Notes under the pieces: generated by a model
What the model was told of the DNA's origin: nothing
Databases searched by the model: none
The model's input: only the letters and a program-made list of their open reading frames with translations
In this document: positions 1 to 47,451 of the stretch, in pieces
Numbering within the stretch: position 1 is the stretch's first letter
Layout of the letters: the number at the start of each line of letters is the position of its first letter
Assembly: GCA_004138175.2 (NCBI GenBank)
Contig: RYFE02000037.1
Coordinates: 1-47,451, forward strand
DNA: 47,451 bases
Reading direction: 5' to 3'
Origin: Chloroflexales bacterium ZM16-3
Lineage (GTDB): Bacteria; Chloroflexota; Chloroflexia; Chloroflexales; Chloroflexaceae
Translations under genes and position numbers: made by a program

Positions 1-51
1 GACGTTGCAGTAGTTCCACAGGCGCTGGACGATGGTGGAGGAGGTGGTCAC
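1..51 (-). CDS. hsdM: Type I restriction-modification DNA methyltransferase subunit, N-terminal fragment (runs off the window)
   Basis: Reading the minus strand from a GTG at 51 gives 17 codons (M/V TTSSTIVQRLWNYCNV) before the window edge. This is the usual opening of type I HsdM subunits, which methylate adenine in complex with HsdS. The GTG overlaps the stop of the 188-aa gene (GTGA), the same 4-nt coupling seen at the other junctions downstream of the small companion gene of this operon. Only the N-terminus is visible, so the catalytic NPPY motif cannot be checked. Context (hsdR and hsdS upstream) makes the call quite safe. Confidence 0.8.
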   Translation of the reverse strand, partial: MTTSSTIVQRLWNYCNV

Positions 52-614
52 AGGTCGTACTCCGCGACGCGCGGCAGCTGGCCCGGCGTGACGACGCCGA
101 GCTGGCTGCGGAAGCTGAGCGTGCTGGCCGCGCCCTGCTGCTGGGCGACGTCGGAGATCTGGTGATCGAGGGTGTCATAGACCGTCACCCGGCCGGCGAT
201 CTCCAGGGCCAGGCGTCGCGCCGCCGCGAAGTAGGCGTAGCGCACGCTGTTCTGCGCGCCGCTGGCCGATGCTGCGCCAAGCTCGACCGGCCACCACGGG
301 CGGTCTGCGCCGAAGCTGGGGAATGCCGGGAAGCCACCTCCCGACGTAGCCGCCGCACGGGCCGCCAGGGGCACAAGATCGGCGCAGAGCTGCGCGACCG
401 TCGCCTTGAGCGCGTGGTTGTTCCAGTCGCCGATCATCAGCATGCCGCTGGCCATCCACTGGCCCATGCCGCCTAGCTCAGGGTGGTTGAACTGGGCCGC
501 AGTACCGTTGCCACGCCGGATGGCGTCGAGCAGGTGGGCCACGGCGCCCTCGCTCAGGTGATACTTGCGCGCCAGCTCTGCGACGGCAGTCTGGTCATTG
601 GCCGAGATGCTCAT
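48..614 (-). CDS. Conserved small protein of type I R-M loci, function unknown
   Basis: 188 aa with no signal peptide or membrane segment. The N-terminal third (LARKYHLSEGAVAHLLDAI, then GGMGQWMASGMLMIGD) is helical and followed by a Gly/Met-rich stretch. I recall similar short proteins, sometimes annotated as SHOCT-domain proteins, beside bacterial hsdS/hsdM genes. The start ATG at 614 overlaps the hsdS stop (ATGA) and its own stop overlaps the hsdM GTG, so it is translationally coupled between the specificity and methylation subunits. A helper, inhibitor or assembly role in the R-M complex is inference from position only; no enzymatic motif is seen. Confidence 0.7.
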   Translation of the reverse strand: MSISANDQTAVAELARKYHLSEGAVAHLLDAIRRGNGTAAQFNHPELGGMGQWMASGMLMIGDWNNHALKATVAQLCADLVPLAARAAATSGGGFPAFPSFGADRPWWPVELGAASASGAQNSVRYAYFAAARRLALEIAGRVTVYDTLDHQISDVAQQQGAASTLSFRSQLGVVTPGQLPRVAEYDL

Positions 615-2311
615 TGCGGGTTCTCCATGTCCATCGTTAGCTGCTCGGCCGCGCGCACCGGCTCGCTGGCCGGCAGCGGCCGCCCCGTGGGCTGCGGCGC
701 ATCCTTCCTCGGCCGGCCGCGCCGCCCGCTGCGCTGCGGCGCCGGCTCTTGGCGATCATCGCTCTCATTGTGGGCGGGCACGAGGCCCGCCCCTACGGCG
801 TCGCTCTTCTTCGGCCTGCCGCGCCGCCCGCCGCCCTTCGCCGCAGGCCCCCGACTCCCAACCCCCAACTCCCGACCCCCACGTATCCGCTCAAGCAGCG
901 CGCTCGCCGGCTCGTCGCCGGGATCCTGCGGCACCAGCTTGCCCGCGAAGGCCCGCTTGAGGATGGCCTGGCGTAGCCGCTCGGCCCGCTTGAGGCTCGC
1001 TGTGACCGTCGCCTCCATGGCGCTCACCACCGAGAGCCGCCGCTCGACCTCGGCCACGATGCGGCGCTGCTCCGCGAGGGGCGGGAGGGGGATGCTTTCA
1101 TTAGTGATTGCACGTATACTCACATTGCCTTGACCGACATTTCCCGTTTCATACTTGAAGAAATTGTCTTGGAAGTGCTTTCCTTGTAAGGCAATGAAGA
1201 GATATTCTATTTCCAGCGCCGAATGAAATCTCAGGCGTGCGACTCTCTGATTAAGCAGCAAATCTCTCTGGTCTTTGATAATTGCTGTGTATCCGTAATC
1301 ACGTTTTCTTCTCGTTCCAGTAAGAGTGATTACTATGTCGTTTTTGCGCAGAATGTATTTCTCAATCACAGAAGGATCTACATTATTAATGTATGACGGA
1401 TTTTCGCCAAGCTCTAATCTTCCGGTCTTGATATTGCCCATTTTTAAAATTTGAAGCCCGGTATCACTGTAATCCTTACTTTGGAAGGCATATCCTCCGA
1501 GCGCTTCTGAGATTTCATCTAGGCGCGTCCAGCACCAGCCCGTCGGCAGTTTCGGCAGCCCCGTTGTGTCAGGTGGGGCCAGCTCATCGGCGCGTCGCCC
1601 CCTGTTCCCTGTTCCCTGTTCCCTGTTCCCTACAACACGCCGCAGCAGCGCCTCCGCCGGCTCGTCGCCCGGCTCCTGCTCCACCAGCCGGCCCTCGCAG
1701 GCGGCCTTGAGTACTGCCGCGCGGTAGCGCCGCAGCTTCGCCTGCGCCGCTCGCAGCGAGGCCACCCCGGCGTCCAGCCGCGTCAGCTGGGTCTCGATGG
1801 CCGCCACGATGCGGCGCTGCTCGGCGAGGGGCGGCAACGGTATGGGTATACGTCGTAGTTCTGCTTGAGTTAACTTGAGGCGTGTTGTGCCTGTTACAAA
1901 GCCGTGATAGTCGAACAGGTTAAGGTAATAACAGATGAGGGCATTCAACGTAACTGAATCGCGTGCCCGTAATACATGGGCGTGATTGTTCACCCAATAT
2001 CTGCCTCTAACTACGTAAGCTTTTTGTTTGGTACTGTCAAGAAAGGGGGCACCATCTTCACCTAACAATACCAACTCTTCGTTGAAAATATAGCTATCGA
2101 TAAAGCCTACATGGCCTGTGGCGCCATAGTAGGGAAACAACGCTTCTTCAGACTTACCAGCTATCCGCTTTTCCCGATCCTCAGAGTTGACGGGAATACG
2201 TTGGTTGTCTAAGATTTCGACACAATCTGGCAACATCGTCCACACCCACCCCGGCGGGATGTCGGGGTGGGCATTGGATGTGATCGGCTCAACATGCTCG
2301 GTCTCAATCAC
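611..2311 (-). CDS. hsdS: Type I restriction-modification specificity subunit HsdS with unusual repeat-derived linker and tail
   Basis: 566 aa, longer than the common 400-450. Two target-recognition domains are visible, each starting with the P-x-GW-W signature (PPGWVWTMLPD near residue 20 and PTGWCWTRLDE near 257) and each followed by the conserved helical repeat (LPPLAEQRRIVA near residues 160 and 415) that spaces the two half sites. The start is GTG at 2311, overlapping the preceding stop by 4 nt. Two oddities: a 7-bp tandem repeat is translated in the linker before the second domain (NREQGTGNRG), and the C-terminal ~90 residues contain two AT-hook-like motifs (RRGRPKK, RRGRPRK) separated by peptide derived from repeat DNA. 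It directs HsdM/HsdR to a bipartite DNA site; the site itself cannot be read from sequence. Confidence 0.92.
   Translation of the reverse strand: MIETEHVEPITSNAHPDIPPGWVWTMLPDCVEILDNQRIPVNSEDREKRIAGKSEEALFPYYGATGHVGFIDSYIFNEELVLLGEDGAPFLDSTKQKAYVVRGRYWVNNHAHVLRARDSVTLNALICYYLNLFDYHGFVTGTTRLKLTQAELRRIPIPLPPLAEQRRIVAAIETQLTRLDAGVASLRAAQAKLRRYRAAVLKAACEGRLVEQEPGDEPAEALLRRVVGNREQGTGNRGRRADELAPPDTTGLPKLPTGWCWTRLDEISEALGGYAFQSKDYSDTGLQILKMGNIKTGRLELGENPSYINNVDPSVIEKYILRKNDIVITLTGTRRKRDYGYTAIIKDQRDLLLNQRVARLRFHSALEIEYLFIALQGKHFQDNFFKYETGNVGQGNVSIRAITNESIPLPPLAEQRRIVAEVERRLSVVSAMEATVTASLKRAERLRQAILKRAFAGKLVPQDPGDEPASALLERIRGGRELGVGSRGPAAKGGGRRGRPKKSDAVGAGLVPAHNESDDRQEPAPQRSGRRGRPRKDAPQPTGRPLPASEPVRAAEQLTMDMENPQ
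771..797. repeat. Dispersed palindromic repeat inside hsdS
   Basis: An imperfect inverted repeat (gggcgggcacgaggcccgcc followed by cctacg) lies in frame in the hsdS tail and is translated as VGAGLVPAHN. I recognise this peptide as the typical translation of a repeat common between genes of many bacteria. Here it sits between the two AT-hook-like motifs, so the tail has grown by repeat acquisition. Confidence 0.55.
848..882. repeat. Heptanucleotide tandem repeat (GACTCCC type) in hsdS
   Basis: About five degenerate 7-bp units (CGACTCC, CAACCCC, CAACTCC, CGACCCC pattern), translated on the minus strand as ELGVGSRG. The same family recurs at 29591-29700 and 45145-45174. It follows the pattern of short tandemly repeated repetitive sequences described in cyanobacteria. 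Confidence 0.75.
1600..1631. repeat. Heptanucleotide tandem repeat (CCCTGTT)4 in the hsdS inter-domain linker
   Basis: Four perfect CCCTGTT units plus a partial fifth, in the codons joining the first helical spacer to the second target-recognition domain. Because 7 is not a multiple of 3, gain or loss of one unit would shift the reading frame of the second recognition domain, whereas three units would keep it. Confidence 0.85.
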
Positions 2312-2790
2312 GCGTCTGCTCCATATTCCTGATCAAGCCAGCGCTCGAAGGCGACGAGGGCGGCAGCGAACGAGGTGTCCGTGGTCTCTGGGGCGCGGTA
2401 GGTGTACTGCTCAGCATCGAAGCGGTCGCCTAGGTCGGCGCGCATACGGGCGGCCAGGAAGTCCCACAGCTGCATGTGTGAGCCGTAGTCGCCGGTGCTC
2501 GTCTGCCGGAAGACGTGGAGCAGCACAACCCGCTCCTCCGCCCGCAGCTTCTGCAAGATGTACCAGTATTTGACTAGGTTCGTGACCCCGCCGGCGCTCT
2601 CCACCTCGACGATCACATGGCAGGTTCCTTTGGTGACGCGCAGGTCGCCAAACTGAAAGTGCTGGCCGTCAGGCAGCTTCAGCTGATTATCGGCGCGAAA
2701 GCGCGTGACCGGCTTCAGCCCGCGCGTAATGGCAATCTGCGCGAACTGCGCAATCGCCAGCCGCTCATAGTCATTCCGAGGTGTGCTCAT
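2308..2790 (-). CDS. Small hypothetical protein between nuclease-like gene and hsdS
   Basis: 160 aa. I place the start at ATG 2790 (MSTPRNDYERLAIAQF) because an upstream in-frame ATG at 2886 would lie deep inside the preceding gene; from 2790 the overlap is only 20 nt. Its stop overlaps the hsdS GTG by 4 nt. The centre (FGDLRVTKGTCHVIVEVESAGG) has a D-x(10 or more)-E-x-E spacing that loosely resembles PD-(D/E)XK folds, so it may be a diverged nuclease-fold partner, but this is weak. It is clearly part of the R-M operon; a role specific to this locus is inference. Confidence 0.7.
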   Translation of the reverse strand: MSTPRNDYERLAIAQFAQIAITRGLKPVTRFRADNQLKLPDGQHFQFGDLRVTKGTCHVIVEVESAGGVTNLVKYWYILQKLRAEERVVLLHVFRQTSTGDYGSHMQLWDFLAARMRADLGDRFDAEQYTYRAPETTDTSFAAALVAFERWLDQEYGADA

Positions 2791-3484
2791 CGCTATCCTC
2801 CGTCGTCTGCACTTTTTGTCCGGCCTTTCCGATCTTTGAGTCCTGGAGTTGCCAGTAGCCGCCCAGCTTGTGCTCACCGTCCTCATCGCAGCGCACCGGC
2901 TCTTGCAGATCCTTCGGCAGCTTTAGCTCAACCCAGGGGATATGCCCATCGGTGAACGGCCATGATGGCAGCGATGCACCAGGGAATTTCTTCTCAAGGT
3001 CCAATCGGCCGAGCTTCAGCGACGCGGCGGGCGACATAAGCAGCAGGTGTGGTCGGAGGCCAACCTGAAAGCCCGCATCACTTGCCCCAAAGATCTTCTC
3101 AAGGCGAGTGAGCTTTGACATAACTTGCTTGCGTGTCCACGTCCCGACACCTTTGGCCTCGATCAACACCAGCTGTGTCACCTCTTCCGCATCGAAGGCG
3201 ATGAGGAGATCGATATCCTCCTGATTCTGGTTGATGGCGATGGTGTCGCGATAGATATGTTTCCCTTGCGGCCGGAACGTCGCCTCAATCGCGACAGACA
3301 GCCAATCCAAGTGGTAGTCGATCGCGAAGAAGGCGTCGCCGGGTATGTCTAGGCCAAGCTTTTCACCTACCTGCCTGCGAAAGTCGTCGCCGAGGGCAAA
3401 CCGTTCCTCGCCGACCGCTGCTCGCATCACATAGAATCGCTCCTTGCGGTTAAGCCGTCGTAGCTGGGTTATCAGCGGTGACAT
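2771..3484 (-). CDS. PD-(D/E)XK nuclease-like protein in the R-M operon
   Basis: 237 aa from ATG 3484, preceded by a strong Shine-Dalgarno (AAGGAGGG, 6 nt spacing), which decides against the longer frame starting at 3544. The centre shows a plausible PD-(D/E)XK core: EDIDLLIAF for the first acidic residue, then LVLIEAKGVGTW for E-x-K, near residues 89-120. Such cores are found in endonucleases and recB-like restriction proteins. The C-terminus is charged and polar. It could be an extra effector nuclease or a restriction-associated regulator; no homolog family is recognised by name. Confidence 0.7.
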   Translation of the reverse strand: MSPLITQLRRLNRKERFYVMRAAVGEERFALGDDFRRQVGEKLGLDIPGDAFFAIDYHLDWLSVAIEATFRPQGKHIYRDTIAINQNQEDIDLLIAFDAEEVTQLVLIEAKGVGTWTRKQVMSKLTRLEKIFGASDAGFQVGLRPHLLLMSPAASLKLGRLDLEKKFPGASLPSWPFTDGHIPWVELKLPKDLQEPVRCDEDGEHKLGGYWQLQDSKIGKAGQKVQTTEDSDEHTSE

Positions 3485-3521
3485 ATCTGACCCTCCTTCA
3501 TGAGTACCTATCTGGACAGCT

Positions 3522-4748
3522 TCACGAGGGACATGCGGCCACAAGCATCTCGCGCTTTGCGAATACGTCCATCACCTGTAGTCGTTCGGTCGCGCGGCGC
3601 AGACGTACAAGCAGCGTCGCCCCATCGGCTTTCGACGAGATTGGCGTGAAGATATATTTGCTGTAGAGCCGTTGCCCCAGATGCGCCACGCCTTTCGCCG
3701 CCAGGGCCTCGCGGGTGGGTACGTCGGCGGCGGCCGGCGCGGGGTCGGCATAGGCAAAGCCGTAGAGAATGACCGGCTCACCCGCCTCATAGCGGTAACC
3801 AAACGCCAGTGCCTCGTAGGCGTGAACCGCCGCCAGCTCCGGCCCAACTGCTGTGGTGATGAACTCCGCGCCGCGCCGCGTCATGCGCGTCGGGTCTTCA
3901 AAGAAGCTGCGGCTGTACTGCTGGCAGGCCTGCGCGCCCAGAACTATCACCGCACTCCCGGCCGCACCCAGGGTCTCGGCAGCGACCAGTGCAGCTGGGT
4001 GGTCCAGAAATGTCTCGGCCGCGCCGGCGTCAGCGTCCAGCACACGGTACAGGTTCTCCCGCGCATCCGAGAGCAGCAGGAGGTGACGATCGGCCAGTAA
4101 AGCGACGGCCTGCTGCCCGTGCAGCGACACGATGCTTTGCGGCAGCAGCTCGGCCGTTCCCGAATAGATCGTCGTGCCACGATAGTCACTGGGCGCGAAG
4201 CCCAGATCCGCATACCACTGGAGCGACAGCCTGGGATCGCTGTCAGCGGGGAAGGCGATTGCGCAGACGCTACGTTGGTTGTCAAGATCAATGGTCGCAT
4301 CCCATAGCGCGTCCATCGTATCCCAGCCCCAATCGGCCTCCGGGGTGCGAATATTGGTCGCTCCGCAGAGCGAGAGCGCATCCCAGTCGAAGCTCATCGT
4401 TCTGAGAAATGCTAACCGCTCGCGCAGATCTGACTGACCGGTGATCGCGGTCTCCTTCAGGGCGGCCTTCACTACGGCCCAGTCAGTAAAGGCGACCCGG
4501 GTCGCATCAGCAGGCGTAAGCCGCAGGATCTGGCGCAGGTCGGCCGATGCGCTCGGTTGCGGCTCAGGCGTGCTCGTTGGCGGAAGGGGTGTTGGGCTCA
4601 GGGCAACGGTTGGTGTTACGGTTGGAATCACGATGGGGGTAGGAAGCGCCGCGACTGGCACAGTAGCACAGGCGCTGAGCAGCCCGATGCTGGCGATGAT
4701 GAGACCGCGAACGACATGTTGGAGCCAGTGGGATGGGCGGGATGGCAT
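3522..4748 (-). CDS. Putative lipoprotein of unknown function
   Basis: 408 aa. The N-terminus is a lipoprotein signal: basic start, hydrophobic stretch and lipobox LLSAC with the acceptor Cys near residue 27, then a Thr/Pro-rich spacer (PTVTPTVALSPTPLPPTST) typical of Chloroflexota surface lipoproteins, then a globular domain of about 330 residues with no recognised motif. It should be anchored on the outer face of the membrane. It lies on the same strand between hsdR (30 nt gap) and the nuclease-like gene (37 nt gap), an unexpected neighbour for a cytoplasmic restriction system. Whether it belongs functionally to the system is unknown. Confidence 0.75.
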   Translation of the reverse strand: MPSRPSHWLQHVVRGLIIASIGLLSACATVPVAALPTPIVIPTVTPTVALSPTPLPPTSTPEPQPSASADLRQILRLTPADATRVAFTDWAVVKAALKETAITGQSDLRERLAFLRTMSFDWDALSLCGATNIRTPEADWGWDTMDALWDATIDLDNQRSVCAIAFPADSDPRLSLQWYADLGFAPSDYRGTTIYSGTAELLPQSIVSLHGQQAVALLADRHLLLLSDARENLYRVLDADAGAAETFLDHPAALVAAETLGAAGSAVIVLGAQACQQYSRSFFEDPTRMTRRGAEFITTAVGPELAAVHAYEALAFGYRYEAGEPVILYGFAYADPAPAAADVPTREALAAKGVAHLGQRLYSKYIFTPISSKADGATLLVRLRRATERLQVMDVFAKREMLVAACPS

Positions 4749-4778
4749 ACGGGTATGCTCACTGTATCAGGTCAAGCG

Positions 4779-7535
4779 TTAAGCCGCCAGTTCCTCATTC
4801 AGCTCGTCCAAAAGCGCTTGCCAGCCATCGCCGAGGGCGCGCTGGGCACCGAGCGGCCCGCCTCGGCTGATGAAGGCCCCGCCGCTCAGGTCATCTGCGG
4901 CGATGCTCAGGTTCACGCCGATGTGGTTGGCGATCTGGTCGAGCCACCAGCGCTGCGCCGGCGTGAACAGCCTGCCCGCAGACTCCTGCTGGGCCAGCCA
5001 GCGCTCGTAGCGGGCGCGCACCTGCTCGGGGTAGGGCTCCAGCTCGGACTCGGGGCGCACCGCGTGGCGGATGAGCGCCACCAGGTCGGTCAGCACGCGC
5101 CGCGCGCCCGCGCCGCGCACCTTGTCCTGCTCCAGCTGGGCGTAGGCCCGCCAGAGCGCCTCGGTCGTCAGGCTCAGCGGCGGCTGCGCCAGGCGCTGGG
5201 CCAGCTCCTTGACCTGCGCGAAGGTCGGGCGCTGTGCGCCGTAGGGCTGGCTGTAGAGCAGCTGGATGGCCGTGATCTCGTCCTTGTGCTGCTCCAGGTA
5301 GGCCCGGAACGACTCCACCGTCGCGCGGGCCTTCTCGGTCGCGCCCGCGCTGAAGCCCGCCTCGCGCACCACATCCTTGCTCACATCATCGACGGCGATC
5401 TCGTCGCGCTGCTGAAACTCGATCAGTATCTTGCGCAGCTGCGGGATGTGGAAGGGCGTCACGGCGATCTCGGCCAGCTCCTCGGCGGCGGCGGCGCGCT
5501 GCTCGGGCGTCGGGTCGGCCCCGCCGGCGGCGGCGCGGGCGGCGGCATCAACGCGGTCGGGGTCAACGGCGTCGAGCAGGCCCTGCGCGATCTCGGTCAG
5601 GGTCGGCCCGCCGCTGGCCGCCGCGACGACATAGCGATCCTGCTCACTCAGCCCCTTGTTCAGCGTGGCCAGCCGCCCCGCCAGCGACTCCAGGTTCTCC
5701 GCTGAGGTGTCGCCCAGGGCGATCGCCTGGAGCAGCTTATCGAAGGGCACTGAGCGCTTATGCTCCAGGGTCTGGGTCTCGGCCTTGGGGTGATCGACCA
5801 CGCCGACGCAGTCCACGATCACAAAGCGGTCTTTGCGCCGGGCGTCGCCGCTCACCGCCTGCAGGTCGGTTGGGTTGATCACCCGCGTGCCCCGGCCGAG
5901 CATCTGCTCAAACAGCCCCGGCGACTTGACCAGGCGCAGGAAGATCAGGCACTCCAGCGGCTTGATGTCGGTCCCGGTGGCGATCATATCCACCGTCACG
6001 GCGATGCGCGGGTAGTAGCTGTTGCGGAAGGCCGCGATCAGCTCCTCGGGCTTCACGCCGGTCACGCGGTAGGTGATCTTCTGGCAGAAGGCGTTGCCCG
6101 CGCCAAACTCCTGGCGCACCAGGCGCACGATCTCCTCGGCGTGGCTGTCGTCCTTGGCGAAGATCAGGGTCTTGGGCACCTCGGTGCGGCCGGGGAAGAT
6201 CTCCGTAAAGAGCCGCTCGCGGAAGGTGCGGATGACGGTGCGGATCTGGTCCTCGGCCACCACAGCCCGGTCGAGGGCCTGCGGCGGGTAGACGAAGTCC
6301 TCATCGAGCAGCTCCAGGCGCTCGGCGCGGGTGCGGCGGTCGCGCCGGGTCAGCCACGAGGCCGCCTCGACCTGGCTGCCCTGCTCGGTGATCGCTGTGC
6401 GGATGCGGTAGACCTCGCCATCGACATTCACGCCGTCGAGCACAGCGCGCTGGCGGGTATATTCCATCACCAGGTTCTGCTGGAAGAAGCCCAGGGTCTG
6501 CTTGGAGGGCGTGGCGGTCAAGCCGATCAGGTGGGCGTCGAAGTACTCCAGCACCTGTCGCCAGAGGTGGTAGATCGAGCGGTGGCACTCGTCGGTGACA
6601 ATGATGTCGAAGTACTCGATCGGGATGCGCGGGTTGTAGTCGACCTGCTTGGGGTCGCGCCCGAAGGACTCGTCTTGCTCGAAGAGCGACTGCTCTTCCA
6701 GCTCGGGATCGAGCTCCTGACCACTGAGCATCGCGTAGAGCCGCTGGATGGTCGTGATACAGACCCGGCTGACATCGTCGAGGGTGTTCGACTGGAGGTG
6801 CTGGACGTTGTAGATCTCGGAGAACTTGCGGCCGTCGTCGGGGGTGACATACTGCTGGAACTCGCGCAGGGTCTGCCGCCCGAGGTTGCTGCGGTCGACC
6901 AAGAAGAGCACCCGGCGCGCCCCAGCGTGCTGGATGAGCCGGTAGATCGCGCTGACGGCGGTGAAGGTCTTGCCCGAGCCAGTTGCCATCTGGATGAGCG
7001 CGCGCGGCCGGTCGTCGGCCAGAGACTGCTCCAGGTTCTGGACGGCCTCGATCTGGGCCGGCCAGAGGCCGGTCGTGATCAAGGGCGGCAGATGGCGCAG
7101 GCGGCCGCGCAGGCTGACCGGCTCCTGTACCCAGATGCGCAGCGTCTCGGGGCGGTGGAAGGCGAAGACCCGCCGCGAGCGCGGCTCAGGGTCGCGCCCA
7201 TCGGTGAAGAAGGTCTCGACGCCGGTGCTCTCGTAGAGGAAGGGCATCGGGCTGCGCCACGGCTTGAGGTTCGGCGGCAGGCCAGCGCCATACTTCGCCG
7301 ACTGCGCCTCGACCCCGCTGAGTGGCACGCCGACTTTCTTGGCCTCAACCGCGCCGATCGCCTTGCGGTCAACGAACAGGAGGTAGTCAGCAAAGCCCGT
7401 GGCCAGGGGAAACTCGCGGATGGCGACGCCAACGCCAGCCAGCAGGTTAAGGTCGGCAACATCCTGCACGACCCAGCCAGCGGCAGTCAGGAGGCGGTCA
7501 ATCTCAAGGCGAGCGCGAGCCTCGGGGGTGGTCAT
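4779..7535 (-). CDS. hsdR: Type I restriction enzyme subunit HsdR (translocase/nuclease)
   Basis: 918 aa. The N-terminus holds the nuclease core (FADYLLFVDRKAIGAVEAKK, residues about 48-68, matching D...E-x-K). A superfamily 2 helicase follows: Walker A MATGSGKT near residue 185, DECH box VTDECHRSIY near 313, motif III GLTATPSK, motif V/VI around ATGTDIKPLECL and QMLGRGTRVI, and a helical C-terminal domain of the EcoEI-R kind. It drives ATP-dependent DNA translocation and cleavage when bound to unmethylated DNA with HsdM and HsdS. It is the first gene of the minus-strand operon. The ribosome-binding site is weak; the start is chosen because the sequence up to MTTPEARARLEID aligns with the usual N-terminus. 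Confidence 0.93.
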   Translation of the reverse strand: MTTPEARARLEIDRLLTAAGWVVQDVADLNLLAGVGVAIREFPLATGFADYLLFVDRKAIGAVEAKKVGVPLSGVEAQSAKYGAGLPPNLKPWRSPMPFLYESTGVETFFTDGRDPEPRSRRVFAFHRPETLRIWVQEPVSLRGRLRHLPPLITTGLWPAQIEAVQNLEQSLADDRPRALIQMATGSGKTFTAVSAIYRLIQHAGARRVLFLVDRSNLGRQTLREFQQYVTPDDGRKFSEIYNVQHLQSNTLDDVSRVCITTIQRLYAMLSGQELDPELEEQSLFEQDESFGRDPKQVDYNPRIPIEYFDIIVTDECHRSIYHLWRQVLEYFDAHLIGLTATPSKQTLGFFQQNLVMEYTRQRAVLDGVNVDGEVYRIRTAITEQGSQVEAASWLTRRDRRTRAERLELLDEDFVYPPQALDRAVVAEDQIRTVIRTFRERLFTEIFPGRTEVPKTLIFAKDDSHAEEIVRLVRQEFGAGNAFCQKITYRVTGVKPEELIAAFRNSYYPRIAVTVDMIATGTDIKPLECLIFLRLVKSPGLFEQMLGRGTRVINPTDLQAVSGDARRKDRFVIVDCVGVVDHPKAETQTLEHKRSVPFDKLLQAIALGDTSAENLESLAGRLATLNKGLSEQDRYVVAAASGGPTLTEIAQGLLDAVDPDRVDAAARAAAGGADPTPEQRAAAAEELAEIAVTPFHIPQLRKILIEFQQRDEIAVDDVSKDVVREAGFSAGATEKARATVESFRAYLEQHKDEITAIQLLYSQPYGAQRPTFAQVKELAQRLAQPPLSLTTEALWRAYAQLEQDKVRGAGARRVLTDLVALIRHAVRPESELEPYPEQVRARYERWLAQQESAGRLFTPAQRWWLDQIANHIGVNLSIAADDLSGGAFISRGGPLGAQRALGDGWQALLDELNEELAA

Positions 7536-7569
7536 AGGTACTCAGGTGCCGCGAACCCGATGGAGCAGC

Positions 7570-7667
7570 TTGCGCGGGGGATGCGACAATGCTACAATCG
7601 AGGCGCAGCGCGAACAATATGCGAAAGCAGAGCCCACTCTTCAGCTTGCCGGCGGGGAGTGGGTTTT
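7570..7667 (+). promoter_or_regulatory. Candidate promoter and hairpin; possible small RNA upstream of hsdR
   Basis: The 282-bp gap between hsdR and the recombinase gene contains on the plus strand TTGCGC (7570-7575), 17 bp, TACAAT (7593-7598). About 35 bp later comes a hairpin (CCCACTC 7633-7639 / GAGTGGG 7657-7663) followed by TTTT. That is the layout of a short terminated transcript of about 60 nt, antisense to the hsdR leader. On the minus strand a weak hsdR promoter (TTGTTC-17-TAGCAT) overlaps the same bases. The rest of the gap shows nothing convincing. Confidence 0.3.
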
Positions 7668-7817
7668 GCGCTATGTGCGCCAGTATAGCACGCGCATCAG
7701 GATATGTGCCAGTGAACGGATCTTCAGAAACGCCAGCATAGATGCCGTATAGGAGCGCCCTTGCTCCTTTCTCAGCGCTCTGCGAGAAGAACGTGAACAG
7801 CACCCGGCGATACATCG

Positions 7818-8948
7818 TTACTGGTACGCATTTAGCCCGAGCCCCTCAACCCGATCCGCCAGCCCATCAGCCGTCGGCTGGGTGTAGATCGCCGTGGTGT
7901 CGAGTGAGCTGTGGCCCAGCAGCCGGGCCAGCGCGACGAGATCACCGGGGTGCTCATCGAGGTAGCGCTGGGCGAAGGTGTGGCGCAGGTCGTGTGGGGT
8001 CGTCTCGGCGGGAACCAAGCCACGCGCCGCGCAGCTGCGCACCAAACCCGTGATCACCCGCCAGATACCCGAATCAGTGAGGTGCTTGCCCATCTGGCTC
8101 CTCCACACATGTTCGGAGGCATGCGCACCCTGGAGCTGTGGCCACGCCTGCGCCACCGCGCGTAGGGTCGGCTCAACCTCCAGGATTGGCCCGACATAGC
8201 TAGCCAGCGCGGTGCGCGCCGAGCCGTTGAGCGGCACCGTGCGCGCCTTGTCGCCCTTGCCAGCCCGCACCAGCAGGCTCCCGCTCTTCTCGCCGAAGGT
8301 GATGTCCCGCCAGCAGAGCGCGGCGCACTCGCCGATGCGGATGCCGGTCTGCAGCATCACCTGAACCAGCGCGTAGTCGCGGGCCGGGTGGCGCGAGCGC
8401 TGAGCCTCGCGCAGCAGCGCATTGACCGCCGTGTCGCTGAGCCCGCTCGGGGCATCGGGCGCGGTGGTGCGCACCAGCCGCAGGTGCGTGGCCGGGTTTG
8501 TATCAAGGTGGCCCTGCTCAGTCAGCCAGGCACACCAGGCCCGCAGCGCGCAGGCGTGGATGTTCACCGTGCTCGTCGCCGCAGTCTTCTGGAGCGCGCG
8601 CCGATAGCCTTGCAGGGCTATCGGCGTCACGTCACCGAGATCGAGCGGTCGGCGCTCCTCCGTCTCGTACCAGGCGAGGAACCGGCTGACGGCGGCGCGG
8701 TAGCGGGCGACCGTGCGCGGCGAGCGGTCGCGGCTGCCGAGATCGCTGAGCCAGGGGCTTACGAGATCAGCAAGTTCTGCCAGTTCGCCCTTACCTCCCA
8801 GTTTTGACGTATTCTCTTGTGCTCCTGTGCCTGTCGAGCACCTTCCTCCTACCTGACGATTGTGACCATAGAGACGGACATTCTTGAATGTCGGCTTGTT
8901 CGAGGAATTGGCCTCTGTCTGAAATGTGGCCAATTGAAATAAACGCAC
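7818..8948 (-). CDS. Tyrosine recombinase (XerC/D-like integrase or resolvase)
   Basis: The C-terminal catalytic domain has all expected residues: R in TGIRIGECAAL, K in GKGDKARTVPL, H-x-x-R in HDLRHTFAQ, H in LLGHSSLDTT and the nucleophile Y in AIYTQ. Before it is the SAM-like core-binding domain (SPRTVARYRAAVSRFLAWY). The start is uncertain: GTG 8948 is the nearest common start, giving 376 aa, but family length (about 300) and a GGAGGT 9 nt ahead of a CTG at 8783 suggest a shorter 321-aa product; an ATG at 9089 would overlap the divergent gene and is unlikely. It is divergent from the transposition operon. It could be the integrase of a tRNA-Glu island or the cointegrate resolvase of the transposon. 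Confidence 0.88.
   Translation of the reverse strand: MRLFQLATFQTEANSSNKPTFKNVRLYGHNRQVGGRCSTGTGAQENTSKLGGKGELAELADLVSPWLSDLGSRDRSPRTVARYRAAVSRFLAWYETEERRPLDLGDVTPIALQGYRRALQKTAATSTVNIHACALRAWCAWLTEQGHLDTNPATHLRLVRTTAPDAPSGLSDTAVNALLREAQRSRHPARDYALVQVMLQTGIRIGECAALCWRDITFGEKSGSLLVRAGKGDKARTVPLNGSARTALASYVGPILEVEPTLRAVAQAWPQLQGAHASEHVWRSQMGKHLTDSGIWRVITGLVRSCAARGLVPAETTPHDLRHTFAQRYLDEHPGDLVALARLLGHSSLDTTAIYTQPTADGLADRVEGLGLNAYQ
8877..8892. repeat. Short palindrome near the 5' end of the recombinase gene
   Basis: GACATTC-TT-GAATGTC is a 7+2+7 perfect inverted repeat. It lies between the plausible short start of the recombinase and the transposition operon. Tyrosine recombinases bind paired inverted half-sites with a short spacer; a 2-bp centre is shorter than the usual 6-8 bp, so it may instead be an operator. 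Confidence 0.3.
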
Positions 8949-8958
8949 AGGTATGCTA

Positions 8959-8976
8959 CAGTAAAAGTACTTCGCC
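8959..8976 (+). other. Probable left-end transposase-binding site
   Basis: The sequence CAGTAAAAGTACTTCGC matches the inward-read right-end repeats (GCAAAAAGTACTTCGC) at 14 of 16 positions and has the opposite orientation, as expected for terminal inverted repeats. A candidate terminus TGTGGCC lies at 8925-8931, with a weaker second site (TTGAAATAAAC) between, but the 5 bp before it (tgaaa) do not match the right-end flank (acaaa). The true left terminus is therefore unsettled. The site overlaps where a promoter for the 840-aa gene (TATAAC at 8995-9000) would be controlled, suggesting transposase autoregulation. Confidence 0.6.
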
Positions 8977-9003
8977 GTACTGATTGCAGGATCTCTATAA
9001 CGT

Positions 9004-11526
9004 ATGAACAACGATACGCTTCCCGCCATAGGTATGGCAGATGCGCCACTGCATTTGCCTGGTCTGGATGAAGAAGGCGAGGTGTACATCCGTCGGGCTT
9101 GGGCTTACTTCTATCCATTCCTTGTCGAAGATCTCGGCCTCGGCACTGATTGGAACGACCTCCCCGATGCGCAAACGCGCAGCGCACGCTTGGATCGCTT
9201 TACGGCTTTTGAGCGGAGCATTACGCGATCTGATGCTGCCTTACAGGCAGATCGCGAGCGTGGCCTGGAGATCTATCGGACAACCCATCTGCTCAAGATT
9301 GCAGAGGCGCTCGGTTTTGTTCAGCGGTGCCGCACGGCCGCTATTCGTAATCTGATTCGTCGTGGCCTACTCGTGCCTCCCCAGAAGTACAAAGATCTGA
9401 AATCGGCTCCAGCGATTGATGCCGTGGAATCCTGGTTTCTCTCCGCAGTAGCAAACCAAAGAACCGCGAAGCAGCAGTCTGCTCTGCTCGTTAAGCTAGG
9501 AGCTTGCCGCAATGAGCAGACGGCCAGCCGAGTCGTCGAGGCAATGAGGAAAGCCCAGGTACAGGCATCTGCATTGGCTCGTGGCGTCATCCTTGCGACC
9601 ATCGACCATGGCTGGGCTGGCATGCTTCTGCACTCTGGACACCCTTGTGCCGATGTCCTCCTGTTTCTCCAGTGCCACGCCAACCACATCGCGGATCTGA
9701 CTCCCCACCCTGAGCAGATCCTCGGTGAGCTGCGCGCCGACCTCATCGCGCTGCACAGCACCTTGTCCGCAGAGGTTGGGGCGAACCGCAGGAGTCTCTG
9801 GCAATTCAATCTGTTGCACCTCCCGCCAAGCAGCCCTCTGCGTGAGGCATTTCGCCAGCGATTTGGTGCTTCTGCCCAAGATGTGATCATTGCTCGCTTA
9901 GGAGAGCGCCGAGCCTGCACGCCTAGCGACGCTTCCTGTCTACAAGAAACCTTCCTGCAAGGCGGCCTACCGGCACTCATTGACTGGCGCTGCAACAAGA
10001 GCAGCCTTGCCTCAGACAAGAGCCTGGCAGTTCAGCGTATCCAACGCGCAGTCGCTATGCAGCTCTCGCCTCTTCCGTTGAGTGCGCAACAGCGCGCAAT
10101 CGACATCCTCCTCCATCTCCGCGACGCCTGTCTGGAGGTGGGATTTTTGCTCCCTATTGTCACCCTGATCAGTCAGCATCCGTCGAATAGATACCGCGCA
10201 CGTATTGGTCGCCGGGTCTGGTTTGGTGTCGGTGCGAGCATCAGCCGACGACAACGTAAATATCGGCGCAAGGGCAAGCAGCGTTGGCGGCAAGAGCACC
10301 GTGAAAGCCGCAAGCTTGATGGGCCGAGCCATGAGGATCTGCTCGCCACGGCCTTTGTTCGGCGTGCCAACCTTAAGAGTGAGACTGAAGGCCGGAACCT
10401 CATCCGTAGCTTCATCACCTATGGCGGCCCCGGTCTTTTCCTTCGTAGCGAGTGGGCAGATCTTTTTGATACCCGCTTCATCTCTTTCCTCTCCTTCTTC
10501 AAGCTTGGCCGACCCGATGGCGCGCTCAACTGGCAGTCAATGATGGCCCGATTGCAATCCTATGCGCAAGAGGAGGGCCTGACGGCACCGACATCTCAGG
10601 TCGCCAGGGCGATCTTCAACCGTATCCCCAAACCACCAAATTGGCACGGTGGCTACGGCGAAGATGTCGCCACCGTGCGCCAGCGATCAACGCTGGTGCT
10701 CCGGGCACCATGCCTCCACGAGGTCTGGGTAGCCCTCCAGGTACCCCAGCGCCTGTCAATTGCGTTGGTTGACGAGGCTGGCCACCCCCTTAGCCAATCG
10801 GCTGCGGTACTCATCTTCTTCGAGGAGCATATCGAGCGACCTGTAGGACTATGGGTTGATAGCGAGCCTGATCCGGGATTGGCGCTGCATCAGGCACTGT
10901 GGCATCCAGGCCATCCTAACTGGCCGCTGCGCGGTGCTCCAAGCGTACTCAAGATCCCCAGCTTGTTCTTGAAGCAGCGCCAGGGAGATATTGAACGAGC
11001 TGCTGATTGGATGTCGAGCGAGCTACAGCTACTCAACCGATTTCAGCACAGTCGTCAGCGCGAGAAGATGGCTAAGGCTGAAGACCTGATGAGTCGGCTT
11101 GTTGTGGATGGCACCAAGTTCCTCAGAAAGATCTTTGGCAAGCGCCCGATCACTCGTCGTGAGGCGGTGGATGGCCTGCTCGATTGGCTCACCACTGGCG
11201 GCGAGGAGGGCGGGAGATGCTTTCCAAACCACCGCACGCCAGAGCTGCCACCTGGCTCGATCACATATGGCCAGACCATCCTTCCAGGCTATGACCTACC
11301 CGTTGCAGGGTGGCTTCTGCCTGTCCTGGGGCAGGCCCAAACGCAGCGCAACCAGGTCGTCTATCGCGGCAATGTCTACACAGCTCCTGACTTCCAGGTC
11401 GAGCCAGGGCTGGCCGTAAACCTACGGGGAATGCCATTTCTTTACGCGGGCGTGCCAAACCACATTTTCGTCGAGGAGACGAATGGGCGCTTGCGTTGCC
11501 TTGTCGTACACGAACCACTGAGGTAG
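9004..11526 (+). CDS. Large TniA/TnsB-like protein with degenerate catalytic domain
   Basis: 840 aa. Residues 1 to about 500 match nothing I recognise and include a very basic patch (RRQRKYRRKGKQRWRQEHR near 420). From about 505 on it follows the layout of Mu/TniA-type transposases: helix-turn-helix-like part ending RIPKPPNWHGGYGED (near 540), RNase H-like core (EVWVALQVPQRLSIALVDEAG near 573, then PGLALHQALWHP...WPLRGAPSVLKIPSLF to about 652) and the C-terminal barrel (GNVYTAPDFQV near 788). The aspartate expected after the W in W-Q-x-D is absent, and the expected Y-T-D-N-G is LKIPS, so strand transfer chemistry looks lost. It is the first gene of the transposition operon. A structural, regulatory or target-selecting role is inference. 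Confidence 0.7.
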   Translation: MNNDTLPAIGMADAPLHLPGLDEEGEVYIRRAWAYFYPFLVEDLGLGTDWNDLPDAQTRSARLDRFTAFERSITRSDAALQADRERGLEIYRTTHLLKIAEALGFVQRCRTAAIRNLIRRGLLVPPQKYKDLKSAPAIDAVESWFLSAVANQRTAKQQSALLVKLGACRNEQTASRVVEAMRKAQVQASALARGVILATIDHGWAGMLLHSGHPCADVLLFLQCHANHIADLTPHPEQILGELRADLIALHSTLSAEVGANRRSLWQFNLLHLPPSSPLREAFRQRFGASAQDVIIARLGERRACTPSDASCLQETFLQGGLPALIDWRCNKSSLASDKSLAVQRIQRAVAMQLSPLPLSAQQRAIDILLHLRDACLEVGFLLPIVTLISQHPSNRYRARIGRRVWFGVGASISRRQRKYRRKGKQRWRQEHRESRKLDGPSHEDLLATAFVRRANLKSETEGRNLIRSFITYGGPGLFLRSEWADLFDTRFISFLSFFKLGRPDGALNWQSMMARLQSYAQEEGLTAPTSQVARAIFNRIPKPPNWHGGYGEDVATVRQRSTLVLRAPCLHEVWVALQVPQRLSIALVDEAGHPLSQSAAVLIFFEEHIERPVGLWVDSEPDPGLALHQALWHPGHPNWPLRGAPSVLKIPSLFLKQRQGDIERAADWMSSELQLLNRFQHSRQREKMAKAEDLMSRLVVDGTKFLRKIFGKRPITRREAVDGLLDWLTTGGEEGGRCFPNHRTPELPPGSITYGQTILPGYDLPVAGWLLPVLGQAQTQRNQVVYRGNVYTAPDFQVEPGLAVNLRGMPFLYAGVPNHIFVEETNGRLRCLVVHEPLR

Positions 11527-11541
11527 CGAGAGGAGAACGCT

Positions 11542-12036
11542 GTGGATGACCTGAGTCAGGACGATCTTTTTGAGGAAGCTGTGGACGAGCCGAGTCAGGA
11601 TGATCTCTTTGAGGACGATGTGGAGGATAGCGATGATGAGTTCGCAGACGAGGACGAGGATAGCAGTGACCACGATGGTGGTGATCAGGCTGAAAATGAC
11701 GAGCCGGTGGGCGCTGTTCGACCGCCGGTAGACTTGCAGTTAGCCCCCGACAGCTCGCTAGTTGACAAGCCCCTACGCTACATCCGCAAGCGACCAAGTA
11801 TGTTCGAGCCGCTCACGGGCAAAGACTGGGAGGGCCTCAAGTCTTCAGAGAAGAAGCACAAGCTTTGGGCATTACAGCGAGAGTGTTTGCGTAAAGAAGA
11901 GGCGATACTCAGTCTTATCAAACTCAGGAAGGCCGCGCCTCGTCAATTACTTCCCCCTGGTGTACTGGCTGATGCAAAGCAGCTGTTCGGCATTGCAGCG
12001 ACATGGAAAAAACAGGGAGTGCCAACTGGCCGGTGA
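11542..12036 (+). CDS. Small acidic protein of the transposition operon
   Basis: 164 aa, GTG start with GAGGAG 8 nt upstream. The first 60 residues are dominated by Asp/Glu with two related blocks (SQDDLFEEAVDEP and SQDDLFEDDVEDS). The C-terminal 90 residues are basic and helical (KDWEGLKSSEKKHKLWALQR), ending LPPGVLADAKQLFGIAATW. The acidic arm could mimic DNA or bind the basic patch of the preceding protein; this is inference. No relation to TnsA, TnsD/TniQ or TnsE is visible. It lies 15 nt after the 840-aa gene and 12 nt before the transposase gene, so it is surely co-transcribed. Confidence 0.7.
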   Translation: MDDLSQDDLFEEAVDEPSQDDLFEDDVEDSDDEFADEDEDSSDHDGGDQAENDEPVGAVRPPVDLQLAPDSSLVDKPLRYIRKRPSMFEPLTGKDWEGLKSSEKKHKLWALQRECLRKEEAILSLIKLRKAAPRQLLPPGVLADAKQLFGIAATWKKQGVPTGR

Positions 12037-12048
12037 ATTCAGATACTC

Positions 12049-13770
12049 ATGCGAGAATACCTGATCTATCGCCTTCAGTACCCTCTTGATCCAAGCGCCG
12101 AGTTCTTCATGCCGTTGCCGATGGGTCGGCCTCGGGGTCAGCAACTCACTGGCCAGCAGAAGAGTGTCATCCGGTACGCACTAGCGACGCGTGCTCGGCA
12201 GGTGAAGAGTGCTCTTGGTCGTGTCCGTGAGATTGACCTCCCATTCGAATACTGGGAGATCTGGAAGTTTGCCTCATCGGTCTGCCCAATGCCCTCGTAT
12301 CACACCGTGCGGCGCTATCTTCATAGCTTCCGTGAGGAGAACCCGGCGCTGTTCAAGCTTATGACCGAGGGCGATGATGCAGTCGAGCGCGATCTGCTGC
12401 TGAAGAAGCGCAACGATGTCAGCCGGCCAAATGAGCGCTGGCAGTCGGACGCGCGCGATTTGCCCTGGTATGTGCTGTATAACGGAAAGCCTCACCGCAT
12501 TGCCCTGATCGTCGTCTACGATGACTACAGTGGCTACATCATCTGGTGGCGCCTGGTGCTGAAAAAGGAGCAGGAAGACGCCGATTGGATCGCTACGCCC
12601 CGAGGGCGGCGACGCAGAAGCAACCTTAGTAAAAAGCGATCTCGCTCGTCAACCTTCACGGGGCTGGATGTCATCCAGCTGTACCTCACAGCTATGTACC
12701 GCACCGGTGTTCGGCCCGAGCGAATTTACACAGATAACGGCTCGCAGTTCATCGCCGCCGAGAAATACCTACCATTGCTCACGCGGGCGAACGAGCCGCC
12801 TATCGAGGTCTCACATACCCGTCCGGGTAAGCCCTGGGGTCGTGGCAAGATCGAGAACGGTTTGGGACAGCTCAACCGCTTGCTTAAGCGCCTTCCTGGA
12901 ACCTACAACAAGCGTGATCGTAAAAGCATCCGTGATGCCAGGCAGCATAAGGAGCTCTATCCATTCGAGGAGGCTGAGGCAGAACTGGCCAAGCACTTTA
13001 AGGAGTTGAATGAGCGTTCGCGAAAGAAAGCGCCGAGCCGTTTCGATGTCTGGAGAAGTGTCAAATCGTTGCCAGCGCCGCCGATTCGGCAGATGGCGCT
13101 CATTGAAGATCTCGCTGTCGAGCAGAAGAGCGTCACCGTCACTGGCTGGAGCGTCAACTTTAATGGCCAAGAATGGGAGCCAAAATCGATAGAGGGAAAG
13201 AATCGCCAGATCTATCGCCGCTGGATGGATGCGGCTGCGAGCGATGAGAAGGCTTGGCTTTGTGCAATCAAGCTGGATACTGGATTGAAGGTTGAGGTAC
13301 GCCTGGGTTCCCAGTGGATTGAGCTTGTGCTCAAATCAGAGCAGCAAGCCGACCAAGAGCACAACGCGGATCAGGCTCGGACGCTCAAAGACACACGCGA
13401 GGAGCGAGATGCCATTCTTGAGGCTGATGGCAAGATAATCATGGCGTTGACCAGCGGGAAAGAGCCTATTGCCGAGGCATCTTCAGGCGATTACACGGTG
13501 CCAGTCGTAGAACCGCCACGGGTTCAGCCGCAGCCAGAAGCCCAGGCACCGGTAGAGAGCGACACTCCTACCGACCAGGCTGACGCTCCAGGGACAGATC
13601 AGAAAGCTGCGGGAAAGCCTAAGAGGGGTGGGCGCAAGAAGACCACTAGCCCTGCCCCAGTAGCTCCTCAGCCCGGCTCAGTCGCTGATGAGGACGACGA
13701 GCTAACCGGTCTGCCCAATCTGGACGAATTGATCCAGAAGGCGAAGGCTCAGCTGCGAGGGAATGCCTGA
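12049..13770 (+). CDS. DDE transposase, TniA/TnsB family, catalytically intact
   Basis: 573 aa, close to the usual TniA length. Catalytic residues are visible as D134 (RWQSDARDL), D229 (YTDNGSQF) and E269 (GRGKIENGL), with the 39-residue D-E spacing typical of the family. The N-terminal 120 residues carry a helix-turn-helix region (PSYHTVRRYLHSF). An insert rich in Arg/Ser lies between the first two acidic residues (PRGRRRRSNLSKKRSRS). Residues 370-430 form the C-terminal barrel, followed by a long low-complexity Pro/Ala tail ending in a short helix (LPNLDELIQKAKAQL) that could contact the ATPase, as TnsB tails do. The stop overlaps the ATPase ATG by 1 nt. It cuts and joins transposon ends. 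Confidence 0.92.
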   Translation: MREYLIYRLQYPLDPSAEFFMPLPMGRPRGQQLTGQQKSVIRYALATRARQVKSALGRVREIDLPFEYWEIWKFASSVCPMPSYHTVRRYLHSFREENPALFKLMTEGDDAVERDLLLKKRNDVSRPNERWQSDARDLPWYVLYNGKPHRIALIVVYDDYSGYIIWWRLVLKKEQEDADWIATPRGRRRRSNLSKKRSRSSTFTGLDVIQLYLTAMYRTGVRPERIYTDNGSQFIAAEKYLPLLTRANEPPIEVSHTRPGKPWGRGKIENGLGQLNRLLKRLPGTYNKRDRKSIRDARQHKELYPFEEAEAELAKHFKELNERSRKKAPSRFDVWRSVKSLPAPPIRQMALIEDLAVEQKSVTVTGWSVNFNGQEWEPKSIEGKNRQIYRRWMDAAASDEKAWLCAIKLDTGLKVEVRLGSQWIELVLKSEQQADQEHNADQARTLKDTREERDAILEADGKIIMALTSGKEPIAEASSGDYTVPVVEPPRVQPQPEAQAPVESDTPTDQADAPGTDQKAAGKPKRGGRKKTTSPAPVAPQPGSVADEDDELTGLPNLDELIQKAKAQLRGNA

Positions 13771-14735
13771 TGACAACTTCAGAAATTGACCTGACCCAAT
13801 TCATCGAACTGGGCTTCCACAAAGAGCTTATGGCAAAGCTTGACGAAGCTGTCGCCCGGAAGCGCCTCTGCACCTTGCTTGGTTCGCTCGGTTGCGGTAA
13901 GACCTGGCTCCTTGACTACTGGCGGCGGTTGCGGACACGAGGGCCAGATCAGCCACGTGCTGGCGAGATTCTCTACATCCGTCTTCGCTCTGATAGCTCT
14001 CTAGCCATTCCTACGACGTGTCAGCTTTACTCGAAGCTCTGGCACGCTCTCCAGCTGCTTGAGCGCCCAGCCCATCTCCCTGCGAGGAGCAGCGGGGCAG
14101 ATGCAGATGAGGCTGACATCAAGATGTACAACGCGCGCCAGCTCCAGGAGCTTTTCCCCAAGCTGATCGAGAAGCTGAGCCAGCGCCATATCGTTGCGAT
14201 CATCATTGACAACGCACACTACCTTGATGTCACTGCCCTTGACTGGCTGCTCGATGCCCGCGCCTACTACGATGAGCAGCGCGGCCCAAGACCTGCCCGC
14301 GCTATCATCCTCGCCGGTCATCGTGACACACCAGCGGGTAAGGCGCTGCTCAGAAAGATTAGAGGGGATGACAAAGTAGAAGGCAATGCCGAGGCGAAGG
14401 CTGCGTGGAAAGGCTACGATATCGAGATGCAGCACCTGGGCCTGGCGAGCTTCTTTGAGGCGGTCAGCTGGGCAGTGCCGCGTAATTTGCAGGCGGAGTT
14501 CGCACCCGATGTGAACAAACAGCGCGAGATCCTGGATCTCTGGACGATAGCCGGAGGCGTTCGGAAGCAGGCCGAGGATAAGCGTTGGGTCGAGACTGCC
14601 GGCGTGCGCTGGTGGGGGTTTGAGGAGATGCTGGATGCGTTTGACGTTGAGCTCGGCCCGTGGGATGGCAAGCGCACGCGCCTGATCACGCAGGATGTGC
14701 TGGAGCGAGTGAAGAAGAAGTTAACCGCGTCGTGA
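13770..14735 (+). CDS. TnsC/TniB/MuB-like AAA+ ATPase
   Basis: 321 aa. Walker A is GSLGCGKT (residues 38-45) and the Walker B-like strand is VAIIIDNAHYL (D147, with Asn where Glu is common, as in several TniB/MuB-like proteins). The sensor region is ARAIILAGHRDTP. Such ATPases form filaments on DNA, choose the target and activate the DDE transposase. It is the last gene of the operon and translationally coupled to the transposase by TGATG. No TniQ/TnsD gene follows, which is unusual since that adaptor normally links ATPase and target. Confidence 0.88.
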   Translation: MTTSEIDLTQFIELGFHKELMAKLDEAVARKRLCTLLGSLGCGKTWLLDYWRRLRTRGPDQPRAGEILYIRLRSDSSLAIPTTCQLYSKLWHALQLLERPAHLPARSSGADADEADIKMYNARQLQELFPKLIEKLSQRHIVAIIIDNAHYLDVTALDWLLDARAYYDEQRGPRPARAIILAGHRDTPAGKALLRKIRGDDKVEGNAEAKAAWKGYDIEMQHLGLASFFEAVSWAVPRNLQAEFAPDVNKQREILDLWTIAGGVRKQAEDKRWVETAGVRWWGFEEMLDAFDVELGPWDGKRTRLITQDVLERVKKKLTAS

Positions 14736-14795
14736 AGACAGGAGTTGTTTCAGGCTTTCAGTCAATGAATTACTACTGAGTTCAGGTAATCAAGA
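14736..14795. other. Short gap between convergent genes
   Basis: Sixty bases between the ATPase gene and the oppositely oriented cargo module. No clear terminator hairpin or repeat is visible. The sequence turns AT-rich here and stays so to about 17500, unlike the GC-rich flanks. Confidence 0.4.
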
Positions 14796-15653
14796 TTATG
14801 CCGTCTTGAGTGGTTCAATACCATTAATTTCATTGCCTTGGTAGGTTAGATAATCAAGAAAGATCGGCCAGGTTCCTCGGTACTCTCGAAGCGAAATCTG
14901 GTCTTCAGTAACGATTCGTGGTGAATCTAGCAAAATATATTCACAGTTAATCTCCGCTTGTATCTCGTCAATCACGATATTAATGGCATCTGCTTCCTCG
15001 GCTGAGATTTGATCGCTCTGTATCATCAAGACAAGTTGCATTTGATAAGGCGGTTCTGCTGTCCAGGGCTGACTAACACGTACTTCATGTACCACACCGC
15101 TGAAAAGCATTAGGGTTTGAGGATGTTCTTCGTTAATCCGTGAGAGTACGCGCTCCAGCGGCTGTTGGAGTTGTTCAACTATGTCATCAGGTAGGGCTGG
15201 GCGATCATAACGGCGGCCAAGCCAGGTGATAAAACGTAATCGGCGCTCTAAGCTTGATGGCCAAGGGGCTGGTGTAAGCGAGAGCAGGATTTCTTTTTCT
15301 AACAAGACTCGATATTTAGCCTGAGCTACCAACCGCTGTTTCTCGTCGATAGTAAACCAACGTGCGCTTTTTGCATCAAGAAGCTTACGAATCAAAGATT
15401 CACTCGTAACCATGCATAAAAGCGCCTCTATATACGGCTCCTGACTTGACTTGATATCGCAGTCTTGTGAGATGACTATAAACCGCTCGCTGTTCTTAGG
15501 CGAGCGGTTGGCAGGGATTGGGCGTCTATCTTCAGCGTTCAATTTGTGATACATCACAGGAAGCGCTGGGGCAGCAAATACTGTGCCTTGCTGCCACCCC
15601 AGAGTCAAGAGTCGCTCCCCGACCGAGATTTCTTGAGGCTGATCCACCGTCAT
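14796..15653 (-). CDS. Hypothetical protein with ISQDCDI motif (cargo module gene 3)
   Basis: 285 aa, soluble. The clearest feature is ERFIVISQDCDIKSS near residues 57-71; Cys-Asp motifs of this form (S-x-D-C-D) occur in a scattered set of uncharacterised bacterial proteins. Other conserved-looking parts are LGRRYDRPALPDD and a C-terminal acidic helix region (ADAINIVIDEIQAEINCEYIL). The Cys-Asp pair could be catalytic or metal-binding, but no fold is recognised. It is the last gene of a three-gene minus-strand unit, 29 nt after the HTH gene, so a functional link with the HTH protein and the TIGR04255-like protein is likely. Confidence 0.65.
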   Translation of the reverse strand: MTVDQPQEISVGERLLTLGWQQGTVFAAPALPVMYHKLNAEDRRPIPANRSPKNSERFIVISQDCDIKSSQEPYIEALLCMVTSESLIRKLLDAKSARWFTIDEKQRLVAQAKYRVLLEKEILLSLTPAPWPSSLERRLRFITWLGRRYDRPALPDDIVEQLQQPLERVLSRINEEHPQTLMLFSGVVHEVRVSQPWTAEPPYQMQLVLMIQSDQISAEEADAINIVIDEIQAEINCEYILLDSPRIVTEDQISLREYRGTWPIFLDYLTYQGNEINGIEPLKTA

Positions 15654-15682
15654 CGATCCGCCATCCTTACCTGTTCGATACC

Positions 15683-16423
15683 TTATGCCTCAGACTCATC
15701 GTTTAGCAACTTTGTAAGCTCATCATCCTCGGGAGGGAGCGCCTCTGCTACATATTCTGGACGAACAAGATGTTTCGACGACGGGGAAGCACTTGTCCAA
15801 GGAGGAGGTGTTTTGACACGAGGAGAAGGCGTTGAAATTGCGAACAGCCGAGCACGGTTGAACTCACCATTCGCAAGCAGGCTAAAGGGTGTGTGACCTT
15901 CCTCGGTACGAGGGGAGTCCAACCATCTTGAAAGCTCTGCTGGTGAGTGATTGAGACGCTGGGCTCGTTCGAGGATCTCACGCACTGTAAACAATCGGCG
16001 TCGATTAAGATCGGTAATCTCTCCATTATTTAGCCAGGCATAGATCGTTGGCCGTGTAACTCCAAGCAACTGTGCAATACGGTTCATCGGCAATCGCGTT
16101 GCCTCTTTAATCCATTGCACAGCCTCACTATATGGCTGCAACCCTATATCTACCGGTTCCACCCTCGCCGTAAGCTGAACCATTGGTTGCCGGAGCAGAA
16201 CCCGCCCTAAGGCTATCGCTGTGCTCGGACGAAGACTCTTGAGCAGTGTACCACCATCGCTCGTAGCATCCTCAAAAGCCAGTGCGAGGTTTCGTGCAGC
16301 AGCCTCGATGCCAGATGGTAACTCATGTCCTTCGAGTAGTTGATGAGCGCCCATAGATGGCACACCAACTTCTCGTCGTACAAGGTTTGAGAGGGGGGAT
16401 GCGAATTTAGCGGTTGTCAACAC
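15683..16423 (-). CDS. HTH DNA-binding protein (cargo module gene 2)
   Basis: 246 aa from GTG 16423, chosen because GGAG lies 6 nt upstream; the longer frame would reach far into the preceding gene. It overlaps the end of the TIGR04255-like gene by 17 nt. A helix-turn-helix is clear near residues 110-135 (MNRIAQLLGVTRPTIYAWL), followed by a helical part (RRRLFTVREILERAQRL) as in Xre/MbcA-like antitoxins, and a Ser/Pro-rich C-terminal tail. A role as repressor of its own operon fits the paired 9-bp repeats at 17284-17304. Whether it is an antitoxin is inference. Confidence 0.75.
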   Translation of the reverse strand: MLTTAKFASPLSNLVRREVGVPSMGAHQLLEGHELPSGIEAAARNLALAFEDATSDGGTLLKSLRPSTAIALGRVLLRQPMVQLTARVEPVDIGLQPYSEAVQWIKEATRLPMNRIAQLLGVTRPTIYAWLNNGEITDLNRRRLFTVREILERAQRLNHSPAELSRWLDSPRTEEGHTPFSLLANGEFNRARLFAISTPSPRVKTPPPWTSASPSSKHLVRPEYVAEALPPEDDELTKLLNDESEA

Positions 16424-17246
16424 GACGCACTCCAAGTGTTTGCAGGTATTGATCCAAAACAAACCATCGGAACAGTCGATATACCACCCGATTATACTCT
16501 GCAACATGACGACAGATGTCGTCAGGGTTCATCGCCTGCTTGGCAGCAACAGGAAAGTCACGGAACACATCAATATCTAAGAGATAGAATGGTGTATTAG
16601 GAGCTAGTTGCCCTGTTGGAGGTGCGACCGTAGTACCGGTCGGAAACAGCCCATGGTGAATGTTAATTCCACGATTATGCGAATAACGCAACAAAAACTC
16701 TTGCACTGAAAGGTGAATATTACTTGAGAATTCCGATATTGCTAGAGATCCGAGCATCTCCTGTCGGATAATATCGCTCCACTCTAAGTTACTATCATCT
16801 TGTCGGATCTCGTCAATGTATCGTAACCCAATACGTATTAGTTGGCTCGGGCGAATATACTTAATCAGTGCGGCTAGAATAACTTCCAGACGACCAAGGA
16901 ACTCCTGAAAGTCGTTATAGGCACGAGTCTCAATAGCGAGAAAGTCATCTGCTAAGACAACAGTCCACTCATCACGCCCATCTGAGAAACGCCAATGTTG
17001 GGACTGAGCTTGTCCTTGTACGGCACCCTCAGCAGGTGCGACAACAAATTGTACTTCTGTTCCACGCTGAACTACTGGATAATGTTCACGTATCGCGTCT
17101 TGGAAAGAAGCAACATACGCTTGGTCTCCAATGCTGAGCACTCGGGTGAACCGAACTTGGCACAGTGTTAGAGCAAGAGGTGGGCGATCATAAATGATGT
17201 GCTGCACCTCAGGAAGGTTGAGTAGGTCGAGCAGTGACTGCTCCAT
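16407..17246 (-). CDS. TIGR04255-like protein (cargo module gene 1)
   Basis: 279 aa from ATG 17246, preceded by GAGGGAG 3 nt upstream; an ATG at 17285 has no such site. The layout fits the sporadically distributed TIGR04255 family: an opening PPLAL block (IIYDRPPLALTLCQVRF), a W-x-F-S strand (HWRFSDGRDEWTVVLADDF), an Y-x-x-F helix (YNDFQEFLGRLEVIL) and the signature RIGLRYIDEI near 155-164. The family function is unknown to me; its patchy distribution and common presence in mobile DNA suggest defence or toxin-antitoxin roles. It heads the cargo operon. Confidence 0.75.
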   Translation of the reverse strand: MEQSLLDLLNLPEVQHIIYDRPPLALTLCQVRFTRVLSIGDQAYVASFQDAIREHYPVVQRGTEVQFVVAPAEGAVQGQAQSQHWRFSDGRDEWTVVLADDFLAIETRAYNDFQEFLGRLEVILAALIKYIRPSQLIRIGLRYIDEIRQDDSNLEWSDIIRQEMLGSLAISEFSSNIHLSVQEFLLRYSHNRGINIHHGLFPTGTTVAPPTGQLAPNTPFYLLDIDVFRDFPVAAKQAMNPDDICRHVAEYNRVVYRLFRWFVLDQYLQTLGVRRVDNR

Positions 17247-17283
17247 AGCTCCCTCAGTGGCCAACCTGAAAGGATTAGCCCTC

Positions 17284-17304
17284 ACTTTACACGGGACTTT
17301 ACAC
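17284..17304. promoter_or_regulatory. Direct-repeat operator candidate
   Basis: Two perfect copies of ACTTTACAC (17284-17292 and 17296-17304) separated by GGG, a 12-bp pitch. They lie just downstream of the -10 box of the cargo promoter, where a bound repressor would block transcription. The HTH protein of the same operon is the natural candidate ligand. Confidence 0.55.
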
Positions 17305-17308
17305 TGTC

Positions 17309-17337
17309 ATTGTAACGGGTAGAGCGAATCAAGTCAA
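17309..17337 (-). promoter_or_regulatory. Promoter of the three-gene cargo module
   Basis: On the minus strand TTGACT (17332-17337), 17 bp, TACAAT (17309-17314). It lies 62 bp upstream of the first start codon. The boxes are identical to those of the cysK promoter, so the cargo is set for host sigma factor. Confidence 0.75.
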
Positions 17338-17418
17338 TGATATAAAATGTGAGCAGGATGAGATGTCCTTGCTCCGTAATCGTGTATGATAAAGTATGAG
17401 CCTACTGGGCAGTACAGG

Positions 17419-17429
17419 GAAAGTAGTTC
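17419..17429 (+). other. Possible additional transposase-binding half site
   Basis: GAAAGTAGTTC matches the core of the right-end repeats exactly but in the opposite orientation to the tandem array. It may be a chance match or a subterminal site. Confidence 0.3.
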
Positions 17430-17507
17430 ATGATAGACGATGATTGATATCAAATTAGAATTAAATCAATGCTTAAAATGCATAAATACTCTGCTACTAA
17501 ATACAAC

Positions 17508-17536
17508 GGGGGCGGCTCTTGATGAGAGCCGCCCCC
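17508..17536. terminator. Strong hairpin inside the transposon right end
   Basis: Perfect 12-bp stem (GGGGGCGGCTCT / AGAGCCGCCCCC) with loop TGATG. There is no T-run on either side. It may insulate the cargo promoter from transcription entering from the tRNA side. Confidence 0.5.
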
Positions 17537-17564
17537 GCTGGTGTGGGCTTGTGGTGCTACCTAT

Positions 17565-17649
17565 GCGAAGTACTTTTTGCTCAAGATGCGAAGTACTTTC
17601 TGCTCAGGGTACGAACTACTTTCTGCTCAGGGTACGAACTACTTTCTGC
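17565..17649 (-). repeat. Transposon right end: four 23-bp transposase-site repeats
   Basis: Four head-to-tail units with a 23-bp period: GCGAAGTACTTTTTGCTCAA.., GCGAAGTACTTTCTGCTCAG.., ACGAACTACTTTCTGCTCAG.. and a truncated last ACGAACTACTTTCTGC. Read inward from the tRNA side each contains AAAGTA(C/G)TTCG. Tn7-type right ends carry a similar dense array of 22-bp TnsB sites. Confidence 0.75.
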
Positions 17650-17652
17650 AAA

Positions 17653-17658
17653 CCCACA
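17653..17658 (-). mobile_element. Right terminus of the Tn7-like transposon
   Basis: Read inward the end is TGTGGGTTTGCAGAAAGTAG. Tn7 itself starts TGTGGGCGGACA, so the TGTGGG hexamer and the transposase site starting a few bases inside fit a Tn7-type end. The 5 bp outside are ACAAA (17659-17663), then 6 bp remain to the CCA end of tRNA-Glu. An alternative terminus 3 bp outward (TGTTGTGGG) is possible. Confidence 0.6.
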
Positions 17659-17669
17659 ACAAAAATCGG

Positions 17670-17746
17670 TGGTACCCCCAGCGGGATTCGAACCCGCGAT
17701 CTTCACCTTGAAAGGGTGACGTCCTAGGCCGCTAGACTATGGGGGC
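17670..17746 (-). tRNA. tRNA-Glu (anticodon UUC)
   Basis: Cloverleaf read on the minus strand: acceptor GCCCCCA / TGGGGGT (G-U at 1-72), D arm GTCT/GGAC, anticodon stem TCACC/GGTGA with loop CTTTCAA (anticodon TTC), 5-nt variable loop, T arm GCGGG-TTCGAAT-CCCGC, discriminator A and an encoded CCA at 17672-17670. 77 nt including CCA. The gene is intact; its 3' end faces the transposon and island. Confidence 0.96.
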
Positions 17747-17792
17747 GTATCGGGGCGCATTATAGCAGGGTAGGGCCAAGCTTTCAAGTTGC

Positions 17793-18365
17793 TTACGCCT
17801 GCTCGTCGAATTCGGCCTCGTCGTAGTAGTCGGCCAGGCCGGCCAGGGCCATCTGGGCCAGGTAGGGCGTCACTTCGTTGCCGAGCGAGGTGCGGAAGGC
17901 GCTATAGTCGATGGCAATCGCCTCGCGCCAGCGGCCCTGCTCGGCGTAGGCCGGCAGCATCCGGCGCAGCTGGGTCGCCAGGAAGCGCCGCGTGTTCGGC
18001 ACCGCCACGCTCAGCACCGCCCGCCTCAGGTATTCCGAGAAGATATCCGCTTCGCCCTCGTCTACCACCGGCGGCTCGCCGACATGGGCGATCATCTTGT
18101 CGATCAGCAGCGGGCCGAAGTGCAGCGGCGCGAACGCCTCGCCGCGAAAGATCTCGATGCAGAGTGCGTCGAGGGCTTTCTCGTCGCGGTGCAGCTCTAG
18201 GGCCAGCGGGCGCTGCTCGCGCAGCTGCCGCGCCGCTGCAGTGAGCCGCTCCTGCTCGGCGGCGTCCGCCGGGTGCTCCAGCCACGTCCCCGCGCAGCGC
18301 GTCAGCAGCACGGCCATCTCCCCGCCGCCCGCCAGGTCGCTCTTTCGTAAGATCCTGCCCCGCAT
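17793..18365 (-). CDS. Hypothetical protein
   Basis: 190 aa from ATG 18365, with AAGGAAA about 9 nt upstream; a longer frame to 18554 would run through the cysK promoter and is rejected. The protein is soluble and helical, rich in Leu/Ala/Arg, with LHRDEKALDALCIEIFRGEAF in the middle and an acidic C-terminal end (DYYDEAEFDEQA). No motif is recognised. It is divergent from cysK across 208 bp. Confidence 0.7.
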   Translation of the reverse strand: MRGRILRKSDLAGGGEMAVLLTRCAGTWLEHPADAAEQERLTAAARQLREQRPLALELHRDEKALDALCIEIFRGEAFAPLHFGPLLIDKMIAHVGEPPVVDEGEADIFSEYLRRAVLSVAVPNTRRFLATQLRRMLPAYAEQGRWREAIAIDYSAFRTSLGNEVTPYLAQMALAGLADYYDEAEFDEQA

Positions 18366-18501
18366 CGCTCGATTTCCTTCGATTTCCTTGTTGCCCGGCC
18401 TGCGCGCCTCTGTCACGGAGCTTTCAGGTGGCTCTTGATACGCAATCTGCAATGAGCCCAGTATACCGCACCTCGAAAAGTAAACAAAACCTCTTAAGAA
18501 C

Positions 18502-18530
18502 TTGACTTTAATCCAACCCGGCGCTACAAT
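18502..18530 (+). promoter_or_regulatory. cysK promoter
   Basis: TTGACT (18502-18507), 17 bp, TACAAT (18525-18530), 43 bp before the start codon. A near-consensus vegetative promoter. Confidence 0.8.
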
Positions 18531-18573
18531 TTTGGCAGACACTGAGCCACACAAGCGAAAGGAGCCGGGCGCA

Positions 18574-19503
18574 ATGGCGCGGATCTACAACAGCATCACC
18601 GACCTGGTCGGCAACACGCCCCTGGTACGCCTCAATAAGGTCAATGACACGCAGGCCACGGTGCTCGCTAAGCTGGAGTTCTTCAACCCGGCGAGCAGCG
18701 TGAAGGACCGCATCGGTCTGGCGATGATCGAGGCCGCCGAGCGCGAGGGCAAGATTACGCCCGGCGAGACGATCTTGGTCGAGCCGACGAGCGGCAATAC
18801 TGGCATCGGGCTGGCCTTTGTGGCCGCCGCCAAGGGCTACCGCCTGATCCTCACGATGCCTGAGACGATGAGCGTCGAGCGGCGTAAGCTGCTGCGCGGC
18901 TATGGCGCCGAGCTGGTGCTTACCCCCGGCACCGAGGGTATGCGCGGCGCGATCTCTCGCGCCGAGGAGATTCTTGCCGATATGCCGAATGGCTTTATGC
19001 CGCAGCAGTTTAAGAACCCCGCGAACCCTGATGTGCATCGCCGGACCACCGCCGAGGAGATCTGGAACGATACCGACGGCAAGGTGGACATCCTGGTCAG
19101 TGGGGTGGGCACCGGCGGCACGATCACTGGCGTCGGCGAGGCGCTCAAGGCCCGTAAGCCTGGCTTCCACGTGGTGGCCGTTGAGCCCGAGGCGTCGCCC
19201 GTCCTCTCGGGCGGCAAGCCTGGCCCGCATAAGATCCAGGGCATCGGGGCTGGCTTTGTGCCCGATGTGCTCAACGCCGCGATTATCGACGAGATCCAGC
19301 TGGTGAGCAATGATGACGCCTTCGCTATGGCCCGCCGCCTGGCGAAGGAGGAGGGCCTGCTTGTCGGCATCAGCAGCGGCGCCGCCGCCACCGCCGCCCT
19401 CCGCGTGGCCGCCCGCCCCGAGAACGCCGGTAAGCTGATCGTCTTTATCGTCCCCTCTAACGGCGAGCGCTACCTCTCCACGCCGCTCTATAGCGAGGAT
19501 TAG
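18574..19503 (+). CDS. cysK: Cysteine synthase (O-acetylserine sulfhydrylase)
   Basis: 309 aa from ATG 18574, with AAAGGAG 9 nt upstream. It makes cysteine from O-acetylserine and sulfide using PLP. The PLP lysine is in [11 protein letters not shown] near residue 43, the substrate loop is [11 protein letters not shown] near 70, the phosphate-binding Gly-rich loop is [10 protein letters not shown] near 180, and the C-terminal ISSGAAATA motif is present. Length and order are standard for CysK. It is a single-gene unit; a hairpin at 19596-19624 may end it. Confidence 0.95.
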
Positions 19504-19595
19504 GGCCGATACTTTACTGTTTCTCAACATAACATTCACCGTATTGTCATCCCCTCCCCTCGCCCTGATGCTATGATTGCGGTAAGTCAACTATT

Positions 19596-19624
19596 GCGGC
19601 GCAGATCATAACGATCTGCGCCGC
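19596..19624. terminator. Hairpin downstream of cysK
   Basis: Perfect 12-bp stem GCGGCGCAGATC / GATCTGCGCCGC with loop ATAAC and no T-run. It is the only notable structure in the 281-bp gap between cysK and the giant secreted protein. Confidence 0.55.
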
Positions 19625-19784
19625 GATGGCGTTCATCCCTCTACTACATCCTCGGGTACTACCGCAACACACACATCAGGGCGCGCCTCGGGCTGTGCGC
19701 CCACGATGTATGGGAGAGGCTGATCTTTGAATGCCTCCCCTGCTGTATCACCATGGCTGGCAGACAGAAGGTAGAGGGGGGCAC

Positions 19785-22700
19785 ATGGACAACAGGCACA
19801 TCGGGCGAGGCTCACGAGGTGGTAGGGCGCTGCGGCTCTGGGCGGTTATGCTGCTGCTGGCGATGGTGGCGCTCTGGCTGCCAACCGGCAGCGCCCGCGC
19901 CGCTGCCCCGATAGCGGTGGGCTGTACCGGCACCGCCGGGGATGTCGCCGGGCTGATCAGCGCGATCTCCCAGGCGAACACGCAGTCCGGCGCCGATACG
20001 ATCAGCCTCGCCGCTGGCTGCACCTATGCGCTCGGCGCGGTAAATAATAGCGCCGGCGGCCCCAACGGCCTGCCGGTGATCTCCGGCAGCCTGACCATCC
20101 TGGGCAACGGGGCGACGATTGCGCGCAGCGCGGGCTCCCCGGCCTTCCGCATCCTCAAGAATAGCGGCACCCTCACCCTCGACGGCGTTACCCTGGCCGG
20201 TGGCCTTGCCTCTGGCAGCAACGGCGGCGCGATCTACAACACCGGCAGCCTGACGATGCTCTCTAGCACGGTCACTGGCAGCCGCGCCCACGGCTCGCGC
20301 AGGAACGGCGGCAACGGCGGCGCGATCTACAACACTGGCAGCCTGACCGTGAGCGCCAGCACCCTGGCCAGCAATCAGGCGCTCGGCGGCGATGGGGCGA
20401 GCCACAGTGGTTCGCTGGGCGGCAGCGGATTCGGCGGCGCGATCTTCAGCACCGCTGGCAGCAGCGTCACGATCATCAACAGCACGATCTCGGGCAACCA
20501 GGCGCTCGGCGGCCCGGATCGGGATGATGATCACGATGACGATAGCTACAGCGGGGCTGGCGGCGGCATCTTCTCTGACCGTGCGGCGGTGACGATCTCT
20601 AGCAGCACGATCTACGCTAATGCGATCCAAGACGGCGCGCACGACCACGCCTTCGGCGGCGGTGTCTTCGCCAAGGGTGGCTCGCTGAGCTACCGCAACA
20701 GCATCCTGCTCGGCAACGGTAGCTCTGACTGCGCTGTTATATGGGGCGCCCTCAGCTCGCTCGGCTCTAACCTGCTCGCCGCCGATGGCGGCTGCCCGTC
20801 TTCCGGCGATCTGCTGCTGACTGAGCAGAGCCCCGGCATCTTGCCCCTGGCCAACAACGGCGGGCCGACCCTCACTCACGCCCTCGCGGCCGACAGCCCG
20901 GCGATCAATGCGGCCGATAGCGCCAGCTGCCCGCCGACCGACCAGCGCGGCGTGGCGCGCCCCCAGGGTGCCTGCGATATCGGCGCGTTTGAGTATCGGT
21001 CGCCGGTGCTCGACTCCGTCTACACGGTCACGACCGACGCCGACGACGGCGACGGCTCGCTGCGCCAGGCTATCCTCGACTCGAATGGCAACGCTGGCTT
21101 CGATACGATCATCTTCGCCCTGCCCGCTGGCCCGCAGACGATCAGCCTGGCATCGCCACTGCCCGCCATCACTGATCATGTGGTGATCGATGCGACCGGC
21201 CAGAGTGGCGTCACCATTGACGGCGCGGCGGCGGGTACACTCAGCGGCCTGCGGATCAACGCTGGCGGCAGCAGCGTGCGTGGCCTCGGCTTCACCGGTT
21301 TCTCCGGCGCAGGTATCGAGATCACTAGCTCGAACAATACCGTCGAGTCGAATATCATCGTCAACAACGGCGGTGCCGGTATCTCCGTGATCAGCGGCAC
21401 CGGCAACAGCCTGCGCCAGAACCGCATCTCCGATAACGGCGGCCTCGGCATTGACCTCGACGGCGATGGCCAGATCAGCAGCGGCCCCGGCGCGGGAGCG
21501 AACAACCTCCAGCCCTTCCCGCAGATTAGCGCGGCCAGCGAGAACACAAGCGACACCCTGATCGCGGGCAGCCTCGCCACTCAGCCCGAGACAAGCTATA
21601 GCATCGACCTCTACGCCAGCGTCTCCTGCGACACCAGCGGCAACGGCGAGGGCCAGACCTACCTCGGCTCGACGGATCTGGACACGAACGGCAGCTTCAG
21701 CCTGAGCCTGCCCCGCACCGACCTGTCTGGCCTCTGGATCACCGCTGTGGCCACCGACGATGCAGGCAACTCCTCGGAGTTCTCGCCCTGCGTCCCGGTG
21801 AACACGAATAACCTGTGGACAAATGCGATCCCGCTGAGCCTTCAGCCGACGAGTAACCCTCAGGCGATTGGCGCGCTCGGCGCGACGATCAGCCAGAAGA
21901 TCACCAGCCCCTATCAGGAGCGCTGGTACCGCTTCCCGGTCACGCCCGGCAGCCGGGTGCGGATCACGCTCAACGGTCTCCCCGGCAGCGCGATCACGCT
22001 CCACCGCGACCTGCCGACGATCTATGCGCAGCTAGGCAACCCGCAGAGCGCGGTGAAGACATCTGCCAGCAATCTGCCGGGGACGTACCTGCCGGGAACC
22101 TACCTGCCGGGAACCTACCTGCCGGGAACCTACCTGCCGGGGACGTATCTGCCGGGAACCTACCTGCCGGGGACGTATCTGCCGGGAACGTATCTGCCGG
22201 GGACGTACCTGCCGGGGACGTACCTGCCGGGGACGTACCTGCCGGGGACGTACCTGCCGGGGACGTACCTGCCGGGAACCTACCTGCCGGGAACCTACCT
22301 GCCCGAGCGCTATGCGGGAGCGATCTTCAACAGCCTGATGGCGGTTGGGGCTGAGCCGAATGTGGCCGCCCAGACGATCGAGCGGAGCAGCTGGGATCTG
22401 AGCGAGGATCTCTATGTGCGCGTGGTTGGCCCGGTTGACCAGGGCCAGAGCTTTAGCCTGAGCGTCACGGTCGAGGGCGGTGCCTGCGCAAGTCTGGAAT
22501 CCCCGCCCGCCGACATGCTTGCGATTGATGGGGGCGCGCCGTCTGTCACCCGCACCAGCTTGATCATCTGGGACTCGCAGCGCTTTGCTGAGGCGCACCC
22601 GGACAACACCACGGCCCAGATCGCGGGGCTACGCACGTCGCTGGCAACCTTCGCCAACCGCAGCGAGATTGGCGGCGAGGTGATCGACCTGGCCGACCAT

Positions 22701-25700
22701 GCGACCTACCCGCGCGTGGCCTTCGCCCGCGCCCAGCTTCAGGCAAACACCGACTGCACTGCCGCCGCCAACATGGTCGCCAATGAGATCAAGGCGGTGA
22801 TCGATGCGCACCGAGGCGCAAGCCTCCAGTACATTGTCCTGGTCGGCGGCGATGAGAGCATCCCCTTCTTCCGCTACCCCGACCAGGCCGGGCTGGGCAA
22901 TGAGAACGAGTACTACCCGCCGGTAGTCGAGAGCAGCCCGTCGAATGCCAGCCTGCGCGATGGCCGGGTGCTCGGCCAGGATGGCTACGGCGCGTCGACG
23001 ACGATCTGGCGCGGCAGCTACGAGCTGCCCCTGCCCGATCTGGCGGTTGGGCGGCTGGTGGGCGACGCCGACACGGTGAGCGGCATGCTCGCAACCTACG
23101 CTGGCGTGAGCGGCGTTGTCACCCCGCACTCGGCTCTGGTCACCGGCTACGACTTTGTGGCCGACGGGGCGACCGCCGTGAGCGCAGATCTCTCGCAGGG
23201 ACTGGATACCGCGCCGACTGACCTTATTCAGGAGCCAGGCGACGCGACGGCCTGGACGGCGAAGGATCTGGGCGACCTGCTGCTGAAGCAGCGGCACGAC
23301 CTGATCTTCTTCACCGGGCACTTTGACGCCGGCAACATGCTCGCCGCCGACTATGCCACTAGCCTACCGGCGAGCGACATCCTGAGCGCGCCGGCCGACT
23401 TCACCAATACGATCCTCTTCGGCCTCGGCTGCCACAGCGGCTACAATGTGCCGCCGCCCGACGCGATCAGCGGCTTCTCACCCAGCCCCGACTGGCCCGA
23501 GGCATACGCGATGCGCGGGGCGTCCTACATCGCCGCCACCGGCTACGCCTATGGCGACACCGAGCTGGTTGAGTATGGCGAGCGCTACCTGGTGAACCTG
23601 GCCCGCGAGCTGCGCACCGGCAGCGGCCCGGTGGCGCTGGGCAGCGCGCTCATCCGCGCCAAGCAGGCATACCTCTCCGAGAAGGCGTCGATCAGCGGCA
23701 TGGATGAGAAGACGCTGCTCCAGTTTAGCCTCTATGGCCTGCCGATGCTCAAGGTCAATATGCCTGGTCAGCGCATCACCGCCGCAAGCAGCTCTGTGGT
23801 GAGCGGCACGGTGGGCGCTGGCGGCCCGGGCGCATCCTTCGGCCTCCAGCTTGGCCAGAGCGCGGCCGGCTCGACGGAGATCACGGTGAGCAGTGCGCCC
23901 ACCAGCAGCACCGTGACCCTGACGGATGCGAGCGGCGGCAGCGTTGACACCAGCTACTACAGCGGCGGCAGCGGGGCGGTGGCGAACCCCGCCGAGCCCA
24001 TCCTGCCCCTTGAGCTGCGAAATGTCGGCGTGAGCGGCCAGGTGCTGCGCGGCGTCGGCTTCCGCAGCGGCAGCTACAGCGATCTGGCGCAGATCATCCC
24101 GCTCACCTCGGCGCCAACCACCGAGAACTCGCGCAGCTTCACCTCGTTCTACAGCCAGACGTTCTACCCGGCGCAGCCCTGGAGCGTCAACAGCATGGGC
24201 GATCTCACCAATGGTGATCCGAACCTCGCCGCGATCGTCGGCCAGTACCGCTCGAACGGGGCGGGCACCATCGACGGCACGCTGCGCCTCTTCAGCTCGA
24301 TGGGCTTCCGCACCTACTACCTCAACAAGAGCTGGGCGCAGAACACCGCCACCCGCGAGGCCGGTGTCGCCCCCGCCCCGCAGATCCGCGAGGTGACGAC
24401 CGAGCGGCTCTCGCCGACCTCGGTGCGGGTGCGGGTCTTCGCGGCCGCCAGCTCCTCGGTTGATCTCCAGGAGGTGTGGATTACCTACACGGATCTGGCC
24501 GCCCCCGGCTCGTGGCAGTCGATTGACCTGACCGCCGCGCCCGGCGAGCCGGGCTACTGGGAGGCGACCGCCAACCTGACCGAGACGGCAGTCTTCATGG
24601 CTCAGGCGGTGAGCGCGACCGGCCTGGTGAGCCTCGACACGAACAGCGGCGCGTTCTATCCTGTCGCCCAGCCCGCATCGACGACGCTCACCGGCACGGC
24701 GCTGAGCGCCCTAAGCGCGCCCGGCAGCGGCACCTTCGGCCAGCCGGTCAGCTTCTTGGCGCGGCTGACGGATCAGGATGGAGCTGTGCTAGGCAATCGC
24801 CTGCTCCGGCTAACCATCGGCACCCAGAGCGCCTTCGCCAGCACCGACTCGGCGGGCGAGGCGACGGTCAGCATCCGCCTGAGCCAGCCTGCCGGCAGCT
24901 ACACAGCCCAGATCAGCTTTGCCGGCAGCCCCGGCTACAGCTCGACAAGCCTGGCGCTGCCCTTCGCCATCCAGAAGGCCAACAGCTCGCTGGCGATCAG
25001 CCCCGCCGGCCCGGTCGTCGCCACCGGCAGCAACCCAGGGATCAGCGCCGTGCTGACCGGCACGGGCGGCGCGCCGATTGTGGATCGCTCGGTGATCTTC
25101 ATCGCCACCGCCGATGCCGGGGGCAGCTTCGGGCAGACGGCGAAGACCGGCCCGAGCGGGCGGGCCATCCTGAGCGCGGTGAGCTGGCCAGCGGGCACCT
25201 ACAGCCTGCGGGCATCCTTCGCTGGCGGCGTGCCGCTCCCCGACTTCACCCTCAGCGACCCATCCTACACATCGTCGGCCAGCGGCGCGGTAAGCCTGAC
25301 CATCGTGAACCAGCCCGACACAGAGATCAGCGATGGGCCAAGCGGCACCAGCGGCGACACGCTGGTCAGCTTCAGCTTTAGCGGCAGCGGCGGCGTAGCG
25401 CCGCTCAGCTTCGCGTGTAGCCTCGACGGGGAAGACTTCGCGCCGTGCAGCAGCCCGGCCAGCTACGACCACCTGGCCGACGGCGCGCATACCTTCCAGG
25501 TGCGCGCCGTAGACGCGGGCGGCGTGGCCGACCCGACCCCCGCCGAGCGCAGCTGGACGACGCAGGTAATCTACCGGGCCACCGAGCAGGGCGAGCAGAT
25601 CTGGATCGAGCGCAACGTCGCGCTGGCTGGCATGGGCGACTACGATGGCAAGCAGAAGGACGGCTGGGCGCTGGTGGCGCGCACCAACGGAGATGATGAT

Positions 25701-25883
25701 GACGGCGATCTGGTCAGCTTCTACGTGCAGGGCGGCGTGCCCTACGCCATCATCGCCAACCACTCGCACAAAAAGGGCAACCGCTGCATCCTGATCACGC
25801 CGAAGAGCCTGGCGGTGGTAAAGAAGGGCCAGACCCGCCTGATGCGCACCGTGGCCTACCCGGTGCCCTGCCCGGTGAACTAG
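19785..25883 (+). CDS. Giant secreted beta-helix / gingipain-like (C25) peptidase-like protein with LPGTY repeats
   Basis: 2032 aa from ATG 19785, after AGAGGGGGG. Signal peptide: basic start, hydrophobic stretch, cleavage near SARA. Residues about 45-420 are a parallel beta-helix (GGAIYNTGSLT repeats), about 420-650 a second one (DGDGSLRQAILDSNG opening). Then a pre-peptidase-like beta sandwich is interrupted near 764-843 by fifteen LPGTY units and one LPERY. From about 905 comes a C25/caspase-like region: YIVLVGGDESIPFFRYPD, candidate catalytic His in FFTGHFDAG (near 1178) and Cys in GLGCHSGYN (near 1216). Ig-like domains follow, and a final domain with no anchor. It is probably exported or surface-displayed; protease activity is inferred. 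Confidence 0.85.
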   Translation: MDNRHIGRGSRGGRALRLWAVMLLLAMVALWLPTGSARAAAPIAVGCTGTAGDVAGLISAISQANTQSGADTISLAAGCTYALGAVNNSAGGPNGLPVISGSLTILGNGATIARSAGSPAFRILKNSGTLTLDGVTLAGGLASGSNGGAIYNTGSLTMLSSTVTGSRAHGSRRNGGNGGAIYNTGSLTVSASTLASNQALGGDGASHSGSLGGSGFGGAIFSTAGSSVTIINSTISGNQALGGPDRDDDHDDDSYSGAGGGIFSDRAAVTISSSTIYANAIQDGAHDHAFGGGVFAKGGSLSYRNSILLGNGSSDCAVIWGALSSLGSNLLAADGGCPSSGDLLLTEQSPGILPLANNGGPTLTHALAADSPAINAADSASCPPTDQRGVARPQGACDIGAFEYRSPVLDSVYTVTTDADDGDGSLRQAILDSNGNAGFDTIIFALPAGPQTISLASPLPAITDHVVIDATGQSGVTIDGAAAGTLSGLRINAGGSSVRGLGFTGFSGAGIEITSSNNTVESNIIVNNGGAGISVISGTGNSLRQNRISDNGGLGIDLDGDGQISSGPGAGANNLQPFPQISAASENTSDTLIAGSLATQPETSYSIDLYASVSCDTSGNGEGQTYLGSTDLDTNGSFSLSLPRTDLSGLWITAVATDDAGNSSEFSPCVPVNTNNLWTNAIPLSLQPTSNPQAIGALGATISQKITSPYQERWYRFPVTPGSRVRITLNGLPGSAITLHRDLPTIYAQLGNPQSAVKTSASNLPGTYLPGTYLPGTYLPGTYLPGTYLPGTYLPGTYLPGTYLPGTYLPGTYLPGTYLPGTYLPGTYLPGTYLPGTYLPERYAGAIFNSLMAVGAEPNVAAQTIERSSWDLSEDLYVRVVGPVDQGQSFSLSVTVEGGACASLESPPADMLAIDGGAPSVTRTSLIIWDSQRFAEAHPDNTTAQIAGLRTSLATFANRSEIGGEVIDLADHATYPRVAFARAQLQANTDCTAAANMVANEIKAVIDAHRGASLQYIVLVGGDESIPFFRYPDQAGLGNENEYYPPVVESSPSNASLRDGRVLGQDGYGASTTIWRGSYELPLPDLAVGRLVGDADTVSGMLATYAGVSGVVTPHSALVTGYDFVADGATAVSADLSQGLDTAPTDLIQEPGDATAWTAKDLGDLLLKQRHDLIFFTGHFDAGNMLAADYATSLPASDILSAPADFTNTILFGLGCHSGYNVPPPDAISGFSPSPDWPEAYAMRGASYIAATGYAYGDTELVEYGERYLVNLARELRTGSGPVALGSALIRAKQAYLSEKASISGMDEKTLLQFSLYGLPMLKVNMPGQRITAASSSVVSGTVGAGGPGASFGLQLGQSAAGSTEITVSSAPTSSTVTLTDASGGSVDTSYYSGGSGAVANPAEPILPLELRNVGVSGQVLRGVGFRSGSYSDLAQIIPLTSAPTTENSRSFTSFYSQTFYPAQPWSVNSMGDLTNGDPNLAAIVGQYRSNGAGTIDGTLRLFSSMGFRTYYLNKSWAQNTATREAGVAPAPQIREVTTERLSPTSVRVRVFAAASSSVDLQEVWITYTDLAAPGSWQSIDLTAAPGEPGYWEATANLTETAVFMAQAVSATGLVSLDTNSGAFYPVAQPASTTLTGTALSALSAPGSGTFGQPVSFLARLTDQDGAVLGNRLLRLTIGTQSAFASTDSAGEATVSIRLSQPAGSYTAQISFAGSPGYSSTSLALPFAIQKANSSLAISPAGPVVATGSNPGISAVLTGTGGAPIVDRSVIFIATADAGGSFGQTAKTGPSGRAILSAVSWPAGTYSLRASFAGGVPLPDFTLSDPSYTSSASGAVSLTIVNQPDTEISDGPSGTSGDTLVSFSFSGSGGVAPLSFACSLDGEDFAPCSSPASYDHLADGAHTFQVRAVDAGGVADPTPAERSWTTQVIYRATEQGEQIWIERNVALAGMGDYDGKQKDGWALVARTNGDDDDGDLVSFYVQGGVPYAIIANHSHKKGNRCILITPKSLAVVKKGQTRLMRTVAYPVPCPVN
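22074..22313 (+). repeat. 15-bp tandem repeat coding for LPGTY
   Basis: Fifteen LPGTY units of 15 bp plus a terminal LPERY. Units differ only in synonymous positions (GGAACC versus GGGACG, TAC versus TAT), so the peptide is under stronger constraint than the DNA, or the array was recently expanded from a few variants. Confidence 0.95.
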
Positions 25884-25907
25884 AGGGCTACCCCGTACGG
25901 TGAGGGT

Positions 25908-26073
25908 GTGGGAGAGCGAAGCTCTCCCACAAAAAAACCTGATTGTGCTGCGGCGTGGCGTAGCCGCGCCGCAGCACAATCAGTGCAGCATGTGCCTGCT
26001 GGCAACAAAAACAATCACGATGATGCGAAAAGGGGCCAGCTTGGCTGGCCCCTTTTCGCATCATCGTGATTGT
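25908..26073. repeat. Composite three-hairpin element, copy A
   Basis: Three hairpins in a row between convergent genes. H1: GTGGGAGAGC-GAA-GCTCTCCCAC then seven A (25908-25937). H2: 19-bp arms starting GATTGTGCTGCGGCG (25941-25981) with one G-T mismatch. A 26-bp tail ending GCTGGCAACA (25982-26007). H3: perfect 30-bp arms around TTG (26011-26073), ending 3 bp before the stop of the cyclase gene. H1, H2 and tail are nearly identical to copy B at 44623-44721; the H3 arms differ except for the GGCCAGC/GCTGGCC centre. H3 probably terminates both genes. Confidence 0.85.
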
Positions 26074-26076
26074 AAA

Positions 26077-29000
26077 TCAGCCCTGAAGCGCCAGCGCCAC
26101 CACGTCATCAAAGCTCATCGCCTGGCCCTGCGCCAGGGCGGCCGCTGCGTCGTCGCCAAGGGATCGGTGCGCCGGGGCAAGGAGCGTGTCGAGCGCCTCT
26201 TGCTCATTTGCCGGGAGCGGCGCGCCAAGCTCCGCGCGCAGACTCATCGCAGCCCCTGCGATCCGGAGCGCTAGATCGGCGCGCCCCCGCGCCGCCGCCA
26301 TGCCGGCATAGTCCTCAAGACAGTAGGCCACAGCGATGCGATCCCCAACCTCCAGGTTCAGCTCCAGGCTCTCGCGGAGCATGGCCAACAGGCCATCAAC
26401 CTCACCGTTATGCAGCAGCAGGTTCGCCAGGCTGCTCAGCGAGTTCGCAGTGCCCCACTTATCGCCCAGCGCGCGCCGAATGGCGACACTCTCCTCTAGC
26501 AGCGTGCGCGCCCGCACCGTATCACCTACGTAGCGCGCCACTAAGCCGGAGTTATTCAGGAGCCCGCCGATCTTCCAGCGATCACCCAGTTCGCGCAGTG
26601 TCGCCAGGCTCTCGGCAAATGCGGGCGCCGCACCCGCGTAGTCCTGTCGGAAGAGCGCCACCATACCAAGGTTATTTAACAGCCCGGCGACCTCTGGCCG
26701 GTTGCCCAGATCGCGCAGCATCTCCAGGCTCTCTTCATAGCGCACCTGGGCCAGCCGCAGGTCGCCCTGCTGATTGGCCAGGGTGCCGCCACCCTTGAGC
26801 ACATTCGCCCGCGCAGCCAGCAGCCCCGGCGTGCGCTCGCTCACCTCCGCCAGGTCGAGGGCCTGCTGGTAGCACTGCCCAGCCTTCGCGTAGTCGCCCT
26901 GGAGGCGGTAGACCTCGCCGATATCGGAGATCGTCTGGATCGCGCCAGGCTGGTCATCTAGGGTGAGGAATCCGACCCTGGCGTGCTCCAGCCAGATCAG
27001 CGCGTCCTCGTAGTCGCCGCGCTTGCGCAGCAGCCAGCCGGTTGCCCGCTGGCACTCCACCACCATGCGCGCATCACCTGCGCCCTCGGCCAGATCGAGC
27101 GCCCGCTGGTAGCTCGTGGCCGCGTCATCCCACTCGCCCACCAGGTCGAGCACCTGGCCCAGCCGAAAGTGGATCGGCCCGCGCTCGTCCTCAGGCAGCA
27201 GCCTGAGCAGCCGCTGGTAGTAGTCAATCGCCGTCGCATTAGCGTAGGCGGCCTGCGCAGCCTCGCCAGCCAGCCGCAGGTACAAGCGGCGCTTCTCCTC
27301 CTTGGTGCTGTGGTCGTAGTGGAAGGCCAGCAGATCGAGAAATACCCCCAGCCCGCCCGCGTATGCCTGCTCGATGAAGTCGCCCACCTGGCCGTGCAGC
27401 CATGCCCGCGTCTCGAAGGGCAGGCTCTCGTAGGCCACGCCGTGGGTGAGAATGTGCTTGAACAGGTAGGACCAGTCGGGGTCGGGCTGGTCAACCAGGG
27501 TCAGCTCCATGCGGCTCATCGCGTCGAGGTCGGCGCGCACCTGGGTCGGCAGGCCGAGCGAGGGGTGGATGCCCCAGAGCCATGCGGCGCGGAAGGAGCG
27601 CCCGATCACGCTGGCCACCTTCAGCGTCGTCTTCTGGTTCTCGCTGAGCTGGTCGATCCGGCTGAGGATCAGGCTGTAGAGGCTGGTGGGCAGGTCGAGC
27701 TGCTCAAGCTCGCGGGCGTTGCGCGGGGCGATCCCCCGGTTGTGCAGGTAGTTCAGCAGCTCCTCAATGAAGAAGGGGTTGCCCTGGGCGCGCGCCACCA
27801 GCAGATCGATCACATCGCCCGGCAGGTCGCTGGCCATATCCAGGTGTACCTGCTTCAGCCCGATCAGATCGGCGGCCTCAGCCTGGCTCAGCTCAGTCAG
27901 CTGGATCACCGTGCAGTACGGCAGGCTCGTTATCCTTGGCGGGCGCAGGTAGTCGAGCTCGGGCGGCCGGTAGGCCACCACGATCATCACGGGCATGTCG
28001 AAGATCGCCCGGCCCGCGATCTCGACCAGGTCGTGAGAGAGCGGGTCGAGCCAGTGCGAGTCCTCGATCAGGATCATCAGCGGGTTCGCCTGGCTGCGCA
28101 CCCGCAGGCACGTCACCAGCAGCGCCTCCAGCGAGATCTTGCGCAGCCGCGAGTCGAGCGATCGAGTCAGATCATTGTCGGGGATGGGCAGGTTCAGCGG
28201 CAGCCCGAGCAGCGGCATACGCGGGAGCAGGTCAGGGTCGATCTCGCGCAGGGCCGTCTCAAGCTGGCCGATCTGCTCCTCGGCGGGCGCGCTGCGGTCG
28301 AGCCCGAAGATCGCCTGGAGGATGCTCTCCCATGCCAGGTAGCTGTCGTTGGTGCCGTAGCTCTGCGCCTCGCCGCTGTAGACCGTCATCCCGCGGCCGC
28401 CGCCCATCTGGATGCACTCAAAGACCAGGCGCGACTTGCCCAGGCCGGCCTCGCCGGTGATCGCCACGATCCGGCCCTGCCCGCCGATCACCTCGGTCAT
28501 CAGACCCTCGATCCGATCTAGCTCAGCCTGACGCCCCACCATCGGCAGGCTATACATCGCCGCATGCACATGCACCTGCTGGCGGCTGCTGGCATCCAGC
28601 AGGCGGTAGGCCGTCAGCGGCTCGCTGCGGCCCTTCACCAGCAGCGGCGGCAGGGGCTCCCACGTGAATATCGCCGACGCGCCCTGGCGAGCGCTCTCGT
28701 TCACATAGATCTGACCGGGGCTCGCTGCCTGCATCAGCCGGGCGGCCATATTAACCTCCTCGCCGAGCGCGCCGTAGGTGAGCCGATCCGCACTGCCGTA
28801 GGCTCCAGTGCGCAGGCTCCCGTGGCTAATGCCGATCTTCACATCGCGGATGAAGCTCAGCTCTACGGGCGGGGCGCGCAGGATCAGAGCGGTTGCGGCG
28901 ATGCGTGCAGCGTCGTCCTCGTGGGCCAGCGGCGCGCCGAAGACCCCGTAGAAGTAGCTGCCCTTATCGCCGATCGTCAGCTGGAGCAGCGAGCCCTCGT

Positions 29001-29988
29001 AGCGGCCCATAATCCCCTGCGCCCAGCGGATGTAGGCGTCAAGCTTCTCGCCCGCCGCGTCATCGTGGTCGTAATCGATCCCGGTGAAGCTCACAAAGAG
29101 CGCGAAGGCCGGGCGCAGCTCGGCAATAAACTGGCCCTGGCCAGCCTTCAGGCGTGCGTAGATCGGCGGCAGCAGCCAGCCCCGCAGCTGCTCCGCGTCG
29201 AGCGCCTCCCACACAATCGTCGCCCAGGGCATCGGCACAACCGGCGCGCCCAGCCCGCTCAGCACCGCAAACCGCTGCCCCTCCGCATCCTCACGCCAGT
29301 CAGCGATCTCTGGTGGATGGCCCAGGGCGCCCAGCACCTCAGACGAGATCAGCACCTCGCCCTTCTGAGCCAGGTGCTCGCCCGCCACCATCCGGTCCAC
29401 CGTGCGCCCGGCGAGCGCATCAATCAGCTGGATTCGCGGGTCGCCCACCAGAAAGCGGCGCACTGGCCCATAGGCCACCGCAACCTTCATCGCCAGCGTA
29501 ACCACCGTGCCGCCAGGGGTGCGCAGCGCGGCGAAGGCTGCCATCTCGCGCTGCATATCTAGCGCGCAGGCAGCGGCCCTGTCGGCGGCTCCGGGGATCA
29601 GGGGTCGGGGGTCGGGGGTCGGGGGTCGGGGGTCGGGGGTCGGGAGTCGGGAGTCGGGAGTCGCTTCCCCCGACTCCCGACTCCTGACTCCCGACCCCTG
29701 AGCAGCGAACCAGCAGGTGATCGCATCTCCGGCAAAGCCGATCACCGAGCCGTGGTAGCGATGAACGTGGGCCACCAGCGCGGTATAGATCGCGTTGAGC
29801 TGGCGCGAGAGCTCCTCGGCGCCACGCTGCGGGCCAAGCTCGCGGGCCAGGCTATTGGTCAGCGGGGTGAAGCCAGAGATATCGGCGAACAGCACCGCGC
29901 CGACGCTCCGGTCGGGCAGCGCGCCGCCGCTCGCCAGGGCGTGGCAGCGGTCGATCGGGAGGTAAGCCGCAAGGCTCTGCGTCATCAT
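26077..29988 (-). CDS. Soluble-adenylyl-cyclase-like regulator: tandem cyclase domains, AAA ATPase, TPR repeats
   Basis: 1303 aa. Domain 1 (about 25-250) has both metal-binding aspartates of class III cyclases (VLFADISGFT and GFAGDAITCW) but no transition-state Asn/Arg. Domain 2 (about 300-480) has Ser in place of the first Asp (LFVSFTG) but carries YGALGEEVNMAARL with the Asn-x3-Arg motif. The split of catalytic residues is that of soluble adenylyl cyclases acting as an internal heterodimer. Then an AAA ATPase (Walker A GEAGLGKS near 515) and from about 900 some ten TPR-like repeats. A heptad repeat array is translated in frame inside domain 1. It probably makes cAMP in response to signals bound by the C-terminal part. 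Confidence 0.88.
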   Translation of the reverse strand: MMTQSLAAYLPIDRCHALASGGALPDRSVGAVLFADISGFTPLTNSLARELGPQRGAEELSRQLNAIYTALVAHVHRYHGSVIGFAGDAITCWFAAQGSGVRSRESGEATPDSRLPTPDPRPPTPDPRPLIPGAADRAAACALDMQREMAAFAALRTPGGTVVTLAMKVAVAYGPVRRFLVGDPRIQLIDALAGRTVDRMVAGEHLAQKGEVLISSEVLGALGHPPEIADWREDAEGQRFAVLSGLGAPVVPMPWATIVWEALDAEQLRGWLLPPIYARLKAGQGQFIAELRPAFALFVSFTGIDYDHDDAAGEKLDAYIRWAQGIMGRYEGSLLQLTIGDKGSYFYGVFGAPLAHEDDAARIAATALILRAPPVELSFIRDVKIGISHGSLRTGAYGSADRLTYGALGEEVNMAARLMQAASPGQIYVNESARQGASAIFTWEPLPPLLVKGRSEPLTAYRLLDASSRQQVHVHAAMYSLPMVGRQAELDRIEGLMTEVIGGQGRIVAITGEAGLGKSRLVFECIQMGGGRGMTVYSGEAQSYGTNDSYLAWESILQAIFGLDRSAPAEEQIGQLETALREIDPDLLPRMPLLGLPLNLPIPDNDLTRSLDSRLRKISLEALLVTCLRVRSQANPLMILIEDSHWLDPLSHDLVEIAGRAIFDMPVMIVVAYRPPELDYLRPPRITSLPYCTVIQLTELSQAEAADLIGLKQVHLDMASDLPGDVIDLLVARAQGNPFFIEELLNYLHNRGIAPRNARELEQLDLPTSLYSLILSRIDQLSENQKTTLKVASVIGRSFRAAWLWGIHPSLGLPTQVRADLDAMSRMELTLVDQPDPDWSYLFKHILTHGVAYESLPFETRAWLHGQVGDFIEQAYAGGLGVFLDLLAFHYDHSTKEEKRRLYLRLAGEAAQAAYANATAIDYYQRLLRLLPEDERGPIHFRLGQVLDLVGEWDDAATSYQRALDLAEGAGDARMVVECQRATGWLLRKRGDYEDALIWLEHARVGFLTLDDQPGAIQTISDIGEVYRLQGDYAKAGQCYQQALDLAEVSERTPGLLAARANVLKGGGTLANQQGDLRLAQVRYEESLEMLRDLGNRPEVAGLLNNLGMVALFRQDYAGAAPAFAESLATLRELGDRWKIGGLLNNSGLVARYVGDTVRARTLLEESVAIRRALGDKWGTANSLSSLANLLLHNGEVDGLLAMLRESLELNLEVGDRIAVAYCLEDYAGMAAARGRADLALRIAGAAMSLRAELGAPLPANEQEALDTLLAPAHRSLGDDAAAALAQGQAMSFDDVVALALQG
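29591..29700. repeat. Large heptanucleotide array in the first cyclase domain
   Basis: Roughly nine units of GGGGGTC/GGGAGTC, a short spacer, then about four units in inverted orientation (CGACTCC), so the DNA can fold into a long hairpin. It is translated as about 36 residues rich in PDPRPPT and SRESG between the second metal aspartate and the next helix, presumably a surface loop. Confidence 0.9.
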
Positions 29989-30039
29989 CGCTCGCCTTCA
30001 GAGATGCCACAAGGCCCCAGGCCGCCCCGTAGGGGCTGA

Positions 30040-30070
30040 ACCTGTTGCCTGTTGCTGTTGTCTGCTGTCT
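30040..30070. repeat. Degenerate heptanucleotide repeat in the cyclase upstream region
   Basis: Units of CCTGTTG / CTGTTGT / CTGCTGT. The 228-bp gap between the cyclase start (29988) and the next gene end (30217) otherwise holds no clear promoter. Confidence 0.5.
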
Positions 30071-30216
30071 TAACGAAGCGCGAGCGGGAGAGCGAGGGGA
30101 GGCGCGCTGTGTACGCGGGGGTGGGTAGCTTACCGGCTCGTGCTCCTGCACGCGCCACACATAGAATAGAGCCCGCCGGATCGTATGATCTGAACGATCA
30201 CTTGGCGGAGGAATCG

Positions 30217-30705
30217 CTATGGGAGACGACGATAAGGAGGATCGTCATTATAGCTGATCACCCGCTCCTCCAGATCGCCGAGGTCGAGCAGGCGCGCGGC
30301 GACCCAGCTCAGGGTGAATGTGGGGATCGGCTGCGTGAAGGGGATCAGCGCCTCGATCACCGCCTTGTTGCGCAGCCCGCGCAGGCCCATCCGGTCCAGG
30401 ATGATCCAGCTGATCGGGGCGGAGAAGATATCCAGGGCGAAGTCGAGCAGGTCGAGCAGCACCACCAGCAAGAGCGGCACATAGCGCATCGTGGTGAAGA
30501 AACCGGCATCGGGCGGCACCGGCAGGCGGCGGATCTGCCGCACCATCAGCGCCAGGCCGATCAGGGCGACGAGCAGCGCCGTACCCATGGCAACAAGCAG
30601 CCAGAAGAGCAGCTGTCCGATCCCGCTATTGAACATATCAGTAAAACCTTTGATCTTGGCCTCTACCTTGTCTATAGCCGCAGGCAGAGGGATTGAGCCT
30701 GTCAT
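30217..30705 (-). CDS. Small integral membrane protein
   Basis: 162 aa from ATG 30705 (MTGSIPLPAAIDKVEAK). Two hydrophobic segments are clear: LLFWLLVAMGTALLVALIGL near 30-55 and YVPLLLVVLLDLLDFALDIF near 75-95, with further weak hydrophobic parts. The N-terminal amphipathic helix and the C-terminal polar end (DDPPYRRLP) should be cytoplasmic or periplasmic tails. No family is recognised. Upstream is a 58-bp palindromic repeat. Confidence 0.65.
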   Translation of the reverse strand: MTGSIPLPAAIDKVEAKIKGFTDMFNSGIGQLLFWLLVAMGTALLVALIGLALMVRQIRRLPVPPDAGFFTTMRYVPLLLVVLLDLLDFALDIFSAPISWIILDRMGLRGLRNKAVIEALIPFTQPIPTFTLSWVAARLLDLGDLEERVISYNDDPPYRRLP

Positions 30706-30732
30706 TGGGTAGTGTCCCAATGTGGAGTGGTG

Positions 30733-30790
30733 GTCATTCCGAGCGAAGCGAGGAATCCCGGCCGGGACCCTTCGCTTCGCTCAGGGTGAC
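30733..30790. repeat. 58-bp palindromic repeat, copy 1
   Basis: GTCATTCCGAGCGAAGCGAG at the left and CTTCGCTTCGCTCAGGGTGAC at the right form an imperfect palindrome around CCGGCCGGGA. Copies of exactly the same length lie at 37253, 46149 and 47277. Confidence 0.9.
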
Positions 30791-30859
30791 ATTCGAGATA
30801 GATCCACTACCGGATTGAGCCGGTCATCGTAAGGCACCCAGCTCCAGCAACTCAGTGGC

Positions 30860-31195
30860 TCAACGGTTCCGCTCAGTACCATAGGACGAGCGCCTAACAC
30901 TGCGAGTTGCGAGCCAGGCCCAGAGCAAGGAGGCCCCGACGGGCACAATGATTGCTGTAGCAAGTGTCGAGAGCTCAAGCACAGCGCCAAACTGCCGCTG
31001 GGTCACGTCAAGTGCGGACAGCGGAGCCACCAGGGGCCACGTCACGGCATAGAGCGCCGCAAAGGCGGGGCTATCGGGGCGGGCGGCCAGCAGGCGGGCC
31101 AGCAGGCGGGCCAGCAGCAGCGCCTCGACCGCCCCGGCGAGCCAGGCCAGAATCGCGCCCCGCACCTGCATCTTTTCCGCAGATTCGTTCGTCAT
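30860..31195 (-). CDS. Small membrane protein, possibly YggT-like
   Basis: 111 aa from ATG 31195. Two or three hydrophobic stretches (AILAWLAGAVEALLLARLLA and ELSTLATAIIVPVGASLLWAW) separated by VTWPLVAPLSALDVTQRQFG, which resembles YggT-family proteins in the proline-containing segment after the first helix. The C-terminus is basic. Start chosen at MTNESAEK because the upstream part is not hydrophobic or conserved-looking. It is divergent from the next gene across 166 bp in which no convincing promoter could be assigned. Confidence 0.6.
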   Translation of the reverse strand: MTNESAEKMQVRGAILAWLAGAVEALLLARLLARLLAARPDSPAFAALYAVTWPLVAPLSALDVTQRQFGAVLELSTLATAIIVPVGASLLWAWLATRSVRRSSYGTERNR

Positions 31196-31361
31196 AGACG
31201 CATACCTATAGCGGCAGACACTCACGCTCATATCATCTGTCTATAACTTTTGAACTATAGCATTTGTGACGTTGTTCTGATACACTAGGGGTGAGATAAC
31301 CAACTCACAATCCCACCCTCATGAAACTTAGAACGGCGCTATTGTACCAGGGGGCCACGCC

Positions 31362-31811
31362 GTGATCAATGCCACGACCCACCAGGGCACCGAGGGCGTC
31401 CTGCGCGCCGAAGCTCGGCCAGTTCGCCGCATCAGCTCGCGCGCGCTGATCATCATGATGGGCGTCGAACTTACGATGATCTTCGGCGTGCTCGTCTGGG
31501 CGCTGTTCTGGATGCTGCCCGTCAGCACCCCCTTCGCCTCGCAGCACAACCTCGCGCCAGTCGTCGAGACAGTGCGCAGCAGCCTCAGCGGCACGATCAA
31601 CGACCCGCTGATCGATATCGCGCCCGGGGTGAGCGCGCGGGCGAGCAATCTGCGCGGCCTAAGCATGGGCGGCTCGGTCTACTACTACTACGTCGAGGGC
31701 CACGCGAACTTCGACCCGCTGAGCCGTGGCGTTGTCGCCAGCGACGCGGTCGAGATCATGCTGCGCGACACCAGCGGCCCCAGTGCGATCGTGATCTACC
31801 GCCTGCGCTAG
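31362..31811 (+). CDS. Single-pass membrane protein of unknown function
   Basis: 149 aa, GTG start with AGGGGG about 9 nt upstream. One transmembrane helix (ALIIMMGVELTMIFGVLVWALFW) near 28-50, then an extracytoplasmic domain of about 95 residues with GSVYYYYVEGHANFDP and a C-terminal strand (SAIVIYRLR). A 14-codon ORF (31321-31365, MKLRTALLYQGATP) ends in TGA overlapping the GTG, possibly a coupled leader, but it lacks its own ribosome-binding site. No family is recognised. Confidence 0.65.
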   Translation: MINATTHQGTEGVLRAEARPVRRISSRALIIMMGVELTMIFGVLVWALFWMLPVSTPFASQHNLAPVVETVRSSLSGTINDPLIDIAPGVSARASNLRGLSMGGSVYYYYVEGHANFDPLSRGVVASDAVEIMLRDTSGPSAIVIYRLR

Positions 31812-31889
31812 AGCACTGAGCGGAACGATTCGCACCTTTCTAGCGCAGGCTCAATCGATCCGCCTGCCGCTATAGCGGCGGGCAACAGC

Positions 31890-31917
31890 AGGCCCGGCGC
31901 GCTCACGCGCCGGGCCT
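31890..31917. terminator. Bidirectional hairpin terminator
   Basis: Perfect 12-bp stem AGGCCCGGCGCG / CGCGCCGGGCCT with loop CTCA between two convergent genes. A smaller palindrome (CCGCTATAGCGG) lies 20 bp to the left. Right of it is a run of CTCAGTG-like repeats up to about 31950. Confidence 0.6.
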
Positions 31918-31949
31918 CAGTGTGTCTCAGTGCCCTCAGTGCCTCAGTG

Positions 31950-32228
31950 CTATGCCTTCTTCTTACCAGCCTCCCAGTCGCCCCAGTCACGATCCTCTGC
32001 GGCGCGTATCGCCCGGCGCTTCGCGACCCGCCGGGGCAGGGGGGCCACCTCGCGAAGCAGCTCCCAGAGCGACTCCTCCAGGTGCGGGTTCTGCTTGATC
32101 GCCTCGTCGACCATGGCGTAGTCGATCCCGCGCTGGTGCAGATCGGCGGCGATCCGACGCGCCGCGTCACGGTCGCCCGCGAGCAGGGCGTCTACAAGGC
32201 CAAACTCAGGCGGGAGTTGCTCTGCCAC
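31950..32228 (-). CDS. Small hypothetical protein
   Basis: 92 aa, helical and charged, no membrane segment (LLAGDRDAARRIAADLHQRG, then a basic end WEAGKKKA). No motif recognised. It follows map on the same strand with a 48-bp gap filled by heptanucleotide repeats, so it may be co-transcribed with map. Confidence 0.6.
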   Translation of the reverse strand: MAEQLPPEFGLVDALLAGDRDAARRIAADLHQRGIDYAMVDEAIKQNPHLEESLWELLREVAPLPRRVAKRRAIRAAEDRDWGDWEAGKKKA

Positions 32229-32246
32229 AGGCGCACCCCTTCATCC

Positions 32247-32275
32247 GGCAATCTGCAATCTGCAATCTACAATCG
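32247..32275. repeat. Heptanucleotide repeat (AATCTGC)
   Basis: Four units of CAATCTG/CAATCTA just upstream of the small hypothetical gene and directly after the map stop codon. The same family is at 34233-34316 and 35611-35645. Confidence 0.8.
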
Positions 32276-32276
32276 T

Positions 32277-33053
32277 CTAGGCCGTCAGGATAACCGGCCC
32301 ATCATCGGTGATCGCCAGGGTGTGCTCAAACTGCACCGAGCGCCGCCCGTCGCCCGTCCGCACCGTCCAGGAGTCAGAGTCGACCTTTGTCGTCGCGACG
32401 CCGGCGTTCACCATCGGCTCAATCGTAAACACCATGCCAGCCATAATCTTGCGGATGTTGCGCGGCTCGTCATAGTGCAGCACCGTCGGATCCTCGTGGA
32501 GGTTTTTGCCGAGCCCGTGTCCGGTATACTCGCGAACCACCGAGAAACCGCTGGCCTCGGCGTGCTGCTGGATCACCGCGCCGATCGTGCGCAGCGTCTT
32601 GCCGACGCGGGCCTGCTCAATGCCGAGGGCTAGACACTGCTTCGTCACCTCAATCAGCCGGTGCGTCTCATCATCGACATCGCCCACCGGGTAGGTCTCG
32701 CAGGCGTCGCCGATCCAGCCGTTGAGCCGCAGCCCAATATCTACGCCGATCACATCGCCCTGGCGCAGGCGCTCCTTCTTGCTCGGGATGCCGTGACAGA
32801 TCACGTCGTTCACCGACGCGCAGATCGTCGCGGGGAAGGGCGGGATGACGCCGCGCCGGCCGCCCGGCACATAGCCCTTATACACCGGGTCCGCGCCCTT
32901 GCCGCGGATAAACTCCTCGGCGATCGCGTCGAGCTCGGCAGTGGTGACGCCGGGCCGCACATGCTCACGCAGCAGATCGAAGGTGGCGCGCACGAGCTGG
33001 CCCGCTTCGCGCAGGAGCGCGATCTGTCGCGCTGATTTAAGTGTTACTGGCAT
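32277..33053 (-). CDS. map: Methionine aminopeptidase, type I
   Basis: 258 aa. It removes the initiator methionine from new proteins. Metal ligands are in place: D in GVDIGLRLNGWIGDAC (two Asp, near residues 100 and 111), H in EYTGHGLGKNLHE (near 174), E in FTIEPMV (near 207) and E in QFEHTLAI (near 243). Length and the substrate-side His in ICASVNDVICHGIP are standard. The downstream part of the window shows no adk/secY/infA neighbours that often accompany map. Confidence 0.95.
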   Translation of the reverse strand: MPVTLKSARQIALLREAGQLVRATFDLLREHVRPGVTTAELDAIAEEFIRGKGADPVYKGYVPGGRRGVIPPFPATICASVNDVICHGIPSKKERLRQGDVIGVDIGLRLNGWIGDACETYPVGDVDDETHRLIEVTKQCLALGIEQARVGKTLRTIGAVIQQHAEASGFSVVREYTGHGLGKNLHEDPTVLHYDEPRNIRKIMAGMVFTIEPMVNAGVATTKVDSDSWTVRTGDGRRSVQFEHTLAITDDGPVILTA

Positions 33054-33170
33054 AGTGTATTCGCTTTCTCACAGGGTGTACCAGTACACAGTATACCCCA
33101 TGCACGGCGCATTTCGCATCCTTGCGGGCGGCTGGAGCTGGGCTGTTGCAACGTCACCTCCCGGTGGGGG

Positions 33171-33272
33171 TGCGGGGGCGGCGAAGCCGCCCCCGCAGAA
33201 TTTTTTTGTTGGGTTTGGGCGGCGAAGCCGCCCAAACCCAACAAAAAGTAGGGTCTGGGGGCGCAGCCCCAG
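33171..33272. terminator. Hairpin cluster upstream of map
   Basis: Three hairpins in the 264-bp gap between the MetF-like gene end and map start. H1: TGCGGGGGCGGC-GAA-GCCGCCCCCGCA (33171-33197) then seven T. H2: perfect 21-bp stem including flanking T and A runs (33203-33247), a good bidirectional terminator. H3: CTGGGG/CCCCAG (33255-33272). All resemble the GGC-GAA-GCC loops seen in other repeats of this window. The remainder of the gap shows nothing else. Confidence 0.7.
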
Positions 33273-33317
33273 CACTTTGCATCAGCCCCGGCGGCTGGAG
33301 CCGCCGTGATCCATACG

Positions 33318-34226
33318 CTACCTTTCCGGCAGCGGTGGGCGGGGCAGCAGGCCAGCCCGCTCGACGATCTGCGGGATGGATCGCGTCCAGTCCACCGACA
33401 TAATATGCACGCCGGCCACGCCCTCGACGCCTAGCAGCTCATTCACCAGCTCGGCGGCGATCACGATCCCCTCATGCTCGGAGTCTGCCGCCGCCAGCAT
33501 GCGGTCCACAATGCCGTCAGGCATCAGCGTGCCGGGCAGGTGGTCGCGCAGATAGACGGCGGAGTTCGGTCGGCGCAGCACCATCACCCCTGCCAGAATA
33601 TGGGCCTTCTGGTGCAGCCCGGCCGCGCGCACGTCGGCCATCCACTGGCGGAAGCGAGCCACATCGAAGATAAGCTGGGTCTGAATGAACTCGGCGCCGG
33701 ACTCGATCTTCTTCTCCAGGCGCGCGGCCCGCTCCACGTTCGGGTTGGCCACGCCGCCGATGAAGAACTGCGGTGCGTCCTTCAGCGACGTGCCCGACTC
33801 GAAGGCGGCCTCCTCGCGCAGCTTACGCATCATACGGATGAGCTGGAAGGAGTTGAGGTCGAGCACATTCTTCGCCGCCGGGTGGTCGCCGATGCGCGGG
33901 TGGTCGCCAGTCATACACAGCACATTGCGCACGCCGAGGGCCGAGGCGCTCAGGGCGTCGGACTGGAGCGCGATCCGGTTGCGATGCTGGCAGGTCATCT
34001 GCATGATCGGCTCGATGCCGACCTGGCTGAGCAGGGCGGCAGCTCCCAGAGCCGACATGCGGGCCACGCCGCGCTGGTTATCGGTGAGGTTGATCGCGTC
34101 CACGCTTGTGCGCAGGCCCTCGGCCAACTGGATGAGCCGGTCGGGCGCGGCACCCTTGGGCGGGGCCATCTCCCCAGTCACCACAACCTGGCCGGCGGCA
34201 AGGCGGCGCTGAAGGTTTGAGTGCAT
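33318..34226 (-). CDS. Methylenetetrahydrofolate reductase-like protein
   Basis: 302 aa from ATG 34226 (MHSNLQRRLAAGQ); codons upstream are translated heptad repeats (NLQSAIGN) and are excluded. The motifs fit the MetF TIM barrel: TGEMAPPKG with the catalytic Glu, INLTDNQRG, CQHRNR, LCMTGDHP for flavin binding and GGVANPN. MetF reduces 5,10-methylene-THF to 5-methyl-THF for methionine synthesis. It lies downstream of the trans-sulfuration gene on the same strand with 81 bp of repeats between, which fits methionine metabolism. Confidence 0.85.
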   Translation of the reverse strand: MHSNLQRRLAAGQVVVTGEMAPPKGAAPDRLIQLAEGLRTSVDAINLTDNQRGVARMSALGAAALLSQVGIEPIMQMTCQHRNRIALQSDALSASALGVRNVLCMTGDHPRIGDHPAAKNVLDLNSFQLIRMMRKLREEAAFESGTSLKDAPQFFIGGVANPNVERAARLEKKIESGAEFIQTQLIFDVARFRQWMADVRAAGLHQKAHILAGVMVLRRPNSAVYLRDHLPGTLMPDGIVDRMLAAADSEHEGIVIAAELVNELLGVEGVAGVHIMSVDWTRSIPQIVERAGLLPRPPLPER

Positions 34227-34232
34227 AGAATA

Positions 34233-34316
34233 ATTGCCGATTGCCGATTGTAGATTGCAGATTGCAGCGCGGGCGATGTCCGCAATCTGCAATCTGCAAT
34301 CGGCAATCTACAATTG
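34233..34316. repeat. Inverted pair of heptanucleotide arrays
   Basis: ATTGCCG/ATTGTAG/ATTGCAG units on the left and CAATCTG/CAATCGG units on the right are inverted copies, so the region can form a long hairpin around GCGGGCGATGTCC. It overlaps the last codons of the trans-sulfuration gene and may act as its terminator. Confidence 0.8.
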
Positions 34317-35507
34317 TTCGAGGGCCTGCTTCAGATCGGCGATCAGGTCTTCGGCGTCCTCGATCCCGCACGAGAGCCGCACCAGGTTGTCGCGCATGCC
34401 GACGGCGAGGCGCTGCTCGCTGGTCAGCTCATAGAAGCTCATCAGGGCCGGCTGCTCAACCAGGCTCTCGACGCCGCCCAGGCTCGGCGCGATATAAGGG
34501 ATGCGCAGGCTGTCGATAAAGCGCGCGGTCGACTCCAGGTCGCCCTCAACCTCGAAGGAGACCACCCCGCCGAACCCACGCATCTGGTCGATGGCCACGG
34601 CGTGATCCGGGTGGCTCTCCAGGCCAGGGTAGTGGACGCGGACCACGCGCGGGTGAGACTCCAGGAAGCGGGCAACGGCCATGCCCGTGCTGTTATGCCG
34701 ATCCATGCGCAGGGCGAAGGTCTTGAGGCCGCGCATAAGCAGGTAGGCGCTATGCGGGTCGCAGATGCCGCCGAGGATGCCCTGGGACTGGCGCAGCGCG
34801 CTGATGATCTCCGGATTACCGATCACCACGCCGGCCAGCAGATCGTTATGCCCGCCCATATACTTGGTGCAGCTGTGGATCACCAAGTCAATGCCATGAT
34901 CGAGCGGCCGCAGGTTATGAGGCGTGGCGAACGTCGCGTCAATCAACGTCTTCACCCGGTGCTGGCGGGCGATAGCCACAACCTGCGACAGGTCGGCCAC
35001 GCGCAGGTAGGGGTTCGTCGGCGACTCGCTGAGGATCAGGCGGGTCTGTCCAGGGCGCACAGCATCGGCCAGGGCCGCGTAGTCGCAGGCGGGCACCACC
35101 GTATGCTCGACGCCGAGGCGGGCCAGCAGCGTCTGCACAAACTGGCGGGTACGGCGGTAGCAGTCATCGGTGAGGATGAGGTGGCCGCCGGAGGGCACCA
35201 TCGACAGGATGGTCGTGGTGATCGCGCTCATGCCAGATGGGCAGAGCAGAGCGGCGGCATCACCTTGGGGCGACTCGAGTGCGGCCAGTTTGGCCTCGGC
35301 GGCGCGCACCGTGGGGTTGCCGTAGCGCCCGTACTCCTCGCGCGCGACCCGCCCCTCCTGAAAATCGATCAGGGCAGCGGTATCAACAAACGTATAGGTT
35401 GCCGCCTGGAAGATCGCCGGGGTGATCGAATGCTCGACACGCTGGCGCGGCTCTCCTGCGTGGACGGCGGCAGTGCTCGGGCCGTGGTCGGGGGTGGTGT
35501 CTGGCAT
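34308..35507 (-). CDS. Cystathionine gamma-synthase/lyase family enzyme
   Basis: 399 aa, PLP fold type I. Signature blocks: [29 protein letters not shown], phosphate loop [18 protein letters not shown] with the PLP Asp, and the Schiff-base lysine in [13 protein letters not shown] (near residue 209). It acts on O-acyl-homoserine or cystathionine in methionine/cysteine exchange; synthase versus lyase cannot be decided from these motifs. ATG 35507 follows a hairpin and seven T directly (see leader). The stop lies inside an inverted heptad array. Confidence 0.9.
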
Positions 35508-35560
35508 AAAAAAACCTCACCGCTCCGGATGAGTGCATCGCTGCGTCTGGTGAGACAAGA
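35508..35560 (-). promoter_or_regulatory. Leader hairpin that sequesters the ribosome-binding site of the trans-sulfuration gene
   Basis: On the minus strand CTCACC (35553-35558) pairs with GGTGAGG at the 3' side, followed by seven T and then the ATG. The GGTGAGG is the only possible Shine-Dalgarno, so the same hairpin could terminate transcription and hide the start. I could not match the upstream part to SAM-I, SAM-II or T-box consensus. Heptad-like repeats occupy 35611-35645. Confidence 0.5.
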
Positions 35561-35720
35561 ATCCAGAGGCACTCTACAGGCTGCCGTGGTGAACTGCGCG
35601 CTGATGCGCCAGATCTGCAACCTGATATCTATAATCTGCAATCTTGCCTTAATGGTGCGAGAGTATAGCAGGGCCGGGTAGCCCTGTCAATGAATTGGCT
35701 AACAAACCAATTTTCAACGG

Positions 35721-35749
35721 TTGACATGCCCCCGACTGGCTGCTACAAT
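35721..35749 (+). promoter_or_regulatory. Promoter of the LysM lipoprotein gene
   Basis: TTGACA (35721-35726), 17 bp, TACAAT (35744-35749). The start codon at 35794 is 44 bp downstream. Confidence 0.8.
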
Positions 35750-35793
35750 CGCGGTTTGTGCAGTGGTTCACGAGAAGGTATGGGGGAGGTGCC

Positions 35794-36231
35794 GTGTCCA
35801 CAGGGAAAGGGGTTCGCTCTCCGCAGCGTCGTGCGCGATCCGTTGGGGTTCTTCTGGCACTCAGCATCAGCCTCGGCGCATGCGCGCCGCCGGAGCCGCC
35901 CCAGCGCATCTTGCCCACGCTCCCCGCCGTGCTCGATATCACCCCGGCCCCGACGCTCGATATCGACGCGACGGCCACCTCCTACGCCAGCGTCGTGCGC
36001 CCCTCGCCCACTGCTGCCGCCCTCTACACGGTGCAGCCCGGCGACACCCTGAGCGCTCTGGCCGAGCGATTTAACACCACCGTCGAGACGATCACGGCGG
36101 CCAACGGCATCACCGACCCGAACTCGCTTCAGCCGGGGCAGACTCTGATCATCCCCTCGCTCCTGCGCACCCCGGTGACAGGCTCGCCTGAGCCTGCCGT
36201 CACGCCCTCGCCCACCCTATCGACGCCCTGA
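35794..36231 (+). CDS. LysM-domain lipoprotein
   Basis: 145 aa from GTG 35794, chosen because GGGGAGGT lies 3 nt upstream; a GTG at 35758 would leave almost no leader after the promoter. Lipoprotein signal with lipobox SLGAC (Cys near 30). After a Pro/Thr linker one LysM domain: YTVQPGDTLSALAERFNTT...ANGITDPNSLQPGQTLIIP (about 78-122). LysM binds peptidoglycan or related glycans, so the protein should tether envelope glycan. The tail is again Pro/Thr rich. Next gene unit starts 30 bp after its stop. Confidence 0.88.
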   Translation: MSTGKGVRSPQRRARSVGVLLALSISLGACAPPEPPQRILPTLPAVLDITPAPTLDIDATATSYASVVRPSPTAAALYTVQPGDTLSALAERFNTTVETITAANGITDPNSLQPGQTLIIPSLLRTPVTGSPEPAVTPSPTLSTP

Positions 36232-36260
36232 GCCGACGACAGATCCGTCTCAAGACTCCC

Positions 36261-36289
36261 TTGACACCGGATCATAAACTCGGTATAGT
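36261..36289 (+). promoter_or_regulatory. Strong promoter of a tiny transcription unit
   Basis: TTGACA (36261-36266), 17 bp, TATAGT (36284-36289). About 55 bp downstream is an extended Shine-Dalgarno and a 15-codon ORF. Confidence 0.8.
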
Positions 36290-36344
36290 ATTTTTGTCGG
36301 CTAATCCACAGCAATGCCATCTAGGCACGAAGGAGGTGATGCCC

Positions 36345-36392
36345 ATGATCATAAGCAAGCGTATGGGTGTCACCGCTGGTGAGACCTGCTAG
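36345..36392 (+). CDS. Candidate 15-residue peptide (MIISKRMGVTAGETC)
   Basis: The ORF follows AGGAGGTGATGCCC, one of the strongest ribosome-binding sites in the window, and its own promoter at 36261-36289. The peptide ends in Cys directly before TAG. Its last codons and stop lie in a hairpin (TGTCACCGCTGGTG 36368-36381 / CACCAACGGTGACA 36399-36412, one mismatch). A terminator follows at 36429-36455. The whole unit is about 165 nt. It could be a true micropeptide, a leader-like regulatory RNA, or a precursor for modification; no modifying enzyme lies beside it apart from the SAM methyltransferase on the other strand. Confidence 0.5.
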   Translation: MIISKRMGVTAGETC

Positions 36393-36428
36393 GGTCGCCA
36401 CCAACGGTGACATCCCGGATCTTTGTTG

Positions 36429-36455
36429 AAGGCCCCTGCCACTGGCAGGGGCCTT
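36429..36455. terminator. Bidirectional terminator hairpin
   Basis: Perfect 12-bp stem AAGGCCCCTGCC / GGCAGGGGCCTT around ACT. It ends the small plus-strand unit and, from the other side, the methyltransferase gene whose stop is at 36462. Confidence 0.7.
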
Positions 36456-36461
36456 CGACGT

Positions 36462-37220
36462 TCAACCCCGCACGCAGTCGTACACCACCCTGGGGGCTTC
36501 GGCGGGCGCTGGCTCCCACTGGGGCGTGTGCCGCGCGACAAGGGACAGCCCGGCGTCGCCGAGGGCCGCCCGCACCTCGGCATCCTCCCAGCTGCGCTCC
36601 TCGTGGAGTTCCTCGCCACGATACCAGCGCTCGATCTCGCGCACAAACCAGACGATCCGGCCCCTGGCGATCCGCCGCTCCACATCGTAGCTCAGCCGGT
36701 TGTACACCAGCAGGTCGGGCGAGTCGAAGACCACCTGGTCGGTGTCGTCCCAGGAGTCAAACTCGTAGACGGTGTTCAGGTCGAACACAAAGCGCCCGCC
36801 GGGCCGTAGCAGGCGGGCCACGCCAGAGCAGACGGCGGCCAGATCCTCGTGGGCGCCCAGGTAGTTCAGGCTGTCGTACAGGCATGTGACCAGGTCGAAG
36901 GAGGCCGGGCGGAGCGCCCCGCGCGCGGCGGGGCTGAGGCTCAGGCGGCGGATGTCGGCGGCAACCCAGCGCACCGACATGCCTCGGTCGCGCGAGCGGG
37001 CGCGGGCGATCCGCAGCATCTCCCGCGAGCGATCGACCCCGATCACCCGCACGCCAGACTCGGCCAGCGCGAGTGCCGCCGCCCCAGTGCCGCAGGCCAG
37101 ATCGAGGGCGCGGCGCGGCGGCGCGGGCGCAGACGCTAGAATGTGTCGCGTCAGATCTTCAGCGAAGGAGCCCTGGCCGATGGCGTCGTAGATCGGAGCG
37201 TACGATTCGTAGATGCTCAA
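36462..37220 (-). CDS. Class I SAM-dependent methyltransferase
   Basis: 252 aa. SAM-binding motif I is ALDLACGTGAAALAL near residue 38, motif II VIGVDRSREMLRIAR with the ribose-binding Asp, then WVAADIRRLSL and a post-motif FDLVTCLYDSLNYL. After the Rossmann core come strands with paired Trp/Arg (EIERWYRGEELHEERSW). Such proteins methylate small molecules or proteins; the substrate cannot be told. The gene stands alone, with a 58-bp palindromic repeat upstream. Confidence 0.85.
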   Translation of the reverse strand: MSIYESYAPIYDAIGQGSFAEDLTRHILASAPAPPRRALDLACGTGAAALALAESGVRVIGVDRSREMLRIARARSRDRGMSVRWVAADIRRLSLSPAARGALRPASFDLVTCLYDSLNYLGAHEDLAAVCSGVARLLRPGGRFVFDLNTVYEFDSWDDTDQVVFDSPDLLVYNRLSYDVERRIARGRIVWFVREIERWYRGEELHEERSWEDAEVRAALGDAGLSLVARHTPQWEPAPAEAPRVVYDCVRG

Positions 37221-37252
37221 TAGATTCCTTGCAGTAGAGCATACGTAACACT

Positions 37253-37310
37253 GTCACCCTGAGCGAAGCGAAGGGTCTCGGCCGGGATTCTTCGCTGCGC
37301 TCAGCATGAC
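37253..37310. repeat. 58-bp palindromic repeat, copy 2
   Basis: Starts GTCACCCTGAGCGAAGCGAA and ends CTGCGCTCAGCATGAC around CGGCCGGGATT. It fills most of the 155-bp gap between two minus-strand genes. Confidence 0.9.
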
Positions 37311-37375
37311 AGGACGCATCACAACGTTACTTCTGCGGTATTGCGATTCCTGCTACGCGATATGTGACGCACGCA

Positions 37376-37927
37376 TCACATGTGAAACAGAGCGTAGCGC
37401 CAGTAGCCGAGCGAGGCGCGCAGCGCAGCGAGAAGATCTGCCGATGCCGCAGGCACAGGTGAGCCATAGGCGTGCATGCCCTGGTCGCGGGCGATCTTTA
37501 GGCTCAGCAGTTGGTCGGCGGGCAAGCTCACCACCAGCAGGCTGCGCACATCGCTCTGCCGGGCCGCCACAATCACGGCTATTAGCGAGTCGCCCTCGGA
37601 GACGCTGACCAGCGTCTCTGCGGGCAGTCCCCGGCCGGTCAGCGCTGCGTAGGCGCGGCTGCGTCCCGGCCCAGAGAGAGCGATGCGGGTGCCATAGCCA
37701 CGGCGGTAGAGGTCGATGCTATGCTCGATCAGCGGCGTCGGCGGGATATCGGGCGCGATCACCAGCAGCAGATCGACGCTGCGCGCATCGTCGCGCTGGG
37801 ACTGGATGACGGCGGCGGCAGCCCCTATGCCAACCCCGCAGACCCCGACGATGAGCAGCAGCAGGGCGAGGCGGGCCAGCTGCGCGCCGACCGAGCGCAG
37901 CACACCGGGCTGCAGCAGCGCCATCAC
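37376..37927 (-). CDS. Membrane-anchored DUF218/YdcF-like protein
   Basis: 183 aa with one N-terminal membrane helix (LARLALLLLIVGVCGVGIGAAAAV). The rest resembles the DUF218 fold: VDLLLVIAPDIPPTPLIEHSIDLYRRGYGTRIALSG, then a second Rossmann-like half (VRSLLVVSLPADQLLSLKIAR). The family is tied to envelope functions. The ATG at 37927 overlaps the stop of the GAF/kinase-like gene (ATGA), so the two are translationally coupled. Confidence 0.65.
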   Translation of the reverse strand: MMALLQPGVLRSVGAQLARLALLLLIVGVCGVGIGAAAAVIQSQRDDARSVDLLLVIAPDIPPTPLIEHSIDLYRRGYGTRIALSGPGRSRAYAALTGRGLPAETLVSVSEGDSLIAVIVAARQSDVRSLLVVSLPADQLLSLKIARDQGMHAYGSPVPAASADLLAALRASLGYWRYALFHM

Positions 37928-40149
37928 TTGTCCACCGCGACGATACTATCGATGTGTACCTCCTCGGTCGGCAGCGAGCGGCTCGTCTGGGCAAAGCTCT
38001 GCAGGCGACGCACGCTCGCCGCGCCATCGTAGGCGGCCCGCTCAATGATCCGCAGCCCCTCTGCCGTCTCCGGCTCCTCCGTATTGGCAAGCAGCAGCTT
38101 GGTGTGGCTGAGGATGTTAGTCAGCAAGTTGTTAAAGTCGTGGGCGATCCCGCTGGCTAGCTCGCCAAGGGCGCGCAGCCGCTCGCTGTGCAGCAGTTGC
38201 TCCTGGGCGCGCAGCAGCTCTGCATAGCGCCGGATGTTCGCCAAAGCCACGGCGACCTGGCCAGCCAGCGACTCGGCCAGGTACACATCGCTCTGGTTGA
38301 AGCCGCCGCTGATGTTGCCCTCGATATCAATAATGCCCAGGATCGTCTCGCCATGCTTGATGGCCACGATCAGCTCCGAGCGAGTGTCCATCAGGGTCGG
38401 AGTCTTGGCGTAGCGCGGGTCCCGGCTCACATCATTCACCATCACGGTCTCGCCGTGGCGGGCAACCCAGCCAGTGAGCCCGCGCTGCACCGAGTAGCTG
38501 CGGAACTCGCCAAACTCGGCCACATCATTCACAATGCCCTGGGCCGAGCGGATCACCAGCGTATCGTCCTCTACCAGGCCGATCACCACCTGGTAGTAGC
38601 CGAAGGTGCGGTGCAGCAGGCCGGCCACCTCGTCGAGCAGGGTCTGCACATCGCTGATAGCGCTCAGGCTCCCGCTCAGCTGGTGGATTACCTGGATCTG
38701 GCTGGCCCGCGTCTGAGCCTCGCGCAGCAGCCGGGCGTTATTGATCGCCACCGCCAGATGGTCGCCGAACATCTGGGCCACCTGCACATCGGCCTCGACA
38801 AAGGCGCTAGGCGTCCACTTGTCGATCGTCAGCACCCCGATGACAGACTCGTTGACGATCAGCGGCACGCCGATCCACGAGCGGATCATCGCGCTGTCGG
38901 GCACATCCTGCCAATCAGTGATCTGCCGCACATCGGGGATGTAGGTTGCGCGGCGGTCATAATGATTGAGCCAGGCGGGCGACCCTGGCCCGGCCGCGAG
39001 CACGATGGTCTGGCTAAGGTCGAAGGTGTAGCCGTGGCCCGCAACTAGGCGGGCGTACTGTTCATCATGAAAGAGGAAGACCCCGGACGAGTCGTAGCTC
39101 ACAAAGCGGGCCAGCTGCTCAAGGATGAAGTCGAGCACCCGATCCTGGTCGATCATGGCGTTGCAGGCGTTCGCCAGCTGGCTCAGAGTGGTGCTGAGGT
39201 CACGCGAGCGCTGCTCGGCGCTGATCAGGCGTTCTCTGGCCATAACCAGGGTGATCTGGTCGGCCGCAAAGCGCAGCAGATCGCGCTCGGCCCGCCGCCA
39301 GTAGCGGTCGGGGCGCAGCGCCCGGGCGATCAGCCATGGCGGCATCTTGCCGCGATCCTGCACGATCACATAGATATCACAGCTCTCAGCGCCGATCTGG
39401 TCGCCCTGCTCCTGGGTGAGCGCATCAGGCTCCCAAAGAATAGCGGATTGCTCGCCGACCGACCATGTGGACAGGGCGGAGTAGCCATCCGGGCCAGGGC
39501 CCATCAGGGCGCAGAGGTCGGCCTCCAGAGCTACGCCAAGCTCGGCCAGGATGCGCTCGATCAGCGCCGTCGCCGTGCCGGGCGACTGAGACGCCTGGCT
39601 CACCAGGTTCGTCAGCCGCTCGCGGGCGGCCGCGTAGCGCAGGGCGGCGGCGCTGGCCGCATTGGAGATCGCGATCGCGGCGTGGCTGGCGAAGATCTCG
39701 ACCACCTGGGCCACGCCGGGATCGAAGAGCGCGCTGCCCGAGGTGCGGGCCAGGTTGATGGCGCCCAGGGTGCGGTCGTAGACGCGCAGCGGCAGCGAGA
39801 AGATGATCTGCTGCTCGTCAGGGACGATCCGCTTATAGCGCGGGTCCTGGCTGGGGTTCACCACCTGGAGCGGCTGGCTGTTCAGCGTAACCCACCCGGC
39901 GATCCCCTCGCCCAGGCGCAGCGACATGCCGGCCGAGAGCTGCGGGTCGATCCCATAGGCGGCGGCGACCGTCAGGTGATCGCCGCTCTCGTCGAGCAGC
40001 ATGATCGAGATCACCTCGGCCCCGCTCAGGTCGCGCACGGCGGCGATCACCCGGCCCAGCACCTCGTTCAGATCGAGCGACGCGTAGACCAGCCGGCTCA
40101 GGTCAAGCAGGGCGGCCATCATCATTGGCTGTGCTGAAAGATCGGACAT
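37924..40149 (-). CDS. Multi-GAF sensor with histidine-kinase dimerisation domain but no ATPase domain
   Basis: 741 aa. Three GAF-type domains are recognised from GWVTLNSQPLQV (about 85), the middle one around 350-470 (IGVPLIVNESVIGVLTIDKW) and the third around 490-640 (LTGWVARHGETVMVNDVSRDPRYA). The end holds a DHp helix with the phospho-acceptor His (LRALGELASGIAHDFNNLL near 667), and the protein stops about 60 residues later where the HATPase domain should begin. No N, G1 or G2 box is present. It is not a frameshift into the next gene, which is a different family. It could be a phosphotransfer partner or signal-blocking dimeriser. Confidence 0.85.
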   Translation of the reverse strand: MSDLSAQPMMMAALLDLSRLVYASLDLNEVLGRVIAAVRDLSGAEVISIMLLDESGDHLTVAAAYGIDPQLSAGMSLRLGEGIAGWVTLNSQPLQVVNPSQDPRYKRIVPDEQQIIFSLPLRVYDRTLGAINLARTSGSALFDPGVAQVVEIFASHAAIAISNAASAAALRYAAARERLTNLVSQASQSPGTATALIERILAELGVALEADLCALMGPGPDGYSALSTWSVGEQSAILWEPDALTQEQGDQIGAESCDIYVIVQDRGKMPPWLIARALRPDRYWRRAERDLLRFAADQITLVMARERLISAEQRSRDLSTTLSQLANACNAMIDQDRVLDFILEQLARFVSYDSSGVFLFHDEQYARLVAGHGYTFDLSQTIVLAAGPGSPAWLNHYDRRATYIPDVRQITDWQDVPDSAMIRSWIGVPLIVNESVIGVLTIDKWTPSAFVEADVQVAQMFGDHLAVAINNARLLREAQTRASQIQVIHQLSGSLSAISDVQTLLDEVAGLLHRTFGYYQVVIGLVEDDTLVIRSAQGIVNDVAEFGEFRSYSVQRGLTGWVARHGETVMVNDVSRDPRYAKTPTLMDTRSELIVAIKHGETILGIIDIEGNISGGFNQSDVYLAESLAGQVAVALANIRRYAELLRAQEQLLHSERLRALGELASGIAHDFNNLLTNILSHTKLLLANTEEPETAEGLRIIERAAYDGAASVRRLQSFAQTSRSLPTEEVHIDSIVAVDK

Positions 40150-40350
40150 AAGCGGCTGCCTCTGCGGTGGGTGTCAAATAGGTCAGGACATTATACGATT
40201 CTCAGGAACCAGGCGCAAAGCCAAGGTGAGCCCTCCGCACAGCCGGCGTAACCTTCGGCCCACCCCGCCCGGTACAGATAGCGACGCCGACAGATGTGTC
40301 GGCCCGCTGGAGCCGGCGGGGACGCCCGGCCAATCATCAGGAGGATCACC
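40150..40350. other. ssb leader / divergent intergenic region
   Basis: Contains two short hairpins: CCGACA-GATG-TGTCGG (about 40281-40296) and CCCGC..GCGGG (about 40302-40319), just before the ssb Shine-Dalgarno AGGAGG. They could attenuate ssb. No near-consensus promoter was found. Confidence 0.4.
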
Positions 40351-40752
40351 GTGAACGCTGTGAAGGGTACGCTGAACCATGTCGAGCTGATCGGTCGCCT
40401 GGGTGCCGACCCGGAGATGCGCTTTCTGTCGAGCGGCAAGGCGCTGTGCCGCTTCAGCCTGGCCACCAACCGCCCCGCCGGCCAGGACGAGCATGGCAAC
40501 CGGATCTACGAGACCGACTGGACCCACATCGAGGCATGGGAGCGCCTGGCCGAGATGTGCAACACCTACCTCCACAAGGGCCGCCGCGTGATGGTGTCCG
40601 GCAGCCTGCGCAACGACAGCTGGGTCGATAAGGAGAGCGGCCAGACCCGCTACCGCAGCTACGTGCGCGCCAAGGAGGTGATGTTCCTCGACCCGCGCCC
40701 CGAGCAGGCCGACGCGCCATCCGAGGTTTTCGAGGAGGAGGTTCCTTTCTAG
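40351..40752 (+). CDS. ssb: Single-stranded DNA-binding protein
   Basis: 133 aa from GTG 40351, with AGGAGG 7 nt upstream. OB fold: LNHVELIGRLGADPEMRFLS, FSLATNRP, TDWTHIEAWERLAEMC, KGRRVMVSGSLRNDSW and a final VRAKEVMFLDP. The C-terminal tail is short and acidic and ends EEEVPF, close to the DDDIPF tip that recruits repair and replication partners. It has little linker between fold and tip. Binds ssDNA during replication and repair; the adjacent UvrD/PcrA-like helicase gene fits that setting. Confidence 0.95.
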   Translation: MNAVKGTLNHVELIGRLGADPEMRFLSSGKALCRFSLATNRPAGQDEHGNRIYETDWTHIEAWERLAEMCNTYLHKGRRVMVSGSLRNDSWVDKESGQTRYRSYVRAKEVMFLDPRPEQADAPSEVFEEEVPF

Positions 40753-40797
40753 AGCACTGAGGCACTGAGGCGCTGAGACACTGATGTGTGGGCGAAA

Positions 40798-40839
40798 CTC
40801 CCCTCTCCCCTTGTGGGAGAGGGGCTGGGGGTGAGGGGG
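40798..40839. repeat. Dispersed repeat (CCCCTCTCCC..GGGAGAGGGG)
   Basis: CTCCCCTCTCCCCTTGTGGG followed by AGAGGGGCTGGGGGTGAGGG: an imperfect inverted repeat I recognise as common between genes of many bacteria. A run of CACTGAG-like octamers precedes it (about 40754-40785). Confidence 0.75.
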
Positions 40840-40864
40840 CAGCGCTATGGTATCATGCGCCCCT

Positions 40865-42796
40865 ATGGACGCATTGAGAGGACTCAACCCCGCGCAGCGC
40901 GCGGCGGTGCTCGCCCCCGTCGGCCCGGTGCTCGTGCGCGCCGGGGCAGGCAGCGGGAAGACCCGCGTGCTCACCCTGCGCATCGCCCACCTGATCGAGG
41001 AGGGCGCCCGGCCCGCCCAGATCCTCGCCCTCACCTTCACCAATAAGGCCGCCAAGGAGATGCGCGAGCGCCTGCGCAAGCAGCTCGGCGGGCGCTCGCG
41101 CGGCCTACTGGCCGGCACCTTCCACGCCGTCTGCGCCCGCATCCTGCGCGAGCATATCGCCGGGCGGATCGGCAGCTACACCGCCGACTTCAGCATCTAC
41201 GCCGGCGACGAGCAGCTCCAGCTGGCCGCCGCCGCCCTCGACGCGGCCACCGAGCGCCCGCCCATGCTCCTGGAGCCCGACGAGGTGCTGCGCCGCATCT
41301 CGCGGGCCAAGAGCCGCCTACAAACCCCGCGCATCATGGCCCGCTTCTCGCCCGACCCGGTCGACCGCTTTATCGCCGGCTGCTACCGCCGCTACCAGCG
41401 CGCCCTGGAGCAGGCCAACGCCCTCGACTTCGACGACATGATCCTGCTGACGCACCGCCTGCTCACCGAGCACCACGATGTGCTAGACGAGCTCCAGGAG
41501 CGCTGGCACCACGTGCTGGTGGACGAGTACCAGGACACCGACCCCAGCCAGCACGCGATGGTCGAGCTGCTCACCCGCCCCGCCGGCGGCCGCCCGCGCT
41601 CGCTCTTTGTGGTCGGCGACGGCATGCAGAGCATCTACGGCTTCCGCAACGCCGACCACAGCATCATCACCCGCTTCGCCGACGATTTCCCCGAGGCGAA
41701 GGTGGTTGAGCTGGACACGAACTACCGCTCGCGCCAGCCCATCCTCGACGCGGCCTTCGCGGTCATCCGCCACAGCAAGGCGGTTGCGCCCATGCCGCTG
41801 CGCGCCGCCGGGGTGACGGTGCCGGGCGAGCGCTACCTGCTCATCCACGAGTCGAAGGATGGCCGCGAGGAGGCCGAGCAGCTCGCCCGCAGCATCAATG
41901 AGCTGCACGGCCAGGGCCGCCACCTGCGTGAGATGGCCATCCTCTACCGCACCCGCCACATGAGCCGGACGATTGAGGCAGCCCTGCGCCACGCCCAGAT
42001 CCCCTACAGCGTGCGCGGCAGCGTGGGCTTCTACGACAGGGCGGTGGTGCGCGATGCGCTGGCCTACCTGCGCGCCGTGGCCAACCCGGCTGATAACCTC
42101 AGCCTGGTGCGGATCGCCAACCTGCCCGCGCGCGGCCTGAGCGCCCAGGCCATCGCCACTCTCACCACATTCGCCGCCCAGAACGGGCTCTCGCTCTCCG
42201 AGGCCATGGCCCGCCCCGAGGGCCAGAAGCTGCTCTCGCCGAAGGCGGCCGAGGGGGCCAGGCGCATGGCCGCCCTGCTGGCCCGCTGGCGGCGCATGGC
42301 CGCCGGCACCGCTTCGCCCGACCACCTGCTGGCCGATGTGCTGGAGCAGAGCGGCTATATGGCCGCCCTGGAGAACCGCTTCAGCCCCGAGGATCTGCCC
42401 GACGCGCGCAGCCACCTCCAGGAGCTCATGGTCGCCGCCGAGGAGCACGACAGCCTCTCGGCTATGCTTCAGGAGATCGCCCTGTTCACCAACGCCGACC
42501 AGAAGGAGAGCGAGCGCGACCAGGTGCAGCTGCTGACGATCCACGCGGCCAAGGGGCTAGAGTGGGCCTTCGTCTTTGTGGCCGGCCTGGAGGAGAAGAC
42601 GCTGCCCCACGAGCGCAGCCTCGGCACGCCTGACGGGATCGAGGAGGAGCGCCGGCTCTGCTACGTGGCCCTCACCCGCGCCGCCGAGCGGCTCTACCTC
42701 TCCTGGGCACCAGGCCGCAACCGTGGCCAGATCCTCAAGCCCTCGCGCTTTCTCGACGAGATCCTGGCCTACGGGAAAGAGCGGGCGGCACGGTAG
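40865..42796 (+). CDS. UvrD/PcrA-like superfamily 1 helicase
   Basis: 643 aa from ATG 40865 (MDALRGLNPAQRAAV); an ATG 18 nt upstream is possible. Motifs: Q motif LNPAQ, Walker A GAGSGKT (near 33), Ia LTFTNKAAKEM, II VLVDEYQDTDPSQ (near 219), III VGDGMQSIYGFRNAD, IV around YRSRQPI, V TIHAAKGLEW (near 560) and VI YVALTRAAERLYLSW. This is a 3'-5' DNA translocase for repair or replication. No clear Shine-Dalgarno; a TATCAT box only a few bases upstream suggests an almost leaderless transcript. Confidence 0.93.
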   Translation: MDALRGLNPAQRAAVLAPVGPVLVRAGAGSGKTRVLTLRIAHLIEEGARPAQILALTFTNKAAKEMRERLRKQLGGRSRGLLAGTFHAVCARILREHIAGRIGSYTADFSIYAGDEQLQLAAAALDAATERPPMLLEPDEVLRRISRAKSRLQTPRIMARFSPDPVDRFIAGCYRRYQRALEQANALDFDDMILLTHRLLTEHHDVLDELQERWHHVLVDEYQDTDPSQHAMVELLTRPAGGRPRSLFVVGDGMQSIYGFRNADHSIITRFADDFPEAKVVELDTNYRSRQPILDAAFAVIRHSKAVAPMPLRAAGVTVPGERYLLIHESKDGREEAEQLARSINELHGQGRHLREMAILYRTRHMSRTIEAALRHAQIPYSVRGSVGFYDRAVVRDALAYLRAVANPADNLSLVRIANLPARGLSAQAIATLTTFAAQNGLSLSEAMARPEGQKLLSPKAAEGARRMAALLARWRRMAAGTASPDHLLADVLEQSGYMAALENRFSPEDLPDARSHLQELMVAAEEHDSLSAMLQEIALFTNADQKESERDQVQLLTIHAAKGLEWAFVFVAGLEEKTLPHERSLGTPDGIEEERRLCYVALTRAAERLYLSWAPGRNRGQILKPSRFLDEILAYGKERAAR

Positions 42797-42797
42797 G

Positions 42798-42826
42798 GAT
42801 TGTAGGTTGTAGATTGTAGATTTTGG
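42798..42826. repeat. Heptanucleotide repeat (GATTGTA) before proS
   Basis: About four units of GATTGTA/GGTTGTA directly after the helicase stop and before the proS ribosome-binding site. Confidence 0.75.
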
Positions 42827-42838
42827 ATGGAGAGATCT

Positions 42839-44569
42839 ATGCGCCTATCGAACATGCTCGGCCGGACCCTGCGCGACGCGCCAGCCGAGGCCGAGCACGT
42901 CGGCCACAAGCTGGCCATGCGGGCCGGGCTGGCCCGCCCCATCGCCCCCGGCAGCTACGCCCTGCTGCCGCTGGGCATGGCCGTCGCCCGCCGGATCGAG
43001 GCGATTATGCACGAGGAGTTGGCCCGCATTGGCGGCCAGGAGTTCCGCACGCCCATCGTCCAGCCCGCCGCGCTCTGGGAGGCCACCGGCCGCTACCAGG
43101 AGTACGGCCCGCTCATGCTGCGCGCATCCGACCGCTCCGGCCGCCCCCTCGTCGTCGCGCCCACCCACGAAGAGGCCGTCGCCGAGCTGGCCCGCCGCGA
43201 GATCGGCTCCTACCGCCAGATGCCCGCCCTGATCTACCAGATACACACCAAGTACCGCGACGAGATGCGCACCCGTGGCGGCCTGATGCGCCTGCGCGAG
43301 TTCACCATGCTCGACGCCTACTCGTTCGACGTTGACCTGGCCGGGCTCGACAAAAGCTACGACGCCGTGGCAGTTGCCTTCGAGCGCACCCTGGCCCGCT
43401 GCGGCGTGGCCTACGTGGCCGTTCAGGCCAGCGCCGGCGAGATGGGCGGCGGCGAGACCCGCGAGTATATGGCTATCTCGCCCTCTGGCGAGGACACCCT
43501 GGCCCGCTGCGCGAGCTGCGGCTACGCGGCAAATGCGGAGGTGGCGGTCAGCGGGGGTTGGGGGTTGGGGGTTGGGGGTTGGGGAATGAGCAGTGAGGCA
43601 ATGGAGGAGATCGCCACGCCCAGCACAGCCACCATCGCCGATCTGGCAGCACTCATGGACGTGCCCGAGTCTGCCACGGCCAAGGCGGTCTTCTTCGACA
43701 CGCCCGAGCGCGGCCTAGTCTTCGCGGTGATCCGGGGCGACCTGGAGGTGAGCGAGGATAAGCTGCGGGCGGTCGCCAGGGTGAGCGAGCTGCGCCCGGC
43801 CAGCGCCGAGCAGATCGCCGCCGCCGGGGCGGTGGCCGGCTACGCCTCGCCGGTCGGCCTGGCGGTGGCCGAGGGCGACGGCCCCGGCGTCTTCGTGGTC
43901 GCCGACCTATCGGTGGCCGAGGGCGCGGGCGGCCTCGTGGCTGGGGCGAACAGGGCGGGCTACCACCTGCGCAACGTCGCCTACGGGCGCGACTGGCGGG
44001 CCACGGCGGTGGCCGACATCGCCGCCGTGCGGGCGGGCGACCCCTGCGCGCGCTGCGGCGCGCCGCTCTCGCTCGACCGGGGCGTCGAGATCGGCCATAT
44101 CTTTAAGCTGGGCGACCGCTACACCCGCGCGGTGGGGGCGACCTACCTGGACGAGGCGGGCGCGGCGCGGCCGGTGGTGATGGGCTCCTACGGGATCGGC
44201 GTCGAGCGGCTGATCCAGATCATCATCGAGCAGCACCACGACGAGGCGGGGATCGTCTGGCCAGCCAGCGTGGCCCCCGCCGATGTGCATCTGATGGCGC
44301 TGGGCAAGGGCGAGGCTCCCAAGGCCGCCGCCGAGGAGCTGATGGGCGAGCTAGAGGCCGCCGGGCTGCGCGTGATCTACGATGACCGGAGCGAGTCGGC
44401 CGGGGTGAAGTTCAACGACGCCGACCTGATCGGGCTGCCGGTGCGCCTCGTGGTGAGCGACCGGCTGCTCGCCGCCGGCGAGCTTGAGCTAAAGCCACGC
44501 GGCGGCGCGGCGATCAAGCTGCCCCGCGCCGAGATCCTGCGTGAGCTGAGCAATCTTCTAGCAAAGTGA
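42839..44569 (+). CDS. proS: Prolyl-tRNA synthetase, bacterial type with editing domain
   Basis: 576 aa from ATG 42839, with GGAGAG 5 nt upstream; an ATG at 42827 overlaps that site. Class II motifs: motif 2 [17 protein letters not shown] (near 140), motif 3 [12 protein letters not shown] (near 450). The INS editing domain lies between (about 260-390, [24 protein letters not shown]). Zinc-type Cys pairs flank it (CASCGY and CARCGAPL), the second after the domain. The anticodon-binding C-terminal domain is complete. A heptad repeat is translated as [11 protein letters not shown] just before the editing domain. Charges tRNA-Pro. Confidence 0.95.
43553..43584. repeat. Heptanucleotide repeat (GGGGGTT)4 in proS
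   Basis: Four and a half perfect units in frame, in the linker between catalytic and editing domains. In an essential gene any change other than three units would be lethal unless compensated. Confidence 0.85.
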
Positions 44570-44588
44570 GTGTCTAATGCACGCAAAA

Positions 44589-44721
44589 TGTAGCCAGCAA
44601 TAACACTGCGCACAGTGAGGGTGTGGGAGAGCTTCGCTCTCCCACAAAAAAACTGATTGTGCTGCGGCGCGGCGGAGCCGCGCCGCAGCACAATCAGTGC
44701 AGCATGTGCCTGCTGGCAACA
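44589..44721. mobile_element. Composite hairpin element, copy B, with 15-bp flanking direct repeats
   Basis: 133 bp bounded by TGTAGCCAGCA... and ...TGCTGGCAACA, imperfect terminal inverted repeats of about 25 bp. Immediately outside are perfect 15-bp direct repeats CTAATGCACGCAAAA (44574-44588 and 44722-44736). Inside are H1 (44623-44645) with seven A and H2 (44655-44695), shared with copy A. This looks like a small non-autonomous element inserted into the left arm of the proS terminator. No coding capacity. Confidence 0.6.
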
Positions 44722-44724
44722 CTA

Positions 44725-44769
44725 ATGCACGCAAAACGGGCCAGCGAAGCTGGCCCGTTTTGCGTGCAT
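44725..44769. terminator. Bidirectional terminator between proS and the desulfurase-like gene
   Basis: Perfect 21-bp arms around GAA, starting ATGCACGCAAAACGGG. It lies 12 bp from the stop of the oppositely oriented gene at 44782. It corresponds to H3 of copy A but with other arm sequence. Confidence 0.75.
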
Positions 44770-44781
44770 CATAGTAGTACC

Positions 44782-46020
44782 TCAAAGCCCGCACAGCGCC
44801 TCAAGCAGCCGATCAATCTCCTCGGCCGTGTTGTAGTGGGCCAGACCCACCCGCACCATGCCGCCGTGCTCCTCCACGCCGAGCCGCTCGCTCAGGCTCA
44901 GGGCGTAGTAGTTGCCATCCCAGACAAAGATGCCCTGCTTGCCCAGCTTCTCGGCCACCTCACGCGGCGTATGGCCCTCCACACAGAACGACACCGTCGG
45001 CGTGCGCTGGGAGAAGCGCTCAGGCTCGCGGATGCCATAGAAGGTCAGCCCAGGAATCGCCAACAGCCCGCCGATCAGCCGCTCGGAGAGGCCGCGCTCG
45101 TAGGCGCTGAGCATGGCCATTGTCTGAATGATTGCCTGTCGCCTGCCCCCCGACTCCTGACTCCCGACTCCTGCCAGCGAGGCCAAGTAGTCCACCGCCG
45201 CCGTCACACCAGCTAGGCACTCGTGGTTCTGCGTGCCGGTCATCCAGCGGTCGGGCGACTCGTCCGAGGCCGGGCGCACCTTGTAGGGCTGCAGCCGCTC
45301 CAGGTGCGCGGCCTTTCCGTACAGGCAGCCAATGTGCGGCCCGAAGAACTTATAGACGCTACAGGCCAGAAAATCGCAGTCCAGGTCGCGCACATCGATC
45401 ATGCCGTGGGGCGCATAGTGGACGGCGTCCACAAAGGCCAGAGCGCCCACGCTATGGGCAAGCTCCACCGCCCGCCGCACATCATTGATCGTGCCCACGG
45501 CGTTGCTGGCGAAGCCCACCGCCACCAGCTTCGTGCGCTCATTGATTTTCGCCGCCATATCGGCCATGTCGAGCGTGCAGTCCTCGACATCGACATCGAC
45601 CTCGCGGATGATCACCCCACGCTCCTCAAGGGCGCGCCAGGGAGCCACATTCGCATCGTGGTCGAGCCGAGTCACCACAATCTCATCGCCGGGGCCAAGC
45701 TCACGACCGATCGCCCGGCTCAGGGCGAAGGTCAGTGTGGTCATATTCGCCCCGAACACCGTCTCCTCGGGGGCGCAGCCGAGCAGATCGGCCATCGCCT
45801 GATGCGCCGACGCAATCACCGCATCGGTGCGCCGGCTGGTCAGGAAGGCCCCGTGGGTGTTCGCGTTGCTGTGAGCAAGGTAGCCCGCGATAGCGTCGAT
45901 CACCGGCTGGGGCACCTGAGTCCCGCCGGGCGCATCGAAGAAGACGGCGGGACGGCCAGCGACCTCCTCGGCCAGGGCGGGGAACAGGGGACGGACGGAC
46001 TGCGGATCAAACAGAGTCAT
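44782..46020 (-). CDS. Cysteine desulfurase-like aminotransferase class V protein (VC1184/TIGR01976-like)
   Basis: 412 aa. Aminotransferase class V blocks: VFFDAPGGTQVPQPV, SNANTHGAFLTSRRTD, PLP Asp/His in AFVDAVHYAPHG (near 215) and Schiff-base Lys in CSVYKFFGPHIG (near 238). The N-terminus (RPLFPALAEEVAGRPAVFFD) and the C-terminal WDGNYYALSLSERLG fit the VC1184 subfamily, whose substrate is not established. No conserved mobile-loop Cys of SufS/IscS type is evident. A heptad repeat is translated as AGVGSQESGG near 290. It is a single gene. Confidence 0.85.
   Translation of the reverse strand: MTLFDPQSVRPLFPALAEEVAGRPAVFFDAPGGTQVPQPVIDAIAGYLAHSNANTHGAFLTSRRTDAVIASAHQAMADLLGCAPEETVFGANMTTLTFALSRAIGRELGPGDEIVVTRLDHDANVAPWRALEERGVIIREVDVDVEDCTLDMADMAAKINERTKLVAVGFASNAVGTINDVRRAVELAHSVGALAFVDAVHYAPHGMIDVRDLDCDFLACSVYKFFGPHIGCLYGKAAHLERLQPYKVRPASDESPDRWMTGTQNHECLAGVTAAVDYLASLAGVGSQESGGRRQAIIQTMAMLSAYERGLSERLIGGLLAIPGLTFYGIREPERFSQRTPTVSFCVEGHTPREVAEKLGKQGIFVWDGNYYALSLSERLGVEEHGGMVRVGLAHYNTAEEIDRLLEALCGL
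45145..45174. repeat. Heptanucleotide repeat (CGACTCC) in the desulfurase-like gene
   Basis: About four units of CGACTCC/TGACTCC, same family as at 848 and 29591, translated in frame in a loop between two helices. Confidence 0.8.
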
Positions 46021-46040
46021 GGAGGGCTCCTAAAATAATC

Positions 46041-46066
46041 GATAGCCGATAGCCGATAGCCGATAG
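46041..46066. repeat. Heptanucleotide repeat (GATAGCC), left copy
   Basis: Three and a half perfect units about 20 bp upstream of the desulfurase-like start codon. An inverted array of the same unit lies at 46275-46326, with the 58-bp palindrome between them. Confidence 0.9.
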
Positions 46067-46148
46067 AGCCTGGCTGACAACCCTCCAGCACGAAATAGGG
46101 TCTATCGAAGATGGCAGTACCGCAAAAGGAACGCTGTGACGTTTACCT

Positions 46149-46206
46149 GTCATTCTGAGCGAAGCGAAGAATCCTGACCGGGACCCTTCGCTTCGCTCAG
46201 GGTGAC
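46149..46206. repeat. 58-bp palindromic repeat, copy 3
   Basis: Starts GTCATTCTGAGCGAAGCGAA and ends CTTCGCTCAGGGTGAC around CTGACCGGGA. Together with the flanking heptad arrays it fills the 288-bp gap between two minus-strand genes. Confidence 0.9.
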
Positions 46207-46274
46207 AGAGTTCCTTTTGCTCTACTGCCGAAGATGGTTCATGGCATGCCTTATTGTACAGCAGACTGCGCAGC

Positions 46275-46326
46275 CATCGGCTATCGGCCATCGGCTATCG
46301 GCTATCGGCTATCGGCTATCGGCTAT
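46275..46326. repeat. Heptanucleotide repeat (CGGCTAT), right copy
   Basis: Seven units of CGGCTAT/CGGCCAT. It encodes the last residues and the stop codon of the RNase HIII gene (ADSR, then TAG). Confidence 0.9.
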
Positions 46327-47247
46327 GATCTCCTGCACCGGCTTAAAGTTGAGCTTGGCGTAGCGACCCAGACCATCATGGCCCTCACGGGCCAGAATAT
46401 GCCGGGCGGCCGAGGTGAGGGCGCGGATGGCCGAGGCTCCGGCGGGAAGCTGGCCGCGCAGCCCAGCCGCCGCGCCCAGGCGCAGCAGCTCGGCCCGGAA
46501 GCGCGCGCTGGCCAACACCGAGGCCGCCGCAACCGCCACGCTGGCTGCCTCGGCGTGGTGCATCTGCTCGGGCCGGGGCAGCCCGGCGGCGGCGAAGGCC
46601 CGCTCAAGCCGGTCGGCCCGCTGGGCGAACTGGTCACAGACGATCCGCGAGCTGCCGGTGGCCGCCCGCACCGGCGCGGCCGCCTCGGCGTAGAGCTCGG
46701 AGAGCAGCAGGTTGATGTTGTTCAACCCCGCATAGCGCCGGTTGTAGACCTCGGGGTCGAGCACCAGCACATAGCGCGCACTCTCTGGCACCAGCTGCTC
46801 GATCAGGGCAGCGATCTTCGGCAACGAGTCACCGTCGATCTCCTTGCTGTCGCGCACGCCGCCTTTTTGGAGAGCCGCCGCCGTCGGCGGGTCAACGTAG
46901 ACAGCCGCCACAACCAGCGGGCCATACCAGTCGCCCTTGCCCGACTCATCCATGCCAATATGCGCGCCCGTGATCGCCGAGGCGCTGCTAGCGGTAGCCT
47001 TAGGTCGAGAGGGGACAGCTGCGCCCTGCTCCTGACCGACCGCCAGCTGCGACAGCCCGCGGCGCAGGGGCGAGTCCGCCCCGCCAATCACACAGCGCCC
47101 GCGCTTCGGGTAGAAGTCCAGGGTCGCCTCATGCGCGCCGTCGGTGACGAGCAGCTGCGACCCGTAGGGGATCGACTTCCCGGTGCGCCAGGTCCAGCCA
47201 GAGCGCTCGATCTTCTGGATGAGCGCGGTCAGTCGCGGGTCGTTCAT
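46309..47247 (-). CDS. rnhC: Ribonuclease HIII
   Basis: 312 aa, usual length for RNase HIII, which cuts RNA in RNA-DNA hybrids. N-terminal substrate-binding domain (about 1-90, TGKSIPYGSQLLVTDGAHEATLDFYP). Catalytic core starts HIGMDESGKGDWYGPLVVAAVY near 96, with Asp-Glu-Ser-Gly-Lys-Gly as in type HII/HIII; further acidic residues are in GVRDSKEI and VCDQF, and a late Ala-rich helix carries HHAEAASVAVAAASV. The long Ser/Ala linker before the core is low complexity. The C-terminus ends inside a heptad array, so the last four residues are repeat-derived. Confidence 0.88.
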   Translation of the reverse strand: MNDPRLTALIQKIERSGWTWRTGKSIPYGSQLLVTDGAHEATLDFYPKRGRCVIGGADSPLRRGLSQLAVGQEQGAAVPSRPKATASSASAITGAHIGMDESGKGDWYGPLVVAAVYVDPPTAAALQKGGVRDSKEIDGDSLPKIAALIEQLVPESARYVLVLDPEVYNRRYAGLNNINLLLSELYAEAAAPVRAATGSSRIVCDQFAQRADRLERAFAAAGLPRPEQMHHAEAASVAVAAASVLASARFRAELLRLGAAAGLRGQLPAGASAIRALTSAARHILAREGHDGLGRYAKLNFKPVQEIIADSR

Positions 47248-47276
47248 AGAATATTCCTCACGCTGTGAAGTGTCCG

Positions 47277-47334
47277 GTCATGCTGAGCGCAGCGAGGAAT
47301 CCCGGTCGGGACGCTTCGCTGCGCTCAGCGTGAC
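47277..47334. repeat. 58-bp palindromic repeat, copy 4
   Basis: Starts GTCATGCTGAGCGCAGCGAG and ends CTGCGCTCAGCGTGAC around CGGTCGGGAC. The remaining 117 bases to the window end show no gene; a possible hairpin (CGCGC..GCGCG) begins at the very end. Confidence 0.9.
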
Positions 47335-47451
47335 ATTCGGGCTTGAGCCACTACCAGAGAAAGACAGCTAATCTATAAATAGCCGATCCAAGTACAGAAC
47401 GCAACTAAGGGTTCAGGGACAACAAAAAGACGCCCGCGCTTGTTATGCGCG

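Follow-up and report, generated by a model that had tools for sequence, protein, structure and literature searches.

Type V-K CASTs such as ShCAST and AnCAST combine TnsB and TnsC without TnsA, carry a single type V effector with a dead RuvC domain next to a regulator gene, and possess, besides their CRISPR array, a separate guide with a truncated repeat that matches a tRNA gene. Transposons of the Tn5053/Tn402 family use TniQ, have no CRISPR parts and encode a serine resolvase. In the parts of PMC11406308 cited here, this family has a TnsB/TnsC-like pair without TnsA and a separate recombinase for cointegrates, while type V-K is described as the only single-effector CAST, TniQ-mediated like other CASTs, natively cyanobacterial only and devoid of a tyrosine recombinase. 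CRISPR-equipped elements without TniQ include the type I-A CASTs with Mu-like transposons and the telomeric type I-E5; these have class 1 effectors, and the portion of PMC12669027 that treats them describes no dead TnsB-like subunit. In Tn6022, according to the section of PMC10293859 on that element, target choice has been taken over by a recombination enzyme that is catalytically dead, the tyrosine recombinase TnsF.

The window considered here, a 47,451-nucleotide stretch of Chloroflexales bacterium ZM16-3 (contig RYFE02000037.1), contains an operon that forms the transposition half of an element which also carries a dead Cas12-like effector and guides matching its flank. The V-K features listed above recur in this group of elements, the lack of TnsA as far as the window proteins scanned show, and so does the TnsB/TnsC-like pair with a separate recombinase of the Tn5053/Tn402 family. 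Unlike type V-K, however, the host is a member of the Chloroflexota, TniQ was not found, a tyrosine recombinase is present, an IscB gene lies beside the effector, and the operon opens with a dead DDE transposase, BIG, which differs from TnsF in its enzyme class and in belonging to a guide-bearing element. We consider it fairly probable that the operon belongs, as its transposition half, to a CAST distinct from type V-K in which BIG does TniQ's job. If true, this would constitute a second single-effector CAST branch, with another adaptor and with a recombinase of its own that is of interest for the cointegrate problem; it would show a route by which an inactive transposase paralogue gains a function, and the general question of what an adaptor needs in order to join a TnsC-like ATPase to a binder guided by RNA becomes testable.

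The operon and its catalytically dead TnsB-like protein

The operon encodes, all on the plus strand, the 840-aa BIG (9004..11526; ORF list, alignment and structure model), a 164-aa acidic ORF (11542..12036), a 573-aa TnsB-like DDE transposase (12049..13770; ORF list, Pfam and alignment) and a 321-aa TnsC-like AAA+ ATPase (13770..14735; ORF list, Pfam and PADLOC). The coordinates of the three larger genes agree with the initial annotation, from which the acidic ORF between the BIG and transposase genes was absent; this ORF has no Pfam or NCBIfam family and no match among the ORFs of nine relative loci. The transposase matches Pfam rve (2e-8) and its D134, D229 and E269 are invariant in all six aligned transposases (the window's counted), as expected of the intact enzyme it had been taken for. 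The ATPase matches AAA_22 (Pfam, 1e-8) and, weakly, the PADLOC model TnsC_0_V-K (0.0058). A Pfam search at E 1 gave no TniQ domain in BIG, and TnsA was not seen among the window proteins scanned, which are part of the element's ORFs; neither protein had been visible earlier.

By sequence, BIG has no match in the PDB and no credible Pfam or NCBIfam family, with just a weak NAD_binding_10 match (E 0.1) at a threshold of E 1. Its AlphaFold2 model (mean pLDDT 63.7, from a four-row alignment) has ShCAST TnsB (7svw_B) as its best Foldseek match, at E 5e-7 over 443 columns, followed by further TnsB chains and by MuA at E 2e-3. The model contains an RNase H-like fold and a C-terminal barrel, the latter at low confidence, and residues 569–713 align with retroviral integrase cores at a Z of about 10 (123 residues and 3.6 A in the top row). 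A model lacking such a fold in residues 570–660 is what the initial annotation had said would refute its reading, and this outcome did not occur. With the first catalytic position put at residue 578, an estimate from the integrase-core structural alignment, the acid is missing nearby in seven of seven aligned BIG sequences (the window's counted), and the second acid is missing in six, L016 carrying D. Residues 1–546, modelled alone, are predicted to be all helical (pLDDT 77.5); a fold search of this part against the PDB gave nothing above noise and none better than E 2.8. There is a weak match of TnsB residues 32–97 to BIG 224–328 (Z 4.5, 66 residues, 3.6 A). To judge from sequence and predicted structure, BIG is a duplicated TnsB-like transposase with its catalytic acids lost and a helical domain of about 546 residues. 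The initial annotation had described it as a TnsB-like protein without catalytic acids, fused to some 500 further residues and paired with an active transposase in a single operon, and on all of these points the present results bear it out.

BIG, TnsB and TnsC genes occur in that order at eight loci in Chloroflexales/Herpetosiphonaceae, with three BIG loci in genome G238, and the homologues are not found mostly without transposase neighbours, the other outcome that the initial annotation had named as contrary to its reading. At L017, BIG is present and a transposase is absent within 20 kb. BIG matches in G255, G021 and G028 (E 2e-5 to 1e-3) were discarded, as transposase, ATPase and recombinase are absent in the surrounding 20 kb. 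The search of viral contigs gave no relatives; the plasmid search gave none with BIG and 49 records with the transposase, 0 of which cover 80%, the 20 listed being 25–31% identical. A search for TniQ (PF06527, E 0.01) gave no match in G238 or G288. TniQ genes are present in G302 (C2) and G419 (C136), with a sub-threshold match in G000 (C24), on contigs other than those with the element pieces.

Element ends, targets and guides

The right-hand part of the transposon occupies 1..17658 of the window and the left-hand part G000:C41:84727-90020, where the left end, the guide and effector remnants are found. We place both in one element because left-end sites lie in C41, because its flanks are joined in G238:C119, and because the contig break falls inside hsdM, whose 5' end (17 aa, 1..51, minus strand; presumably so, judged by known HsdM N-termini) is in the window and whose 3' end lies at the end of C41. 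The right end carries four tandem repeats of about 23 bp that resemble transposase sites (17565..17651, plus strand), with the terminus TG (17648..17658, minus strand) 11 nt before the first site; the C41 left terminus aligns with the same spacing. The target-site duplication ACAAA follows at 17659..17663 (left copy TCAAA), and then the target tRNA-Glu(TTC) at 17670..17746 on the minus strand, its 3' end towards the element. In the empty site of the relative, G238:C119, the two flanks are joined, and the duplication, measured in this one element, is 4/5 bp identical; the flank there is 198 bp and diverges further out, since the contig then matches a C41 stretch about 640 bp away. A similar test for L048 failed, as the same gene is followed in G000:C40 by about 60 bp that resemble the element end. 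The end-site core occurs once, inverted, just before BIG (8963..8975, minus strand), possibly as an autoregulatory site; an element end at this position is ruled out by the left end in C41.

Tandem right-end sites of about 22 bp are present in eight elements. Left-end sites were found for the window element, L020 and L048 (the only element complete in one contig), whereas L019 and L025 gave none and L018 gave only sites with 2–3 mismatches in another contig. Six of the eight elements sit directly beyond a tRNA 3' end, and the other targets are a helicase-like ORF (L016) and a NUDIX ORF (L048), both named by eye from translations. In each of the seven elements whose terminus was mapped, it is the transposase-side (right) end that is towards the target, whereas in V-K, in the part of PMC9938897 on insertion, it is the left, effector-side end.

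A guide at C41:86268-86289 matches a protospacer in tRNA-Glu (17692..17713, minus strand) at 21/22, and 55 bp separate the protospacer's 5' base from the right end. Six elements in all have a guide that matches the flank at 17–20 of 20 nt with the 5' base 53–60 bp from the right end, the others being L018 (20/20, 54 bp), L019 (20/20, 56 bp), L020 (20/22, 60 bp), L025 (19/22, 53 bp) and L048 (20/22, 55 bp, target not a tRNA). V-K elements, too, insert some tens of bp away from the protospacer (46–82 nt from PAM to end in that same part of PMC9938897). Each of the six guides is preceded by GAGG or GAAG, with which the array repeats end. Their neighbours are a large RuvC-dead Cas12-like gene (four cases), a truncated copy (one) or BIG, with the guide just before it (one), and in L096, L019, L115 and L112 the guide sits just 3' of the Cas12-like stop codon. 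No guide was found for L015 in G238, or for L016 in the stretches searched.

When, for seven elements, each 20-mer in 260 nt of flank (241 offsets) was scanned, the guide was the top match among the loci searched in six (tied, with sites outside the elements, for the window element and L048) and L015 gave none, in a set of loci picked after the L018 and L020 guides were known. The stretch searched for the window element, L018 and L020 was fixed by the spacing first seen in L019 and L025; the L020 guide was located by a whole-genome search, where two more matches with 3 mismatches occur, and the L048 guide was first spotted by eye and then measured. Since L048 alone is complete in one contig, the L018 and L020 guides only likely belong to the same elements as their transposition genes. 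These comparisons give strong support to guide-directed homing of the elements.

Effector, proposed mechanism and alternatives

L048 holds an intact ORF for a nuclease-inactive effector between its two ends, and the effector of the window element is a 393-aa fragment. In five of five effector ORFs the RuvC-I and RuvC-III acids are lost and the RuvC-II E is retained, judged by the usual RuvC motifs. The effectors are 947–1294 aa long, which sets them apart from V-K; their best matches are weak Cas12f models, and no Cas12k is among the matches listed from libraries that may lack Cas12k models. Below curated cut-offs, L096 matches PADLOC Cas12f (1.6e-6) and Pfam TNB (1.5e-4), L019 Cas12f (1.9e-5) and L115 TNB (6.7e-4); L098 matches neither, and L112, searched with Pfam only, has one match, PBP_like_2 (4.2e-10, residues 934–1118). 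The label "Cas12-like" is putative and draws on these weak matches and on the CRISPR arrays. Of 400 genomes of the phylum, a Cas12-like profile (A5) finds 4, the same ones that match BIG strongly; as three of these supplied the profile, independent evidence is limited to G288 and the 396 genomes without a match. An IscB gene adjoins the Cas12-like ORF in L096, L098, L019, L115 and L112. For L025 and L050 no Cas12-like gene was found in the contigs examined, and the neighbour of BIG is a truncated RRXRR protein only.

A DDE transposase with an AAA+ regulator (eight loci), ends with repeats, a short duplication, a dead effector and flank-matching guides are features of a CAST. In the mechanism we propose, the dead Cas12-like protein, carrying a guide RNA whose gene lies apart from the CRISPR array, would bind a tRNA gene or the 3' end of another gene, and BIG, for which replacing TniQ as target-selecting adaptor, a role already proposed in the initial annotation, seems the best candidate function, would provide the link between effector and TnsC-like ATPase. 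Bound to the tandem sites at both ends, the TnsB-like enzyme would then join the element about 55 bp from the 5' base of the protospacer and leave a duplication of about 5 bp. Transposition is probably replicative, as no TnsA was seen, and the tyrosine recombinase would resolve the cointegrate. Of the initial interpretation, the dead/active pair, the fold and the co-travelling genes stand, and what it missed are the guides and the effector, which lie mostly outside the window. We would put at about even the chances of a broader statement, namely that these Chloroflexota elements form a CAST lineage independent of TniQ and equipped with a tyrosine resolvase, in which the dead transposase has turned into a new class of target adaptor that stands in for TniQ and links TnsC to a large, dead type V effector.

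The TnsB-like core and barrel in the C-terminal half of BIG are also what one would see in a non-catalytic subunit of a heteromeric transpososome, binding one end or shaping the TnsB oligomer, with the effector contacting TnsC directly. The match to TnsB 32–97 hints at a kept DNA-binding domain, and CAST I-D is able to act without TniQ (PMC11656645, in the part on that system). By itself this reading leaves the long conserved N-terminal domain of BIG unexplained, and we regard it as possible though clearly less probable than an adaptor role. It is rather unlikely that IscB or its truncated RRXRR relative reads the guide, in spite of the five loci with adjoining IscB and the two with only the truncated protein by BIG. 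The guides of IscB lie 5' of the scaffold, whereas those here come after the end of a repeat-like sequence, which is the type V arrangement, and at L096, L019, L115 and L112 directly behind the stop codon of the Cas12-like gene; the HNH domain is retained in the IscB of L096, L098, L100 and L019. We infer that the Cas12-like protein is the reader.

A direct choice of tRNA genes by BIG, in the manner of TnsD and with the guide matches as relics, would suit the six elements at tRNA genes. It would also suit L018 and L019, which share tRNA-Arg(TCG) and are the closest pair (BIG 44%, transposase 55% identical), and L015, L016 and L018, whose recombinases are about 92% identical in DNA while their BIG (27–29%), transposases (16–26%) and targets differ. 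The near-constant guide spacing in six elements, one at a non-tRNA target, makes this choice very improbable. Those same near-identical recombinases at different targets speak against the tyrosine recombinase integrating the island at the tRNA with the DDE operon as a passenger. The 3' ends of tRNA genes are classic integrase sites, and seven of the eight loci have an intact-looking recombinase next to BIG or upstream of it; yet inverted site arrays with a duplication of about 5 bp mark the ends, and in the loci scanned the 3' end of the tRNA was not found directly repeated in the manner of an att site, the sole 20-nt repeat (L019) being the guide. Integration by the recombinase is, to us, the least credible of these accounts, and targeting by guide, effector and BIG the preferred one.

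Recombinase, 18-bp motif and cargo

The XerC-like tyrosine recombinase of the window (7818..9089, minus strand; true start probably at about 8.8 kb) has R, HxxR, H and Y, which we take to be the catalytic motif of such enzymes, and is 95% identical in amino acids to that of L048; it is probably the cointegrate resolvase. An 18-bp motif at 8862..8879 (plus strand) recurs at the IscB/Cas12-like cluster (C41 88531-88547). With similar variants both in front of BIG and at the effector cluster, next to which a regulator gene is located, the motif is probably a shared operator or recombinase site rather than part of an omega-RNA; the shared operator of CvkR is the V-K parallel. As the 5' part of an omega-RNA the motif was rejected, its upstream bases having no convincing match to targets. 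At the gathering score, Rfam gives only tRNA in the window, L096, L097, L098, L100, L101, L016 and L048, apart from one chance match. A 19/22 inverted match at window position 4620 was likewise judged to be chance. The cargo, all on the minus strand, comprises the type I restriction subunit HsdR (4779..7535), the specificity subunit HsdS (611..2311) and, between the ATPase and the right end (14796..17285), a 285-aa ORF, an HTH gene (15683-16507) and a TIGR04255 gene (16407-17285).

Transposition operon and its relatives

The plus strand of the window carries a trio of genes encoding BIG (840 aa, 9004-11526), a transposase (573 aa, 12049-13770) and an AAA+ ATPase (321 aa, 13770-14735). The initial annotation described this operon as pairing an intact DDE transposase with a catalytically dead TniA/TnsB-like protein, and the pairing is confirmed: the D134/D229/E269 triad of the transposase is invariant in all six aligned sequences (the window's included), while BIG lacks the first catalytic acid in 7/7 aligned sequences and the second in 6/7. 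Protein family and PDB sequence searches gave no credible family match for BIG. The top Foldseek match of its predicted model, which is of modest confidence (mean pLDDT of 63.7), is TnsB of the CRISPR-associated transposon (CAST) ShCAST with an E of 5e-7, and residues 569-713 of the model align with integrase cores at a Z of about 10, in keeping with the TnsB-like layout proposed for the C-terminus. The N-terminal part (residues 1-546) is predicted to be entirely helical and has no convincing PDB match in fold searches.

A search for BIG in a 400-genome draw from the phylum (cut-off E ≤ 1e-3) matched seven genomes, four of them at E ≤ 1.1e-47 with two BIG loci each in three of these four; the three weakly matching genomes were set aside. 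A profile search of the class (158 genomes) gave matches in 11, several of which are fragments. The order BIG-transposase-ATPase is kept in eight loci (window, L015, L016, L018, L019, L020, L025 and L048), which bears out the co-occurrence of BIG homologues with both partners, with the exception of L017, where BIG is 1200 aa long and a transposase match is absent within 20 kb. The trio is also present at L049 with a shortened BIG, and at L052 in broken pieces. A tyrosine recombinase adjoins BIG in six of the eight loci; it lies ~6 kb upstream of BIG in L015, and L025 has a partial one ~7 kb upstream.

Ends, targets and extent of the elements

On the stretch from the ATPase gene to the flank, the elements have two to four tandem repeats of ~22 bp, which differ from element to element with partial likeness only between L018 and L019. 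In seven elements, alignment of these sites gives a TG terminus that precedes the first site by 11 nt. A tRNA gene lies beyond the element in 6/8, its 3' end towards the element; L048 is inserted directly at a NUDIX-like gene's 3' end, L016 inside a helicase-like ORF (both genes named by eye). Inverted left-end sites were identified for the window element (contig C41 of the same genome), L048 and L020 (contig C31); L018 has weak ones only, in C39, and none were found for L019, L025 and L015 in the stretches searched. The L048 element is complete because both ends, with the left-end sites ~33 kb away, lie on one 360-kb contig.

The tail of C41 lies within hsdM (it aligns with residues 462-513 of EcoKI M at E 5e-6), and the first bases of the window are what we take to be the start of hsdM. 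In contig C119 of the relative genome G238, a stretch of 198 bp matches the C41 sequence lying beyond the left end at 97% identity and continues directly into the window's tRNA-Glu flank; judged by sequence, this is the uninterrupted (empty) site of the window element. The target duplication flanking the element is TCAAA/ACAAA, with 4/5 bases shared. Since both contigs appear to break in hsdM, G238:C119 joins the flanks and the duplication agrees at four bases of five, the element is about 24 kb long and comprises C41:84727-90020 and window 1-17658, with some 1.3 kb missing between them as estimated from EcoKI M. Its cargo includes type I restriction genes encoding HsdR and HsdS.

In the window's own genome, ~60 bp of element-end sequence (L122, C40:187810 onward) follow the NUDIX-like gene whose G238 counterpart is the L048 target, and are either a remnant or another insertion. 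The cargo near the operons at L025 (964-5259), L116 (9237-15491) and L048/L100 is rich in defence-type genes, including a BrxL-like 1431-aa protein (Pfam) as well as, by eye, large methylase/ATPase genes and further restriction genes.

Guides and the Cas12-like effector

Flank scans gave a 20/20 match 14 kb upstream for L019 and a 19/22 match immediately before BIG for L025, with the protospacer 5' base at near-equal distance from the right end, and this spacing set the flank stretch then searched in the other elements. The window guide (21/22, C41:86268-86289) lies within its own element, and the third genome match of its protospacer at ≤3 mismatches lies at the position of another tRNA-Glu copy. 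The guides of L018 (20/20, in C39) and L020 (20/22, in C31) each follow a different Cas12-like gene, and that of L048 (20/22, first spotted by eye and later measured) lies within its own element. No guide was found for L015 in G238 or for L016 in the loci searched. The protospacer 5' base is 55 bp from the right end in the window, 56 in L019, 53 in L025, 54 in L018, 60 in L020 and 55 in L048. Compared with every offset across 260 nt of flank, the six guides are the best 20-mer matches in the loci searched, which were picked with the L018 and L020 guides already known; scores tying with the guides of the window and L048 fall outside those elements. The GAGG or GAAG preceding the guides resembles the 3' ends of CRISPR repeats at L096 (..GGAGG), L098 (..GGAAG) and L019 (..GGAGG). 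As far as the accessible text of PMC11656645 and PMC9938897 describes it, delocalised-crRNA homing of type V-K CASTs has a similar arrangement, and we consider RNA-guided homing of the present elements highly probable.

Large ORFs lie by guides at L096 (1178 aa), L019 (1126), L115 (1115) and L112 (1294), and a fifth, at L098 (947 aa), has no known guide nearby; all five are homologous to each other. Those of L096, L019 and L115 have weak Cas12f or TNB matches below cut-offs, and the same searches gave no external match for L098. The sole Pfam match of the L112 protein (4674-8558, plus strand) is PBP_like_2 (4.2e-10, residues 934-1118), which reflects either the fusion of a binding domain or a wrong assignment. 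Judged by the RuvC motifs, D is replaced by H in RuvC-I and the RuvC-III D is absent in 5/5, with the RuvC-II E retained. An IscB gene adjoins all five ORFs and regulator genes adjoin four (L096, L098, L115 and L112); in the window element the IscB and Cas12-like genes are both truncated. A profile of three Cas12-like proteins matches only the four strong-BIG genomes, in apparently the same 400-genome draw, and because three of these four contributed to the profile, its independent evidence is G288 and the 396 negatives.

The elements are best read as a new CAST variant. No published account of such an element was found among titles and abstract openings. The 2025 classification, in the portion available, mentions that transposons have repurposed further type V subtypes that are inactivated, and a relative may be listed there already.

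The pairing of a full IscB with a large RuvC-dead Cas12-like gene recurs at L096 (G000:C39), L098/L112 (G238:C95), L019 (G302:C6) and L115 (G302:C31), with RRXRR and HNH (Pfam) in the IscB of L096, L098, L100/L112 and L019, CRISPR arrays at L096, L098 and L019, and a two-repeat array at L112. At L096, near position 15630, another guide-like stretch follows a second scaffold copy and reads like a tRNA T-arm. A conserved 87-bp block (79%) before BIG in L025 (8036-8116) and L050 ends in a tRNA-Glu-like guide, contains a hairpin with apparent covariation between the L025 and L050 copies, and adjoins a truncated RRXRR protein (272/296 aa).

The proposed TniQ role of BIG and the recombinase

The reported absence of TniQ near the operon was upheld, as the PF06527 profile has zero matches in G238, which has three BIG loci, and in G288. 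Its matches in G302 and G419 are on other contigs, and a sub-threshold match lies in G000:C24. BIG, the sole conserved extra transposition protein found, is therefore the best candidate for TniQ's job, and we put its being a TniQ substitute at about even chances.

The tyrosine recombinases of L015, L016 and L018 share ~92% DNA identity, whereas their targets differ and their BIG and transposase proteins are only 27-29% and 16-26% identical, which makes the recombinase unlikely, by sequence comparison, to choose the target. The closest pair in BIG (44%) and transposase (55%), L018 and L019, are both at tRNA-Arg(TCG). A resolvase role would fit by analogy, since TnsA-less Tn7-like elements usually have a serine or tyrosine resolvase and V-K elements lack one, according to the part of PMC11406308 consulted.

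In L015, a recombinase 3'-end fragment (9853-9945, 85% identical to its intact counterpart at 4089-4181) stands directly before an 18-bp motif and BIG, separated from the intact copy by a 1677-aa repetitive cargo gene, which suggests possible module shuffling at this point. The motif stands ahead of BIG as well as at the effector cluster (window 8862-8879; L097 8531-8548; L018/L096; L048/L100; L019) in variants similar or identical inside one element or genome, and may be an operator, a recombination site or part of an RNA. Beyond the element, window 19731-25883 encodes a 2050-aa protein with 15 tandem LPGTY units.
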